From contig OY987252.1 in assembly GCA_963920765.1 (NCBI GenBank), positions 3,209,966-3,273,965 on the forward strand: DNA of 64,000 nucleotides. Direction: 5' to 3'. Below the pieces are notes generated by a model. That model saw only the letters and a list, made by a program, of their open reading frames with translations. It searched no databases and was not told the origin of the DNA. Positions 1 through 64,000 of this stretch are shown in pieces; position 1 is the stretch's first letter, and the number at the start of each line of letters is the position of its first letter. Origin of the DNA: Ulota crispa (taxonomy: Eukaryota; Streptophyta; Bryopsida; Orthotrichales; Orthotrichaceae). The position numbers were made by a program, and so were the translations under genes.

Positions 1-321
1 CAAAAGTACATACTAACAAACAGACTCTAAATAACCTTCTCCTACAGTAATCACTTGTTTCTTTCCTTCTCTGCAATACAACCATGCCAGCACCATCATA
101 TAATGATAGGTACCAAAGCCTGAGGACAAAATTTTAATCTTTTGAATAATATAGACATTACTTCTAAATATTGTTTGTAATTGATAACCATTGTCTAGTG
201 ACAATTGAGAAAATTCCATTCAAAATTCAGTTCTTTCTTTCAATTAACACAACAGAAAAAGGCATACAGTTACTAATGAATGTTACTCAATGTTACACAT
301 TCTACTCAAAAATATATCACA

Positions 322-1240
322 TCAAGAAAGCAAATACCTTTTGTAGTCATCCATATGCTCCATACCATCTAATACAAACCCATGTATCAGTTTCTTAAAA
401 TCCGATATAATTTCCCTTTCAAATCTTGTATCCTCCATAACTTCACTATTAATGAAGGGCTCCTCCTCAGCATCCCATGCTGTAGTATAGGTTGGAGTAT
501 ACTGGGATGGATACCCAGTTAAGAAGCCAATTGACTCTTGCAATTGCCATACTCCTCATAGGTTATGACTTGTTTTTCACAAATGCTTTCAATCCCTTTA
601 TATACTGCTCAAATGGATACATCCATCTCGTTGAATAGGGCCGCACAAAAAAATCTCCTCCACCAAATAGATTAGCAAATGCAACAATACCACAAAAATA
701 AAAGGAAGAAACTCCTTCTCTAATGCACATATTGTTTTAGCCACTTCATCTAACATTTTGCTCTTTTTCTCACTGTCTATAACTTTTGCACAAATCTTTT
801 GGAACATTTTGCTCAATCGCATCATTGCTCCTACTACTTTTAGAGTGCCAACATTTTTTAAACATACTGGCAACACTTGTTGCATCAAAATGTAGAAATT
901 GTGCATCATTAGTCCCAGAAGCTTACCATCATGAATTTTTTGTTTCAATGATCTTACATAATTTGTTGGGAATTTCAAGCCTCGTAAAGTGGTCATAAAT
1001 ATCTCCTTATCTTTCTTGCTTAGAATATACGGAGCATCAGGCATAAAGAAGGTTTGACCATCTGGATTGGGCAATGAATGCAAGTGGAGGCATATACCTC
1101 TGGCGCGCATATCTTCCTTTAATTTGACGCTATCAATCACAATTGTCCTCGTCACATCAAGTTTGGTTGTCCAGATGTCCGTCCGGGCATCAGGATTCAA
1201 CCCTAGTGTCTGTCAAGATGAAACTCATCGACAAAATTTT
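322..1240 (-). pseudogene. CACTA (En/Spm) transposase relic, DUF4218-type region
   Basis: Reading the minus strand from about 1200 downwards gives a protein resembling the DUF4218 region that follows the TNP2-like transposase in plant CACTA elements. Landmarks in order are LSKKDKE, then a short linker, HNFYILMQQVLPV (family: HDCHVLMQQLLPV), ICAKVID, LEKEFLP and LIYLVEEI.LCGP. Near 633-570 the expected RWMYPFEQYIKGLKAFVKNK block is present but one frame away from the preceding open frame, so there is a frameshift. The tail at 543-322 carries ESIGFLTGY. A normal start, the DDE catalytic domain and the flanking intact gene are missing. DNA transposase genes of this class excise and reinsert the element; this copy cannot. 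Frame identity and order are seen; family name is from memory of conserved blocks. Confidence 0.8.
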
Positions 1241-1254
1241 GAAAGTGGATGATA

Positions 1255-1530
1255 ATAGGCACTGGACGGGTGAATCTATTGATAGAATTGTTACCAACAC
1301 ATGCAAAATGCACTGGACGGATGTCGCGACGCTTGCGTTGGATGGTTTTAGTCAACAATATACCTTGATGGACAGACGAGTAGACGGTCTACAACTCCCT
1401 ATTGACGGTTGATATGGATGGCTAGATGGACGGCTTGGTCTGACGGCCAAATGGATGGCCTTGTTTGACAATATTGTTGGACGACCAAGTGGATGGCCTG
1501 GTTGGACGGCTAATGGACGGCCCACTTCAA
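1255..1530. repeat. Degenerate GGACGG/GGATGG word array
   Basis: The words TGGACGG and TGGATGGC, with variants, recur about a dozen times over some 270 bases with irregular 10-30 base spacing. It sits directly upstream of the DUF4218 relic as that relic is read (minus strand). Subterminal short-word arrays are typical of CACTA elements, so this could be the subterminal region of the same element, but no CACTA terminus was found next to it. A related array lies at 11030-11290. Confidence 0.5.
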
Positions 1531-1974
1531 TACCTTATAAAATTCATGCATAACTTTTTGAATAATAATGTTGACCAATCCTTCACCAAAAATCAATTTC
1601 AAACACTAAATGTAACCTTGTACACAAAAATTACTCCCAAAATTTACAAAACTTAACAATTAGTGCATATGTTTACATTTAGTGTTGGCAACATTTTGTT
1701 GACATTTAGTGTTAGGGTTTTTAATTAGTGTTGCTAACATTATATTGTAGTGCTAGGTAGAGTGGTGGAAAAACAAGCGCGCTTCCAACTGATTTTGCAA
1801 TCAACATGCCTCTTGCAATTTGTTGTTTGCTGACGCCAAGTACAAAGAAGAACACGGAGAAGTAGATCCAACAAATTTAGAGCGCCATTAAGGCCATGCT
1901 ATTGCAAATTTGCAATTGTTATTAGTTGTATGGAATTTGCATTTCCTCTATAAAGATCCACAAAGACTAGTGCA
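1531..1974. other. AT-rich spacer, no feature recognised
   Basis: No coding frame of interest. Some phrases recur locally (lacking long conservation), such as variants of ttagtgttggcaacatt near 1680-1745. I see no clear element boundary here. Confidence 0.4.
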
Positions 1975-2425
1975 GGAGGTGTAGGTTGAGAGGGACGCTT
2001 TTCTCACTGATAGTAGTTTGCTGGTTTATTGTTGGATGTTTGAAGTGGTTGTCCATTAGGTCGCGGATAGGCAATTTGGCAACCGGCTTGGTGCTGTGGG
2101 GTCAGCAACCAAAAACACAAAACAAAAGGGACAAATTGATTTACAATGATGACTAAGGAAACAAAAAGTCAAGACCAAAATCACTTCCCCTCCTAGAGAA
2201 ATAGGCCTAAGAAATGGGGTAAAATATGATGGTTGCTGTAAACTTGCAAAGTCTTGAGGAGACATGAACAAGGGGTTGCAAGACTCCTTCCACTAGGCAA
2301 TTCACACACACAATCCTTCTAACTCAATTACATGCAGCACAATGTTGCAAACTCAAAATCCACCTTGACATGCAAAAGTCAACCAAAATTGCTAGTATAT
2401 GAATGCAGATTTGTTATTGCTAATA
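1975..2425. repeat. Direct repeat A, copy 1 (about 450 bp)
   Basis: This block is repeated in the same orientation at 3415-3867. Shared landmarks in order are gagggacgc, ctcactgatagtagt, aggtcgcggatagg, ggggtcaacaacc, gtcaagaccaaaatc, aaataggcctaa, acttgcaaagtcttga, caagactccttcca and attacatgcagca. The copies differ by many substitutions and small indels, so the duplication is old. After the block both copies continue with accagcagctga.., so the duplicated unit is longer than the aligned core. No protein is apparent. Confidence 0.8.
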
Positions 2426-2673
2426 CATGCAATCTCCTACCTACAACCATGATTGCCTGTTAACTATAGCCATCCAAGTCTTTACAACAATACCAGCAGC
2501 TGATATGAGTAATTTGACAGCTGCAATTAATGGACAAACAAGTTTGCACGTAAGTTTGCTCAAGGAATCAGCACGCTATTGCCTAAGAGTTGCTTTGCAC
2601 TTGAAGCCAAGAAATCCAAGAAAATGTAAAAGAATGTGTTGGCCAGTGCTAGTATGAGGGTCTTGGTAGCTGC

Positions 2674-2856
2674 AATTGCTACTTGGTTTTACGTTTGAGG
2701 GTAGGTTCGTATCAACAAATGCAAGATGCAAGTATCTGCCCTTCAAGGTCTGCATCAACGTACTGCAAGTACATGGATATGGACCTTGAACGGCTGACAC
2801 TTGCATGCTGCATTTGTTGACATGATCCTACCCTCAACCATACAACCAAGATCGTT
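2674..2856. repeat. Fold-back hairpin with about 80-bp arms
   Basis: The left arm (about 2674-2755) and the right arm (about 2776-2856) are reverse complements of each other over about 80 bases at roughly 80 percent identity, separated by a 20-base loop. Key paired stretches are gagggtaggttcgtatcaac against its counterpart gttgacatgatcctaccctc, and caaggtc against gaccttg. This is the shape of a small fold-back MITE or of a young inverted-repeat small-RNA locus. Neither can be chosen from sequence alone. Confidence 0.75.
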
Positions 2857-2923
2857 TGTTGCTTGGGAGCTTCAATTGTCTAGATTCATACCAAACCCTC
2901 CTCCGCTTCTTCCCCTTACAATG

Positions 2924-3075
2924 AACTGCAAGGGCAAGGAATTGAACCCAAGACCTTGTGGGTACCAGCCTATGGGCCTTTACCAACACACCACGTGCTA
3001 GGCTAGATGTCCAACAGAGAATTAATACTGTACTTGTATTGTAAATGAGATTATTATCATTATTTTGCAAGTTTC
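2924..3075 (-). mobile_element. SINE-like tRNA-related repeat, copy 1
   Basis: One of three diverged copies in this region (others at 3241-3386 and 4046-4162). On the minus strand each copy carries a tRNA-like promoter pattern: an A-box-like TAGC..GTGG, then about 35 bases on an ACC.GGAGGTCTTGG phrase leading into a B-box-like GGNTTCAANTCC. The shared sequence extends about 70 bases 5' of the A box, which is unusual for a simple SINE head. Copy 1 has weaker box B (gggttcaattcc). Confidence 0.55.
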
Positions 3076-3240
3076 AAAGTTCTAAGGCTATTTTAGCAGA
3101 CTAAAATATATGTTTTTAAGAGTCTCTAAACCAAAAAAAGTTGGCTCATATACTTTAGTTTTGCCTTTAACAATTTTTTTTCAGATTTAAAATCCTAATT
3201 TAAAAATTATAAGCAAAATTAACAAGCTCTGAAGAATTGC

Positions 3241-3386
3241 TTGGTCAAGGACTTGAATCCAAGACCTCCTGGTTACCAACCCATGGGCCTTCACCAACAC
3301 ACCACATGCTAGGCCAAATGTCCAACAAAGAGATAAAACTGTATTTCTATTGTAAATGATAGGATTGTCATTATTTTGCAAGTTTG
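3241..3386 (-). mobile_element. SINE-like tRNA-related repeat, copy 2
   Basis: Best preserved of the three copies. On the minus strand the A-box-like TAGCATGTGG and the B-box-like GGATTCAAGTCC are about 40 bases apart, with AACCAGGAGGTCTTGG between them, a phrase familiar from tRNA-derived plant SINE heads. It lies immediately before direct repeat A copy 2. No poly-A tail or target duplication was identified. Confidence 0.6.
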
Positions 3387-3414
3387 GAGGCTGTTTCAGT
3401 ATACTAAAGTATTG

Positions 3415-3867
3415 CATGAGGTGTGGCTTACGAGGGACGCGTCTCTCACTGATAGTAGTATGCTAATTTTTTTTAGGGTCTTCAAAATGGTTATTGATTA
3501 GGTCGCGGATAGGCCATTTGGCTAACAGCTTTGTGTTTTGGGGTCAACAACCAAAAGCACCAAGCAGAAGGGACAAACCAATTCACGATGATGAATTAGG
3601 AAAAAAAAGGTCAAGACCAAAATCTTTCCCCCCGCCCCCATGCAAATAGGCCTAAAAAAAAGAGTAAATTATCAAGGTTGCTGAAAACTTGCAAAGTCTT
3701 GAAGAGACATAAAAGAAGGGTCACAAGACTCCTTCCATGCAATGCTTCAACCACACAATCCTCCCAGCTCAATTACATGCAGCATGATGCTACAAAATTG
3801 AAATCCACCCCAACAAGCAAAAGCCAACTTAAATTGCTAGTATGCAAATGTGGACCTGTTATTGTCC
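3415..3867. repeat. Direct repeat A, copy 2
   Basis: Second copy of the block at 1975-2425, same orientation, about 1.44 kb downstream. It contains poly-C (ccccccgcccc) and poly-A runs absent from copy 1. It is followed by a fold-back hairpin and a SINE-like repeat, and copy 1 is also followed by a hairpin and SINE-like repeats, so the duplicated unit may be the whole series. Confidence 0.8.
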
Positions 3868-3885
3868 ATCATTACCAGCAGCTGA

Positions 3886-3964
3886 GCCGAGTAATTAGAT
3901 ATTTCAAACTATTGTGCGCTCTTGCCGCAAAAGCGCAATAATTTGAAATGTCTAATTACTCGGC
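3886..3964. repeat. Near-perfect short hairpin
   Basis: The arms 3886-3920 and 3932-3964 pair almost completely: gccgagtaattaga on the left with tctaattactcggc on the right, then tttcaaa with tttgaaa, and tgcgct with agcgca. The loop is about 11 bases. Only about four mismatches or bulges occur over 33-35 bases. It is either a tiny palindromic MITE or a foldback capable of yielding small RNA. Confidence 0.8.
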
Positions 3965-4045
3965 TTAGCATCAGTGCTGTTGTGACAACTTCTGCAACTA
4001 CAGTCAGAATTCACACCTCAACCTTTACTAAGTTGCAAGGACTTG

Positions 4046-4162
4046 CAAGGGCAAGGGTTTGAATCCAAGGCCTCATGGGTACCACCCAAAGGGCCTTAAC
4101 CAGTATACCACATACTAGCTTAGATGTCCAATCATAAATTAAAATTGTATTTGTATTGTACC
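4046..4162 (-). mobile_element. SINE-like tRNA-related repeat, copy 3
   Basis: Third, shorter copy of the repeat at 2924 and 3241. The B-box-like stretch on the minus strand reads GGATTCAAACCC and the AGATGTCCAA tail is shared with the other copies. It lacks the last 25 or so bases of copies 1 and 2. Confidence 0.5.
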
Positions 4163-4165
4163 CTA

Positions 4166-5576
4166 TCGATCACATATTGGAGCTGACCAACCCAATAGGT
4201 AATTGAAAATGCAAGAAACCAAACAAGAGCAAAATCTTGCTCAAATCAAGCCCATAAATCAAGCAACCCGGAACAAGACAAGCTAGTGACCCCACTCCCT
4301 CTAATCCTAACCCTCTCCCAAAGACACAAGTACTGTACCCCAAAAATCACAAGTCAATATCAGAGTAGGAGCCTCCCTTTTGCAATTCCAAACAACATGT
4401 GATAGCACAAGAAAGTACTTATCCTCCCATTGGCATTAAATTAGGCTTAAAACACCAAGTAGATAACTCATTTTTGTTCCACAGGGATTTAGTTTGTAGA
4501 TCCTCAAAGTTGTCCGTAACAGGATAAAAAAATCCTCTAGGTAATTTGCAAATAGAAACAAAGCACACATACAAAGGAAAGGTAACTAGGAGATCTCTTA
4601 GTCAATCAATGAGAACTCCTAATCTTATCCTCCTCTTCTCACCAATGTTCTGGATTCTAGGAAGGAGTGGCGGATCCCTATTCCTCTTCTGGATCTGGAC
4701 GCCAAACACACAACAACTAGTAGAAGTTTTGCCTCTATATCATAGGGTTCCATGATTGGAGATTACAAAAGGCCACGTGAAATCCTACCCTTCAAGACTT
4801 TAAAGTGTCTGAAGTAGCATTGAACACAACACAAACAAAATAACAAGACTAAGGGTGTAAGTATTCTCTCATAGCTAGCCCGGAAGATCTACCACAAATC
4901 AACAAGTCACTCAGGAAACCCTTACAACCCCAAATTACTACAATGACAAACCCTTCCTGACATAATTCTTGGTGCTGAAATGGTAACTGGATAATTAAAG
5001 GATCTCTGCTCCTTTGCTCACAATCACTCTTGGTGGTAGTAGAACCTCTCAACCATCAACTAGCATGCATCGAGATTGCTATCCGGACCGCACCTAATCT
5101 AAGGTTGGCTATCCCTCACAAGAATATCCGGATCGTAGACCTAAACAGAACCTACCGCTTAGTACACACAGTTTTCCAACCACCTCCATACTGGCTCCAA
5201 AAACCAAATCAGGCAAGATCCGGGGGTCACTTCTCTCTCCTCTTCCTTCAACACTCACATTCCCATACACAATGCCCCAAGTGATCACTTTAGAGTACTG
5301 AGATAAGAAAACTATGCTTGCATTAAGGGAATCAGAGATACAAAAATGAACCGAGGCACTAATCACAATCATGCTTCTAATAGCTAGTCCTTGGAAAACT
5401 AAAAAGTTCCTCTCTGAAAAGCTGTGGTCTTGGGAATGACAAGTGTCATTCCTTTTCCAAAAAATAGTGGTCCCGCCCCCTTGGCTGCAAAGTTCCAAAA
5501 TTAGTGGATCTGAGATCCTATAATTCTAGATCTGGGTGTCTACATACACTGAACTAGGAAGTAACTGTTGTTTACT
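4166..5576. other. Non-coding stretch next to the unknown retroelement frame
   Basis: No recognised gene. The base composition shifts from about 4830 towards more GC with scattered ccgg and cggatc words like those in the reading frame that follows on the minus strand at 5577-7521. It is therefore probably the 3' untranslated part of the same element. An open minus-strand frame at 5109-5498 has no recognisable motif and may be chance. Confidence 0.35.
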
Positions 5577-7521
5577 CCTAGGGTTTAGTAAACTTTATTC
5601 CATTTATCCTAGTTACTTTAGATATTACTACCTTTAAGTAACTAAGTGGTCTTCCTCTTCTTCTTCTAAGCGGTGGATATCGCCTTTCACGCTCGTAGTT
5701 TCCGGTTCCCGCTTGCGCCCTTACCTTTGGCAAGAGTCTTACCTTTCCTCCTCTTGGTACCTTGAGTTGCAAGCCTGACTGCTTCCGGATCAGAGTCATC
5801 GGATAAATCCAAACTCTTCAAATCATCCGAGGACTCTAAAGTCTCTCCATCACTCACCATTGCCTCCGCAAAAGAGTCATTCGGAATGTCAATCTTAATT
5901 GGAGACCCCTGGCTCTTGTCCGGAGAAAACGACTCCCTTGAACGCTTGACTGTCATCTTTCTCTTCACCGGACTAGGCACACATTCCAAAGCTTGGTCTT
6001 CAGGTGTAATGGGATCCTGACTTCAATCCTGGGATCCAAGTGCTGACTTCTCCTCTGCGGCACTTAAGTTGATCTTGCTGGGTAGACGACCAAACGTCAA
6101 GGTCATCACTTCCTCCTTCTCCTTTGGAATAGTTGGCTTTGGTGATTGCATGATAGGAGACTTCCGGGTGGATGTAGCCCCCTTGCCTTGCCCGGATCCT
6201 CCACCTGCACCTTGTCAAGCTTTAATACTTGCCAAGATGGTCTTCATCTCTAGCAGCATCACCTCCATTGTCTCTCCATACTCCACCACAGCTGAAATCA
6301 CCTTGGCCCCAACTTGTGATCCGGCCTTCAAGGTTTCCACCTCATAGAGCTTTGCTTTGGTCACCACGTTGCCCGAATTCTTGACAAAGCGCATGAGCTT
6401 AGAGATCTCCATGTTGGCCTCATGAGCCGCCTTGTCTCCCTCACTCTCATCCTTCAGCTTGCCTTGTAGGTCCTTTACCTGCCTAGACAACTTGCCCACC
6501 TCCAATTGCCTTGAGGTTTTGAGTTCAATCAAACTCTTCACCTTGGCAATCATGTCGTCCGGTGTAGCCACCCCCGGGAGTTTGTGCATGTTCCGGTTAT
6601 GCTCTTGGTGGAGGCGTATCACCCGCTAGACCACCTCGAGCTCCTTCACAATTCTGGGGATAAGGTTTGCCTTAAGCATCTCTGTTCCTGCTGGTTTGGG
6701 CACCTCTGAGGATTCAGTGGTGTCCTTCCTCTTACCACAGATCTCCCTGGTCACGTAGACTTTCGATGACTTTGCATCTAAGTCTTCCTCATCTTCCTCC
6801 TCTTTTGGTTCCGGTGTAATGTCATTTAACCTCATCACCTCCACCTTCTTCCATTTAAGGCTCTCTTTGTCTCTTAGTAGATTATGGTAAGAGTGAAGAT
6901 GGAAGGAAAAAGGGGAAAGCCTGGAAGGCTTGGTGTTTTCTAATGCCCGGACTAGCCTTTCCACAAGGTTCCAGATCACTAATCTCCAATTTACTGGCCA
7001 CTCTCTTGACAGAGCACCAAAGATGGTGTTGGTGAAAGTGAGGGTAAGATAAGTAGGACGCTCCGGAAGTAGAATGGGAATCAAGAACTCTAGTACTCTC
7101 TTCTCCATTCGGATTTTACAATCCAAGACCGAGTAACCATTCTTAGAATGAGGTAAGTTAAGGAACTTCCCCTCAACGTATTTATCATTCCGGGTGGCTA
7201 ATCCGTTGCCCTTCCGGCCAAACCCGTAAACCTCACTCTACACCTTAGGAGTCCAACTATTTGATCTAGCCCTCACAATATCATGCCACTTGCTAGAAGG
7301 TTTCTTCCTCAACTCCCTCACAATCTTCTCATCCCTCAGATTCCAAGGTACCCGAATCAACCTGTGGCACCCCATCTTCTTCAAATCCTCTTCAAGGTAC
7401 TTTCTCTCCGTAGGATCCTTGGGTATGCCCGGACGGATCAATCTAAGAGCTTTGACTGTTGGAGCCTTGTCCTGTCCGGTCCTCCCATTGTTCTTGACAC
7501 TTTGGGTATTGAAGAATAGCT
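5577..7521 (-). pseudogene. Unknown retroelement-type ORF broken only by stop codons
   Basis: On the minus strand one frame can be followed without a frameshift from about 7520 to 5690, about 600 codons, interrupted by TAG at 7240-7238 and 6628-6626 and by TGA at 6217-6215, 6025-6023 and 5689-5687. Ordered landmarks are RPGIPKDP, KKMGCHRLIRVPW, PERPTYLTLTFTNTIFGAL, WPVNW, an acidic EEEDEED stretch, a coiled-coil-like region at 6560-6400 (KLSRQVKDLQGKLKDE), a Gly-rich linker and a basic, Ser/Asp-rich tail (KRRKGK) that could be a nuclear signal. Proteins of this look occur as hypothetical retrotransposon-borne ORFs in plants, but I cannot name the family. The segment is GC-richer than its surroundings. 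No ATG that clearly starts the frame was found; a TAG sits at 7522-7520. Confidence 0.6.
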
Positions 7522-7670
7522 ACAACCTAGACTACCACAAAGCCAAACTCACACAAGCTCTCAAAAGGGGAAGAAAGAGCAAAAAGCGTGGAGAAGAAGA
7601 TAGGAAGAGAAGGATAAAAGATGACAGGATAAAACCGTTCTGGCCTACCCCCGCATAATAACTGCTTGGG

Positions 7671-7822
7671 CCCATGATTGGTGCCGTTACGGACCATTGC
7701 ACCTAATCATGGGGATTTTAAACCGTTTTTTAAAATCCCTTCAAAGGTTCCGTTAGGTGTAAATAGTGTTTGGTGTACCTCTGATCATCTCGAGTACTAT
7801 TTACACTACCTAGGAACCTTTG
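7671..7822. repeat. Three consecutive hairpins
   Basis: Stem 1 pairs 7671-7684 (cccatgattggtgc) with 7699-7714. Stem 2 is ggattttaaa at 7713 against tttaaaatcc ending near 7738. Stem 3 pairs 7742-7767 (caaaggttccg..) with 7796-7822 (..ggaacctttg), a 26-base stem with two small irregularities. They lie just upstream of the minus-strand unknown ORF, where an LTR or leader of that element would be expected. Confidence 0.75.
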
Positions 7823-8479
7823 ACTTTGGATTTTGGTTCTAAGTTCTGGCTGACAATCTGGTTAAGACAGGAACCAAGAAGTTCATTCTTACCCAGTTTA
7901 TCTAATCTAGAACTACTATAATATACTAACCTTATTCCTTCATTAAATTTTATGTTTTTGGTTGAAGCAAACAAAAAGTTCTAACAAAAAAGGTTAGCTT
8001 ATATATTGTAAAGGAGTAGTTTTTTTTCCTAAATTTTAGGTTATTACAAGAGGTGGCAGTGTTCTTTTGTGCCTACAAGAACGTCAGCATTGACCTGTAT
8101 GATTACATTTCAAAATGCTTGCATGTTACACAAAATGTAACAGATTATCTTAGCTCATACAAATCAACGTCCCTTATAAAGAGTATAGTAGAAAGTGTCA
8201 CGTTGGTCATAACCAGTAACGTGGGTGTTGTATATTGCATGTTTTCTATGATGCAGGCAGCATCTAAGAGGACACTCTAGGCAATCCATCTGCATTTCAT
8301 CTAACATTTGATTAAACACAGTTGATGATCAATTATACTACATTCTGATGTCAGTGGAGTCACGAAAAATCTATATTGATTTGGAACTTGTTGCAAGGAT
8401 TACAGGGCTGGAAAAGCACTTAGAGGTTGAGAGCAAGAGGCTTATCGAGTTGAGTTTCATTGCCATTGTCTTCTTGCAC

Positions 8480-9200
8480 AACAAAGATATCCCAACGATT
8501 TGAGTGAGCTACCTTCATCTGCAGATTGGTTGAGATCATGGGTAGCAAACTCCCTAAGAGACAAAGAACAGCTTGAAGAGGACGTCTTGCAGTATGCGTT
8601 CCCACCTGAGAGATATGCAACTACCTATCAACATATGCATGCGTTTGGGATGCACTGACACGTTCAAAGTGCAAAGGATGGTCTTATTACTCGAGACTCA
8701 TGTGTAGTAGCGACTTTCACCAAACAGCTTTGATGGGGGAGTTTCAACGAAAGACCCGTTGAGAGGACCACATAGTATGTGGGGTACATACAGGAGATCT
8801 TGGAGTTGGACTACAGCAACCATTGCACCATAGTCTTGGTATGCAACAGGGTGAGAGGCACGCGCAATGCTCAATGTCCTACTGTCGAGCGTGATAGATA
8901 TGGCTTTAGCATAGCCAATTTCAACCGCATAGACGGTGTGGTGAACGCTAACTCATTTGCAATTCTATTGCTTGTCAACAAGTATTCTTGTCTGATGATG
9001 CACAAAGAAACGGATGGAAAGTTGTTTATAGAACAAACGTGCAAGGATAACGTTCAACACCACATGAAGAGCAACATGACTTTGCCATTGTCAACCTTAG
9101 TAATGATGCTAACTTTGAAGGCCTAGCACCCATTGCAATGGAAACGGAACCCATAAGAAGACCAGACACTAGGGGTGGTACGTACATCGTACCCATGACA
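8480..9200 (+). pseudogene. CACTA transposon protein relic, DUF4216-type (copy 1)
   Basis: The plus strand encodes a diverged protein tail like that following DUF4218 in CACTA transposase genes. Before the domain it reads LRDKEQLEEDVLQYAFPPE, then the DUF4216-like block YVGYIQEILELDY followed by IVLVCNRV and RYGFSIANFNRI. Compare with the three other copies at 30945, 47540 and 51306, which share [YF]..ILE[LF].Y, ..LVC or ..LSC and [FL].ANF/Y. Stops and shifts break it. No transposase catalytic part is visible upstream. Confidence 0.7.
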
Positions 9201-11029
9201 AAGGGACCCAAAGGAGTAGCCATAGCACATGAGGAGTGATACATGTTGTGGCCCTAGACTACATGACTAGGACATTGTCTAAAGCACATGCTATATGACA
9301 TCCCTAATGTACTAGTAGACGTTCAAGCCCACGTCAATTGCAAAAATTGAGGAATTGCATACCAATCACATAATTTGTGGGATGTTCTAATGAGCACGCA
9401 CTTGTTGGCCCTGCATGGTAACTTATAATTTTCTACATCAAAGATTGCGTTTGAGAAAATGTTCTTGTGGACATTGTTAATAGCATGGTGCTTGTCTAAG
9501 CAGATGATGCATGTATGATTTACCTGAAATGGTCCGTTGCAAATCAATTGTCTTCTAAAGTCAAAACTGCATTCACTAGCATGTCAATGTGAATGACACT
9601 CTTATTGTGGAGTGTAGCATGGTTACATTGATGTCTATTTCAATGTCCCTCATGATGTCAAAATTTATAGGGTCCGTGATTCTTGTAGTAGGCAATTTTT
9701 CACCAAACCCGACATAATAACTTGTACAAAGTAAGCCAATGTTAAATTGAGCCGCAGTTGCAAGCATGGCAGGCATGTTTAGATTGATGTCAAATTGAAC
9801 GTGGTTATAGACGCAAAATACAGCTAATCATAATTTTAAAAAATGGTAGACTCTTAACCTCATAGTGCATAGTAATTCTTGAAAATTTACTTTCAGTGAA
9901 ATTGGCCCACCTTGTCAAAGTATCAGTCACGTTAGTTTTGACATCCAAGCATACGCCCTAGCAAACATATAGAAATTTCCAAAATTAAAGTTATTGGATG
10001 GTCTGCGTTTTCACCTATACATGCTTTGTAACTTTGGAAAAGCTACCCTTGGTAAATCCAGCTTCCAATGCTAGCCTGGCAGTTATGTTTAGTTCAGCAA
10101 CAAAGAAAATGTCTCTGTGGACGTCTAAATTTTTGGGACAACTTTGTTTGTACTGGTTGGCAATTTTACCTTTATATAAATAGTTAACTCCAAAAAGTTA
10201 CCCATGGTAAAATTGACCCCTCACTGTTAGAGTTATAGTCATGTTCATCACAATGTCAAACCTAATGTGGGAACAGGCGTTTGCATTTTTTTAGGCTATA
10301 ATTTTTTGCAGTGGGCAGTTTTTTTACCAAAATCTAGAGGGATAAACTGTAGAGAGTGACTAGTAGTGAAAAAAATGTGTCCTTGTTAGATTGGTAAGGA
10401 CATTGTTTTTTATGTCATGATAGACATTTGTCACAACAACTATGTTTTGGTAGACATTGTTGTTGTTGTTCTTGACATTTGGGCTACTGTTCTTGACAAC
10501 CACACATTCAATAGATGTCATGAAATTTTGACATCAAAAATTTTTGGATTTTGAAAGTCAGTTGATGTCAAAATTATGTTAGAATAAACGCGTTTAACAA
10601 TGGGTTGTTTTTGCATGGACGTCAAAAAGAACGCGTGATTCTTATAGTGTTTGTACCCCAAATGGAAATGCAAGCGATCTTTTTGATAACTAATCAAAGT
10701 CCCGCAGTAATTACATGCACTTTTCCCATCTGGTTGTTGTGTATATCATGGGTATCATTGAATCATCCCCCCTCCCATTGCAACTACTTGTTATTCTACC
10801 TAACCTTACAAAAAGAAAGCAAGATGAGTACTCTAAATGAAATGTGATGAAGAAATAATACTTGTTGCTCTCACAACAAGTGCTTCCCACACACACTCTT
10901 CTTGGACTTCCCTCTAATACAATGGTTGTAAACCAACCAAGTCATAGGAGCAAAGATGAACAAGGAAAAGTGACCTTCAATACAAGGGAGTCCTTCTTAT
11001 AGTCCCTAAACCCTAAAACTTTTGTAGGC
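9201..11029. other. Non-coding, rich in the word GATGTCAAA
   Basis: From about 9580 to 10580 the words GATGTCAAA and TTGATGTC recur in both orientations (for example near 9655, 9785, 10245, 10515, 10560). On the minus strand CACTACTAG begins at 10368, which looks like a CACTA-type terminus. Together these suggest the right subterminal region of the CACTA element whose DUF4216 relic lies at 8480-9200. From 10850 to 11030 the sequence is ordinary with no recognised gene. Confidence 0.4.
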
Positions 11030-11290
11030 GGCTAGTCCTGCTCAATGGACTGGATACGTCGTTGATCTGTCCAGTGGACGGACTAGATGTCCAGTCAACG
11101 GACCGTGCATTTAGTTGACAAACTCAGCGTCCAGTGGATGGTCTTGTCGTCTAATGGATAGTTTTGTCGACTAGTCAACGAACTTGTCAACAAACTTCAT
11201 TGATGGCCTAGACGGTCCATTAGCATTGCAGACGGATCCTGCCATGTCCGGACACATCATGACAGACGCATCATGATATCTAGACGTGAG
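11030..11290. repeat. GTCCAGTGGACGG-type degenerate array
   Basis: Units such as gtccagtggacggac, gtccagtcaacggac and gtccagtggatggtc follow one another at irregular spacing. Many units are partly self-complementary (GTCCA..TGGAC). The same vocabulary occurs at 1255-1530. Probably a subterminal or terminal repeat region of a DNA transposon; no terminus was fixed. Confidence 0.55.
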
Positions 11291-13474
11291 AACCCAACGT
11301 CACGTTGGTTTAGACAATCCTGTATTTGATTTCTTGAAACTAGTTGTATATAGACCAGCTAAGCATTTCAAAATGTGATGTGCAATGAAAATTTGATGTT
11401 GAAGAGCTTCAATGTCAACAACGTTGTCTCCTACTTTGGCAGCTTTCATTTACTTAAGCACAATCTAATTTCAAATTGTGTTTTTGGAAGGTCAATTAAA
11501 GTTGTGAAGCTTCCATAAGTTTTTTTTGCATAATTTGTCACAATATTTACAAACTAATGAGTTAAGATTGCATAGCTCATTCTTCAAGAAAAACTGTCCA
11601 AACCAATACCTTCCAATTGACTAAATATGTCCAAATGACAAAAAACGTCCGTAGTGACAAAAAATGTCCAAATCAACATTTTTGAATCACAAAAAAGTTT
11701 CAAAATGAAACTATTCTTAGATAGTGTCATGACTAGTAGAATTTAAAAGGTGTTATAAATATTCTTAATTTGGCTTGATCATTTTAAATCTAGTTTTTTT
11801 CTAGTATCCATGAGTTTATTTGGTTGATAGGCATTGCTAATTTACTTAATCCCATTTGAACTAATTTCTAAGTTTTATAAAGCTTTTTTCTTTCATTCAA
11901 AAAAATGTTGCTGAAATTCATCTGATCGACAACTTTATATCAATCTTTAGTTCATTAGTAGATCATTTTCTAGTGCATCCAACTTTATGTGAGTACAAAA
12001 TTGTTTGATCTATATTTGAATTTCCTTTTAACAAAGAAGAGACCCATTGCCATTTATAAACAATTTGTAAAGTGTTTAGAACATGATCTTCAAATTACCT
12101 TATTATTTACTTTTTATTTTTGGACAATTATGTGAAATTGCAAGAGACTCTGAAGTTGCTAGTTGAATCCAAACATGGCACATCAACAACTTTTACCAAA
12201 TTCTTATCTTTGGTCTGGAGTAGCCACTTGGATTTTAATAATATGCTTTGAAGGCTTACACCATGTTTTGTTTCTTGTGAATATCATTAGAGGCCTTTCT
12301 TACTCAATTGGTAAAACTAGTCACCTATCTTAGTGCCTCTATGTTTCCTTTTCTAGAGCCCTTATGAGATAATATTAGAAGACCATCTAATGCAATATGA
12401 ACATTCATTGCATTACAAGTTTATTTTGTTGTCAAATTCTTCTAAATGAGAGACTAATACTTCTAACGTCACTAGTATGGAGATTGTTCTTATTTGATAT
12501 TTGAGTTCAAATAGGCCACGGTTACTACTCTTTCAAATGTTACAACTACCATTTAGCTACAAAATTTAAAGTTTATGGAGATTTCCTTCATTATATTTGG
12601 ATAGCAGTGTGTCTTTATTGAGACCCTTTGCGTTGTTCTCCTTAGTTCTCTAACTCCATTATTGGCCAAAGTGTGAAATATGTGGAATGTGCATAATGAC
12701 TTTGTCCAAATGATAATGCTTCAACTACCTTTTAGTTGAAGCTACACTAGTATTGAAATCTCTTCCTTGTACTTCCTTTTACCAATTCTACAAAACAACT
12801 ACCTTATCTTTAAAGTTTTTAGATAAAGTTTTTTTAGGAACACTCTAAATTCATTTAGCAGCAACAAATGAAGGACTCCAAAGTCAAGCAAGTATTATGT
12901 TTAGTTTGAGGTAAGATTCTTGAAAATCTGATGTTTTTAATAAGAAATGACGTTGGTTGAAAATAACCAAGGATGTGTTTCTTAGAGATATCTACCTCTA
13001 GTAATTTTATAAAAAAAAACAAATGAAAATATGCATAAAAGTATTAAGATGCTTGAATGTATCGTAAATGATCTACAAAGATGGTGAAGAGATTGGCTCT
13101 ACCAAAAAAGCTAATATAGATTTATTGACAGACGAAGTCTCATGTTTTTTAATTTTATGATTGCAATTCATCCAATACAAGTTATTCATCCATCTACAAG
13201 CGCCATCTTTCATCCATGTCAACATTTGTTCATTTGTTTCAATGGATGTTGTAAATGAGTTATATTTATTTTCATCTTTTCTCAAATGGTTACGGCTCTT
13301 TACAAAAGAAAATTGTTGTACCTAGTTTTACAAAACGCAACTACTCAAAAATTTATGTGCTCATCGCTCAATGCTTCTTGTTTGTTATTCATTGCTTGCA
13401 GCAATCCGCTCACACTCTAGTAACCATGTTGTTTATGTCCCTAAAGGAAAATTTATGATGCTGCCAAGATGTCA
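11291..13474. other. AT-rich intergenic DNA, nothing recognised
   Basis: No open frame with family resemblance, no clear terminal repeats. The short frames on the minus strand near 13073-13285 and the plus strand near 13255-13458 show no motif. Confidence 0.4.
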
Positions 13475-13925
13475 TGTAAATAGAGATTGTCATACACAAT
13501 ACATCCTATAACTATCACAAACATCAAACAAAAACAAAAATGAAATTCAAAACATATATACAAATATGCTCTCAATGACAAGATACAAAATCTAGGCACT
13601 AAACATCAGTTAAACTATCTCTCATTTTGCTCATGAGATAATCCAAAAGTGCAAAGAGAAATCGGAAAGAAAGTATATAACTCATGAAGACAACAACAAG
13701 CGTGCTCTCTCTCAAATAACTTGACAAGACTTGACTTGGTAAAGAATGCCAAGTCAAAGAAGCAACGTACCTTAACTACCAAACCCTAATTAGTCTAAAA
13801 AAGAGGTGCCAATTGGAATGAGGTGTCAGTGGCCCTAAACTTTCCTAAACCAATTAAAGATAAAGACCATCTATCCAATGATCTACATCCGATGTGGCAT
13901 ACCCACAATGCCACATAACGTGACA
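13475..13925 (-). repeat. Candidate 3' LTR of the Ty3/gypsy element
   Basis: In plus orientation it runs from TGTAAATAG to ACGTGACA, so it has TG..CA ends. About 340 bp of it (13585-13925) match 29617-29955 in the same orientation, with landmarks ggcactaa.catcagtta, agctatctctca, accttaactaccaaa, ggaatgaggtgtca and gaccatctatccaatgatct. Its first 95 bases are repeated at 13933-14030, seven bases beyond its end. Confidence 0.5.
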
Positions 13926-13932
13926 ACTATTG

Positions 13933-14030
13933 TGTAAATAGAGATTGCCATACATAACACATTAATAGCTATCACTAACATCAAATAAAAACAAAAATGT
14001 AATCCAAAAACATAATACAAATATGCTCTC
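13933..14030 (-). repeat. Partial tandem copy of the LTR start
   Basis: TGTAAATAGAGATTG, followed by the catac..aacatcaa..aaaacaaaaatg stretch, repeats the sequence at 13475-13570. It sits between the candidate LTR and the polyprotein tail, so it may be the remains of a second LTR joined by unequal recombination. Confidence 0.5.
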
Positions 14031-14389
14031 TACTGCCCCGCTAGCTAGTTAATAGAAAACCGCAAGTTAGCTAGGACTATACTAAAAGTATAACTAGATG
14101 CAAATGCTAAAATGAATATAAGATTCTCAACATTATCTACACCAAAGGTGATGTTGTCGACGGCCGACAATGACAAGGGAACATGATGAAAGAAAGTAGA
14201 AAAGACTGTAGGTCGGGTGCAATGACAAGTCCCATCATTAATCGCCTTTGACAAATTTTTAATGCGAATCTCTTATTTAATCTCCAATGAGTCCAATCTT
14301 GTGCACTGCAAATTTGACATCTAGTCAACAAATGTGGCAATGTTGTCATCTCAATATAAAAGGCTTGATCTCAAGAAATTATTAGCATT

Positions 14390-14575
14390 TGTCCGTAGAC
14401 ATAGCATGGCCTAAAAATCTCCTACAACAAGGGCAAATCCAATCTTCTGAAGGTAGAATCGATAAAGGCGAAATTAATCATGTCATATGCTAACCATGTT
14501 GGCACCGGTTACACAATAGTATAGTAGCCGCGCCTTTCTTCTCTCCACAAATAAAACAAAATAATCCATTTGGCA
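14390..14575 (-). pseudogene. PHD finger at the C-terminal end of the gypsy polyprotein
   Basis: The minus strand shows CFIC, eleven residues, LLCNRCQHG, then H-M, then ICPCC after about 18 residues. This is the C4-H-C3 zinc pattern of a PHD finger, a reader of histone H3 tails. Two expected positions are stops in the same frame: a Trp before HM is TAG (one change from TGG) and the Cys after HMT is TGA (one change from TGC). The frame is continuous with the integrase upstream through RFSRGDYVYL, the spacer and HSKNCAPCHL. By family logic such a module would direct integration to chosen chromatin, as chromodomains do in chromoviruses; that role is inference. Confidence 0.75.
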
Positions 14576-14739
14576 CCTCTACTAACTCCGAGTGTACAGT
14601 ACCATCAATGGCCAAGTGACAAGGAGCACAATTTTTAGAATGCTCCCTGCACTCTTGTCTATCCGTGCATTCCAATAAGAGAATGCCACTAGATAAGACG
14701 TTCTTCACTCAAAGAATAGTGCGACTTGTTGTGACATTT

Positions 14740-15776
14740 AATGTAGTAGGCGCCTCACATTGCAAATATACATAATCTCCTCGAGAGAATCTGTGCAACT
14801 AAGGTTGATAAGCATTGCTATAAATGCACGCGTAACGCAAAGAATCTTGATGTTGGGTTATATGTAAGTTCTCCAAAGCCATAAGTACGGCCCTCTTGAA
14901 GAATTCAGCTTGATCATATAGGCATTGAGCCCAAACATTTGGACTATTCAAGTCCACAATTGAAGCCAGCTTTTGTTGTATGGAGTTGGATAAAATAGGC
15001 TCCCGTCCATATAATAGCTGGTAAAGGTTGTAAGAGGTCAAAGAACCTTGCCTACTAAAATGGTAACCCATGGCAATCCAAAGTAACATCAAATCCAAAT
15101 CTTGATGACTTCCACAGAATAATCCATACTTGTGTAAATCACATTTGACTATTTGAACAACTCGTTCAGCCAAACCATTTGCCTTAGGGTAATTTCTAGA
15201 GGTAGTGCAGTGATCAACTAAAGCCTTAGGGTAATCTCTAGAGGTAGTGCAGTGATCAACCAAAGCCTTGGTGCATAGAGTTTCAAAAATCCTTAGAAAC
15301 TCTTGGCCTTGATCTTTCAAGACTTCAGCCGGTGCTCCAAAACGTGCCAATACTCGGTCAAAAAATGTCATAGCTGCCAACTCTAAAGAGTTATGAGGCA
15401 AAGCAACAAGCTCAATCCACTTGCTAAAATGCTCTACCATCACCAATACATATTTGGCTCAACGTGGGATGACAATAAGTGGCTCGGTAAATCCCAAAAA
15501 CCAACAATAACCTAAATCCATGATGGATAAAGGCATCAATTGTGGTGATAAGGTGTTAAAACTTGATCTCGCTTGATCACACACTTTATGTTAAGAAACA
15601 TAGGTGGAGATTTGGTGATACATGCTAGTCCACCAATACTGATTGCGCAATATAGAATGCGTTTTGCGCACTCTAAAATAAGCAAGCTCCTCATGCACTT
15701 GCAGTATGAAAGAAGCTCTCTGGTCTAATCGATAAACTATGCGCCTAGCTTCATTCGGCCAAACTTGAATCAACAA
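14740..15776 (-). pseudogene. Ty3/gypsy integrase
   Basis: The N-terminal H2C2-type region is at 15776-15591 (LVHEELAYFRVRKTHSILRNQYWW-like, ending WTSMYHQI); the catalytic core follows at 15446-14799 with EHFSKWIEL, the second acidic site in KDQGQEF and the GLAERVVQIVK helix carrying the last Glu. Integrase joins the cDNA to host DNA. A 42-bp tandem duplication at 15182-15265 adds 14 residues (LVDHCTTSR..YPKA twice) between the second and third catalytic acidic positions, which would probably disturb the core. An in-frame stop separates it from the PHD part. Confidence 0.85.
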
Positions 15777-16199
15777 GTCGTTATTCCAATGGAACCTTGC
15801 TATTCAATGGTAAACTCTATCTTGCTCTATGATAGAAATATCCATGAGGAATGATCCATGCTGAAGTTAGTGCAAAACCACTGTATCTTCTCAAACATCT
15901 CCAATATTCTAAGACTTACCAGGCTCATCATTCGGACCTAGATCAATCGCCTAAGTAGCAGAGCTTGACATCAAAGTCAAATAAATAACTATGCACCAGT
16001 TCGGAACTGCTTCCCTGTTGCAATTTCCATATCATCTAGTACCAGTCAAATCTTCATTAGAGGAACTTAGATTGTGAGAAAGTCCATTCGCATTCAAGTT
16101 AGTGATACCAGCTCACTGAATAACTTCAAAGTCATATTCTTGAAACAATAGAGCCCATTTAGCAAGCTTGCCGGTGAGTTTATCTGACTCCTTAAGCCA

Positions 16200-16427
16200 C
16201 TATAAAGGTTGATGATCTATCACTAATGTATACCGCTGCTCATACAAATACAACCGAGAATGTGAAATGGCCCATACCGCAACTAAAACTTCCCCCTCAT
16301 AAGACGAATAGTTAGACTTTGCCAAGTTGTTACTCCTTGAAACAAAGGCAATAACATACTCCCATCTTTCATCATCTTTCTTAGCCAAAACTGTACTTAA
16401 TCGCACTGCACTCCAATCCGTGTGCAA
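16200..16427 (-). pseudogene. Ty3/gypsy RNase H region
   Basis: Clear match to the RNase H block following gypsy RT: HTDWSAVRLSTVLAKKDD, AFVSRSNNLAKSNYSSYEGE, AVWAISHSRLYLYEQRYTLV and DHQPL. It degrades the RNA of the RNA-DNA hybrid during reverse transcription. Same frame as RT upstream and integrase downstream. It is cut by stops on both sides. Confidence 0.9.
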
Positions 16428-16619
16428 TTAAAAAGGCCTAGTAAAATTTGGACGTCAAAGCACAAGTGCTAAGCCCAACTTGTATTTCAACATATCAAAA
16501 GACAACTGCTGCTCACGGCTCTATGTTCAAATCTGGCCTTTGTCAGTGAGCATAGTTAAAGGCTTGGTAACCAAGCTAAAGTTCTTGACAAAGCGGCAAT
16601 AATAATTCCTTAAGCCAAG

Positions 16620-17300
16620 AAATGCACGTAACCTTGGAACATCTCACAATGCTGGAAGCTTTTAAAGAGCATCCACATTTACCTACTCTATGCCAAGTCC
16701 TCCTAGAATTATCATGTGTTCCAAGTTTAACAACCAATCATGGAAAAATTTGCACTTGCCATGATGCAAGCGCAATCTCCACTTACGCAACCACTCAAAA
16801 ACGGCTTGCAAATGCCTCACATGTTTTTCAAGTGAACTACCAAAGATAATAACATCATCAATGTAGCACCAAGCAATGGCAATCATGTCAAAACACAGTC
16901 CATCACCCTCTAAAACTCAGCAGGTGCGTTTTTAAGACCAAATGGAAAAAACATCCAATGATAGAGTAGATCTCTGCCATCATGATCTACTCCCCAAAAT
17001 GCAATTTAAATACGATCTTCCAACCATAGTAGCAATTGATGATATCATGATCTCAAATCCAATGTATTAAGGATTTGAGCCAATCCTACTGCATCAAATA
17101 ATTCCTCTAGTGTCGGCATAGGATATCGATCTGATTTGGTCTTTTTATTGACCAAACGGTAATTTCCACACATCCTCTTCTAAGTCCAATTTCCAAATAT
17201 ATATCATTTTTAGAAGGCATCACCATAGCACAAGCGTACTCGTCATTGGATAACTCCATCAAACTCGCAGCTAAAACCTTTTGACATTGGGTTTAAACAC
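16620..17300 (-). pseudogene. Ty3/gypsy reverse transcriptase
   Basis: The catalytic YIDD box lies at the start of the 16886-16683 frame (AWCYIDDVIIFGSSLEKH), followed by RLHHGKCKFF and a HMI.LGGLGIE stretch typical of gypsy RT. Upstream, between about 17300 and 16890, fragments such as NDEYACAMVMPSKNDIY and RPNQIDI correspond to the N-terminal RT region but are broken by stops and shifts. Confidence 0.85.
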
Positions 17301-17665
17301 TAGTCTTCTCAAAACTACTGAGCTTGTAAAGTTATTTGAATATATGATGATCATCCTCAAGCTAAATGTGAATGAACTTGTCTTTATAACCTTCTAAAAA
17401 GTGAAGGTTGAAACCAAAGCAATACTGGTATGAGTGTATGAATGCTCGCACGTCATGTGTCTCAATATCTATGAGATGATGACCTAAACTCAAAGGCCAA
17501 TCATCAAACTTCATGATAGTCTTCTCTATCAACGGACCACCACCAGATTTACTATTGTAAATGAAAATGATGCTTAGAATCCTCTCTAATTGTAGCGATT
17601 GACATTCATATTGCCCCCTCACCATTATCCTTTGCCTCCAAAGTGAACAAATGGCCACATTGTTG

Positions 17666-18640
17666 TTAAATAGCAAGGCAAACACCAACACTCCAAATCA
17701 AGGTATAAAGATCCATAGCTTGACCCAACACAAAGAGTTGTTGACTTTCAATGAGATCATGAGCTGCTATAGTGCCAGTCAAAAATCCCATGACATGCTC
17801 TCGCTCATCCACATTGGGTTCCTCATAAATGTACCTATGAGAATCCCACACCATGTTAGGTCCACGTGCTCGGAATGCAAAGAATTTAAGATATATAATA
17901 AAGGTCAGTAATACATTGCAAGGCTTTCCAACCTTGTTGACCAAAGCAAAGGGAAGTAAATCATCTTTGGTCACAGCCAAAAATTCCCTTCAGTTATCCA
18001 AAATATCCTTTACAACACACTCTAAAGGTTTGATAACCAGTAAAATTGCTTTAGCCAACATAGAATGTAACATCATGTTGGTTCAAAGCCAACATGGTCA
18101 ATAAGCAAATGGCCCTAGTGCAGCGGCATCTGCAAAGGTTGAAGGGCCAAGAATTTGGCAAATGTAGTGACCATCCTCCATCACTTTTGATTGGTCATCG
18201 CTCAACAAAGATACATTCTCAAAAATATTCCTAAATAGTGTGATTTGGTGGTTATATCACCACTGTATAAACCTCACCAACTCCATAAAAAAGCTAGATC
18301 TTTGGTCATATAACTCTTGACTTGCACTTATTCGTTAGTGACCATAGCAAGGCCATCCTGCCACAAGCAAATCAATGTGGCTCAACCTCCTCAAATCCTC
18401 ATCATCAATAAAAGTAACGTCTCTAGGAAAGTGGCCAAAACATCCATGAATGGATGATGGAGGCAACTGCTTAAGAAACTGAGCCATCAATTTCTGATGA
18501 TGATGATGGGCTGCTCTGATAAGCACATAAGTATTATCAACATGAACGTCCTGCCAAACCATGAACCGAGCTTCTAAAATGGCTGCCAATCCGGTGCCAA
18601 TGCCTCCAAAATGCTCTACTAAAGTAACTTTGTCTAGAGA
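17666..18640 (-). pseudogene. Cytosine-5 DNA methyltransferase domain inside the retrotransposon
   Basis: On the minus strand a single frame runs over the whole domain. Motif I is HFGGIGTGLAA at about 18619-18581 (family: F.G.G or DNMT3-type DGIATG). Motif IV is IDLLVAGWPCYGH near 18375-18336, where the catalytic Pro-Cys is intact but the usual following Gln is Tyr. Motif VI is FENV with the codons for ENV at 18220-18212. A motif VIII-like AY.P.WL.T follows with Arg and Trp codons turned into stops or Cys. The end carries a motif IX/X-like DEREHVMGF and LGQAMDLYTLIW at about 17720-17675. Stops inside are at the positions expected for Ser, Trp and Arg. These enzymes put methyl groups on DNA cytosines. 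Domain size (about 320 residues) fits a minimal DNMT3/DRM-like catalytic unit. It lies between protease and RT regions. Confidence 0.85.
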
Positions 18641-19023
18641 TGGGCACGAATGAATAAGTCATTTAAGCATAAAGCAGATAAGGGTAGAAGCCAAAGAGTA
18701 AAAAAGTACAGAAGCTAAAATGTTCCCACATTGTTGGGACAACTTCTGATGGCTAGTCTAAGGTGGCAAAACATCCTTGGATTGCTGAGGTGTAGCCACC
18801 AAAATCAGTGACTTTTGTTGGTCCTTTGGAAATGTGGCTGCAAACGCCAAGGTCTCTTCTAAAAGTGAAGGACAAAAAGAAAGGCTCTCCAAAGATGCTA
18901 AGCATCCAAACATATCATCAATAGTGGTAGATATAATTAATGCTGCAAATGCCACCGAAATCATCTCTTTCTGACCATTGTTAGAAGATCATCTTGGTAA
19001 AATCCACGCCTCTTTGGTCCAGT
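18641..19023 (-). pseudogene. Polyprotein linker upstream of the methyltransferase
   Basis: Same minus frame as the methyltransferase, with two in-frame stops. No motif recognised; residues such as EETLAFAATFPKDQ and ATPQQSKD are visible. The reading is interrupted at 19026 by the CACTA-like insertion and resumes beyond 22158. Confidence 0.55.
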
Positions 19024-19950
19024 TATCACTAGTAGAAAATTTAGCACAAAATCAACAAAATTTCAACCAAAAATTATTGACTTTTTCTGTGGATTTGGTT
19101 AAGTTGATTTGGATACTTTTCTATTGATTTTCTGTTGATTTTTTGTTGATTATTTACTATTTTCCGTTAATTTTTTGTTGATTTTCTATTACTTTTCACA
19201 TATTTTATGTTGTTCAATTCTATTTTTTTTCAATTTTTCAATTTTTCAATTTTTTTTTCATAGATTTTTTTTTTAATAAAACGGTGAATTTTTTTCAAGA
19301 GCCGAGCAGCTGCCCAAACCTCCAAGCAGCTGCCCACATTACCAAGTAGGGCTGTTGGCAGTGGGGTTTGAATGTCCCACCACCGGGTTCACGCTCCACA
19401 ACTCTTTTGCATTACTCACAACCACTAAAGCACATGCCCACACACATGTGCATAATAGAACCATGATTCTATTTGTACATTAAATGTTCATGTTTTTAGT
19501 AAGCCAGTAGACTTTGAAGGTTATTTCAGCTCTTTAACGGACCTTTTTTCAAAAAATTTAGAACTATGAAAAGTTAGTAAATGTATTTTACTTTCACCTC
19601 CAACAATTTTTTTTGGATTTCAATCATTTTATCAAAATCTATGAGCTAAAATCAAAGAAGGTGTTTAGAAATTTTAAAAAAATTGTTTATTTCCATTCTT
19701 TTGATTTTTTGTATAAATTTTTATTGGAATTCACAAATCTCAAAAAGATTGTTGCTGGCAAAGGTTGGATTCATTAATAATTATTATTTAGTGCTAGTTT
19801 TTTTGTAAAAAGAACCTTGTTCTGTTAAAATAGCCTCCATAGTTTGATCGCTTTAAATAACATCAAATTGTGAAAAGTTACGGAATTAAAACCTTGCAAT
19901 TAAAAAATCAAAATTCTATTGACTTTTGAATAGTTTTGGATATTTTTCAA

Positions 19951-20361
19951 GGGCATTAGTATGTGAACCACACCTTTTGAACTACTATACCACACCCCCG
20001 AGGTAAATTTTAGATTTTTACCATCAAAAATTAGAGTTTGAGAATTTTGAATTCAAATTTGGACTTAGAGACCATGATTTAGATCAAGGCCATAAAAAAA
20101 GTTGCAACTCAACAACATCTAATGAAAAAGCTTATCTTTTTTTACAAACAAAAGTAAAATTAACAATTTTCTCCCTAACTAAACTTTTTCATTGGGTGTT
20201 GTTGAATTGCAAATTTTTTATGGTTCTAGACAATACCATGGTCTCTACGTCCAAATCTGAATTCAAAATTTTCAAATTCAATTTTTTGATGGTAGAAATC
20301 TAAAAATTACCCCGTAGTGTGGTATAGTACTTGGAAGGGTGTGGTACACATATCAATTCCC
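19951..20361. repeat. Fold-back element with about 180-bp arms
   Basis: The left arm 19951-20130 and right arm 20184-20361 are reverse complements at roughly 80 percent identity; landmarks are ccacacc, ctactataccacac, agattt.taccatcaaaaa, ttttgaattca, agagaccatg, ccataaaaaa and aatgaaaaag. The spacer is about 53 bases. It lies inside the CACTA-like element and is either a nested MITE or an internal inverted duplication. Confidence 0.85.
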
Positions 20362-21299
20362 ATCTTTTAAAGTTTATAAGAATATTTTATAAGATTGTTT
20401 TTTTTTAATTCATTTGGTTAGTAATAGAAGGAAAAATACTAAAAATACCCTTTAAGTCTTTCAAAATATCAAGTTTACGCCAAAAATATTTGAAACATAA
20501 AAAATATTCCTTATTTTTTGTAGGAATATCAATTATACTCCTATTAATTTGGAAAAATAATAAAAAAGCTCTTCTATTTTGAAATGTTAAATATATCCTT
20601 GTGTTATTTGAAATGTTGAAATCACCTTTGGTTTCTTGTAAGAATTTGCATTAAACTATATACTTGGTTATCATATAACACAAAGATACAAATAATTAAA
20701 AATAGTTGAAGAGCATTTTTAATATTTTTCTAATATATTATAAGCATTCTTAATATTTATACAGAAAGGAAAGAGGTACTTTTAATCCTTAAGGGACATA
20801 TATGATTTTTTCAAAGAATTGAGGAGCATGTTTTATATTTGTTTGTTAAGAAATTTTGGTATTTAAAACAACAAAATGTTGTACTTTTTATATAAAATTT
20901 TGTTGAATTAGTGAAGTTGTGTCTAAAAGTGTCCAGATCAACAAGAACTGTTGATTTTTTTGTTATTATGGTCATGTTTCTATTTGACTTTAAAGGCTGC
21001 TAATTTTAAATCTAACCAAATTGTGAAAGGTAAAGAAAATAAAACCAGTCAATATACACTCAAACTTCTAAAAGATTCTATTTTTTTTGAAAACTTCTTT
21101 CATTTTTTAAAACTCCAAAACATTTTAATGAGGTACAAAAAGATTCTCGAAAGATTTCAAAAACAAACCTAAACTATTGTAATAGTTTTTTTATTAAAAA
21201 TATTTTAAAGTATTTTGATGAATTACAAAAAGATTCCTAAAGGACTCTAATTCAGTCTAAGAGATTCTATTTCTATATTAATTTGAAGTACTTTAAAAA

Positions 21300-22000
21300 A
21301 TTTCATAAAGATTTTAAAAAGATTTTCAAAGATTCCAAAAAGGTTCTTAAAAATTCTTAGAGATTCTCAAAGATTTTTAAAATTTCCAAAAAGATTCTCA
21401 AAAGATTCCCAAAGATTCCCAAAGATTCCCAAAGATTCCCAAAGATTCCCAAAGATTCTTAATGATTCTCAAAGCTTCTTAAAGCTTCTAAGAAGATTCC
21501 AAGAAGATTCTTAAAGATTTTCAAAAATTCTCAAAAAAATTCAAATTCCTAGAACATTTCTAGAGATTCTCAAATATTCCAAACTATTCTAAAAGATTCT
21601 CAAGAATTCTGAAATATTCTTGAAAGATTCTCAAGGATTCTCAAATATTCCTAAAAGATTATCAAAGATTCCAAGAAGATTCTCTAAGATTCTAAAAAGA
21701 TTTTCAAAGATTTCCGAAGATTTTCAAACATTCTCAAAGATTTCAAAAAAAATTGAAAAGATTTTCAAAGATTTCCAAAGATTTCCAAAGATTTCCAAAG
21801 ATCCTCAAAGTTTCTCAAAAGATTCTCAAAGATTTTCATAGATGCCTAAAAGATTTTCAAGGATTCCAAGAAGATTCTCAAAGATTCTAAAATCTTGAAA
21901 AGATTCTTCAATATTCTTACAAATCCTGACAAGATTTGCAATGATTACCAAAAGATTCTTAAAGATTCTTAAAGATTCACAAAAAATTCCCAAAATATTC
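21300..22000. repeat. AAAGATTCYC minisatellite
   Basis: A degenerate tandem array of about ten-base units around CAAAGATTCC/T fills some 700 bases. The purest part is 21403-21458, where ATTCCCAAAG is repeated five or six times without change. The open frame running through it is a by-product of the repeat. It is internal to the CACTA-like element. Confidence 0.85.
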
Positions 22001-22471
22001 TAAAATTTCTGTTGATTTAGATAATGGTGTCCAAATCAACAGAACATATTTAGTTTTTTATAGGATTCTGTTAAATTAGTCAATTAGCGTGGGCAAGTGC
22101 CCAAATTAACAAAAATCTGTTGGTTTTTTGTTGTTTTGGACGAAGTTCTCTACTAGTGTATACATACCAAAATCAAGAAGGTAAAGCACTTGCTGACCAA
22201 CTTAGATATCATAGTCAGCAGCATTAGTGATAGCGCACCTCAAAGAAAAGTGAGAATATGTACGTCTTCCACTCATTCAAAAAATCTATTGTAGGAGCTC
22301 TTTGGTGCAGCTTGTAGTACGTTCTATGCCTTTAATTGAAGTGACAATCGTGAATAGACAAGCCACCATATCCTTAGCAGTCAAGTTAAGTCCTACCACC
22401 AAATTTTTACCTATCATAACTAGCTAGGCATCTGAGTCCATCATCACCTTAAATAGAGTAACTCGATGACC

Positions 22472-23089
22472 TTACTCTTCACCACATGAAACCACAAACA
22501 TCCCATTATTGTTTATTAAATAAACAACATCTGGGTGTACAATCTGTTGCTCTCTAGCACAACTTGTTGAAATATTTGCAAGATAAGTTGCTCCTTCTGG
22601 TAAAGGAACATCCATAGAAGAAAGATGCGATGTGTGGATATCCACATGCTCACCAAATGCTGCAATGGCTTTGGTTGCAAGCTTGGCTCGTAGCTTTGTT
22701 TGAGCTTCTGAATCCTGAACAGAAAAGGTGTTGACAACCACCTGAGAAATCTAAAGAGATGATATATTTGCCTTTCTTTTTAAAACACGTCCCACCATAT
22801 GAAAGACCTTAGAGGCCTAGAAACCAAGTGCCATCAACTTTGAGCTATAAAATATCAGCATTTGTATAATCTTGTAAGCTATGGTTTGCAAAATATTGAA
22901 TGAGGTAGAACTTCCATGATGTGGAAATGAAACAACACAACGTTTGTCCGTGGCAACAGAATCAGCCAAATTAAAAAATAATGGTAGACGTGTCTGGCTA
23001 ATGGAGTCAACTGAACCACTATGACGTGCTCGTGAGACAGCCGTAACATTTGGCACTGATGAACCAACTGATCCTCTAGAAGTTTGAGA
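22472..23089 (-). pseudogene. Gypsy polyprotein, protease-position region
   Basis: Same minus frame as the downstream methyltransferase. The visible stretch 22741-22472 reads with landmarks VQDSEAQTKLRAKLATKAIAA, SMDVPLPEGATYLANI and EQQIVHPDVVYLI. No DSG or DTG protease triad is visible, so assignment to protease rests on position between gag and the methyltransferase only. The frame continues to 22162, where the CACTA-like insertion begins. Confidence 0.5.
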
Positions 23090-24027
23090 TCAGGTAGCAG
23101 CTGCAGCTTCCAATTCATCAAATGCGTCGAGTATGTAATGCTTAGAGCTAGAATAACCAGTTATAATCTTGGAAGATGTCCCAGAATTAGAAGCTTGAGC
23201 CAATGATGCAGAGATTTGGAGTTTTTGCTCCAACTCTACTACCTTAGCCTCAAGGGTCTTCTCCCTTTGTAACTTAGCAGCCACAAAAATAGCTGGCTTC
23301 ATCTTTGGATGAAGTTGAAAGTAGTGATCATCTTCATGGTAAGTGCCACTACAAGAGTTATACTTCAAACCTTTTTTTTTGGGCTTAGCTTCACCATCAC
23401 TTCTTCTTTTTTAATAGCCTTGGATGGCTAAAAAAGAGTCTTGGATTTCTCTAGGTAATCCTTCTAAATATGTCCATCTTCCCCACATTTCCAACAACGC
23501 ACAGTCCTATTTGGTTTAGTATCCGTTAAACTGCTAGTGATAGCAAAGGTCTTCCTAGATTTGAAAAAATCTGTTATGGAGGTGACCATATATGTAGCAT
23601 CATAATGACAAAGTGCCCGATCACATCTTTCAACAACAGCAAAATCTTGGACCAAAGTAGCCATACCTTTATAATCAAAGATAATCCAAGGGGATGCTAA
23701 ATTCGGCAACCATTTGTTGATCTTTAACAAAAAGATTTTCACAAGTTAACTCTTGGTGAAAACTCCACCAGATTTGTTAGCAAATTGTACCAAACAAGTG
23801 TACATGGTATGTAGTGTATCCTCCTTCTCCCTACAAAAATCCTACATACACTGCATTTAACCACAACGGAATCCACCATGCTTCAATTTCAAATGCGCAA
23901 TAAATTACGCTATCAGATCAAACTAAGGTGGGGAATCAACTATTGCTAATGCCGCATGAGCAACATGTGCCATGCGCGACATGATGGGTGGTATGGCATT
24001 ATCTGTCCTTGGTCCCAAAGCTATTGC
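23090..24027 (-). pseudogene. Gypsy gag with zinc knuckle
   Basis: Gag packages the RNA. On the minus strand, landmarks are MSRMAHVAHAALAIVDSPP (about 23990), REKEDTLHTMYTCLVQFANKSGGVF (23840-23760), LPNLASP.IIFDYKGMATL and the knuckle CWKCGEDGH at about 23490. The final Cys of the CCHC knuckle is a Tyr, and the residue after GHI is a TAG stop. A second Cys/His cluster (NSCSGTYHEDD) follows, then a KLQREKTLEAKVVELEQKLQ coiled coil. The N-terminal part is cut off abruptly at 24027 where CACTAGAAAAAAA starts. Confidence 0.75.
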
Positions 24028-27000
24028 CACTAGAAAAAAACGTGCAAAATAAGACTCTATAAACAACTCATTTTTTAATTGTTTAGAAAAGAAATGATTC
24101 CTTTACGACTATACAACTGTATAGTCATGTCCTTGTTTTGAAAAACTTGTCATTTAGAACATTTCAATAATACAATAATTCTCATCTATTCAATACAACT
24201 GACACAGTATTAACTTCTCTTTGTCAGATTTTTTTTTCAATGGGTCATCAATTAAGTGACCGGATAAATACTAGATTCTCTACTTATATACGACTATTCA
24301 TAGGTACGATTACAACTGCAATACAACTTGTGGTAGGGCCCACTTTCTTCCATTTGTTCTGTTCCTATTTGTTGAGAGCAACTTTATGGACATTTATTAA
24401 CAATTATTTTGTCCCTAAATTACATAATGTTTAGATGATTGTGCTAATGATAATTATAGTTGTTAGTCAAATTTTAGTTGTGTAAGTCATTTATGGAAGT
24501 ACTTTGTATTGTATTAGTGTAATTCTGTAGTTGTTATTGAGTTGTAGTTGAGTTGTGGTTGAGTTGTGGTTGAGTTGTAGTTGAATTGTGATTTAGTCAT
24601 AATTGAGTTGTAATTGAATCATAGTTGAGTCATAGTTGAATTGTGGTTGAATTGTAGTTAAATCATGGTTGAATCATAGTTGAATTGTAGTTAAATCATG
24701 GTTGAATCGTAGTTGAGTCGTAGTTGAGTCGTAGCTTAGTGGTTATCTAATCATCATGCAGTTGTATAGTAGTTCTTGTTCAATCATGGCATAGGGATAA
24801 TCTAGTGTGTACAAAGCCATGGTAGAGTCACAGTGCTATTATAGTTTAGTTGTTAGTTAGATACTGCAAAGTCATATAGTAATGATCAATAGGTTATGCT
24901 ATAGTACCACCACAGTAGCCACTGAATTGTATTAGAGTCACATTTTATTAGCCACTGAGTAACAACAAAGTCATAATTCATTGGACAAGTAGTTGCTTGT
25001 AGAAGTGATTTTGTAATCACAAATTCATGGCATAGTAGTAACACAGTGAACACTGAGTAATATGAGAATTGTGCAATTGTACTAGTTACTGAGTTATAAA
25101 ATAATAAGACCCTATTTGCTACAAACATATCTTAGTTGCCATTGAGTCTTACTAGAGTTGTACCTTTCTAGCATCTGAGTTTAATCACACTTCACATGAA
25201 ATCCAGGAGTTGCCACCTAATTGTCACCTAGTTGTCACTTACTCCATAATTAATACACATAGTTACTTCAAAGTACATATCAATTGTATACAGCAGATCA
25301 AAAAGCTTCATGTATATTAGAAACTCATAGTGCATCTGCTATTTAATTAGCAATCACTGATTATAACACATTGTCTTTTGTATCCACTCAACATCATGTA
25401 CACACGCTTGCAATTCCATATAGATAATAAAAACAAAACATCAAACTTAGTTACAATGTGGTATTGCTCGGAGCCAAAAAACCTTGATAAATGTGTGGAA
25501 CAAGCAAACTTGCAATGAACACAGAGCCAACAAATCTAAAAAAGAGTACGGAACCAACAAACTTTGACAAGTGCTTGGTGCAAGCAAACCGAAGAAGAGC
25601 GCAAAGCACTTAAACTAGAAAAAATCTTGGAGCAAACAAACTTAAGAAGATCGCATTGTAATTGAATTCCAACGGAGCAAACAAACATGAGAAGAATACA
25701 AAGCCAACAAACTTTGACAAGTGCAAAGTGTCAACAAACCCTCAGAAGAGCACAGATCCAGCAAACCAAGTCTGCGGAGCTAAATCCTAAACTCAAAGGT
25801 GGCGGCTGCATCTTCACCCTACATACTACCAACCATAATCTCAAAATGAATGGCTTAAACTAACTCTAAAACTACAACTTGATTTTAAGGGTGATTGCTA
25901 ATAAAATTTAAATAATTTTTTGTGGCAAATTTAACATCAACAATGTATCTAAAATACATATTTATCTCAAAATAGACTATTCACATGCTGAAATCCAAAT
26001 TGTAAAGTATTTGTAACAATTTTTTTGCAAATTTTAAAATTCTAACTTCTAATATTTGAATGTGTTAATTTAAAAAAAATAAATAAATCACCTCTTTTTT
26101 ATTTCTGTTTATCTTTAAAAAAATTATGAAAAAAATTATTATTATTATGAAACATACGATTTTAAGCTTTCAAAGAGCTTTAATTGTAGCTTTTTAATTG
26201 TTGTTAATAATAGTAATAGTAATAATTGAACTTATGACTCAAATACAACTAAGCTATAACTAGCACATGCTTGGAGAATATTATAATGATCTCACTACGA
26301 TTCATGTAAACCTAAAATACGACTAAAGTTTTGCTAAGCCTACATTTTAGGAAGCTAGCCAAAATACACCCCTTTAAATAATCGGTTGGAATTGGAGTGG
26401 AAAGAGCATGACATTTCTTGTTTTGTAAACATTCTCTGGTAGGTGCTATTGAATTGTCTGCCAAAAAGGACATATTAGCATGTGCAAGGTATTAGTAAGC
26501 ATTTGGTTATTGGCACTCTAAATAATGCACTCATTACTAACATTGATGAGATGAGCTAGTCTAGACATTTTAAACAACTCAAGAGAATGGGTTCAGAAGA
26601 AGAACAAGCAATAAACAACTGGACTAGAACAACTACATAACAAGTACACAACAATAGTAGGAGTAATTGAGTCAGTTTGTAGTCGCTTAGTAGTTGGTGT
26701 ATAGTCTCATAGTTGTTGTTTAGTCAATGTAAAGTCAGAGCTTAGTCTTGTAGTTGTTGTGTAGTTGATATCAAGTCAATTTACAATTGAGTAGTTGTTT
26801 AGCAGTGGCAATGATATAGTTGTTTTCATGACCAAATTTGAAGATAAAAGCTTCAAAAATGTATCACAAGTAGCAAAATAGTTCAATTGAGAAGAAGAAA
26901 CGCATTGCATCTACAATACAACCGCATCAGTATAGTTCCTAATTAGATGTAGCAGTCTAGCACTAATCAACGACTATGGAACAACTAGGAAACCAATCGT

Positions 27001-27419
27001 TAATGTGCACATCTTCCAATCAAAATAAGAATGGTATTAGAAGCTGCAACGCAGACAGCCTAAATATGAATCTTGTTAATTATTTAATTTTATTCTATCA
27101 AGAGTTGTTTTATAGTTGTCCTATAGTAATATTCTACTAGTAAAGAACAAGGAGTCATTTATTCATACGACTCACATACAACTCTAAGTCAAAGATGTAA
27201 GATTGCTCTGATGGTAGCAAAGATTTCATCTGATCATGGACCCAAAATTGTTCATTCCAAAATGTGCACAACAAACCTCATCTCCCAAGTCAAATAAAGA
27301 ACTGCACTACAACTACTACAACTTCAGCAATGACCAGAGTTGCTTTGTTGTCATTGTGCAGTCGTTTAGGACAATAAGTTGTTTGCTATTAGTCAGATTT
27401 ACCAACGTTTCTTTCTAAT
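24028..27419. other. CACTA-like terminus followed by GTTGTA/TACAAC-rich DNA
   Basis: CACTAGAAAAAAACG at 24028 breaks the gag frame, as an insertion terminus would. The following 3.4 kb is dominated by AGTTGTAGTT words and their complements in both orientations, including the tandem array at 24528-24745 and looser groups near 25200 and 26660-26820. This resembles a CACTA subterminal region. I did not find the far end with a matching target duplication. No gene is visible in the interval. Confidence 0.45.
24528..24745. repeat. GTTGAGTTGTA minisatellite
   Basis: About twenty degenerate units of 10-12 bases (gttgagttgtg, gttgaattgta, gttgaatcata) in tandem. The same word family recurs at 54120-54600. 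Confidence 0.8.
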
Positions 27420-27800
27420 GCGCTTTGCCCTTAGGATCTTCAGAGGCTGATCCCTCATCTTTGTTAGGTTTCCCTTTTACTTTCACAGCTGAGGAAGCTA
27501 AGGCAGCTATTGTGCCATCCTTGAGAGCTGAAATAAGCTCTATCCGCATCTCCCATTAAAACTGCACTTCAAGAAGCTAAAGCTGATGAGCATGGGTCCA
27601 CTGCTCATAAGTTAAGAGGGCTTCAAACTCCACATATTAGGACAAAAGCTTAAAGGCAAACCTGTCATTGAAACTAGATGATCTTTGACGCTTTTCCTTG
27701 ACTCATGTGGAAAAGCAAAGCCTCTAATCAGGAAGGGAAATTCTTTCTGCACATCTTGAGAATCAATCACATACCAAACCGCAATGATCGTCATCTATAT
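27420..27800 (-). pseudogene. Unassigned coding relic
   Basis: The minus strand holds two protein-like stretches: 27794-27612 with IIAVWYVIDSQDVQKEF and FPHESRKSVKDHLVS, ending PNMWSLKPS; and about 27548-27425 in another frame with ELISALKDGTIAALASSAV and KGKPNKDEGSASEDPKGKAH. They are separated by shifts. Amino-acid composition looks coding, but I do not recognise the family; a transposon-borne gene is the likely source given the surroundings. Confidence 0.35.
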
Positions 27801-28869
27801 CATTGAATGTGCCCACACTCAAGACCCAAAGCCTACTAGTAGTATCCAATGCCAAATCATGCTAAAAACCTCATTGATATCTACCATTGGTCCAAAGACT
27901 TCTCTATGGTTACCCTCTAAGTAGTCTGGTGAGGGAAATCAATAATATTGGCTCCTAATCTACACCATAAACGGACTACTTGAGTATCTGCAACTATCTA
28001 AGGCTTAGAGCAACCTACAACTATCTAAAATTTAGAGTAACTTGCAATTATTTAAAAGTTGAGGGCAACTTGACCTGCAATTACCAATAAACTGTGTGGT
28101 TTACTGGTAATAACATCCGGTGAGTACAAGTCCAACACATACAAAAAGGATCTCATCGGTAATCAAGCCAGTCTCACCTTTACAATACACCCACCCCCAA
28201 TAAAAATACAAAATGAGACAACACTAGATATCCTCCAGCAACAATGTTTGCAAATGAGGAAGGTACCAAAAATAAAATCCAAAATACAAATCTTGGACCC
28301 TCTTTTCCAAACAACAGATAAGCAAAAATGAAATCTGCACAACCGATCAAAAACATCTAAAGAACGGGCCACAATTGTTCCATAGAGAGGATCAATATAA
28401 TGACACTTAACTGCTTTCCTAAGAGATCATTGCCACTCCTTTACAAGTTGCATATTAAACAATTGAATAATCTATTTGCGCTTTTTCTTTTCGGCCCAAA
28501 ACTATCACTCAACGACAAATAAAACAAAAAGAAAATCAACACAATCGGCACACCATTGCGGTTAGTGGCAAATAGCAAAATAGAATACAATAATCTGCAA
28601 TTCTAATGCCCTCAAATGTAATGTCCAACAGTCCCACGAGAATTTAATAGTTCTCTGTAAAACTTGTTATACAATACAAGTGATGAAATTCCAAAGGATT
28701 GCTTTCAAAATGTTTAGGCTTTGCATATAATCCTTTTTCAAATACTATCGGCTAAGCAACTTGTATATGAAATCAATGGGGATAGGAAGTGGGTGAAAAA
28801 CCTCACAATGATTAAATAAATCCTTATAAAAATATGCTAATTGAAAAATTTGAATAGGGGGATGAAATC
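27801..28869. other. No gene recognised
   Basis: AT-rich sequence without motif-bearing frames. A short palindrome accaataaac..gtttactggt lies near 28085-28111. Confidence 0.4.
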
Positions 28870-29480
28870 TTGGGCACGTTTGGTGGCTCCTATATCCCAG
28901 TCTGGTGTTGCCAAAAACTTGCAAAAAGCTGCTCCAAAGTGCTAGACCTAGTCCGGCCCTTGTTGGCCAATCTTCTCTCACGAAACCTTATTTTTGGTGT
29001 TGTGAGCTGCTCCAGTGCTGCCCAGTCTTCCAGCCACTTTGCTTCTTGCGGCCCATTGTGGCCCTACTTCACATGGGCTTGCTTTGTCCCGTCCCAGCCA
29101 CCGCTCTAGCTCCTCTCGTCTCAAAAACCCTAATGCTTTGATCCGGCCGTTGCTCCGTTTTGCATCGCCGCAGCTTGCTTCGTGTCGTGAGCTGCGTCCC
29201 TCGACCAACTGCCAAACCCTAATTGTCCGTCGCATGCTGCCGAGTCTAGCTCCCAAATCTTAGTCGCTCCAACTAGATACGAAAACTCTAACTTGTCTCG
29301 TGCTGCTAACTTCACATCTGCTCAGGTGCCGCTCAAGCTAAAGACCCGCTTCGTTCAGCACCATCACTTTGGTGCTCAAAATCCTATTTGGCTTGCAGCT
29401 CCTGCCAAAGTGTCTCTAGAGCTCCCGCACATATTCAACTCACGACTCCCACACAGCTTAGTTTACAACTCTCAATAAAA
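28870..29480. other. GC- and CpG-rich island, unassigned
   Basis: About 600 bases with many CG dinucleotides and the phrase AAACCCTAAT twice (near 29127 and 29213), sharply unlike the AT-rich flanks. Several frames are open on both strands, as expected from the composition, and none shows a known motif. It could be the leader or promoter part of the neighbouring LTR element or a captured host exon. Confidence 0.4.
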
Positions 29481-29616
29481 TAAGCCTTTGCACTCACAAT
29501 TAAGCTCACTCAAATATGAACCAAAAAACAAAACTAAAAAATCCAATATCTTTGTAAACCATGAAGAATCAAGAATTAGAAAAAAAAGTAGACTTCTTTG
29601 CCAAGTGATAAGATAT

Positions 29617-29955
29617 GAAATTTAGGCACTAAGCATCAGTTAAGCTATCTCTCACTCCGCTCACGGAAGATTCCAAGAGTGCAAGGAGAAACCAAAAAAT
29701 ATATATATAATTCATGAAGACCACAACAAGTTTGCTCTCTCTCAAACAAACTCACAAAACTTGACTTTGCAAAGAATTTCAAGTCAGAGAAGCAATGTAC
29801 CTTAACTACCAAATCCTAATTGGCCTAAAAATGAGGTGCCGACTGGAATGAGGTGTCAAATGCCCTAAACTTCTCTAAACCAACTAAAAATAAAGACCAT
29901 CTATCCAATGATCTACATCCAATGTGGCATAGCCACAATGTCACATCATGTGACA
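29617..29955 (-). repeat. Candidate 5' LTR segment of the Ty3/gypsy element
   Basis: Same-orientation partner of 13585-13925, ending GTGACA at 29955. Its left limit towards the GC-rich island is unclear; weak similarity to the 13475 end starts near 29500. No TG start, primer-binding site or target duplication could be fixed. Confidence 0.5.
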
Positions 29956-30799
29956 AAGAAGAATAAAAAACAAGTTACTCTTGGTTTTTAAGTTTTATCT
30001 TTATAGAAGTGTAATTATTGTTAGAACTCTAGTTTTCAAATCGATTATGTGAAATTTTATTTTGAATTTTCTTTATTGTCTTTAACTAAAAAATAAGATG
30101 TTAAAATTATTGTAATTGTGTAGAGTTATTTAATTTTGTGTAGATCTAATTGTGAAGACTGTTCCTTTTGTTGTAGCCTAAAAATGACATAATTTATTTT
30201 GTGGAGGAATCCAACTTTGTAGGACATTCATTTGAAGTGAACGTAATTATTTAAGTGCTTAGCAGCTATAAAGTTGGCAATGATAGGAACTCCATTGCTA
30301 GAGCTATATTCCATTTAAAGCTTGTAGAATGTTCATTCTAACCAAATGGTATGTTTTTGGAAAGTAGAATCTTGATTTCTGGTGTCATATGGTTGGTACA
30401 TGTTGGGATCAACTATGATTGGTGCTGTGATCTTATCTCTAAAGTTAAAGAATATAATTTAGAAGCTAAGCTAATATAGATTGGGTAATTCTTTTGAAGA
30501 TGGTTAACAAACTTAGCTTATACACATTTGCTAATTGATTGTAGACTTTGTTTAGAATGGAGACACAACAAACTAGTACTGCAGCAAGATTTTGAGAAAG
30601 AAAAATACTAAAAGCTACATTGTAGAGGTGGAAAAAATATCCATTCCACATTTTCCATGCAATTTATTGCGGTTGTTACTATTATTTGCATATTAGGCAT
30701 CATGGGAGGCCAGACAAGAATGACAAAGTGGTGTGTATAGATGTTGTGGTGCTTGACACTTCAAGGGTTGCTTCCTATAGCTGCTTCTTATAAGTCTAT
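29956..30799. other. No gene recognised
   Basis: AT-rich DNA between the LTR-like repeat and the next CACTA relic. No motif-bearing frame. Confidence 0.4.
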
Positions 30800-31300
30800 A
30801 TATGCATTTGGTTACCATTTTTGTGAGCGTAGCTTTGAAGGACCAATGAAAACAACTAATGGTGGAGTTGCAACAATCTTTAAAACAAGACTACTTAAAT
30901 GGAATTTAAGGTGCCAATCAAATTCAAACAAATAGAATAAATTAGACATATCAAGGACATGTTGGAAATAAATTATCAACACTATCATCAAATAGTGCTA
31001 TCATGCAATTTTGTTAAAGCTTATTACAACAAAGACAATGCAATTATTTAAAATGAGGAGTGGAGGTTTGAGGTAGCTAATTATGATAAATGACCTAGAT
31101 TTGCTTGTTGTGGTAGTTTTGTTTTTCCAAGACAGTATCATAAAGTTTATTATTAGAATGCACAAGAAACACTTGGTTGGAAAGTGGTCTTGAGGAAAGA
31201 AGGTTGTGGAAAAAGGATATTGCTAAACAATGAAGATAAATTAGATAATGGTTTATTTGAAATGGTTGAAGATGAGGATTTTTTGAGACTCTAACATAAA
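30800..31300 (+). pseudogene. CACTA transposon protein relic, DUF4216-type (copy 2)
   Basis: Plus-strand fragments line up with the copies at 8779 and 47603: HIKDMLEINYQHYHQIVLSC, FVKAYYNKDNAI, EEWRFEVANYDK, FPRQYHKVYY and GWKVVLRKEGCGKR. The frame has stops at about 31050, 31090 and 31155. Upstream VATIFKTRLLKWNL fits the segment that precedes the domain. Confidence 0.7.
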
Positions 31301-32636
31301 TTGGACATAAGAGAAGACTTACTTCTTGCACTTCAGCAGGGCAATATGTAGTATTTAAACAATTACTAGTTCCACATCAATGTAATTTAGGAAATTTATA
31401 AAGCTGATGCAAAACTTGGCGAGACATAATACAGGTAGAGGTTGTTGAAATGAGGTTGACAATAATGTAGACCAGTGTCTTGATGGTGAGAGAGCAAGAC
31501 ATGTACTGTATCTTGGATGTATGAAGCAACATAGTCCTAAAAGATTACATAGGAATTCCAATTACAATGACAAAGACAAGGTTGAGGCAACAGTGCATAC
31601 AACACATCTTGGATTCTTGATAGAGGTTACAAGCAATGTATGTGTACAAGTAGGCACATCTAAAGTACACATTGAGTGCAAGTTGATTTGTTTAAGGTGC
31701 CCAAAAATCATAAAGAGACCCATGTTGATGACAACAATATTGTTTACAACAATGAAAATGTACACAATAACTTGATTTCAAGAGATATATTGCTTTTCAA
31801 TAGTGAGGTGCTTGAAAGGTAATATATTTAGTTAATTTTATGTTCACAATAACTACAACTCTAATTATACTTAGAGACATTGTAATTACAAGTAGTACAT
31901 TATGATTTGGTTACCTTGTGTGTTGAACTAGAGATCATGGGAAGGTGGTGAATACTATGTCAATGGAAGGTGGATAGAAATTACTACTAGAGTCAAATTT
32001 GCGACCCTTACAAGCATAAGAATGTTTGGTAGATCTTAGTTTAAAAAATCCAACAGAATAGTAAAAGATAAAGTTCTCCAATAAACTACATGGCACCAAA
32101 TACTTTTGTCATATCTAAGGTTCATGATTTATAGGCTATTGCTAACAAGTGTATGATGTTGTGGCAAAATTGATGAAGATGGCACATATAGCATTTCCTA
32201 GGGCATGTATAGGCAAGAATCAATGAATGGAATCAAGAACTTTCTAAAGCCGTGAAGTAGAAACAATCTTTACTTCTCCAATGGTGCACAAATTATTAGT
32301 AATTTTGATATAGTAGTGAGGGTTGGTAGTTTTTGGGCAAGTATGGTTCAAATGAAGATCAACCAAGTAGTTATTAAAATTGAAAAAGTGCTACTTCTTT
32401 CAAATATACCATTTTCATCACATCTTTGTATAATTGGAATTTTTTTGTCAAATAGAATGTGCTTTGTTGATTTTACTTGAAGTTTGTGTATCATAAGTTA
32501 TTTGTGTTAATTTGGAATTGCAAGTTATTTACAAGTTATGTCATGCATTTGTTTAGTATAGTGAAGTGGAAAAGTAATGTAGTGTTTTTTTCACCATTGT
32601 ATACAACCTCAAGTGTTATATATAATTTTTCTATTT
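31301..32636. other. No gene recognised
   Basis: Probably the non-coding remainder of the CACTA relic ending at 31300. A plus-strand open stretch at 31521-31775 has no motif I can name. Confidence 0.35.
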
Positions 32637-33268
32637 TTGGATTAATGCAAGGTTGCATGTCTCAATTTTGGCTAAAGTCCCTATCTTCAAAGCCCTTTAA
32701 GTGGGTTAAAGGATTTTGATTCAAGTGTTAGTTTATAATTGCATCAAGTGTTTGGGCGCCAAAGTGACCTCTTCAAGTCTATAATGGACTTATAAACTCA
32801 ATCAATGGCCTAATGTTTCTAGAATTGTTCTTTTTGAAATTACACACTGCAGGCTGTGTTCTAGGGCTTAGACTTAAATCAATCAAAGTTACTCAAAAAG
32901 TCCTTACTGCTAGAAGCACCTCTAAAACTTAGAAAAATACTCAAGTTGAAAAAAAAATAGGAAAAAAGTAAAAGACAAAGGAGAAAAAGACTTTGTAAGA
33001 TCTAAGGTTTAAAAAAGCATTAAAAAGTCCTTTGCAACCATTCAATACAAATTTATAAAACAAGATTATAATTTCTTAAAATTTTATTCAAATACCCATT
33101 AGACTCCTAGTCCTTTGAATTTTTTTAAGTAAATTTGAAGTCTTTGCAATGGCATTTTTTTCTTTTTGAAAATTTCCAATGTACCTTTTAGGCATTTGAA
33201 AATTGAATTTGTGCAATTTTTATAGTTTGTCACGTTTTTGAGCCACTCAACCATGCATTTATCTTTTT
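32637..33268 (-). mobile_element. Dispersed element B, copy 1 (inverted relative to copy 2)
   Basis: Related in the same orientation along most of its length to 51880-52653 when that copy is reverse-complemented at its outer part; matching landmarks include aatgcaaggtt at the left, gaggccact/gtgacctcttcaagtc, cttataaactcaatcaatgg, taggcttagacttaaatcaatcaaagt, ccctttaagtgggtt, and gagccactcaaccatgcatt at the right. The ends carry the inverted pair AATGCA.GGTTGAGTGGCTC. Copy 1 is smaller. No protein is encoded. Confidence 0.65.
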
Positions 33269-33619
33269 GTACAAAACAAGGTTAGTGAAGATAAATCTAT
33301 ACAAGAGCAAATCAATCTAACATTTTTTGCAATAAAAAATGTCTTGATAAAATTCAGTTATTATATGTTTAGCAAAGCAATGTCAAATTGTATCATAGTG
33401 AAAATTACTGTTTTACTTTGGGGTCAAAAGTTATAATGTAATTACACAAAGTGAGTGTATTCAATGTGGATCCATTGCAATCTCTAGCTTTGGTTGTCTT
33501 GTTTAATTCAAAACTTGCTAGAACTCCATAAAAATTATGATATCAAGGGCAATGATAACAAACAATAGTATGATGCTGCTGTCATATAGGATATACCTTT
33601 CTTGTATAATTGTCAATTT

Positions 33620-34216
33620 GGGCCTATTCTCTAATAGTGATTGTTGTTACTTCAAAACAAATGACCATTTTTCCAAATCCATGACCATAATTTCACAAAT
33701 GAGCTTGCAACATAGTTGTTAAAGAAATATCACCTAATATAAATAGATTTTTTAGCTCCAATTACTAACCATAAATCATTATAATTGAAAAAGAATTAAA
33801 CGATGAAAATTTCTAACTTAGATAATAATAAATCCAAGTGAAAATAGCCCAAAAGCACATTTGATATTTAATAGATGATGAACTTACAATAAAAAGGCTT
33901 TATTGTCTAAGAGAGTGCACATGAGAGATCTTCACTTGTTCTCAACTTTTTATTTGTTTCTCTAATTTAGTAGCTTGTTATAAACCCTTTAGTAATAGTA
34001 TTCATCACACTTTTTGATGCACAAAAGGCATGCTTGTAGTTTAGCTTCTCCTAAAAATAATCAAAATGTAGCATGGAGGACATTAAAATTGAACATGGAT
34101 GCTAATTTTAAATTGCAACTTCTCCAAAAAATAAATCAAAACAAAAAACTCTTTGCTTTTTGCAAAGTTTTAAAATTTACTAAACAACTATGTGTGGTGT
34201 TTTAGGCATTTAAGGG
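33620..34216 (+). repeat. TTAA-ended repeat family C, copy 1
   Basis: About 600 bases match the reverse complement of about 46294-46870. Shared points are TTCAAA..AATGACCATTTTTCCAAATCCATGA-like wording near 33650, tttttagct..caattactaacc, agcccaaaagcac and the right end ggtgttttaggcatttaaggg followed by TTAA at 34217-34220. The left end was not located. Confidence 0.55.
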
Positions 34217-34220
34217 TTAA

Positions 34221-34914
34221 GTCCAAATTCAAATTGGTCCAATTGGTAATCCAAAAGGTTATCAACAAAATCAAAGTTTTGGTCAAGTTTGACATAGAGC
34301 CCTTAGATTTAATGTTGGTTCAATTTTAAATTAACAAATCAAGCTCATGTATTTGAATTGGGTCAATGCATTTTGGTAACCCAATTCTTTTTGTAACAAT
34401 TTAATATTTGGTGCCAAGAGTATGCCACATGCCCAATCATGTCATCAACAAGATCACCTGAACCAATCATCCATGTAAAGCCTGAGGTCTCAATTGATGA
34501 TTCAAATAGAGGATTTTAGCAATCCAATTAAGCTTAGTTCATGTTGCTAGTTTGGGCTAAATTGGGCCCTTATTTAAACTGGCCCCAAGTTCAAAGTAAG
34601 GTGGAAGCACCCATAGCTGATAACTCCCCATTCCCAACTAATAAGGGGTGCTATTTCCACCATGAGCAAGGATAGGTGCTTTGGAATGTGTTTTTCTAAC
34701 TTTTTCATGGTTGAGGCTAATCAAATCATGCCACATGTCCCAAAGTGAGGTAGAAAGTAATGAGCTAAAATAGGTTTGGCTAATATTGGAATTACATACA
34801 TCTAGACATTGATAATGGGTGAAAAACACTTTTTGACTCTCAAAGTTTAGAATAATTTCAGTTTTACAAATAAAATTATGAAAAAATTGCAATCCCAATA
34901 TTTCTTATCTTCCT
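34221..34914. other. No gene recognised
   Basis: AT-rich DNA up to a sharp change to CpG-richer sequence at about 34915. Confidence 0.4.
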
Positions 34915-37900
34915 ACACGGGAAAAATAATTTTTTTTGCCTCGAACTCGTAGTAATTTTCTGCAGAATCGCTTAAGTTATCGGTTATGGGTGCTTCCACC
35001 TTATGCATTGCAATCTCAGGAAGGCCAGACGTTGATGGTATTGGTGCCCCTGGTTTCATTTGGGGCCATGTCTCCAACGTTTCCCCTCCCGCATCTGTCA
35101 CCAACCCTGCTTCCCAATTAACCAAACCTGGCTTTGGCAGAGTCTTCTCGTGTCATTGCTATTGCAGGGTCTCTAGGCAGTCGGGCTGTTACACTGGGTA
35201 AGTCTCATAACGCTTGACACAAGCTTGGATGCTTTAGTAAATTGTCGATTGGAGACTTACGCTGTAGGTTTACATATGCGCTACTCTGGTTTTAAACTTG
35301 ATTGGTTTGATTTTAGTATCCCTGTCTTCTTACACAGTTCGTTACTGAAGGTTGTCGATCAGGAGCTTGTTGTGCGCGCTTTTTAATATCGTACTTCCAG
35401 TTTGTTGTAGTGTGCATAAGAGGTGTTCGTGGATGGGTTCATAGAGAGAATCCTGTGACTCTGAAAGGACCTCTTGCTTGTGATCTCTGTTATTTTTCAT
35501 GGTGGGATCTGATTGGGGTCGTCCTCACCCTCACCGATATACGTGTATTGATTTGACTACAGAATGCGGGCCTGCTTTGTTGGGCATTTTCTTGGCGTCT
35601 TTGCAGAAAGTCACTTTGTTTAGCTGTTGGCTGCGAGATTGTTCTTTTTGGTGCCGAGCGGTGGCAGGGTTTTGTCTGTGACTATTACCTCCGTGAAGAA
35701 GCTCAATGGATAAATGCCTGTACGTCTGTTTCTGACGAATTTCTTGCAGTTTATTCCTGGTTGCTCTTAGCTGCTTGTTCTCAGTCTACGGGTCAACGAT
35801 TTTGTTTTAGTATTATATTGACTTTTCCTCTTGGATTTGTTATCTTGATATGGAGTTTCTTCGAGTTCATATACAAAGGGCTGAGCTAGGAGTTCTAGGA
35901 TGTAATGGCTGTACTGAATATTATCATCCTCACTTCCAGCCACTGCTACAGCGCAAGTGCGTAGATTAAATGGATACATGAGGTTAGTGGTTCGGATTTC
36001 TACTTACAGTACTTATTCCAATGAACACTATCTCGGGAGACACTGACTCATTGGATTCCCACAAATGACTACAGAAACCAAAAGCTGGCTTCCTCTCGCT
36101 GAAACGAGTCTTTCCTCATTTCAATCCTTGGATGATCCGGTGCAGAATCTCAAGGTTCTTGGTTCCCGTTTTTCAACAAAGTCCTGGAAATTCTCACAGA
36201 GGTTCTCATGTCTACAAGTGCCTTAACACCGCTTCAACATATTAATCTTGAATGTGAAACGCTTATACTCGTAGACATCGGCGGTTTTTTGAAAGTGCAT
36301 TTCACCTTCAAGATCATTCGTTATGGTTAAAAACATTGCAGCCTGCATTGCGATCTCGCGCCTGTACAATATTTCGATTTATTGCCAGTGTGTGTTGACA
36401 ACCGTTATGCTGTGTTTTGTAGAAGTTCTTAACCCCTGAGCGCCCAGCTCATGTTTGAGCATAGGGACCAAGTGGGGGGGGTTCAGTGGGCACCAGAGTT
36501 TGTAAAATATCATCCAACCAAATGTGACCATAGGGATGGAAATAACACTACCTTCTTTCCGATGGGGACCAGCCACGTAAAGACTTCACCGTACTTAATT
36601 TTTTTTATATGCAATCTGTTTTTGATCCCAGCGACGGGATCCCGTCGCTGGAGCGCCCAGGGGTTAAGAGATGTTGGGCTCTACTTTTCTAATTTTCGTC
36701 CATTATCATGTCACTGATCGCGCTATTTGTTATCTTGTCAGAAGGTTTGTTATCGGTTTGTTGTAGCTGGTTAGTGCTTTAATGCACAGATTGTGTGCAC
36801 TGCAGTCAAAGTACTTAGTGAATCTATTTCGATCACTGCGTAAACTTTTTTGGAGGAACTTGCTCGTAAAAATTGAAGCAGCAAGTGCGTGCTTGCCTAC
36901 GTGACAGGATAGTTTGGTATTATGATTCTGACTCATGAATATGCTCTGTTGTGCAGCTATGATTCTCTCCATCTTGTTTTCGAGGAGTACTGCACGCGTT
37001 GACAGAACTCTCCAGCACTGTCGTCCAGGTTTTTATGAGCATAAGCGTGCAAAGTACCTGCATCTACTCAAATTGTGTTAAGTTTTCTGTGTCGACAACC
37101 CTGTGCAAATCAAGTGGTGGAGTAACTGTTGGGACTGTCAGTGCTCCATTATTTTGTGTGGAATTGTGCGCAGCAATGCTTGGACTCTATCGTGATCAGC
37201 CCATGCATTGTAAGAAATTGCTTTGAATTTTTTCTTTCGGTTCCTTGTGAATTATGTAGTAAGTTTGGACATCAAATATTTGCAATTCAGGTATTATCAG
37301 CCCTATTTTCTTGATTAGAAAAATCGTAATGTCGTAGGTCCTTTCGGTGTGGCTGATGTACATTCTGGCATGCTGAAAACGTAGCTGCTGTCTAATGAGG
37401 TGTTTTTTGTTTTATCATCTTCTGCCCAAGTTCAGACATGGGTAGCTCGGGCACGCGCATTACTGCTACCAATGTGGCCCATGGTTCCCTTTACGCACTT
37501 GCTGTGTTTCAACACTTCTCTAATTTAGGTACGACTACTATTCTATTTGGGGTTCTAGTTCTCTGTTTTTACCCATTTCCAAGAATTCTCTATTACGTTG
37601 TTCTTAATGTGCTTTCATAGTGTAGAGATGAGCGTGTGCTAGCATCCTGGCCTTACAAACACATATTGGTGCCCTCTTCAGTAAGTATCGAGGTGTGTGG
37701 TTTGATGATTGGAACGCGCATGATGTGTCGGCGTTACCCACGAATTTGCGTAATATGTCGTGTTTTATACCATTTAGGTCTCAAATCAGGATCTGCTTTG
37801 CTAAAATGTTACTTGTCGAATTATATATTCGAAAGAAAGTCTGTAGCATTGACTGTTACTGTTCCACGTTTTCAATCATATCCCTTTGGGGTGGGAGTAC

Positions 37901-37994
37901 TGAACAACGGCTACAATTGACATCTTCGTGGGTCTGTAAACACGTTACGGTCTATTTGAACCCTTCTTGATTTTATATATTTTTGCTCTAACAG
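34915..37994 (+). other. 5' part of the RKD-like locus; exons uncertain
   Basis: From 34915 the sequence is richer in CG dinucleotides and looks low-copy, up to about 41850. It contains several protein-like stretches next to splice-like signals: AESSRVIAIAGSLGSRAVTL ending at a GG^GTAAGT donor near 35195; MTTETKSWLPLAETSLSSFQ from an ATG at 36065, overlapping another frame with NKVLEILTEVLMSTSALTPL to about 36330; MGSSGTRITATNVAHGSLYA from an ATG at 37438 to a donor at 37528; and 37643-37880 with GVWFDDWNAHDVSALPTNL. These are probably 5' exons of the RWP-RK gene, or untranslated exons, or a second gene. I could not join them in phase with certainty. A MITE sits at 36433-36663. Confidence 0.5.
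36433..36663. mobile_element. TTAA-type (piggyBac-like) MITE in the RKD-like locus
   Basis: Flanked by TTAA on both sides (36429-36432 and 36664-36667). Inverted ends are CCCCTGAGCGCCCAGC and, on the opposite strand, CCCCTGGGCGCTCCAGC. TTAA duplication with CCC-starting ends is the hallmark of piggyBac-type elements. Near its right end, 36628-36651 is a perfect 24-base palindrome centred on GGATCC. It encodes no protein and would depend on a transposase from elsewhere. Confidence 0.75.
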
Positions 37995-40900
37995 AACTTA
38001 TCAAAAGTGTGCATCTCTACATGGATGGTGGCTCTGTCACCGCTGTGCAGCAAGAGTTTCTTCTTTCGCCAGACGTTTATACACAAATCAGTGACCCTAT
38101 ACCATCATTTTTCAGCAAGTTTGCTTACAACGGTGCAAAACAGTTTATGGACACACTGAAGCAATTGAATGAGATGGATTCATGGCAATGCGTGCTGGAG
38201 TACCATGTCCATACGCCCCAGGATACGTCCATAATCCCTTTATTGAGTGTATCCAAGTATGTGTCATGGGGTTCATTTCGTGCGTATTGAGGCCGTGTCA
38301 TGCTTTGAATGAGTGTTTTTAGATTCAATTTAGTCTGAGACAAAACAGTGCAAATGTTATATGTGGTTTATGCCCCGTGTTAAGCGATTGAGGTGCACTA
38401 GTGTGCTGGCCAAATTTACTGGGCATTTGCATCGTGTGCAGAAATCCAGCTCTGTATTACATTCCAACCTTGGCGGAAGATTTAGTCATGGTCGAGAAGG
38501 CTGTTCAAAACCCTCTGCAGAGACACCAGTCAAGTTTACCCCTTCTGGATCCCGATTGTCAGACTTATCAACAGCATTTTTCTGGCTGTGGTGGCCAGTA
38601 TTACATGGACAACACACACCTTACTTGGAATTCTCCTAAGTGGAACCTTGGTGGCATTTCTGGTCTCAATGTTGAGTCGTCTGGATTGAATGACTCTCTG
38701 GACAACGGAGTGCATAGCGAGAGTAATTCTCAAGCAGAAAACTTGCATGACTGGGGCTCGGACTTAGAATTGGCTAGCCCTCGAATGTTTGAGACGTGTG
38801 TGTTAGGTTCGTCATGGAGTACGAGCATCTCGAGTATGCCGTTTACAGGTTGGATTGACGGGTTTCCTGTATCTTCTCTTTGTTTCTCTATATTCTGACG
38901 TTGAAGTTCGCAATCTGACTCTAATATGTCGGTTACCTCTTTCTTGTGTAATTTACCTGTTTTACTTTAGTATTTCATAATATATGAATGTGCATCTTAC
39001 GTTTGTGTTCCATGTACATGTAAATTTTGAGATTATGACGATATTCCCGTTTGTAGGACTTATGTCCAGTTCTTGTCTAACATCGAATGTGACCGCCAAC
39101 AACAAATCCGATCATCATTCTTGGAGTCCCTCGACTTTGGTTGTGGAAACTCAAGTGGCTGGAACATATGCCTTTCATGAAGCGCTACCTTTTTCTACTG
39201 ACAACAATGGTCAGGCCAAGGTAACAACCTCCAGTGACGCTTCAGATAGTGCAGCACTCTTTCACGGTGATTTATTTCCGAGTCCGTTCGGCACAAGTTC
39301 GACAATTTCTGATCGTATCAGTCCACATTCACCTTTAATGAAGAAAGTCGCAGAAAATTTAATATCCTACTGCAGCGATGAAAGTGTGAGCGAACCAGCT
39401 GGATCAGAGAGGCTGACTCCTGCCTACTCTCCTGCCGCCTTACAGTTTGATCTACAGAATTGTAGTGCCAGTAATCACAGTGACGGGGTATTGCTGCATC
39501 AGACTTGCTCGTATGAGCTGACTGATGTTGGAAATGTTCTTGGAAATGTGGGAGCATGCCTTTCTATGAACACGTCGGGAAAGGGAGCCGAGCTTTGCAA
39601 CCAACGGGGAGCAACTGAAAGGATGACTGGCATAACATTGCATGAACTTTCTCAGTATTTTCGCATGCCCATAACTCAAGCTTCCAAAGAGCTGAAAGTG
39701 GGTCTCACCGTATTGAAAAAGCGATGTCGGGAGTTTGGCATTCCCAGGTGGCCACATCGCAAAATGAAGAGCCTAGACAGTCTCATCCAGAACATTCAGG
39801 TAATCTTCGTGCTCTAACCATTACTTGCTTCTTTGCGTTTCTGCCTTTGTTTACTCACTCATCTGTTAGTTTAGTTACGTACTTATTCATGCCATTTTGC
39901 GATGACTAGTTTTGAACAAATTTTTTTGGGCGTATCGATTGAAGGTTTTCGACTGCACTCCTCTTACTGATGCTTGATTGTTATGGTTTTCTGGTAGATC
40001 TTCTACTGATATTCTTCATGTGAACTGTGAATGGAGTTTGTGGTTGATTCTTTTAACGTTGAATTATTGTGTGCAGCCCGTTATCAAATGGTTTTTAGCG
40101 TTTTTAATCATTAAAATGAAATCGCAGCACAAATCGTCAATGGATATCACTTCTGCTAATTTGATGTGTATGTGCGAAGGGTTTTTTATTCAAGATATGG
40201 TGACACTCTGTATATTTCTTTTAGTTCTTGCTCATTCCTATCGAGATTCACCCATTTACGGTTAGTGACTCATGATTGAGCTTATGCACGGATGGCAGAG
40301 TTAGTGTGATTAGGATTTGCTTGTGCTTGTTGAGTGGCTAGAATTATGTGAATTAGTTTTCATACGGGTGTGATTAGATTCTTATGGTTGCAGGCCCTTT
40401 TGAGTTAGTCTAGTTCATTTCTGGTGGCCAGCACGCTCCTTGTCTTATTTGTTCTTCTGTGATTATTCGTTTATTCTATTGCCATCATGTGACATATCTT
40501 GCTTATATCTGTCTTCCTAGGTTTTTATCACTACTGCTTACTCCTACCCTCAATGGCGTGAGTGTCGGATCTTTGAATTATGTTTTAGGAAATATGACCC
40601 CTCGTATCTCCGCGTGGTAACATGCAAGAATATTTTTAGGCGATATTCCGAAATTCTTGAGATTTGTGAAGCTTAGCCCAATTTTCCTGTCCAGACATTC
40701 ATTTATCATGCGACAATAGTAATTTGTTGTTTTCGGTTAGTTGGTTTTGTGCGTATAACTGATGAAAGCAGCAAGCATAGTTCTAATCGAATATGATATC
40801 TGGTTGGATGGCATCAAGCTTGGTTCACCACTGTTTCTTGTGAAAGAATGGCAGTTGATGCTTTAACATTTGGAATAAGGTATCTGCTTCCTGTATTGTT

Positions 40901-41174
40901 GTGTGTTGCAACTCAGGAGCTGGCGAAAGGCCCTGAAGGTGGACCGTCAGGGCCAGTGTTGAGTGCTGTGAAGGAGCTCAAGCATCAGAAGAGACGAATG
41001 GAGGAACGCCCAGGAATTGAGCTGGCTGAGCGAACCAAACGGTTAAGACAAGCGTGTTTTAAGGCTAGCTACAAGAAACGTCGTCAGGCACTCACAAGTC
41101 TTCTCCAGCAGGATGTGGGAGAACTGGGAACAGACTCAGTGGTTGGTGAGCTCCCTTCTGTCCAAATTCGTTGA
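37995..41174 (+). CDS. RWP-RK transcription factor, RKD-like (four supported exons)
   Basis: Exons 37995-38256, 38442-38848, 39057-39799 and 40917-41174 join in phase (1, 2, 1, 0) at GT-AG introns and give about 555 codons to a TGA at 41172; the start lies further upstream. The RWP-RK domain spans exons 3 and 4: [56 protein letters not shown], then ELAKGPEGG and, after a coiled-coil-like stretch, [18 protein letters not shown]. The [22 protein letters not shown] wording is that of RKD proteins rather than NLP proteins. RKD factors bind DNA in the nucleus and control egg-cell and gametophyte cell identity in land plants. The N-terminal two exons (for example [20 protein letters not shown]) match nothing I know, and there is no PB1 domain after the RWP-RK motif, which also argues against NLP. 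Subfamily is inferred; the domain is certain. Confidence 0.85.
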
Positions 41175-41891
41175 CCTATAGCAGCCGTATCAGTTCCAGG
41201 TATAACCAGTTTTTCTAGCATAGTTGATATTCATCGTCGTCCGTAGGTGTTATCTACTATTTGACAAGGTTTAACATTCAAAGTGATAATTTGCAAATTT
41301 AAAGATCATATGTATAGAATGTGTACTCATGATGTGGTGAATGTACAAAGTTTAAGTTCGTTGTTGGAGTGATGTTGTCATAGTCTTAAAAAAGTCTGCT
41401 GGGGAGGTCCTCAGGATCCGCATGTGCCTATCGACTCTGTATCTTGCTGTTCAAAATTTTTCTGCCAAGGTAATTCTTGTTTTTGAATATCTCTCACTCT
41501 TGGCTAGATAGTGCTGTGTCGGTTTTTAATTCCCTAATCGGTTGGTTTACTAGATCCTTTCAAGCCTTTAATATAACGAGCACGCTTGATGATTCCCTGC
41601 TGAAAATATCCACAGGATTTTAGCCTTGCAGTTTCTCTATTCCCTGTTATTATTTTCTCTTGAGCATGCTTGTTTGCTTTTGATATCATAGATGGGCAAA
41701 ATTTGAATTCCCTTTTGAACTTGCATGCGATACATTACCCAGTGGGGTCATAATCTGTATGCACTATGCAGCCTGTGATACAGAACATTCTAGGACACCA
41801 CCCATTCAGGTGATGTCCTTTCGGTCGTCAACATGAATACCACCTAAATTCATATCTTGTGCTTTTCATTGGTCGCTATCATGTTGTTTTG
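41175..41891 (+). other. 3' flank of the RKD-like gene
   Basis: CpG-richer than the far flanks until about 41850, consistent with a 3' untranslated region, possibly with a donor-like AAG^GTAATT at 41469. No coding motif. Confidence 0.35.
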
Positions 41892-41893
41892 TA

Positions 41894-42472
41894 CTCCCTC
41901 TGTCCCATTATAAAGCTCCAAAAAACTTCTCCACAAGGAATTAACTGTATTTTTAGTCATTATGCTAGTGACAAATGCATTCTAGAATCAATATACCACC
42001 ACCTACCAAATATGTCCAAAATTTTAAGTTTTTATGTTGTCATTTAGACACCCGAACTCCATACCAAAAGTATCAAATTTGTGCATAATTTGTTGAGGCG
42101 GCCGGTGCCTCATTATTTTAGCTTTTGTAATAATGACACATGCATTCTAGAATCAATATACCATCTACCAAGTGTGTGCAAAATATCCTCTTTGATGTTG
42201 CCATTTGGGCACCCAAATTTCATGCAAAAAGTATCATATTTGTACATGTTGCAAGCTCCTCATTATTGATGATTTAAAGATTAGTAGCAACAATGGTACC
42301 TCATATAGGCAAGGCCAAGCTTGTTAGGAGAGGAATGCTCTTTTATTGCTTAACTTACCCCCATGAGATCATTGGACATGACAAATGCTTTCTCAAGAAT
42401 TGAAATTAGCAAAAGGGAGCTTTTTAGTGGGAAAAGAACTACGCTTAATTTGATGTATTGGGACAAAGGGAG
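41894..42472. mobile_element. Stowaway-like MITE
   Basis: Begins CTCCCTCTGTCCCATTATAA and ends with ATTGGGACAAAGGGAG; the ends pair as CTCCCTCTGTCCCA against CTCCCTTTGTCCCA. Flanked by TA on both sides (41892-41893 and 42473-42474). CTCCCTCCGT ends with a TA duplication define Stowaway (Tc1/mariner) MITEs. The 579-bp length is long for the class, explained by an internal tandem duplication of about 160 bp (41965-42105 and 42128-42270, sharing gcattctagaatcaatatacca). Confidence 0.88.
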
Positions 42473-42474
42473 TA

Positions 42475-43570
42475 ACATTTAATTTCCTTGCAAAATCTCA
42501 GTTACATGCTTAAGGCCTAAACTGCACAGTATCATTAGAAGCTTGCCAATTGAAATTTGAAATCTAGGGTTTAGTAAGCTTACATAAATAGAAATTCAAA
42601 TCGTCTGTTTTTTCTGGGTCCTTGTGGAACGAAACATGCTTTAACAATGTAAAACAAGCTTGAGTTCCACCTCTTAAGTTTTGTAATAATAGTCAAGTAT
42701 CACATTTAAATTATTGTTCAGTGGTTAACAAGTTGAGATTGGCGTCAAAAATTAGGACCACAGTTTGAAACAACAGGTGTTAAGCCAAAAACTACACATT
42801 TCTTGTCCCTTGCTAATCAATAAATTAAAGCTACTTCCATTTTACTCTTAAACGACCAGAAGGCCATTTGTGACCACTATAATATGGGGTATTTTTCTTG
42901 TATTTGAAATGGATCACACTTATATTACATTTGAGACCAACAAAGTTCAAGAATAGATCAATGCGGTTCTAGTGAACTACTTGAGATCTCAAATTAAAAT
43001 TTCTTATTGGTAGTGAATGACAATTATATGTTAGCATATACACTATGCCCTATGGTTGTATAAAGGTTAACATGTATATATCCAAAGTTTAACTTTAGTT
43101 GTGTACTCGTAAATTACCCTATTATCATTGGGCCTTACACAACAAATCGGTAAAACAAGAGTTATAATATATCAAATGACATGGTCATGGTCTCATCTAA
43201 AAGATAATCAAGTCAAGGTTTTGTATGAAGTTCCAAATTCCTAAATGAATGAAGTATCAAGGGTTCAATGACATAAGGCCAAGGTTCCGCTCAAATTTGA
43301 AATTATCCTATTATCACTTCTTTACCACTTCATTTGAGGTTTTCATTGTCATACATGATAATATTTTGTATTTTCATCTTTGAACTCCTTTCTTTCCTTG
43401 ATCTGTGTGGTCCTTCATAAGAGCTAACTTAGTTGACAATTGTAGTTGTTTTTGTTATTTTGCAACTAACTTTGCTATAGCTAAGGCATTGAGGCAATAA
43501 ATTGTATCTTTAACTAAGGTCTTTATACCTAGTATGCATCTTTTACAAATTTTGATCAAATGGAACAAAA
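42475..43570. other. No gene recognised
   Basis: AT-rich; no motif-bearing frame, no terminal repeats recognised. Confidence 0.4.
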
Positions 43571-43576
43571 ATTGCA

Positions 43577-43758
43577 CTACTATTGTAACGTGATAGCAGA
43601 TTTGGCACTTCTCATCCAATTGCTCCACTATTGGTAGTGAAGCAACTGGATGAAAAGTGCGTGATAGCAAATTTGGCACTTCTCATCTAATTGCTCCACT
43701 ACCGGTAGTGAAGCAACTGGATGAAAAGTGCCAAATCTGCTATTAGGTTACAGTAGTA
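43577..43758. repeat. Double hairpin with nested palindromes
   Basis: Outer arms about 43577-43640 and 43700-43758 are reverse complements (actattgtaacgtgatagcag against ctgctattaggttacagtagt). Inside, a hairpin of about 72 bases (gatagca.atttggcacttctcat..caattgctccacta against tagtgaagcaactggatgaaaagtgc) is present twice in tandem, at 43592-43661 and 43663-43744. Each unit folds on itself, and the pair also folds as a whole. Confidence 0.85.
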
Positions 43759-43771
43759 AAGGACTCTAAAG

Positions 43772-43969
43772 CCTTTCTTGCAATACTTGTAAACTTGGAT
43801 TTGAAACTAAATCCTAAAAAATACAAAATTTTGAAAATTGAGAAATGATAATAGGAATGAAGTGATAATACCTTTCTTGCAATACTTGTAAACTTGGATT
43901 TGAAACTACACCCAAAAAGATATGAAATTTTGAAGATAGAGAAATGATAATAAGAGTGGAGTGATAATA
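43772..43969. repeat. 99-bp tandem duplication
   Basis: Two units, 43772-43870 and 43871-43969, both starting cctttcttgcaatacttgta and ending near agtgataata, differing at about a dozen positions. It follows the double hairpin directly. Confidence 0.85.
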
Positions 43970-44771
43970 GAGTAAACTATCTGTATTGTACCACCAACCT
44001 CCCACAAACAGACTAATTTCATCAAGGTTTTTTGAAGAAACTCCATGTATTCCACTGAATAGTATCACCAAAAATAAAATTGAACCAAGCCATATTTAAA
44101 GATGCTGATGCTAAGATTGTACTTCGAAACAGCCATTATAGGCTAAAACTCTAATGCTGATGTGTTGTCTTCCTTATCCTTGTACTTGTCTGCCTTGATA
44201 TGCTGCACTCCCATCCAGAGTCTCGGGAGGTTTTTTAAAAAACTCGGTGCATTTCCCAGCCTTCTATGATTTACTAGATTTATAAAAAATAAAAAAATCG
44301 GTCATGGCCCAGACATGTATTTTTTGGTCGGTCAATAATCTTTGTTCTTTTTTTTCACTTGGTTGATTTCCTACGTCTAAGAAAATAGTTTGGTTGAAAT
44401 CTAAATTTCAATGTATTATATTGGTTTTTTTTTTTCGTACAAATTTTTGCAAACAAATCAATCTTTTGCTTACCATGTGCATGGCAGAGTAAAGCAAAAC
44501 AATGATCAAGACATCAAAAACCTATCAAGTTACCCCTAATCAGTGTAAAAAATTTTATACTTTAAAAGGATTTATTGCTGACTTTTGTTACTTAAATATC
44601 TTTGGCTGGATTTGAACTAGGTCAAGTCCCACCATCTTGGTATTGAACACCACGCTTCATCTAAGGATTGGTGCACCAAGTGCACCTCTTATCCCATTAA
44701 CCATCAAGTGCATTGTTTATCTCATCAACCATCACACAGCCACCCACTCACCCTCTCATTTACTCATCCCA

Positions 44772-45043
44772 TTAGCAAAATTTTGAACCTTCTAGAGGGC
44801 CCCTAAAAATCTGTGCCGCTCTACATAACGAAGGTGAACAAAACAATAATGATTATTATTATTATTATTTTAATACTAAAACCACCGTGGCACATCATAT
44901 GACACACTACAGAGGTCAGAAATGGCACATTGTGACAGTCAAAAATGGCAAATTGTGACAGTCAGAAATGGTAGCTTTTTTCTCTATATGCACATCTCTC
45001 AAGTGGAGTTAGGGGCCTTCTAGAGGGCTCAAAATTTTGCTAA
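44772..45043. mobile_element. MITE with about 35-bp inverted ends
   Basis: The left end ATTAGCAAAATTTTGA and the following accttctagagggcccctaa pair with the right end ttaggggccttctagagggc and tcaaaattttgctaat. Total 272 bases, non-coding, with an ATT microsatellite near 44845 and a small duplication of the phrase ttgtgacagtcagaaatgg. The target duplication is unclear, so the superfamily is not assigned. Confidence 0.75.
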
Positions 45044-45644
45044 TGCTCTCATTTACTCACCCACTCACCCACACCCACTCATCCACATAGCCACCTCACC
45101 CATGTTTCTTGTTTTTATATTTTTTGAACTTTTAGCACCCTATAATTGCTTGTGAAATAAATCAACATTTGGTTTTTGTTTAGAAGTCGGAAAATTTCCT
45201 TATCATGAAAAAAGTTCATAGGTTGATTTCCCATAGTTTCAAATTTCATTTGGCAAATTTCCTCATCTACAAGTGCATGTTTGGCTAAATTTCCTAAAGA
45301 TGAAATTGTAACTTGGATGTTTTTCTAAAGCCATGTTTTATGGTCAAAAGCATATCCGCCAACTTTCATTTTATTTTGGCAATCCTCCAAAAAAGTTGGC
45401 TGACTTGTAATTAAAAGTTTGTTCTCCTCAGACATTGCTTCCATCTACCAGAGTGCTGCTTACTCTTATACACCAAGTTAGTTCTGCATTTTGGCTCTAT
45501 CCCACTAGGATAAGGGTGGGCTCACATTAAAATACTAGACTAGGGTATTTTCACACTTAGTGTTAGACTGGGTATAATTAATATGAATGCAGTCTAAAGG
45601 TTTGTCCAATGCATCTATGTTTCCTTTGCCACTATCCCTCTTAA

Positions 45645-46289
45645 CGCCTAAATGCCCAAGGCCTTTTTTGAGCTTTTCGGAATTTGCTCTAAACTGAACA
45701 AAAAACCAACATTTTGATAAGTTGTATCAATTTTTTTAAAATTATAACCATACAAATTCAAACTAGATCTGTTAAACATTATATAGGAAAAGAAAAAACA
45801 ACAATATCATATATGGATTGAAAGATTATAATGTTTGACCAAGAGGGTGTTAAAACTGCAAAAATGACTTCAAGTCTTTCATTCCTCTTTTCACATGTCA
45901 AATCTAAAATGATGGTCACCAAAAAAATATGAGGTTGAAGGACATATCATAAATAACTCTAGTCCATTTACGGCTTTTCAAATTTTTTTTACAAAATTTT
46001 AAAATGAACTTCTAGTGTGAACTTTTCTCCAAGATCTAGTGTATTTGAGGCTTGTTTTCATGAGCGCTCAACACTAAAAAAGTCAAGATTACAATGGATA
46101 CCCTTGCACAAAATCTTGAATGGAAAATTTGCAATCAATAATTTTCAAAATCAGGTTTTTGATGCTAAAACTAGACTTCAAAAAGAATAATTCTAAAATA
46201 CCAAATACTAAAAATAGTAATTTAGTTAGATTTTATTCAACTTCAAAATATTGTCGGCACCAAAATGTGGTGCCTTGGGCATTTAGGGG
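45645..46289. mobile_element. TTAA-type (piggyBac-like) MITE
   Basis: Flanked by TTAA at 45641-45644 and 46290-46293. Ends are CGCCTAAATGCCCAAGGCC on the left and, on the opposite strand, CCCCTAAATGCCCAAGGCAC on the right. 645 bases, no coding capacity. Its right TTAA is shared with the left end of the next element. Confidence 0.8.
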
Positions 46290-46293
46290 TTAA

Positions 46294-47296
46294 CTCCTCA
46301 ATGCCTTAGGCACCAAATTGTGGTGTTCAAAAATTTTAGGAAACTTTGAAACCATGTTGATGGCATAGATTTTATTGATTTAATGATTTCTAGAAGAACT
46401 TGCAGCATGACATCAGCTTTAGCATTCATTTTTAAGTTCCTCCATATTTAATTCCAATTGATTTTGATGGAAGATAAACTTTAAGCATATATGTTGTCTC
46501 ATGAATACTGTCATAGGGCCTATGACAAGCTGCCACGTTGAAAGAATGGACATTAAATCCAAATATAGTGAATATTTCCCTTGCAGTAAGAGTTCTTTTA
46601 TTGAAAAATTGTCATCTAACAAAAATTTAAAAGTGCTTTTGGACTAATTTCCCTAGAAATGTCTTTGTTATGAAAATTAGAGTTCATTCACCATTGAATT
46701 TGATTCCTTCATACTTTTTGGTCAATATGTGAAGCTAAAAAAATTCTTTATATTAGGAAACCATGCTTTGACAATTGTGTGGTAGGCTCATTTGTGAAAC
46801 AATAATCATGGATTTGGAAAAGAGGCTATGAGTTTTCAAATAATAGCAATTAATGATAAAGCATCTTAAGCAATTGTTTCTCAATTTTGTATTCAAAAGT
46901 CGCCAATTTGCATTAGAAGTTTTGGGTAGTTCTAAACAAAGAAAAAATAATATGCTTGTCATCATTCAAGCACAAAGATCTTAAAATCCATGTGGCTATT
47001 ATTTTTTCATATTTTAAATTTCTAGTATTTATATTATTATTTAAAATAGTATCAATTAAATTTTCTTTAAAATTAGATTTTGTAATAATAATTTGTTAGT
47101 CCAATTAACCATTTGATTATTTTTGTTTTGAATTTTGTTGGTTTTTTTTTTGGACAATATCATCTAGAAGCCTTGAAGTTCAATATTCTATGGATACAAT
47201 TTTGTTTTGATGTTTAATAATTATCTTACAAGGACAATTCAAAAACTTCAAAATTGCCTATCAAAAACAAGAAAAACACCCTTAGATATTTAAGGG
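46294..47296. mobile_element. TTAA-type repeat family C, copy 2
   Basis: Starts immediately after TTAA (46290-46293) with CTCCTCAATGCCTTAGGCACC. A likely right end is ATATTTAAGGG followed by CTAA at 47297-47300, a one-base variant of TTAA. Its first 580 bases match 33620-34216 in reverse complement. Minus-strand frames here are only shadows of the repeat. Confidence 0.55.
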
Positions 47297-47539
47297 CTAA
47301 GACCAAGTGTGAATGTTTCAATGGGTCCAAAAGATCTCACTTTGGACTTAACATATTCATAATCAAATTCCATAAGTTTAATTAAATGAATATGTTGGAA
47401 ATTGAAGTTGGACTCACATGTAAATGACTTGGATCTAATTTGATGGTTTTTATTATATATTGAGCCAGTTTCTCTTACACGTACTTGGGTGCAAGTGCAA
47501 ATTCTACAAGTCCAATATCATATTCAATAAGAAAAAATG

Positions 47540-47910
47540 GAGGTTAGGGGAATTTAGGGTTTGTAAATACATCTTTTTATTAATCATTGTTCATATGAGT
47601 ACGTGGGCTATATCAAGGAAATTTTAGAATTAAATTACTCTAGACATTGTTTGATAGTGCTAGTATGTGATTTTGTGAAAGCCAATTATGTTGGTGAAAA
47701 TGCTACCATTCAAAGGGACAAATGGAGATTTACACTTGCTAACTATGAAAGAAGACTAGGTTACATTAATTGTGACAATTTCAAAATTCTTAGGCAGTGT
47801 GAGCAAGTCTTTTATTCAAATACAAAAGAAGAACCAAGTTGGATGGTTGTCTTGAAGAAGAAAGTGCATGGCAAGCGTGTATTAGCGCACCTTGAAGACA
47901 ATTAAGATGT
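47540..47910 (+). pseudogene. CACTA transposon protein relic, DUF4216-type (copy 3)
   Basis: Best preserved of the four: YEYVGYIKEILELNYSRH, LVCDFVKANYVGENATI, KWRFTLANYERRLGY, QCEQVFYSNTKEEPSWMVVL and KVHGKRVLAHLEDN, stop at 47903-47905. It corresponds to the C-terminal DUF4216 domain of CACTA TNP2-type proteins. The catalytic domain is absent upstream. Function of DUF4216 is not known to me. Confidence 0.75.
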
Positions 47911-50900
47911 TGAGTTGTTCCAAATGGGAGCCAACAAGCAATTTTTGGGCTTGCGTTTTAGAAAGGAGGTAAAAAGACCAATAGATGTGGTAATGATTGG
48001 TCAAACTGTGAGATTGCAAGTTTGTAACAACAAACCAACTTAGGACGGGTGGTATTCCAAGTGGTCGTAGGAGTTGAGTAGCAAGCAAAGGACAAGGCTT
48101 TGTACAAGAAAATGGCAACACCAATGTTCTTAATAGGTATACAATGTCTAGCCAACGTCATGGAGGGCATGGGTCCATTAGAACATGCACATAAGAACAT
48201 GTACAACAAAGTCAACATGAAGGTAATAAGTGTTGACTACAAGAATTTATAGAAAACATGCATACAATAGTAAGCACAAGAAAAACAAGAGGAAGTCATA
48301 TATGTAGCCCAATTGCTGATTGCAACAAATCTTTGAGTACCAAAATTGGTATATGAAAACTTAATAGCAAAAACAAAAAATTTGTGCATGATATACACAA
48401 TTCAAATGATTGATATACAAAATTCAAATAATTGATATACACAATTCAAATGATTAATCAAACCCCACTGTGGGAAGTTTCTTTGGAAGAGAGTCCTTTA
48501 GAAAAGTAAATTGCAATTTGGAGTTTTCTAGTGTAGCATGTGCTTTAATTTAGAAATATATTTTTGTCAAGGTTGTTGTTAGTTAGTTTTGGTTAAAGCT
48601 AGTTTATGCATATAGATCAATGAAGGCTACAAGGTATTTTGTTAGTTTGAACAACCCTATAATCATTGCTGTTGAGGAGAGCTTAAAGTTAATCTCTTGG
48701 AAACTTTGAAATGATCAATAGTTCTAATGTTAGTCAATGCATGTATGTTGACAAGATAGGCTTTTGCTATGTATATATTGAAAGCCGGCAATTTTTGTGT
48801 AACTGCTACGTCAAGTAAGTTCTAATGAACAAATTACACTTGTGAATTGTTGTGGCAGGTATTCTAAGAGCGACTAAAAAAACACAATGTTGGCTTGTAA
48901 TTGAAGTTGAGTTTGACTTCAATAACTTTTAACATTGAACGGAGATGTGATTCCATGAAGAATAGAAATAACATTTTTTTGGCATTGTGGCCATAATTCA
49001 GACATTTGATAAGGAATTGTGGTTTTTGAATCTATACTACATTATCATGATACAATGCCATGAGAAGGTTGTTTGAAACTATTTAAAGTTTTTCAAATTG
49101 CGCATCAACTAAGATTTCAAGTAATAGTGCATTTTTCATTGGTATCCTTATGTCTCCATTGTGATGTGTTTGTATGTAGACTAATGGCAAAGTTAACAAT
49201 GTTACAGTACATTTGAAAATTCTAGAATAATGTTACTCAATATATGAGGTAATTTTTTGCAAAAGTATGTACAAGTGTATATTGTACGTCCCAACAATTT
49301 ATATGCAAAAATAGAATATAGTTTATGTGCAGAACTAGGTGGATATGGTTATTACTATCTTTGGGTCACATTCTTTGATGGCTATATTATATTATTTTGA
49401 CATAATTGAAAGGAGGTGAGTATGACCAAATCTCAAGGAGTGCACTCCCAATTTTTTTTGGGTACACGTGCAATCAAACAAAGGGTTGTATTAATTGCCT
49501 TGGTCCTAAATTTTTGACATGACTTGGAAATAAGTTAGCACTGTTGTGATGTGTTTGGAGTCTTTATAAATAATGAAGGGTAGGGTTTACTAGTGAGATT
49601 TAGGTTTATTTTATTTCTACAATAACCTTGCAAATATAAAAATTAAAAATCCATGAATTAATAGTATTATTATTTGGGTTAGTATTTAGTCTTCAAGCTT
49701 TGTGGAGTATCCAAAGCAGGATCCCATGAGTGTTTACAACTAGCTATTGCAAAGCTTTAAGGGGGGTTATGATACATGACATGTGTCGTTCAAGTATGGG
49801 ATGACAATTGGTAATATGGACAAAAGATATGCAGATAGGACACATGTTGTTGCAGTGGATGGATGAGAAGCAAAATTTTGCTCACCATTATACTGATGAA
49901 TGCGGCTTAGGGCATTTTAGTTTGATGACGTTGCCTTTTGTGAGAGCAATGTTTGAAGGTTTCATGTGTGTTTTCTTGTGAGATTGCAAGAGAGTATGTC
50001 TTTATGTGCTTTTGCAGTTAACATGCTTTGTGTTTCATTGCACTCTCTTGTTGGACATGTTTTGTGATTACTCAAAATTCTTATTTCAAATGTATGATAC
50101 CCTGGTCTAAAAGTACAATTTCTTCTACGGTACCCCTAGTTACTGCAACATGTTTTAAATTCTAAACAACGTTTTACCATACAAAGAACAGTCACATTTT
50201 GCATGTCTCAACCAACAAAACCAAATATCATTGGTACTCAATTAGATGTATGCACTTTTATTCATGTCTTCATGTATTTATAATAAACATAAGGTACTCT
50301 AAATTATCCCACAATCTTTTTTCAAATAAAACATAGTGTATATTAAATTACCAGACTTTAGAATTTAGGTAAATATAGCTCTATGTAAATGGCAAATTTT
50401 ACCTACATAGTCCCCCTCTAATAGGGCTTTGCATGCACACTACCTATGTAAACCTTGCATAGTGCACCCCTTGAGGACCAAATACTAAACATGTCCATAT
50501 TGTCAGTTTAATAGAAGTTAATGTGAAGGTGCATTGTGTAATTGGCGGAAAGAAGTCCAACTAGACACTTTTGGTATAATGTTAGGTGAAACTAACAAAC
50601 GTTATATTGGGAAACTAGTGAAAATCCAAAATGACAAGAATTATTTGGGGGGTTTACTTCCCATTTTTTTGGCTACATGTACAACCAAAATCTTTGACCC
50701 TTACCTTATATAGTAAAAATTTAATTATATAATTTGAAAAATTATGGTGTATTTTTCTATATTGAAAGTTTACATTGTGAATTATTGAAAATTTTCTACA
50801 ATCTAAATAATAGCTTACAAATTTTGAAAAAAAACAAATACACAGTACAGCTACAATTTTTTTTTACCCCTTATATTATATGGTAAAAATTATTTACAAA

Positions 50901-51305
50901 TACATTTTTAATCTGCCAATAAATGAAGGCTTGCTTATATTTTTTGTATACCAAAGTTGGATGCAATATTCATTCAAATGCAATTTTGATAAATATTTGA
51001 AGTGAAAATTCCACCGTTTTAGTGCAATCTTTAATTTACGTATTTGGACATCTTATTTAATTAAATTGAGTCCAAATTTTATATATATAAAAGACATAAT
51101 GATTTTGTGACAAAATCCAAAAATTTGGAGCTAAATAAAAATTTATTAAAAGGTAAATAAGAGGTGGAAAATTTACTTGGTCACACATAATATCCAAAAA
51201 ATACATTAAGTGACCTCCCCAAGAGGAATTATCAAGAGTTTGTTGTTTCAGATAACTTTTTGTCAACTATTTATCAACTGAACTAAGCTTTTGCTTGTAG
51301 TGAAT
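47911..51305. other. No gene recognised
   Basis: 3.4 kb of AT-rich DNA. The first few hundred bases are probably the tail of the CACTA relic. A triplicated phrase, attgatatacacaattcaaa with variants, lies at 48385-48455. Otherwise nothing I can support. Confidence 0.4.
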
Positions 51306-51621
51306 AGCTTTAAGTTTGTGGAGAGAATTGAAAAGATCCTTGAATTTGATTATCATTGTCTTTACTATGTTTTATTAAGTTGTGCTTAAGTATTGCAAAA
51401 AGACAAAGAATAAATGCAAATGCTGTGGGAGACTTGCACAAGTTCATGTTAGCCAATTTCAATGTTTGTCAACCATTGGGAGCACAATTGTTTATTTTTC
51501 CAACACAACACCAACAAGTTCATTTTTCAAAAATTTTAGACAAGAGAAGAGTTGGAGTAGATTGGAAGCTAGTATGCAAAACAAAAGTAAGAGGGCGTCG
51601 AGGGAAGTCATAGTCAACTAG
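51306..51621 (+). pseudogene. CACTA transposon protein relic, DUF4216-type (copy 4)
   Basis: Plus-strand fragments in two frames: KFVERIEKILEFDYHCLYYV, then AVGDLHKFMLANFNVCQPLG, LFIFPTQHQQVHFSKILDKR, GVDWKLVCKTKVRGRRGKS. The FPTQ.QQVHFSK stretch corresponds to the QQVF(F/Y) part of DUF4216. It is more distant from the other three copies than they are from each other. Confidence 0.65.
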
Positions 51622-51800
51622 GCCAAATCTTAAAGTGCTTGCATCAAGCAAAGATGTTGACTTCTAAGGACTCTAGATATAGTAGCATTTGTATATGCTT
51701 TATTATAAATGCACAAATTTAGCAAAAAAATTTAAGGGCATTCACATTATTGTAGTTTTTCTAGTTTTTAGTAATGTTTAGTGGTGTCATGAACGTAGAA

Positions 51801-51866
51801 TAGAAGCTTGTAAAAGCTTGTAGAATTATCTAGAAGCTTGTAGAAGCTTGTAGAAGCTTGTAGAAG
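51801..51866. repeat. TAGAAGCTTG tandem array
   Basis: Five to six units of tagaagcttg, three of them perfect and adjacent at 51831-51860, with one interruption near 51820. Each unit contains an AAGCTT palindrome. Confidence 0.9.
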
Positions 51867-51879
51867 TTTTAAGAACTCT

Positions 51880-52653
51880 TTGGAGGGTGAATGCATGGTT
51901 GAGTGGCTCAAAATCGTGTCACATTATAAAAAATTGCACACATCCAATTTTCAAATACCTAAAAGGTACATTGGAAATTTTCAAAAAAGAAAAAAAAAGT
52001 CCATTGTAGAGATTTAAACTTCATTATAACTACAATAATGTTGTTTGGTTTTGTTTTTGGCATTTTATGGAAGTGTTAAGGAATTTTGAAAAAATATGAG
52101 TGACATTTTGGCTGGTAGCAAGTTTTTCAATAACTTTTTAAAAATGATACAGTTACTTAAGAGAATACAATGGACTAGGATTCTAGTGGGTATTTGGATA
52201 AAATTTTAAGAAATTTTAATCTTGTTTTATAGATGTGTATTGAATGGTTGCAAAGGACTTTTTAATGCCTTTTTAAATCTTAGATCTTACGATGTCATTT
52301 ACTCCTTTGTATTTTTTTTTTCCTATATTTTTTTTTCAACTTGAGTATTTTCTAAGTTCTAGAAGTGCTTCTAGCCTTACGGACTTTTTGAATAACTTTG
52401 ATTGATTTAAGACTAAGCCATAGAACATAGCCTATAATGGGTAATTTAAAAAAAAAATAGGTTTAGAAACATTGGACTGTTGACTAAGTTTATAAGTCCA
52501 TTATAGATATGAAGAGGCCACTTAGCCGCCAGGACACTTGATGCAATTACAAACTAACACTTGAATCAAGATCCTTAAACCCACTTAAGGGACTTTGAGG
52601 ATAGGGACTTTAGCCAAAATTGAGCCACTCAACCTTGCATTAACCTCCAAATG
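51880..52653. mobile_element. Dispersed element B, copy 2, with about 32-bp inverted ends
   Basis: Left end TTTGGAGGGTGAATGCATGG then TTGAGTGGCTC; right end, read on the opposite strand, TTTGGAGGTTAATGCAAGG then TTGAGTGGCTC. Interior corresponds to copy 1 at 32637-33268 in opposite orientation. No protein encoded. No clear target duplication. Confidence 0.75.
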
Positions 52654-54119
52654 TTTTTAGCATATTAGTCCATTTTTTACAATTGAACCTAAAATCACAA
52701 ACATATATCGTAAGTTATAATAACATACTAAAAGATATTATGAAGAGTTTTGATTTGAACTAAAACAAGTTGACACTCTATAAGATCACTAGAATGTAAG
52801 ATAAGCAACAAGATAAATTAACAAGGAATGAAAATTCAAACACAAAAAAATTTCAAAATTTGATGCCACTTGAAGACATGAACACAAACATTTGTGAGTT
52901 TTTGAAAGTATACAAAATCTCTCAATATAGTCACTACCTCTAGAGGCAAATCAACTCTCCAAATCTATGAATGGAAAAATTTCTATGTCTCAACAATGCA
53001 CGCAATGTGAAATTGTGACACTTCTGCATACCAAACTTTGATTAATATACATTATAATACCAAAATATATCCATTAAAGCTTAAACATCATCCACTTTAG
53101 TGAGGCTAGGATTTTACGTAGGAAAATTTTGTGTAGATAGCATTAGGAGGCTTCTACACAAACAAAATAAAGACATTCTTATAATATAGAATATGTAGAC
53201 AAGTAGAGACCTTGCATAGAACCTTTTCTCACTCTTTTCACAAATATTAAAGCAAGGGATACACTTGTGCAATAAAGCTTGTACAAATGTGCAAAGTACA
53301 TACAATACATTATTATTTTCAATTCAATCTATACAAGTCCAAAGCATAAGCAAACTCCTAATAAAATTAAACACTAAAAACCTATATGTCTAAAGTAACA
53401 ATCATTGTGTTTAGGATACATGTGATCATTGTGCATAACATTGTTGTTGATAAAGAGGACATGAAATAATTGATGAGATTGGCAAATATTTGAAATCTCA
53501 TTCACACTTGTTAAAACGTAGTTGTAACTATAAAAGGTAATTTTACTTGTAAAAAAATGGAAAAATACAATTGCAATTCACAACTGCATTACAATTGTTT
53601 AAGGCATGATTTTCTCATGTACAACTAGAGGCATTGTAGTTGTAATCTAATCATACGCAGTAGCCAAAAAGTGATAGTGAACTAGTTAGTTTGGACCATA
53701 ACTCAAGAACAATTGCAGCTTTTTCATCCAATGCCCCTCCTAAATTTTAGTAAGGACTTGCCTTCTTTGTCCTTCTTTCATTTTTGTTGGAAGAAATCTT
53801 TCTCACTAATCCCAATATATCCATTAATACACCTGACACACAAATGGTTGGCTGCCACTTGTCATATTTTCAGAGCCTTTGGTCAATTATTAGCAAATGC
53901 ATGAAATGAAAATTCATATTCCATAATGCCATGTGTCCTAAGCAACTGTTTTATAATTGTATTTTAGTTGTAAAGTAGATGCTAAGCAATTGCTTATCTT
54001 ATTTTTGTAAAAAAAATTCACCTCTAAATCCAACCACTTGTACATTATTTGATCTTTAGTCATCATGCAGTTGATTTGTAGGCAAGTCCAAGATATGTGT
54101 GACTCTTCACTCTCTTTTG
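52654..54119. other. No gene recognised
   Basis: AT-rich. From about 53510 words of the GTTGTA/TACAAC family start to appear, leading into the array at 54120. Confidence 0.4.
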
Positions 54120-54600
54120 GTACTACAATACAACTGCAATTCACTCTAGGTTGAGAGGAATAGTTGTAAATTAGTTGTATCCAAGTTGACCCTACAACTC
54201 ACATGCAAACCTTGCAGTTGCTAGATGGTTGCATGTCAAAGCTCTATAGGAATACAATCGTAAATCAATCGCATTTCAATTGAAATTTTTTTGCATCTTA
54301 GTTGAAATAGAGTTGCATCTTTGTTGCAATAAAGTATCACCTCACTTGCAATAGAGTTGCCTTTTTGTTGCAATATAATTGAACTTTAGTTGCACTTGAG
54401 TTGAACTACACTTGCAACATAGTTGCAATTGAGTTGTAATACAGATGCACTTTAGTTATCATAGAGTTGCCATGTAGTTGCCATTGAGTTGGCAATACAG
54501 TTGCATTACAGTTGCCAAAGAGTTGCACCTTAGTTGTAATACAATTGCAATCCAATCACAAACAAGACTCGTCATCGTCATGATTCAATTATGATGCAGC
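54120..54600. repeat. GTTGCAATAGA-type diffuse array
   Basis: Some thirty short units around GTTGCA, AGTTGTA and AGAGTTGC at 10-20 base spacing, the same vocabulary as 24028-27400. ACTAGTG follows at about 54607-54613 and could be a CACTA-type terminus, but no partner or target duplication supports it. Confidence 0.6.
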
Positions 54601-54613
54601 TGCCGTTGTAAAC

Positions 54614-56664
54614 TAGTGCACAATGGTGGCAACAAAATTGTGTATTAGTAGAACATTAGGGAATCATGAACATATTACAATAGGAAGTCAGGCGTATAGG
54701 AGTAGGGTAAAAGACCTAATCCAATGCCAGTTGCAATGAAGGTGCACCTTGGACTTCTTTATTGCTACATGGTTATAGCCTAGTAAGGGTATAGTAGATA
54801 ATGTGCCCTCAAGTGTCTATCTACACGTGCTTAACCTCCCACTTGGTGCTCGTTTTCAAGACATCCTTCATGACAACCTGGTCATCCATATAATTAGGGC
54901 GCATGACATAACGTCTAGTGCAAGGGCCTTGGTCACATCTACTTTGCACCAACCTTCTTCATTTGAGCAATAATGTATTACATCACCTACAATGCCGCTA
55001 ATGGTACTCACGGCCACTTCTTGGTCTAAGTTATGGGGATTCATAAGCCAAATCCTCTACCTCATAGAGACTTGAAATGAACAAAACATTAACATCCATG
55101 ACTTTGGCAAAACTAAAATTTCAACAACACAAGGGGAAAATCAAGGTTTACCTTAAATGAAGGTTTAGTACCCTTTTTGAGAGCTAGAGCCAATGCCTTC
55201 TTTTTGTCTTCCTTTACTCCTTCACTTGTACCACAGTGACATGTTAGGACAAGTGATCATTGCATATTCCGTAACCTTTTCAACCAAGATATACAAACCA
55301 CCAATTCATTTATTTCACCTCCACTACATTGGAAGTGGTCATTGGCACAATCCACAAGCTTTTCTTGCATTGTGTTTGCGTTCCTCCATCCCCCACTTAT
55401 GCACACAACTCACGTTGCTCAACCATTGCCTTGGTATTTTTTCAATGAAATTTAGTAAACACAACTACTGAAGCACAAATGTTATTTACCATCTCCTCCA
55501 AGATAAGCCACTAGAAACCAACTCAAAATCCACTCAAAAGACTAACAAGTAACTACTACAAAACCTCAAGGAGATCACTCCTTGTGATTTTATGGTATAC
55601 ACGTGAGTTAAGAGAATATTTGATGTAGGGCTATTTATCTAAAATATGGTAATTAAAGTGATCGTACTTTTATATAAAGAGCTACATAGATCATATTTCT
55701 AGTAACCTATTCTTTTAATAAATTCATTCATTTGGTTTTTAAATTGGGCTATTTTGTGAATAATTTTGTTTATCCAATTTCATCCTATCTCCATTATTCA
55801 TCAAAAAAATAATCTTTCTTTCTATTAAATATACATACATGGTATTTTACATGAAACCAATAAACAACATATGAATTAAAGGGCTATTGTCCAAGTGGAA
55901 ATTTTCATTAACAAGTTTCTTGTATTTCTCATTTCTATGGCATGCATTCAAAAAAATTAAACATGGAGAGGAACAAACAACACTAAATTTTTTTACAACC
56001 CATATTTATCAAGGCTAACTTATTAATAAAAAATCCTACTACCTATTCTTTTTATGTGTCCCAATTTATATATACTAAAATATATAATATTTCATGAATC
56101 CTATAGTAGCTCTACATATTATATAATTTTTTTGCCCTTTGAATTAAATGGACCCTAACTTTTAACTCACGTGGTTCCTAAAACATAGGCTAGTGATCTC
56201 CCCGAGTACAAAACAACTACTACCTACCATGCCTGGATTAGTAAACTACTCAAAATCAACTCAAAAACTCATGATCAACAAACCAAATCATCAAGTAATT
56301 ACTACAGAACAACTGAGGCCTACCATGTTCAATTTGATAAATTATTCAAAAATAACTGAAACAACCACAAATTATCTAATAAATCCCAAGATAACAAAGA
56401 CCAGATTATGCATTTACTTGAGATAAGAGAGCCTTTGAGCTCTCTTCTCTTGTTGAGTCCTTGTCATTGTTCTCATTCACAATGCCCATGTCTTATAAGG
56501 CAAAATTTGCATAAAGTATAGAGGTGTTGACCACGCCAACAAACTTGTTGGGATCTTCTACTACCGCAGTGGCATGGGTTAGTCAACCATAGCAACTTCT
56601 CTACTTGGCAACTTTGCATTTGCCATGCTTATAGGTTTTTACTTTGGTGCTAAGTAACAAGTGA
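54614..56664. other. No gene recognised
   Basis: A minus-strand stretch near 55050-54900 reads VAVSTISGIVGDVIHYCSNE and looks protein-like but belongs to no family I can name. The rest is AT-rich with no motif, up to the copia LTR. Confidence 0.4.
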
Positions 56665-56669
56665 AAGAT

Positions 56670-56954
56670 TGTTGAAAGGTTGGAATGGAGCATTAGGAAT
56701 TTGATCTAGGCCAAAGGGGATATGCTAGGTATGATACTTAGCATTGGAGAGAGAGAGCATGTGCTAGGAGGCACTTCATAGAGAGGATCAGCCCATGAGT
56801 GTGGTTATCTCATATGGTTAGGTGAAAAAATAGTGGTTGGGAGAGTATATAGATAAGAGGGTTTGGGAACCCTCTCATCTCTTCCATTTGTATCTTATAC
56901 ATTTGAGTATACCATGTGTGCCTTTGCTCTTCTATCTTCCCTATGCTTTCAATA
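56670..56954 (+). repeat. 5' LTR of the copia element
   Basis: Starts TGTTGAAAGGTTGG. Ends CTTTCAATA, where the other LTR has CTTTCAACA; the 9-base inverted ends TGTTGAAAG/CTTTCAACA are thus damaged here. Contains gtatcttatacatttgagta shared unchanged with the 3' LTR. Confidence 0.95.
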
Positions 56955-56968
56955 GGTTATGGGCCCAC
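56955..56968 (+). promoter_or_regulatory. Primer-binding site for half initiator tRNA-Met
   Basis: GGTTATGGGCCCAC directly after the 5' LTR is the exact reverse complement of 14 bases of the anticodon arm of plant initiator tRNA-Met (GUGGGCCCAUAACC). It is not the usual 3'-end site TGGTATCAGAGC. Priming from a cleaved half-tRNA is known for Drosophila copia and yeast Ty5; here it is inferred from the sequence. Confidence 0.9.
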
Positions 56969-57803
56969 TTCTAGGAGTGTAATGGTACATTGTGGTGACT
57001 GGAGATTACATTTGAGGTACATCAGCTCTTGGAATTCGACCTTGTGCTCTTGGAGGACTTCTTTAGCTACTCTTCAGTGTTAGGGGTGTTTTTCTAGTGA
57101 CATTGCTTCTCATTTGAGCTACTTCAGTACTTGCCTATCTTGTGAAGCATTTAGAGGACTATTTGTGCTTGTTTCTTGGTTTGGGATGCATTTGTTGTGA
57201 AAGAAGACCTTTGAGGAGCTTCACCTCTCTTTGCATGCCTTTTGGAGTCTTTGGAGATCTTGTTTTGCCTCTTGAAGAGTGGTTGATCTTCATTTAGCTT
57301 AGTGGAACACCAAATTTAAGTTCGTGGAGGTGTGGACCTTGTTGGAGTTTGTTGCAAGATTTGATCTATCATATTGGAGGGGTTGATCCACTTTGGAGCT
57401 TATTTAGAGGTCCATTTTGTGTTGCACAAGCTTTTGGAGGATTGGAGTTGCTAAAGGTGGAGTTGCACCACCAAAGTGCTTGTTTGAAGCACAAAGAGGT
57501 GATTTGTGAGTTTGTACTTGCTTTAGTTAGTTTCTATCCTTGCTTGAGGTTGTTTGCTCAAGTGAATGCATAGTATTTGCTCAAAGCAAGTTAGAATAGC
57601 AAGGAGTGAGTATGAGGGTGAGGTTTGAATCATAACATCACATTTTGGGTAGATCTTGTGCTCCTTTGAGGGTTGGATTGTATACTTCAGCCCTTGTGTG
57701 TGGAGAGTGCTAGGGTTTGCTTGAGAGGTGGTTGAGTTGCATACTTCAACCCCTTGCTATCTTTTTGTGACATTGAGAGCGCCTTGAGTTGTATACTTTA
57801 GCC
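56969..57803 (+). other. Untranslated leader of the copia element
   Basis: About 835 bases between primer site and gag start, GT-rich with repeated phrases such as ttggagg and gtatacttcagcccttg / gcatacttcaacccctt / gtatactttagcc at 57679-57803. No gene recognised; the open frame at 57349-57573 has no motif. Confidence 0.6.
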
Positions 57804-58621
57804 ATGGCCACTTATGAGGGTGACACACTTCGTGTTGTGGACAAGTTCAATGGAGACAACTTCTCCTTGTTCAAATTCAAGATGGAGATGATTCTTGATG
57901 AGAAGGATCTTTGGACTGTTGCTGAGGACAATGAGACGGCTTTTTCAAGTGAGAGTGACCCCAAGGTCATCTCGGCCTTCAAAAAGCGTGAGAAAACAGC
58001 GTTTCGCGTCTTGTGCACTCACATGGTAGATGCACAAATCCAACACATCAATTCTTGCAAGGGTGCTGCGGAAGCTTGGAGGACTTTATGCGGCATGCAT
58101 GAGACAATTGCTTGACTAATGTGTTGTTTTTGAGGCGCAAGTTCTTCATCACGAAGATACAAGAGACGGATGACCTCTTGTAACACATCAACAAGGTAAA
58201 TACTCTAGCAGACCAATTCAAAACCCTTGATGTGCCCGTGATAGAAGGAGACATTGTCATGACCATTTTGGAGAGCTTGCCACCTTCTTATGCAAACTTG
58301 ATTGTCGCCATGGAGACCAAAGTCTACGTAACGTTGCAATTGATGCATAAGGTAACAAGGAAGAAATAGCATTAGATTGTGGCCACGGAGAATGCGGCGT
58401 TGGTTGCTTGCCACAAGAGTGGTGGAGATTCAACCAAAACTCAAGGTGAGCCCCTTCTATGCTTACATTGTGGCAAATCGGGCCACTTTGCTCGTAATTG
58501 CTACAAACGCAAGAGTAGCAAGGGATAGAATGCCAACAAAGCCAAAGTTAATGAAAGTGGTGAGGACTATGCATTCATGGCCTCTCATGATGGTCCATTG
58601 AGCTTGGGGGATGATTAGAAC
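57804..58621 (+). pseudogene. Copia gag
   Basis: ATG at 57804 begins MATYEGDTLRVVDKFNGDNF, then FKFKMEMILDEKDLW and EAWRTLCGMHE, as in copia-type gag (UBN2/retrotran_gag). A frameshift at about 58115 moves into the frame giving NVLFLRRKFF and INKVNTLADQF. The CCHC zinc knuckle is CLHCGKSGHFARNC at about 58461-58502. In-frame stops: TAA 58181, TAG 58367, 58373, 58526, 58616; the last is at the Trp that normally precedes the protease motif. Confidence 0.9.
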
Positions 58622-59473
58622 ATGGATTCGGGAGCTACCACCTACATGTCACTTCATAGAGCTCATTTTGACACCTTTAAGACCATTTTAGCAAGGAAGG
58701 TATTCATGGATGATGAATCGGTGCTCCAAGCCTTTGGAAGGAGCTTCATTTTGGTGGACACCCTTGTTGAGGGATGCACCAAGCGCATTTGGTTCAGGAA
58801 TGTGTTGTATGTGCCCAAGTTACAAAACAACCTCCTTTTGGTGAGCAAGATAGTGGAGGGAAGGTTTAATGTGCAATTTGGAGGTCTTGGGTGCATTGTG
58901 AGGTCTCTTCATGGAAACACCCGAGCCATGGCATCACAAAAGGGCAACTTGTACATTTTGCGGTGCAAGGTTATGCATAAACGAGAGAGTGCCGAAGTTG
59001 CTACATCTATAAAAGATGGGCTGATTTTGTGGCATTGACGCATGGAGCACTTGAATGTGCAGAGCTTGAAGGCTCTTCCAAGCTTGGTGAGTGGCCTTGA
59101 CCTTCCTAAGTCCCATGGTGATGATTTACCAAATGCTTGTGAAGGTTGCATTGAGGGCAAGCAACAATGGCACTCCTTTCCAAATGATGGTGCCACACGT
59201 GCCACCAAGGTGTTGGGCATTGTGCATTCAGATGTGTGTGGCCCCATGAAGACCACGTCATTGGGTGAGGCAAGGTACTTCTTGACCTTTATTGACAATT
59301 TTTTGAGAAAGGTGTGGGTGTACTTTCGCAAGGCCAAGAGCGAGTGTTTTGAGCGGTTCAAGGTGTTAAAAGCCTTGGTGGAGAAGCAGGCGGAGTGCTC
59401 CATCAAGGTATTGCAGTCCGACAACGGCGGGGAGTACACTTCCAACCAATTTGAGGCCTATTTGAAGGCCTAA
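58622..59473 (+). pseudogene. Copia protease and integrase N-terminal half
   Basis: Aspartic protease motif MDSGATTYMS at 58622, which cuts the polyprotein. Then NVLYVPKLQNNLLLVSKI. The pre-integrase zinc region has LILWH, a TGA at 59036 where Arg is expected, then [11 protein letters not shown] and CEGC..GKQQ. The integrase core has HSDVCGPM (first Asp), [17 protein letters not shown] and [11 protein letters not shown] (second Asp). TAA at 59471. Confidence 0.92.
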
Positions 59474-59950
59474 AGTATTGTGCATAAAACCTCAACTCCA
59501 CATACACCGCAATAAAATAGAGTGGCCGAGAGGGCCAATCACACCATTGTAGAAATTATTAGGAGCACAATCTATGGCCAAAAGCTTGGGTTGGAATATT
59601 AGGCCGAGGCCGTGAGCAATGCGGTGTACATTTGCAATCGATGGCCTACTAGTTCGGTGCATGGCAAGATTCTACAAGAGGCGTGGAGTGGGAGGAGGCC
59701 TTTGGTGGCACGCATTAGACTATTTAGGTGTGTTGCATATGCCAAGATTCCCGATGCATCAAGGACCAAGCTTGATGCAACGGCCGTAAGGTGTTTGTTT
59801 TTGGGATATTGTGAGGGCTCCAAAGCATATAGGTTGATTTGCTTAGAGTCTAAAAAGATCATCCGATGTTGAGATGTAACCTTCTGTGAACATGGAGAGT
59901 TGCAAGAAGAGTTGGAGTTGGGTTGAAGTGGAAGTAGCGGTGACCTTATT
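59474..59950 (+). pseudogene. Copia integrase C-terminal half and linker
   Basis: Continues in the same frame: NRVAERANHTIVEI with the third catalytic Glu, AEAVSNAVYICNRWPTSSV and RLFRCVAYAKIPDASRTKLD, CLFLGYCEGSKAYRL. Stops TAA 59513 (Gln expected in PQQN), TAG 59600 (Trp expected before AEAV), TGA 59870 and 59924. Confidence 0.9.
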
Positions 59951-59974
59951 GTGGACACACCTCCAACGCCCTCG

Positions 59975-60005
<31 letters not shown>

Positions 60006-61186
60006 ACGATGAGGACCACCCCCTCGAGGATGGAGATGGTGATTTTGTGGAGGATGCAAGTGCAAGCCAAGGTGATGACGGCTCCAAGCCCAAGAAGGTC
60101 ACAAAGATGAAGAATGCACAAGGCATTGCTCTAAGAGCTGAAGTGGGAGGTACCCAACATTTGGGAGGCGTGCGGCGGTCTACAAGGGTAAGCAAGCCTT
60201 TGGGGAAGTGGTGGAATAACCACATCTTTCCCCAACTATCTTCCAACTTGGATCATACAAATGTGGCCCTTGTTCATGACCCCACCACACTTGAAGAGGC
60301 CTTGGAGTCTCGGAATGCAAGCAAGTGGGAGGCAGCCATGGAGGAGGAGTACCACTCTCTCCATGCCAACGGCACGTGGGAGTTGACCACCCTTCTTCCA
60401 TCTTGCAAGGCGGTGGAATGCAAGTGGGTGTTCAAAACCAAAAGAGATGCCACGAGAGAGATTGTGCATCTCAAGGCAAGGTTGGTGGCAAAAGGAATCT
60501 CTCAAGTGCAAGGAGTGAACTTCAACAAGACTTTTGCTCTCGTGGCCAAGTTCAGCACCATACGGTGCATTGTGACCCTTGGAGCTTTGTTGGATTTGGA
60601 GATGCATCAAATGGATGTGAAGACGGCCTTCCTCAACGGCGACTTGGAAGAGGACATCTACATGGAGCAACCGAAGGGGTTTGTGCAACGTGGTCATGAG
60701 CACCTAGTTTGCAAGCTCACAAAGTCCTTGTATGGACTAAAGCAAGCATTGAGAGCATGGTACCAAAAGATTGATGCAAGTCTTTTGGATTTTGGCTTTG
60801 AGAGGAGTGTGGCTGACCATAGCTTGTATTTTGCACAAGTGGGAGCCCATGTGATGCTTGTGCTTGTGTATGTTGATGACTTGATCATTTTCTCTAGCAA
60901 TGTAGAGACCATGGGTGCATTGAAGGCCAAGTTGGAGGCGGAGTACAAGATGACGAACTTGAAAGAGTTGCACTATTGCCTTGGAGTGGAGTTTGCAAGA
61001 GATCAAGGTGCGAGGACCATCACCATGAGTCAAGCCAAGTATGTGGAGGAGGTGCTGAAGCAATTTGGCATGGAGGATTGCAAACCCATTGGCACTCCAT
61101 TAGACACCAAGGTGAAGTTGGTGAAGCTTAGCATGGAGGAGTATGATGCGCATGCTTTGATGATGTGTCATACAAATCAGCGGTAA
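59951..61186 (+). pseudogene. Copia reverse transcriptase
   Basis: Open for 411 codons. A run of nine Asp codons (GAT)n at about 59977-60003 precedes an acidic linker. RVT_2 landmarks: EEALESRNASKWEAAMEEEY, NGTWEL, CKWVFKTKRD, KARLVAKG, MDVKTAFLNGDLEEDIYMEQ, PKGF, CKLTKSLYGLKQ and the catalytic YVDDLIIFS at about 60868-60894. Frameshift at about 61165 near the end. It copies the RNA into cDNA. Confidence 0.93.
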
Positions 61187-61839
61187 GATCATTGATGTAT
61201 GCCATAGTGGGTACAAGGGCTGATTTGGCTTTTGCCATTAGCACGGTGAGCCAGCATATGGCAAGGCCGGGATGAAATCATTGGATGGCGATGAAGAGAA
61301 TCATGAGGTACCTCAAGGGCACCTCTCATGTGAAGTTGCAATTGGGAGGAGGGCACATTCGCTTGATGGGATACTGTAATGCAGATTGGGCTGGCGATGC
61401 CCACAATAGGAAGTCCACCACGGGGTACGCATTTAGCCTTGGAGAAGGCATGGTGTCATGGAGCAGCAAGAAGTAATGCACGGCGTCTTTATCTACTACA
61501 GAGGCAGAGTACATGGCGGCGAGCCATTACACAAGACAGGCCATATGGCTAAGGCAGCTCTTGAAGGATGTGGGGTGTGAAGACGTGAAGGGCACGTTGA
61601 TCTTGTGTGACAATCAAGGTGCCATAGCTCTTGCCAAAAACCCGGTGCACCATGCAAAGACGAAACACATCGAGGTGCAACACCATTTCGTGAGAGAGAA
61701 GGTGGAGAAGGGAAACATCACATTGGAGTATTGCCCAACTAAAGACATGTTGGCGGATGTGATGACAAAGGCGTTGGCGAGGAATAGACATGAGCGTTTG
61801 ACGAGAGGCGTGGACATTGGAGACTTTGGCCAATCATAA
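61187..61839 (+). pseudogene. Copia RNase H
   Basis: In the new frame: SLMYAIVGTRADLAFAIS, HMARPG with TGA at 61273, MRYLKGTSHV, GYCNADWAGD, RKSTTGYAF, WSSKK with TAA at 61474 where Gln is normal, TEAEYMAASH, LCDNQGAIALAKNPVHHAKT, KHIEV and the end DFGQS, TAA at 61837-61839, nine bases before the 3' LTR. Confidence 0.93.
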
Positions 61840-61847
61840 AGAGGAAG

Positions 61848-62130
61848 TGTTGAAAGGTTGGAATAGAGCATTAGGGGTTTGCTCTAGGTCAAAGGAAATA
61901 TGCTAGGTGAGGTATTTAGCATTGGAGAGAGAGCACGTGATAGGAGGCACCTCATAGAGAGGATCAGCCCATGAGTGTGGTTATCCCATATGGTTTGGTG
62001 AAAGGAGAGTGGTTGGAAGAGTATATGGATGAGAGGATTTGGAAACCCTCTCATCTCTTCCATTTGTATCTTATACATTTGAGTATACCATGTGTGCTTT
62101 TGCTCTTTCATGTTCCCTATGCTTTCAACA
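61848..62130 (+). repeat. 3' LTR of the copia element
   Basis: Starts TGTTGAAAGG after the purine tract and ends CTTTCAACA, with perfect 9-base inverted ends. A two-base deletion relative to the 5' LTR in the GAGAGAGA run. Confidence 0.95.
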
Positions 62131-62183
62131 CTTTGAAGGCTTAATTCACAAAGGATAGTACATCATGTGTTTTTTGAATATCT

Positions 62184-63125
62184 ATGCAAGCTGAGCTTAA
62201 GGGCCTCACAGGAATAGAGTTCGTTGGTGGGTACGGGATGGTGTGGAAATTTCGCATCAAGGGAATGAGTTCAATCGAGGAACACATAGAATTTGCAAAA
62301 AAATCTCTCAAGACAAAAAAAACCTGCATCAAGCAAGGATTAAGCGTTCCACTAAGGCACTTGTGATTTCGTTGAATCACCTAGGCGTTGTCAAGTTTCT
62401 AGTGGTCCATGACTAGACAAAGGAGGCGTATACATTGTGGTGGAATGGTGGTCACTCAAAAGACTTGATTTTATTGAATGACAAGGTGGTGTCATTTGTT
62501 GAGTGGTATGAAATAAAGCTAGTGAAGCATTTCATAGTAGAATAGGTGAAGAAGGTTAGCCTGTATCGAAGGCACAAGGCAAAGTTGGTGTGGGCTCTGG
62601 TGTATGTCACTAGTCTCGTGCATGAGGCAAAGATGCTACACAATGATTTATCCCCGTCAAAAATACTCTTCTATTTCTCGGCATTTTCAAAGTCATCAAT
62701 ATTGGATTTGTGACTAGGGGATATCTATTCGCATTCAAGAAGGGTATACCTTGCATTACATATATAAAAAACAAGAAGACAAGGATTGTACATTGAAGGG
62801 CAAATGGTAGGTGGCACCAGAGTTAATATGTACTTTTTCAGAAGAAAATCTTGGTAGAAGCCTAGAGATGATGCAAGCAATACACAAGTATTTGGTGAAA
62901 TCATACCCGTTCTCTAGTGGGAAGTTGGGGTTAATGATGAAACTTGGAGATGATCGCAAGTTTGACGAGGACTTATTCAACAGTTCAGCAACGCGAGATT
63001 ACTTTCTAATGAAATTACGCGAACTGACGGAGCTTGATGTTGAGAGAAGGCCAACTTGCTTTGATGTGGTGCGCCTCCTCATAGGTAAACCGTGGTTAAT
63101 GAAGCCCCTTGAAGTTTTTTTTTGA
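62184..63125 (+). pseudogene. Protein kinase pseudogene
   Basis: Pieces of a kinase domain appear in order but in different frames. Glycine loop VGGYGMVWKF at about 62223; FAKKSLKTK fits the lysine strand; LNHLGVVKFLVVHD at about 62380; VHEAKMLHNDLSPSKILL at about 62620-62670 is the catalytic loop (HND in place of HRD, with the catalytic Asp kept); the DFG site is lost; MAPEL at 62811 is the APE motif; ERRPTCFDVVRLL near the end is the subdomain XI Arg. Stops and shifts make it inactive. It begins about 50 bases after the copia LTR. Confidence 0.75.
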
Positions 63126-63344
63126 GAAGGTGTAATGTAGTATAGAACTACTATACAATATATAATTTTTTTGCACAAGCAAGAGTGTGCTGAAGGTTGT
63201 TGTAATAGTTCTACAGCAATATGAATTGCTGAGTTTCAAATATTAAGGACGTTGCAATGACTGTGTTTTTGTATGTGGAGTCATTGTGGTTGAATGTGTT
63301 CTACTATAAATTAAAGTTGAGTGCTCTTAAGTTGTATGATTTTT
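63126..63344. other. No feature recognised
   Basis: AT-rich spacer between the kinase pseudogene and the TTAA-type inverted-repeat element. Confidence 0.4.
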
Positions 63345-63348
63345 TTAA

Positions 63349-64000
63349 CCCCTAAAGGACCACTTGTGCCTACGGGGGACAAACAGGATTTCAAGCATGT
63401 ACTTATGACTAAAATATTTTGTGTAATTTTTTGAAACTTTTATGGAAGATGGGGAATTCAAAGATTTGTGTGGTCATTTAATTGTTTCTTCATACAGACA
63501 TTTATTGAAGAAGTTAAAAATGAATATATGAGAATTTTAGTTTGGCAAACAATCCAAAAACTTCTTTAATTATTGCATTTTTTAATATAGAAATTTGAGG
63601 TTAGTTCTTTAGACTTACGTATATGTGGGAAGCTTTTAATCATTCAATTCTAATTGATGAGATGAAAGTTATGAGAAGTTTTAGTTTGCGGGTAGGTGTT
63701 AAAAACCTCAAAACTATGCGTACACACAAACTAAAACTTCTCATAACTTTCATCTCATCAATTAGGATTGAATGATTCAAAGCTTTCCACATATACGTAA
63801 GTCTAAAGAACTAACCTCAAATTTCTATATTAAAAAATGCAATAATTAAAGAAGTTTTTGGATTGTTTGCCAAACTAAAATTCTCATATATTCATTTTTA
63901 ACTTCTTCAATAAATGTCTGTATGAAGAAAATATTAAATGACCACACAAATCTTTGAATTCCCCATCTTCCATAAAAGTTTCAAAAAATAACACAAAGTA
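63349..64000. mobile_element. Large inverted-repeat TTAA-type element, truncated by the window
   Basis: TTAA at 63345-63348 is followed by CCCCTAAAGGACC. From about 63419 to 63688 the sequence is repeated in inverted form from 63727 to the window end with only scattered differences, so nearly the whole element is two arms around a 38-base centre at about 63707. Left-arm landmarks: ggaagatggggaattcaaag, cttacgtatatgtgggaagc, atgagatgaaagttatgaga. The end resembles those of the elements at 36433 and 45645. Confidence 0.8.

Follow-up and report, generated by a model that had tools for sequence, protein, structure and literature searches.

A decayed Ty3/gypsy-type retrotransposon with its own DNMT3-like cytosine methyltransferase in the moss Ulota crispa

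The question raised by this locus is whether a retrotransposon of the moss Ulota crispa carried a cytosine-5 DNA methyltransferase of its own. Plants silence transposons by cytosine methylation, and an element that itself encodes a de novo methyltransferase reverses the familiar arms race of silencing. The window, which is the whole stretch of DNA analysed, comprises 64,000 nucleotides of contig OY987252.1, with the element on its minus strand.

Judged by its sequence, the minus-strand frame 18964-17666 is a broken C5-cytosine methyltransferase. Motifs I (FGGIGTG), IV (GWPC) and VI (FENV), a motif VIII-like stretch and a motif X-like end (LGQAMDL), all quoted by an initial annotation of this DNA, are present in this one frame together with seven in-frame stops and no frameshift. 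Motifs I, IV, VI and the X-like end can be aligned with those of relatives; in the motif VIII stretch, an Arg has become a stop. The comparison with PF00145 that the annotation had proposed gave a significant match with stops read as X (E=6.8e-5, 22.9 bits), above the curated cut-off of 22. In tblastn, the related protein P0001 matched the window in a single frame from about 19026 to 17609 (53% over 474 columns, E=3.6e-153). The range first assigned to the enzyme (18640-17666) holds the catalytic domain (about 18655-17666), but the coding stretch already begins at about 19026. Five or six of these stops stand opposite a Trp of the relatives, or opposite an Arg found in some of them at least, so that C-to-T decay fits. 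The window element is an old, dead copy.

The motif order of the enzyme is normal, unlike the rearranged order of DRM. By profile and predicted fold, the element's enzyme is DNMT3-like, DNMT3 being the best match in both and its profile matches standing well above those of DNMT2 and the tRNA-C38 enzymes (22-28 bits). The broken window copy alone gave a best E of 0.66 against the PDB, and a profile built from seven DNMT relatives gave clear matches. Chains of DNMT1/MET1, CMT and DNMT5 were absent among the matches listed (50 and 59 rows), an absence that does not exclude a family. Of the 82 related proteins that match a methyltransferase, 74 cover the catalytic Cys and all 74 keep it. In 21 of these 74 (P0061, P0063, P0108 and 18 others), motif IV has EC in place of PC, which may reflect a shift of chemistry or substrate. 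Of 14 relatives scanned with Pfam, 11 have the domain, with PF00145 scores from 27.8 to 53.3 bits, and the conservation of the DNMT equals that of the protease.

The proteins of relatives, mapped by tblastn, place gag, protease, DNMT, reverse transcriptase (RT), RNase H, integrase (INT) and a PHD finger colinearly on the minus strand, with the following features:

29606-29956, minus: terminal repeat A1, element 5' end; 295/351 positions (84%) identical to A2 without gaps, K2P 0.18
27421-27968, minus: gag N-terminal part; P0003 residues 1-38 at 27968-27855 and 40-182 at 27852-27421, 58-61% in tblastn
24028-27420, minus: CACTA-type insertion 1, 3.4 kb, foreign to the element; inverted ends CATTAGAAAGAAACGT / CACTAGAAAAAAACGT
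22159-24027, minus: gag C-terminal part and aspartic protease; P0001 residues 196-396 and 382-813 in tblastn
19027-22158, minus: CACTA-type insertion 2, 3.1 kb, AT-rich, foreign to the element; ends CACTAGTAGA / TCTACTAGTG, 3-bp flanking duplication ATA
17609-19026, minus: C5-cytosine methyltransferase (DNMT3-like) with N-terminal linker; PF00145, P0001 residues 808-1281, 53%
16137-17541, minus: RT and RNase H; RVT_1, RT_RNaseH, P0015 residues 6-129, 119-227 and 225-1042
14799-15722, minus: integrase with H2C2 zinc-binding domain and DDE core (rve); PF17921 E=5.8e-9, PF00665 E=4.7e-9
14424-14558, minus: PHD finger at the integrase C-terminus; PF00628 E=4.1e-5, 24.0 bits, equal to the cut-off
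13933-14030, minus: repeat B1; 87% identical to B2 over 100 columns, 87/108 over a slightly longer stretch
13576-13926, minus: repeat A2; 84% identical to A1
13475-13573, minus: repeat B2, element 3' end; pairs with B1, with no B match beside A1

The gag N-terminal part contains one frameshift near 27855, and the gag alignment breaks off and resumes at insertion 1, whose ends were placed by eye and whose flanks, GCG and GCA, are imperfect. The P0001 match of residues 382-813, which includes the protease domain (residues about 700-770), extends 14 bases into the adjoining insertion. The interior of insertion 2 holds degenerate tandem-like repeats at 21294-22010 (self-matches of about 72%). The RT-RNase H-integrase-PHD span (17541-14388) lies in a different reading frame from the DNMT and has frameshifts near 17200 and 16883. 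PF00665 reached E=1.8e-9 when 15458-14799 was searched alone, and the PHD finger, PF00628, is much clearer in P0015 (E=1.4e-11). The stretch before RT, one of five pieces scanned, matched no Pfam family. A candidate reading as a 5'-truncated copy devoid of gag and protease proved wrong, both having been located by tblastn beyond the two nested insertions.

The order gag-protease-RT-RNase H-INT, with the DDE integrase at its usual gypsy place, is that of Ty3/gypsy (Metaviridae-type) elements, and the locus is almost certainly a decayed Ty3/gypsy-type retrotransposon with its own DNMT3-like methyltransferase. The coding layout points to a first ORF for Gag, protease and DNMT3-like methyltransferase and a second for RT, RNase H, integrase and PHD finger. 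The placement of the enzyme between gag/protease and RT in the original annotation is thus right, but it is hidden locally by the 3.1 kb insertion at 22158-19027.

The 351-bp repeat A occurs at 29956-29606 and again at 13926-13576, where it is flanked on both sides by the repeat B of about 98 bp with gaps of 2-6 bp. Because A2 sits between B1 and B2 and no B occurs at A1, the order is A-coding-B-A-B, read from one decayed copy; this is the repeat order of DIRS elements (PMC5890265). Ordinary LTRs accompanied by a B pair that arose afterwards through local duplication are an unlikely alternative that draws on the single decayed copy, on the larger K2P distance of the B pair (0.23 against 0.18 for the A pair) and on the outer ends of the element, where no convincing target-site duplication was found by eye. 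It is opposed by the close abutment of B1 and B2 on A2 with no match beside A1, and by the DIRS-like repeat order reported for the KnitGypsy-Dnmt3 element of Klebsormidium nitens (PMC5890265). By eye, the inserted element has a possible TG start and CA end, and its inner B|A junction contains a few additional bases; trimming of a B|A junction in a circular form by the DDE integrase would be expected to leave such a pattern.

A search with the window DNMT protein, in which scoring was confined to candidates sharing most words, listed 14 relatives, 13 of which match along its full length with identities of 39-53%. One of them, P0001 (1376 aa), combines Gag, protease and DNMT in a single unbroken protein; two CxxC motifs resembling zinc knuckles are visible by eye in its gag part, and its protease domain (E=1.6e-4, 22.7 bits) falls slightly under the Pfam cut-off of 24.3; the protease domain of P0013 (26.2 bits) lies above it. 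P0015, the closest RT-RNase H-INT-PHD protein, shares 57-71% with the window in three stretches. A methyltransferase carried by a Ty3/gypsy-type element, as initially claimed, is accordingly a trait of the relatives and not an accident of the window copy. Intact relatives lacking it, which the annotation had named as evidence against its claim, did not turn up, but searches with a DNMT query could not return them.

A census of 114 proteins, biased by its queries, which were the DNMT and the INT-PHD of the window element and the DNMT of P0014, comprised 26 of the order RT-RNase H-DNMT-INT-PHD, 18 of RT-RNase H-INT-PHD, 14 of DNMT-INT-PHD, 12 of protease-DNMT, and 44 shorter or of other orders. 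By their domain orders, the relatives form two groups, with the DNMT either before RT or between RNase H and integrase. The tree of RT, RNase H and INT, built from the window and the proteins in which all three domains occur (P0108 and P0045 left out beforehand), separates 31 rows with the DNMT between RNase H and INT from 22 without it by one branch (SH-aLRT 98), and the window falls among the 22. An INT tree that includes P0108 and P0045 gave the same split (52 vs 29 rows, five unassigned) with a support of only 52. In the DNMT tree (75 rows plus six phage rows, weakly rooted), a group of 55 (support 98) holds 37 proteins with the DNMT after RT, 17 with the DNMT adjoining INT and RT unseen, and one DNMT alone. 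The window belongs to a group of 16 (93) with 12 protease-DNMT proteins, beside P0001 (80); at the base of this group stand P0083 and the Calypogeia protein P0087. The six phage rows serve only as a distant outgroup and come from a scan of viral contigs, in which 18 loci had short matches taken as phage-type methylases. A DNMT upstream of pol was seen among the 22 only in the window and P0046, and outside them in P0095, P0108 and P0112. The agreement of the DNMT and pol trees suggests that the DNMT has long travelled with the element and changed place once.

Relatives occur in the liverworts Calypogeia fissa (P0035, P0047 and P0087, the last with an open DNMT frame) and Riccia sorocarpa (P0039, pol only). 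Among algae, Closterium sp. NIES-54 has P0108, P0111 and P0112, which, with P0095, take no firm position in the DNMT tree. In the short protein P0111, the DNMT comes after an N-terminus that looks gag-like by eye; a protease was not detected in it, and the motif IV stretch of its DNMT is missing. Tetrabaena socialis has P0048, without DNMT, and three proteins that match the DNMT weakly, at 40-64 bits (P0049, P0051 and P0052). The label of P0046, Tetstr1, is taken here as Tetraselmis. P0021 and P0057 bear the labels of transcript assemblies, which suggests transcription of some members. The algal elements, if confirmed, would differ from the result reported for the MMETSP green algae, in which no DNMT3 was described (PMC9998398).

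The PHD finger is nearest by sequence to those of CHD4, PHF12, PHF21A, KDM5A/B and ATXR5, and by fold to those of ATXR5 and BAZ2B. Most PHD fingers of these proteins read unmodified H3K4. The whole explanation favoured here, with a probability of roughly 0.6, is that of a split-repeat gypsy-type element with a packaged self-methylating DNMT and a chromatin-steering PHD finger. As part of a fusion with Gag and protease, the DNMT would be expected to reach the same amounts as Gag and to enter the particle along with it, where the protease would free it. The freed enzyme would then methylate the double-stranded cDNA of the element, or the DNA of the insertion site, ahead of integration or during it. 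Through its PHD finger, the integrase would bind histone H3 tails, probably those without modification at K4, and integration would be steered to silent chromatin, in which a pre-methylated copy would do little harm to the host and pass as self DNA. Within this explanation, methylation of the element's own cDNA is the likeliest function, held at about even odds. The closest experimental backing comes from yeast, in which the DNMT3s of two dinoflagellate retrotransposons methylate CG and that of the Klebsormidium retrotransposon gave an inconclusive negative (PMC5890265). Full-length unbroken members are public and the DNMT frame of Calypogeia fissa P0087 is open, which makes the question testable.

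An action in trans, on host loci, competing elements or host silencing and not on the element's own cDNA, is improbable but is the best of the competing functions. De novo DNMT3-type enzymes can act genome-wide. An unusual methylome is described for Symbiodinium, whose genome holds hundreds of such elements (PMC5890265); against an action in trans, the Klebsormidium methylome is described as land-plant-like (PMC5890265), and the fusion to gag and protease in the window's group favours work inside the particle. Still less probable is RNA as the substrate of the domain, or a chaperone role in which it binds nucleic acid inside the particle. The EC variants of motif IV and the RNA methylation raised for LINE elements (PMC5890265) would suit this reading, but it sits poorly with the DNMT3 class by profile and fold, the invariant catalytic Cys and a conservation as strong as that of the protease. 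The chance insertion of a host DNMT gene or fragment into one copy, conceivable from the single copy visible in the window, is refuted by unbroken Gag-protease-DNMT proteins, in which the DNMT shares an ORF with gag and protease, and by a family split identical in the DNMT and pol trees.

Self-methylation aside, a single mobile element of this family carries both a finger of the histone-reader type and an enzyme that writes DNA methylation, a union comparable to that of animal DNMT3s, which combine PWWP and ADD domains with the enzyme (PMC12344493). A tentative and rather doubtful extension is that a gypsy lineage took up a DNMT3 and an H3-reading PHD finger before green algae and land plants split and kept both, each copy arriving methylated in silent chromatin; were this so, integration-site reading and DNA-methylation writing would share one particle.

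This kind of element is not new: KnitGypsy-Dnmt3, described earlier, combines gypsy domains and a DNMT3 with DIRS-like repeats (de Mendoza et al. 2018, PMC5890265). The window copy, as one copy set against the published text, has all of these features, and the two are alike in their gypsy-type domains, an unrearranged DNMT3-class enzyme inside and the DIRS-like repeat order. They differ in the site of the DNMT, which is the Pol polyprotein ORF in KnitGypsy-Dnmt3 and the gag-protease ORF in the window element, and in the PHD finger of the latter, the term "PHD" being absent from the main text on the former (PMC5890265). The likeness stands by published description, as no Klebsormidium-labelled protein was among the relatives listed. 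SymbioDIRS-Dnmt3 of Symbiodinium, whose enzyme is active on CG in yeast, shares with the window element a DNMT3-class enzyme and A-coding-B-A-B repeats, but it integrates by a tyrosine recombinase and not by a gypsy-type DDE integrase (PMC5890265). P0053 and its kin are homologous to the window element in DNMT, RT, RNase H, integrase and PHD finger, but carry the DNMT between RNase H and integrase and stand on the opposite side of the pol tree. Ginger1 elements have a gypsy-like integrase and, in some, a C-terminal PHD finger as in the window element, but are DNA transposons whose PHD is listed alongside a Ulp1 protease domain (PMC2836005).

The open-access literature searched, with most subscription journals outside it, reported neither a land-plant retrotransposon with a DNMT, as the initial annotation had supposed, nor a gypsy element with both DNMT and PHD finger; the gypsy-DNMT kind itself was known from Klebsormidium. 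Within that literature, the land-plant host, the reach into liverworts, the Gag-protease-DNMT ORF, the PHD finger and the second architecture appear to be new. The taxonomic reach may be partly covered already by a 2025 survey of DNMT3 members inside retrotransposons of streptophytes and dinoflagellates; the survey names LTR Copia and DIRS families, citing the 2018 paper, whereas the window element is gypsy-type (PMC12344493).

Several other features were found in the window. An open frame with DUF4218 lies at 598-1212 on the minus strand (E=6.8e-8); DUF4218 is associated with CACTA transposons, and the two insertions nested in the element are likewise CACTA-ended. A Copia-type reverse transcriptase (RVT_2, E=1.8e-69) occupies a 419-residue open frame at 59927-61186 on the plus strand. 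A host gene with an RWP-RK domain, RKD-like by eye, lies at 38981-39817 on the plus strand (E=1.8e-24), and a long open frame just upstream (38392-38898, plus strand) may belong to it. This gene and the liverwort relatives of the element both point to a land-plant host. The RWP-RK gene lies between the arms of an inverted repeat (32636-33259 and 51890-52651), which are about 86% identical over up to 0.5 kb and about 19 kb apart.
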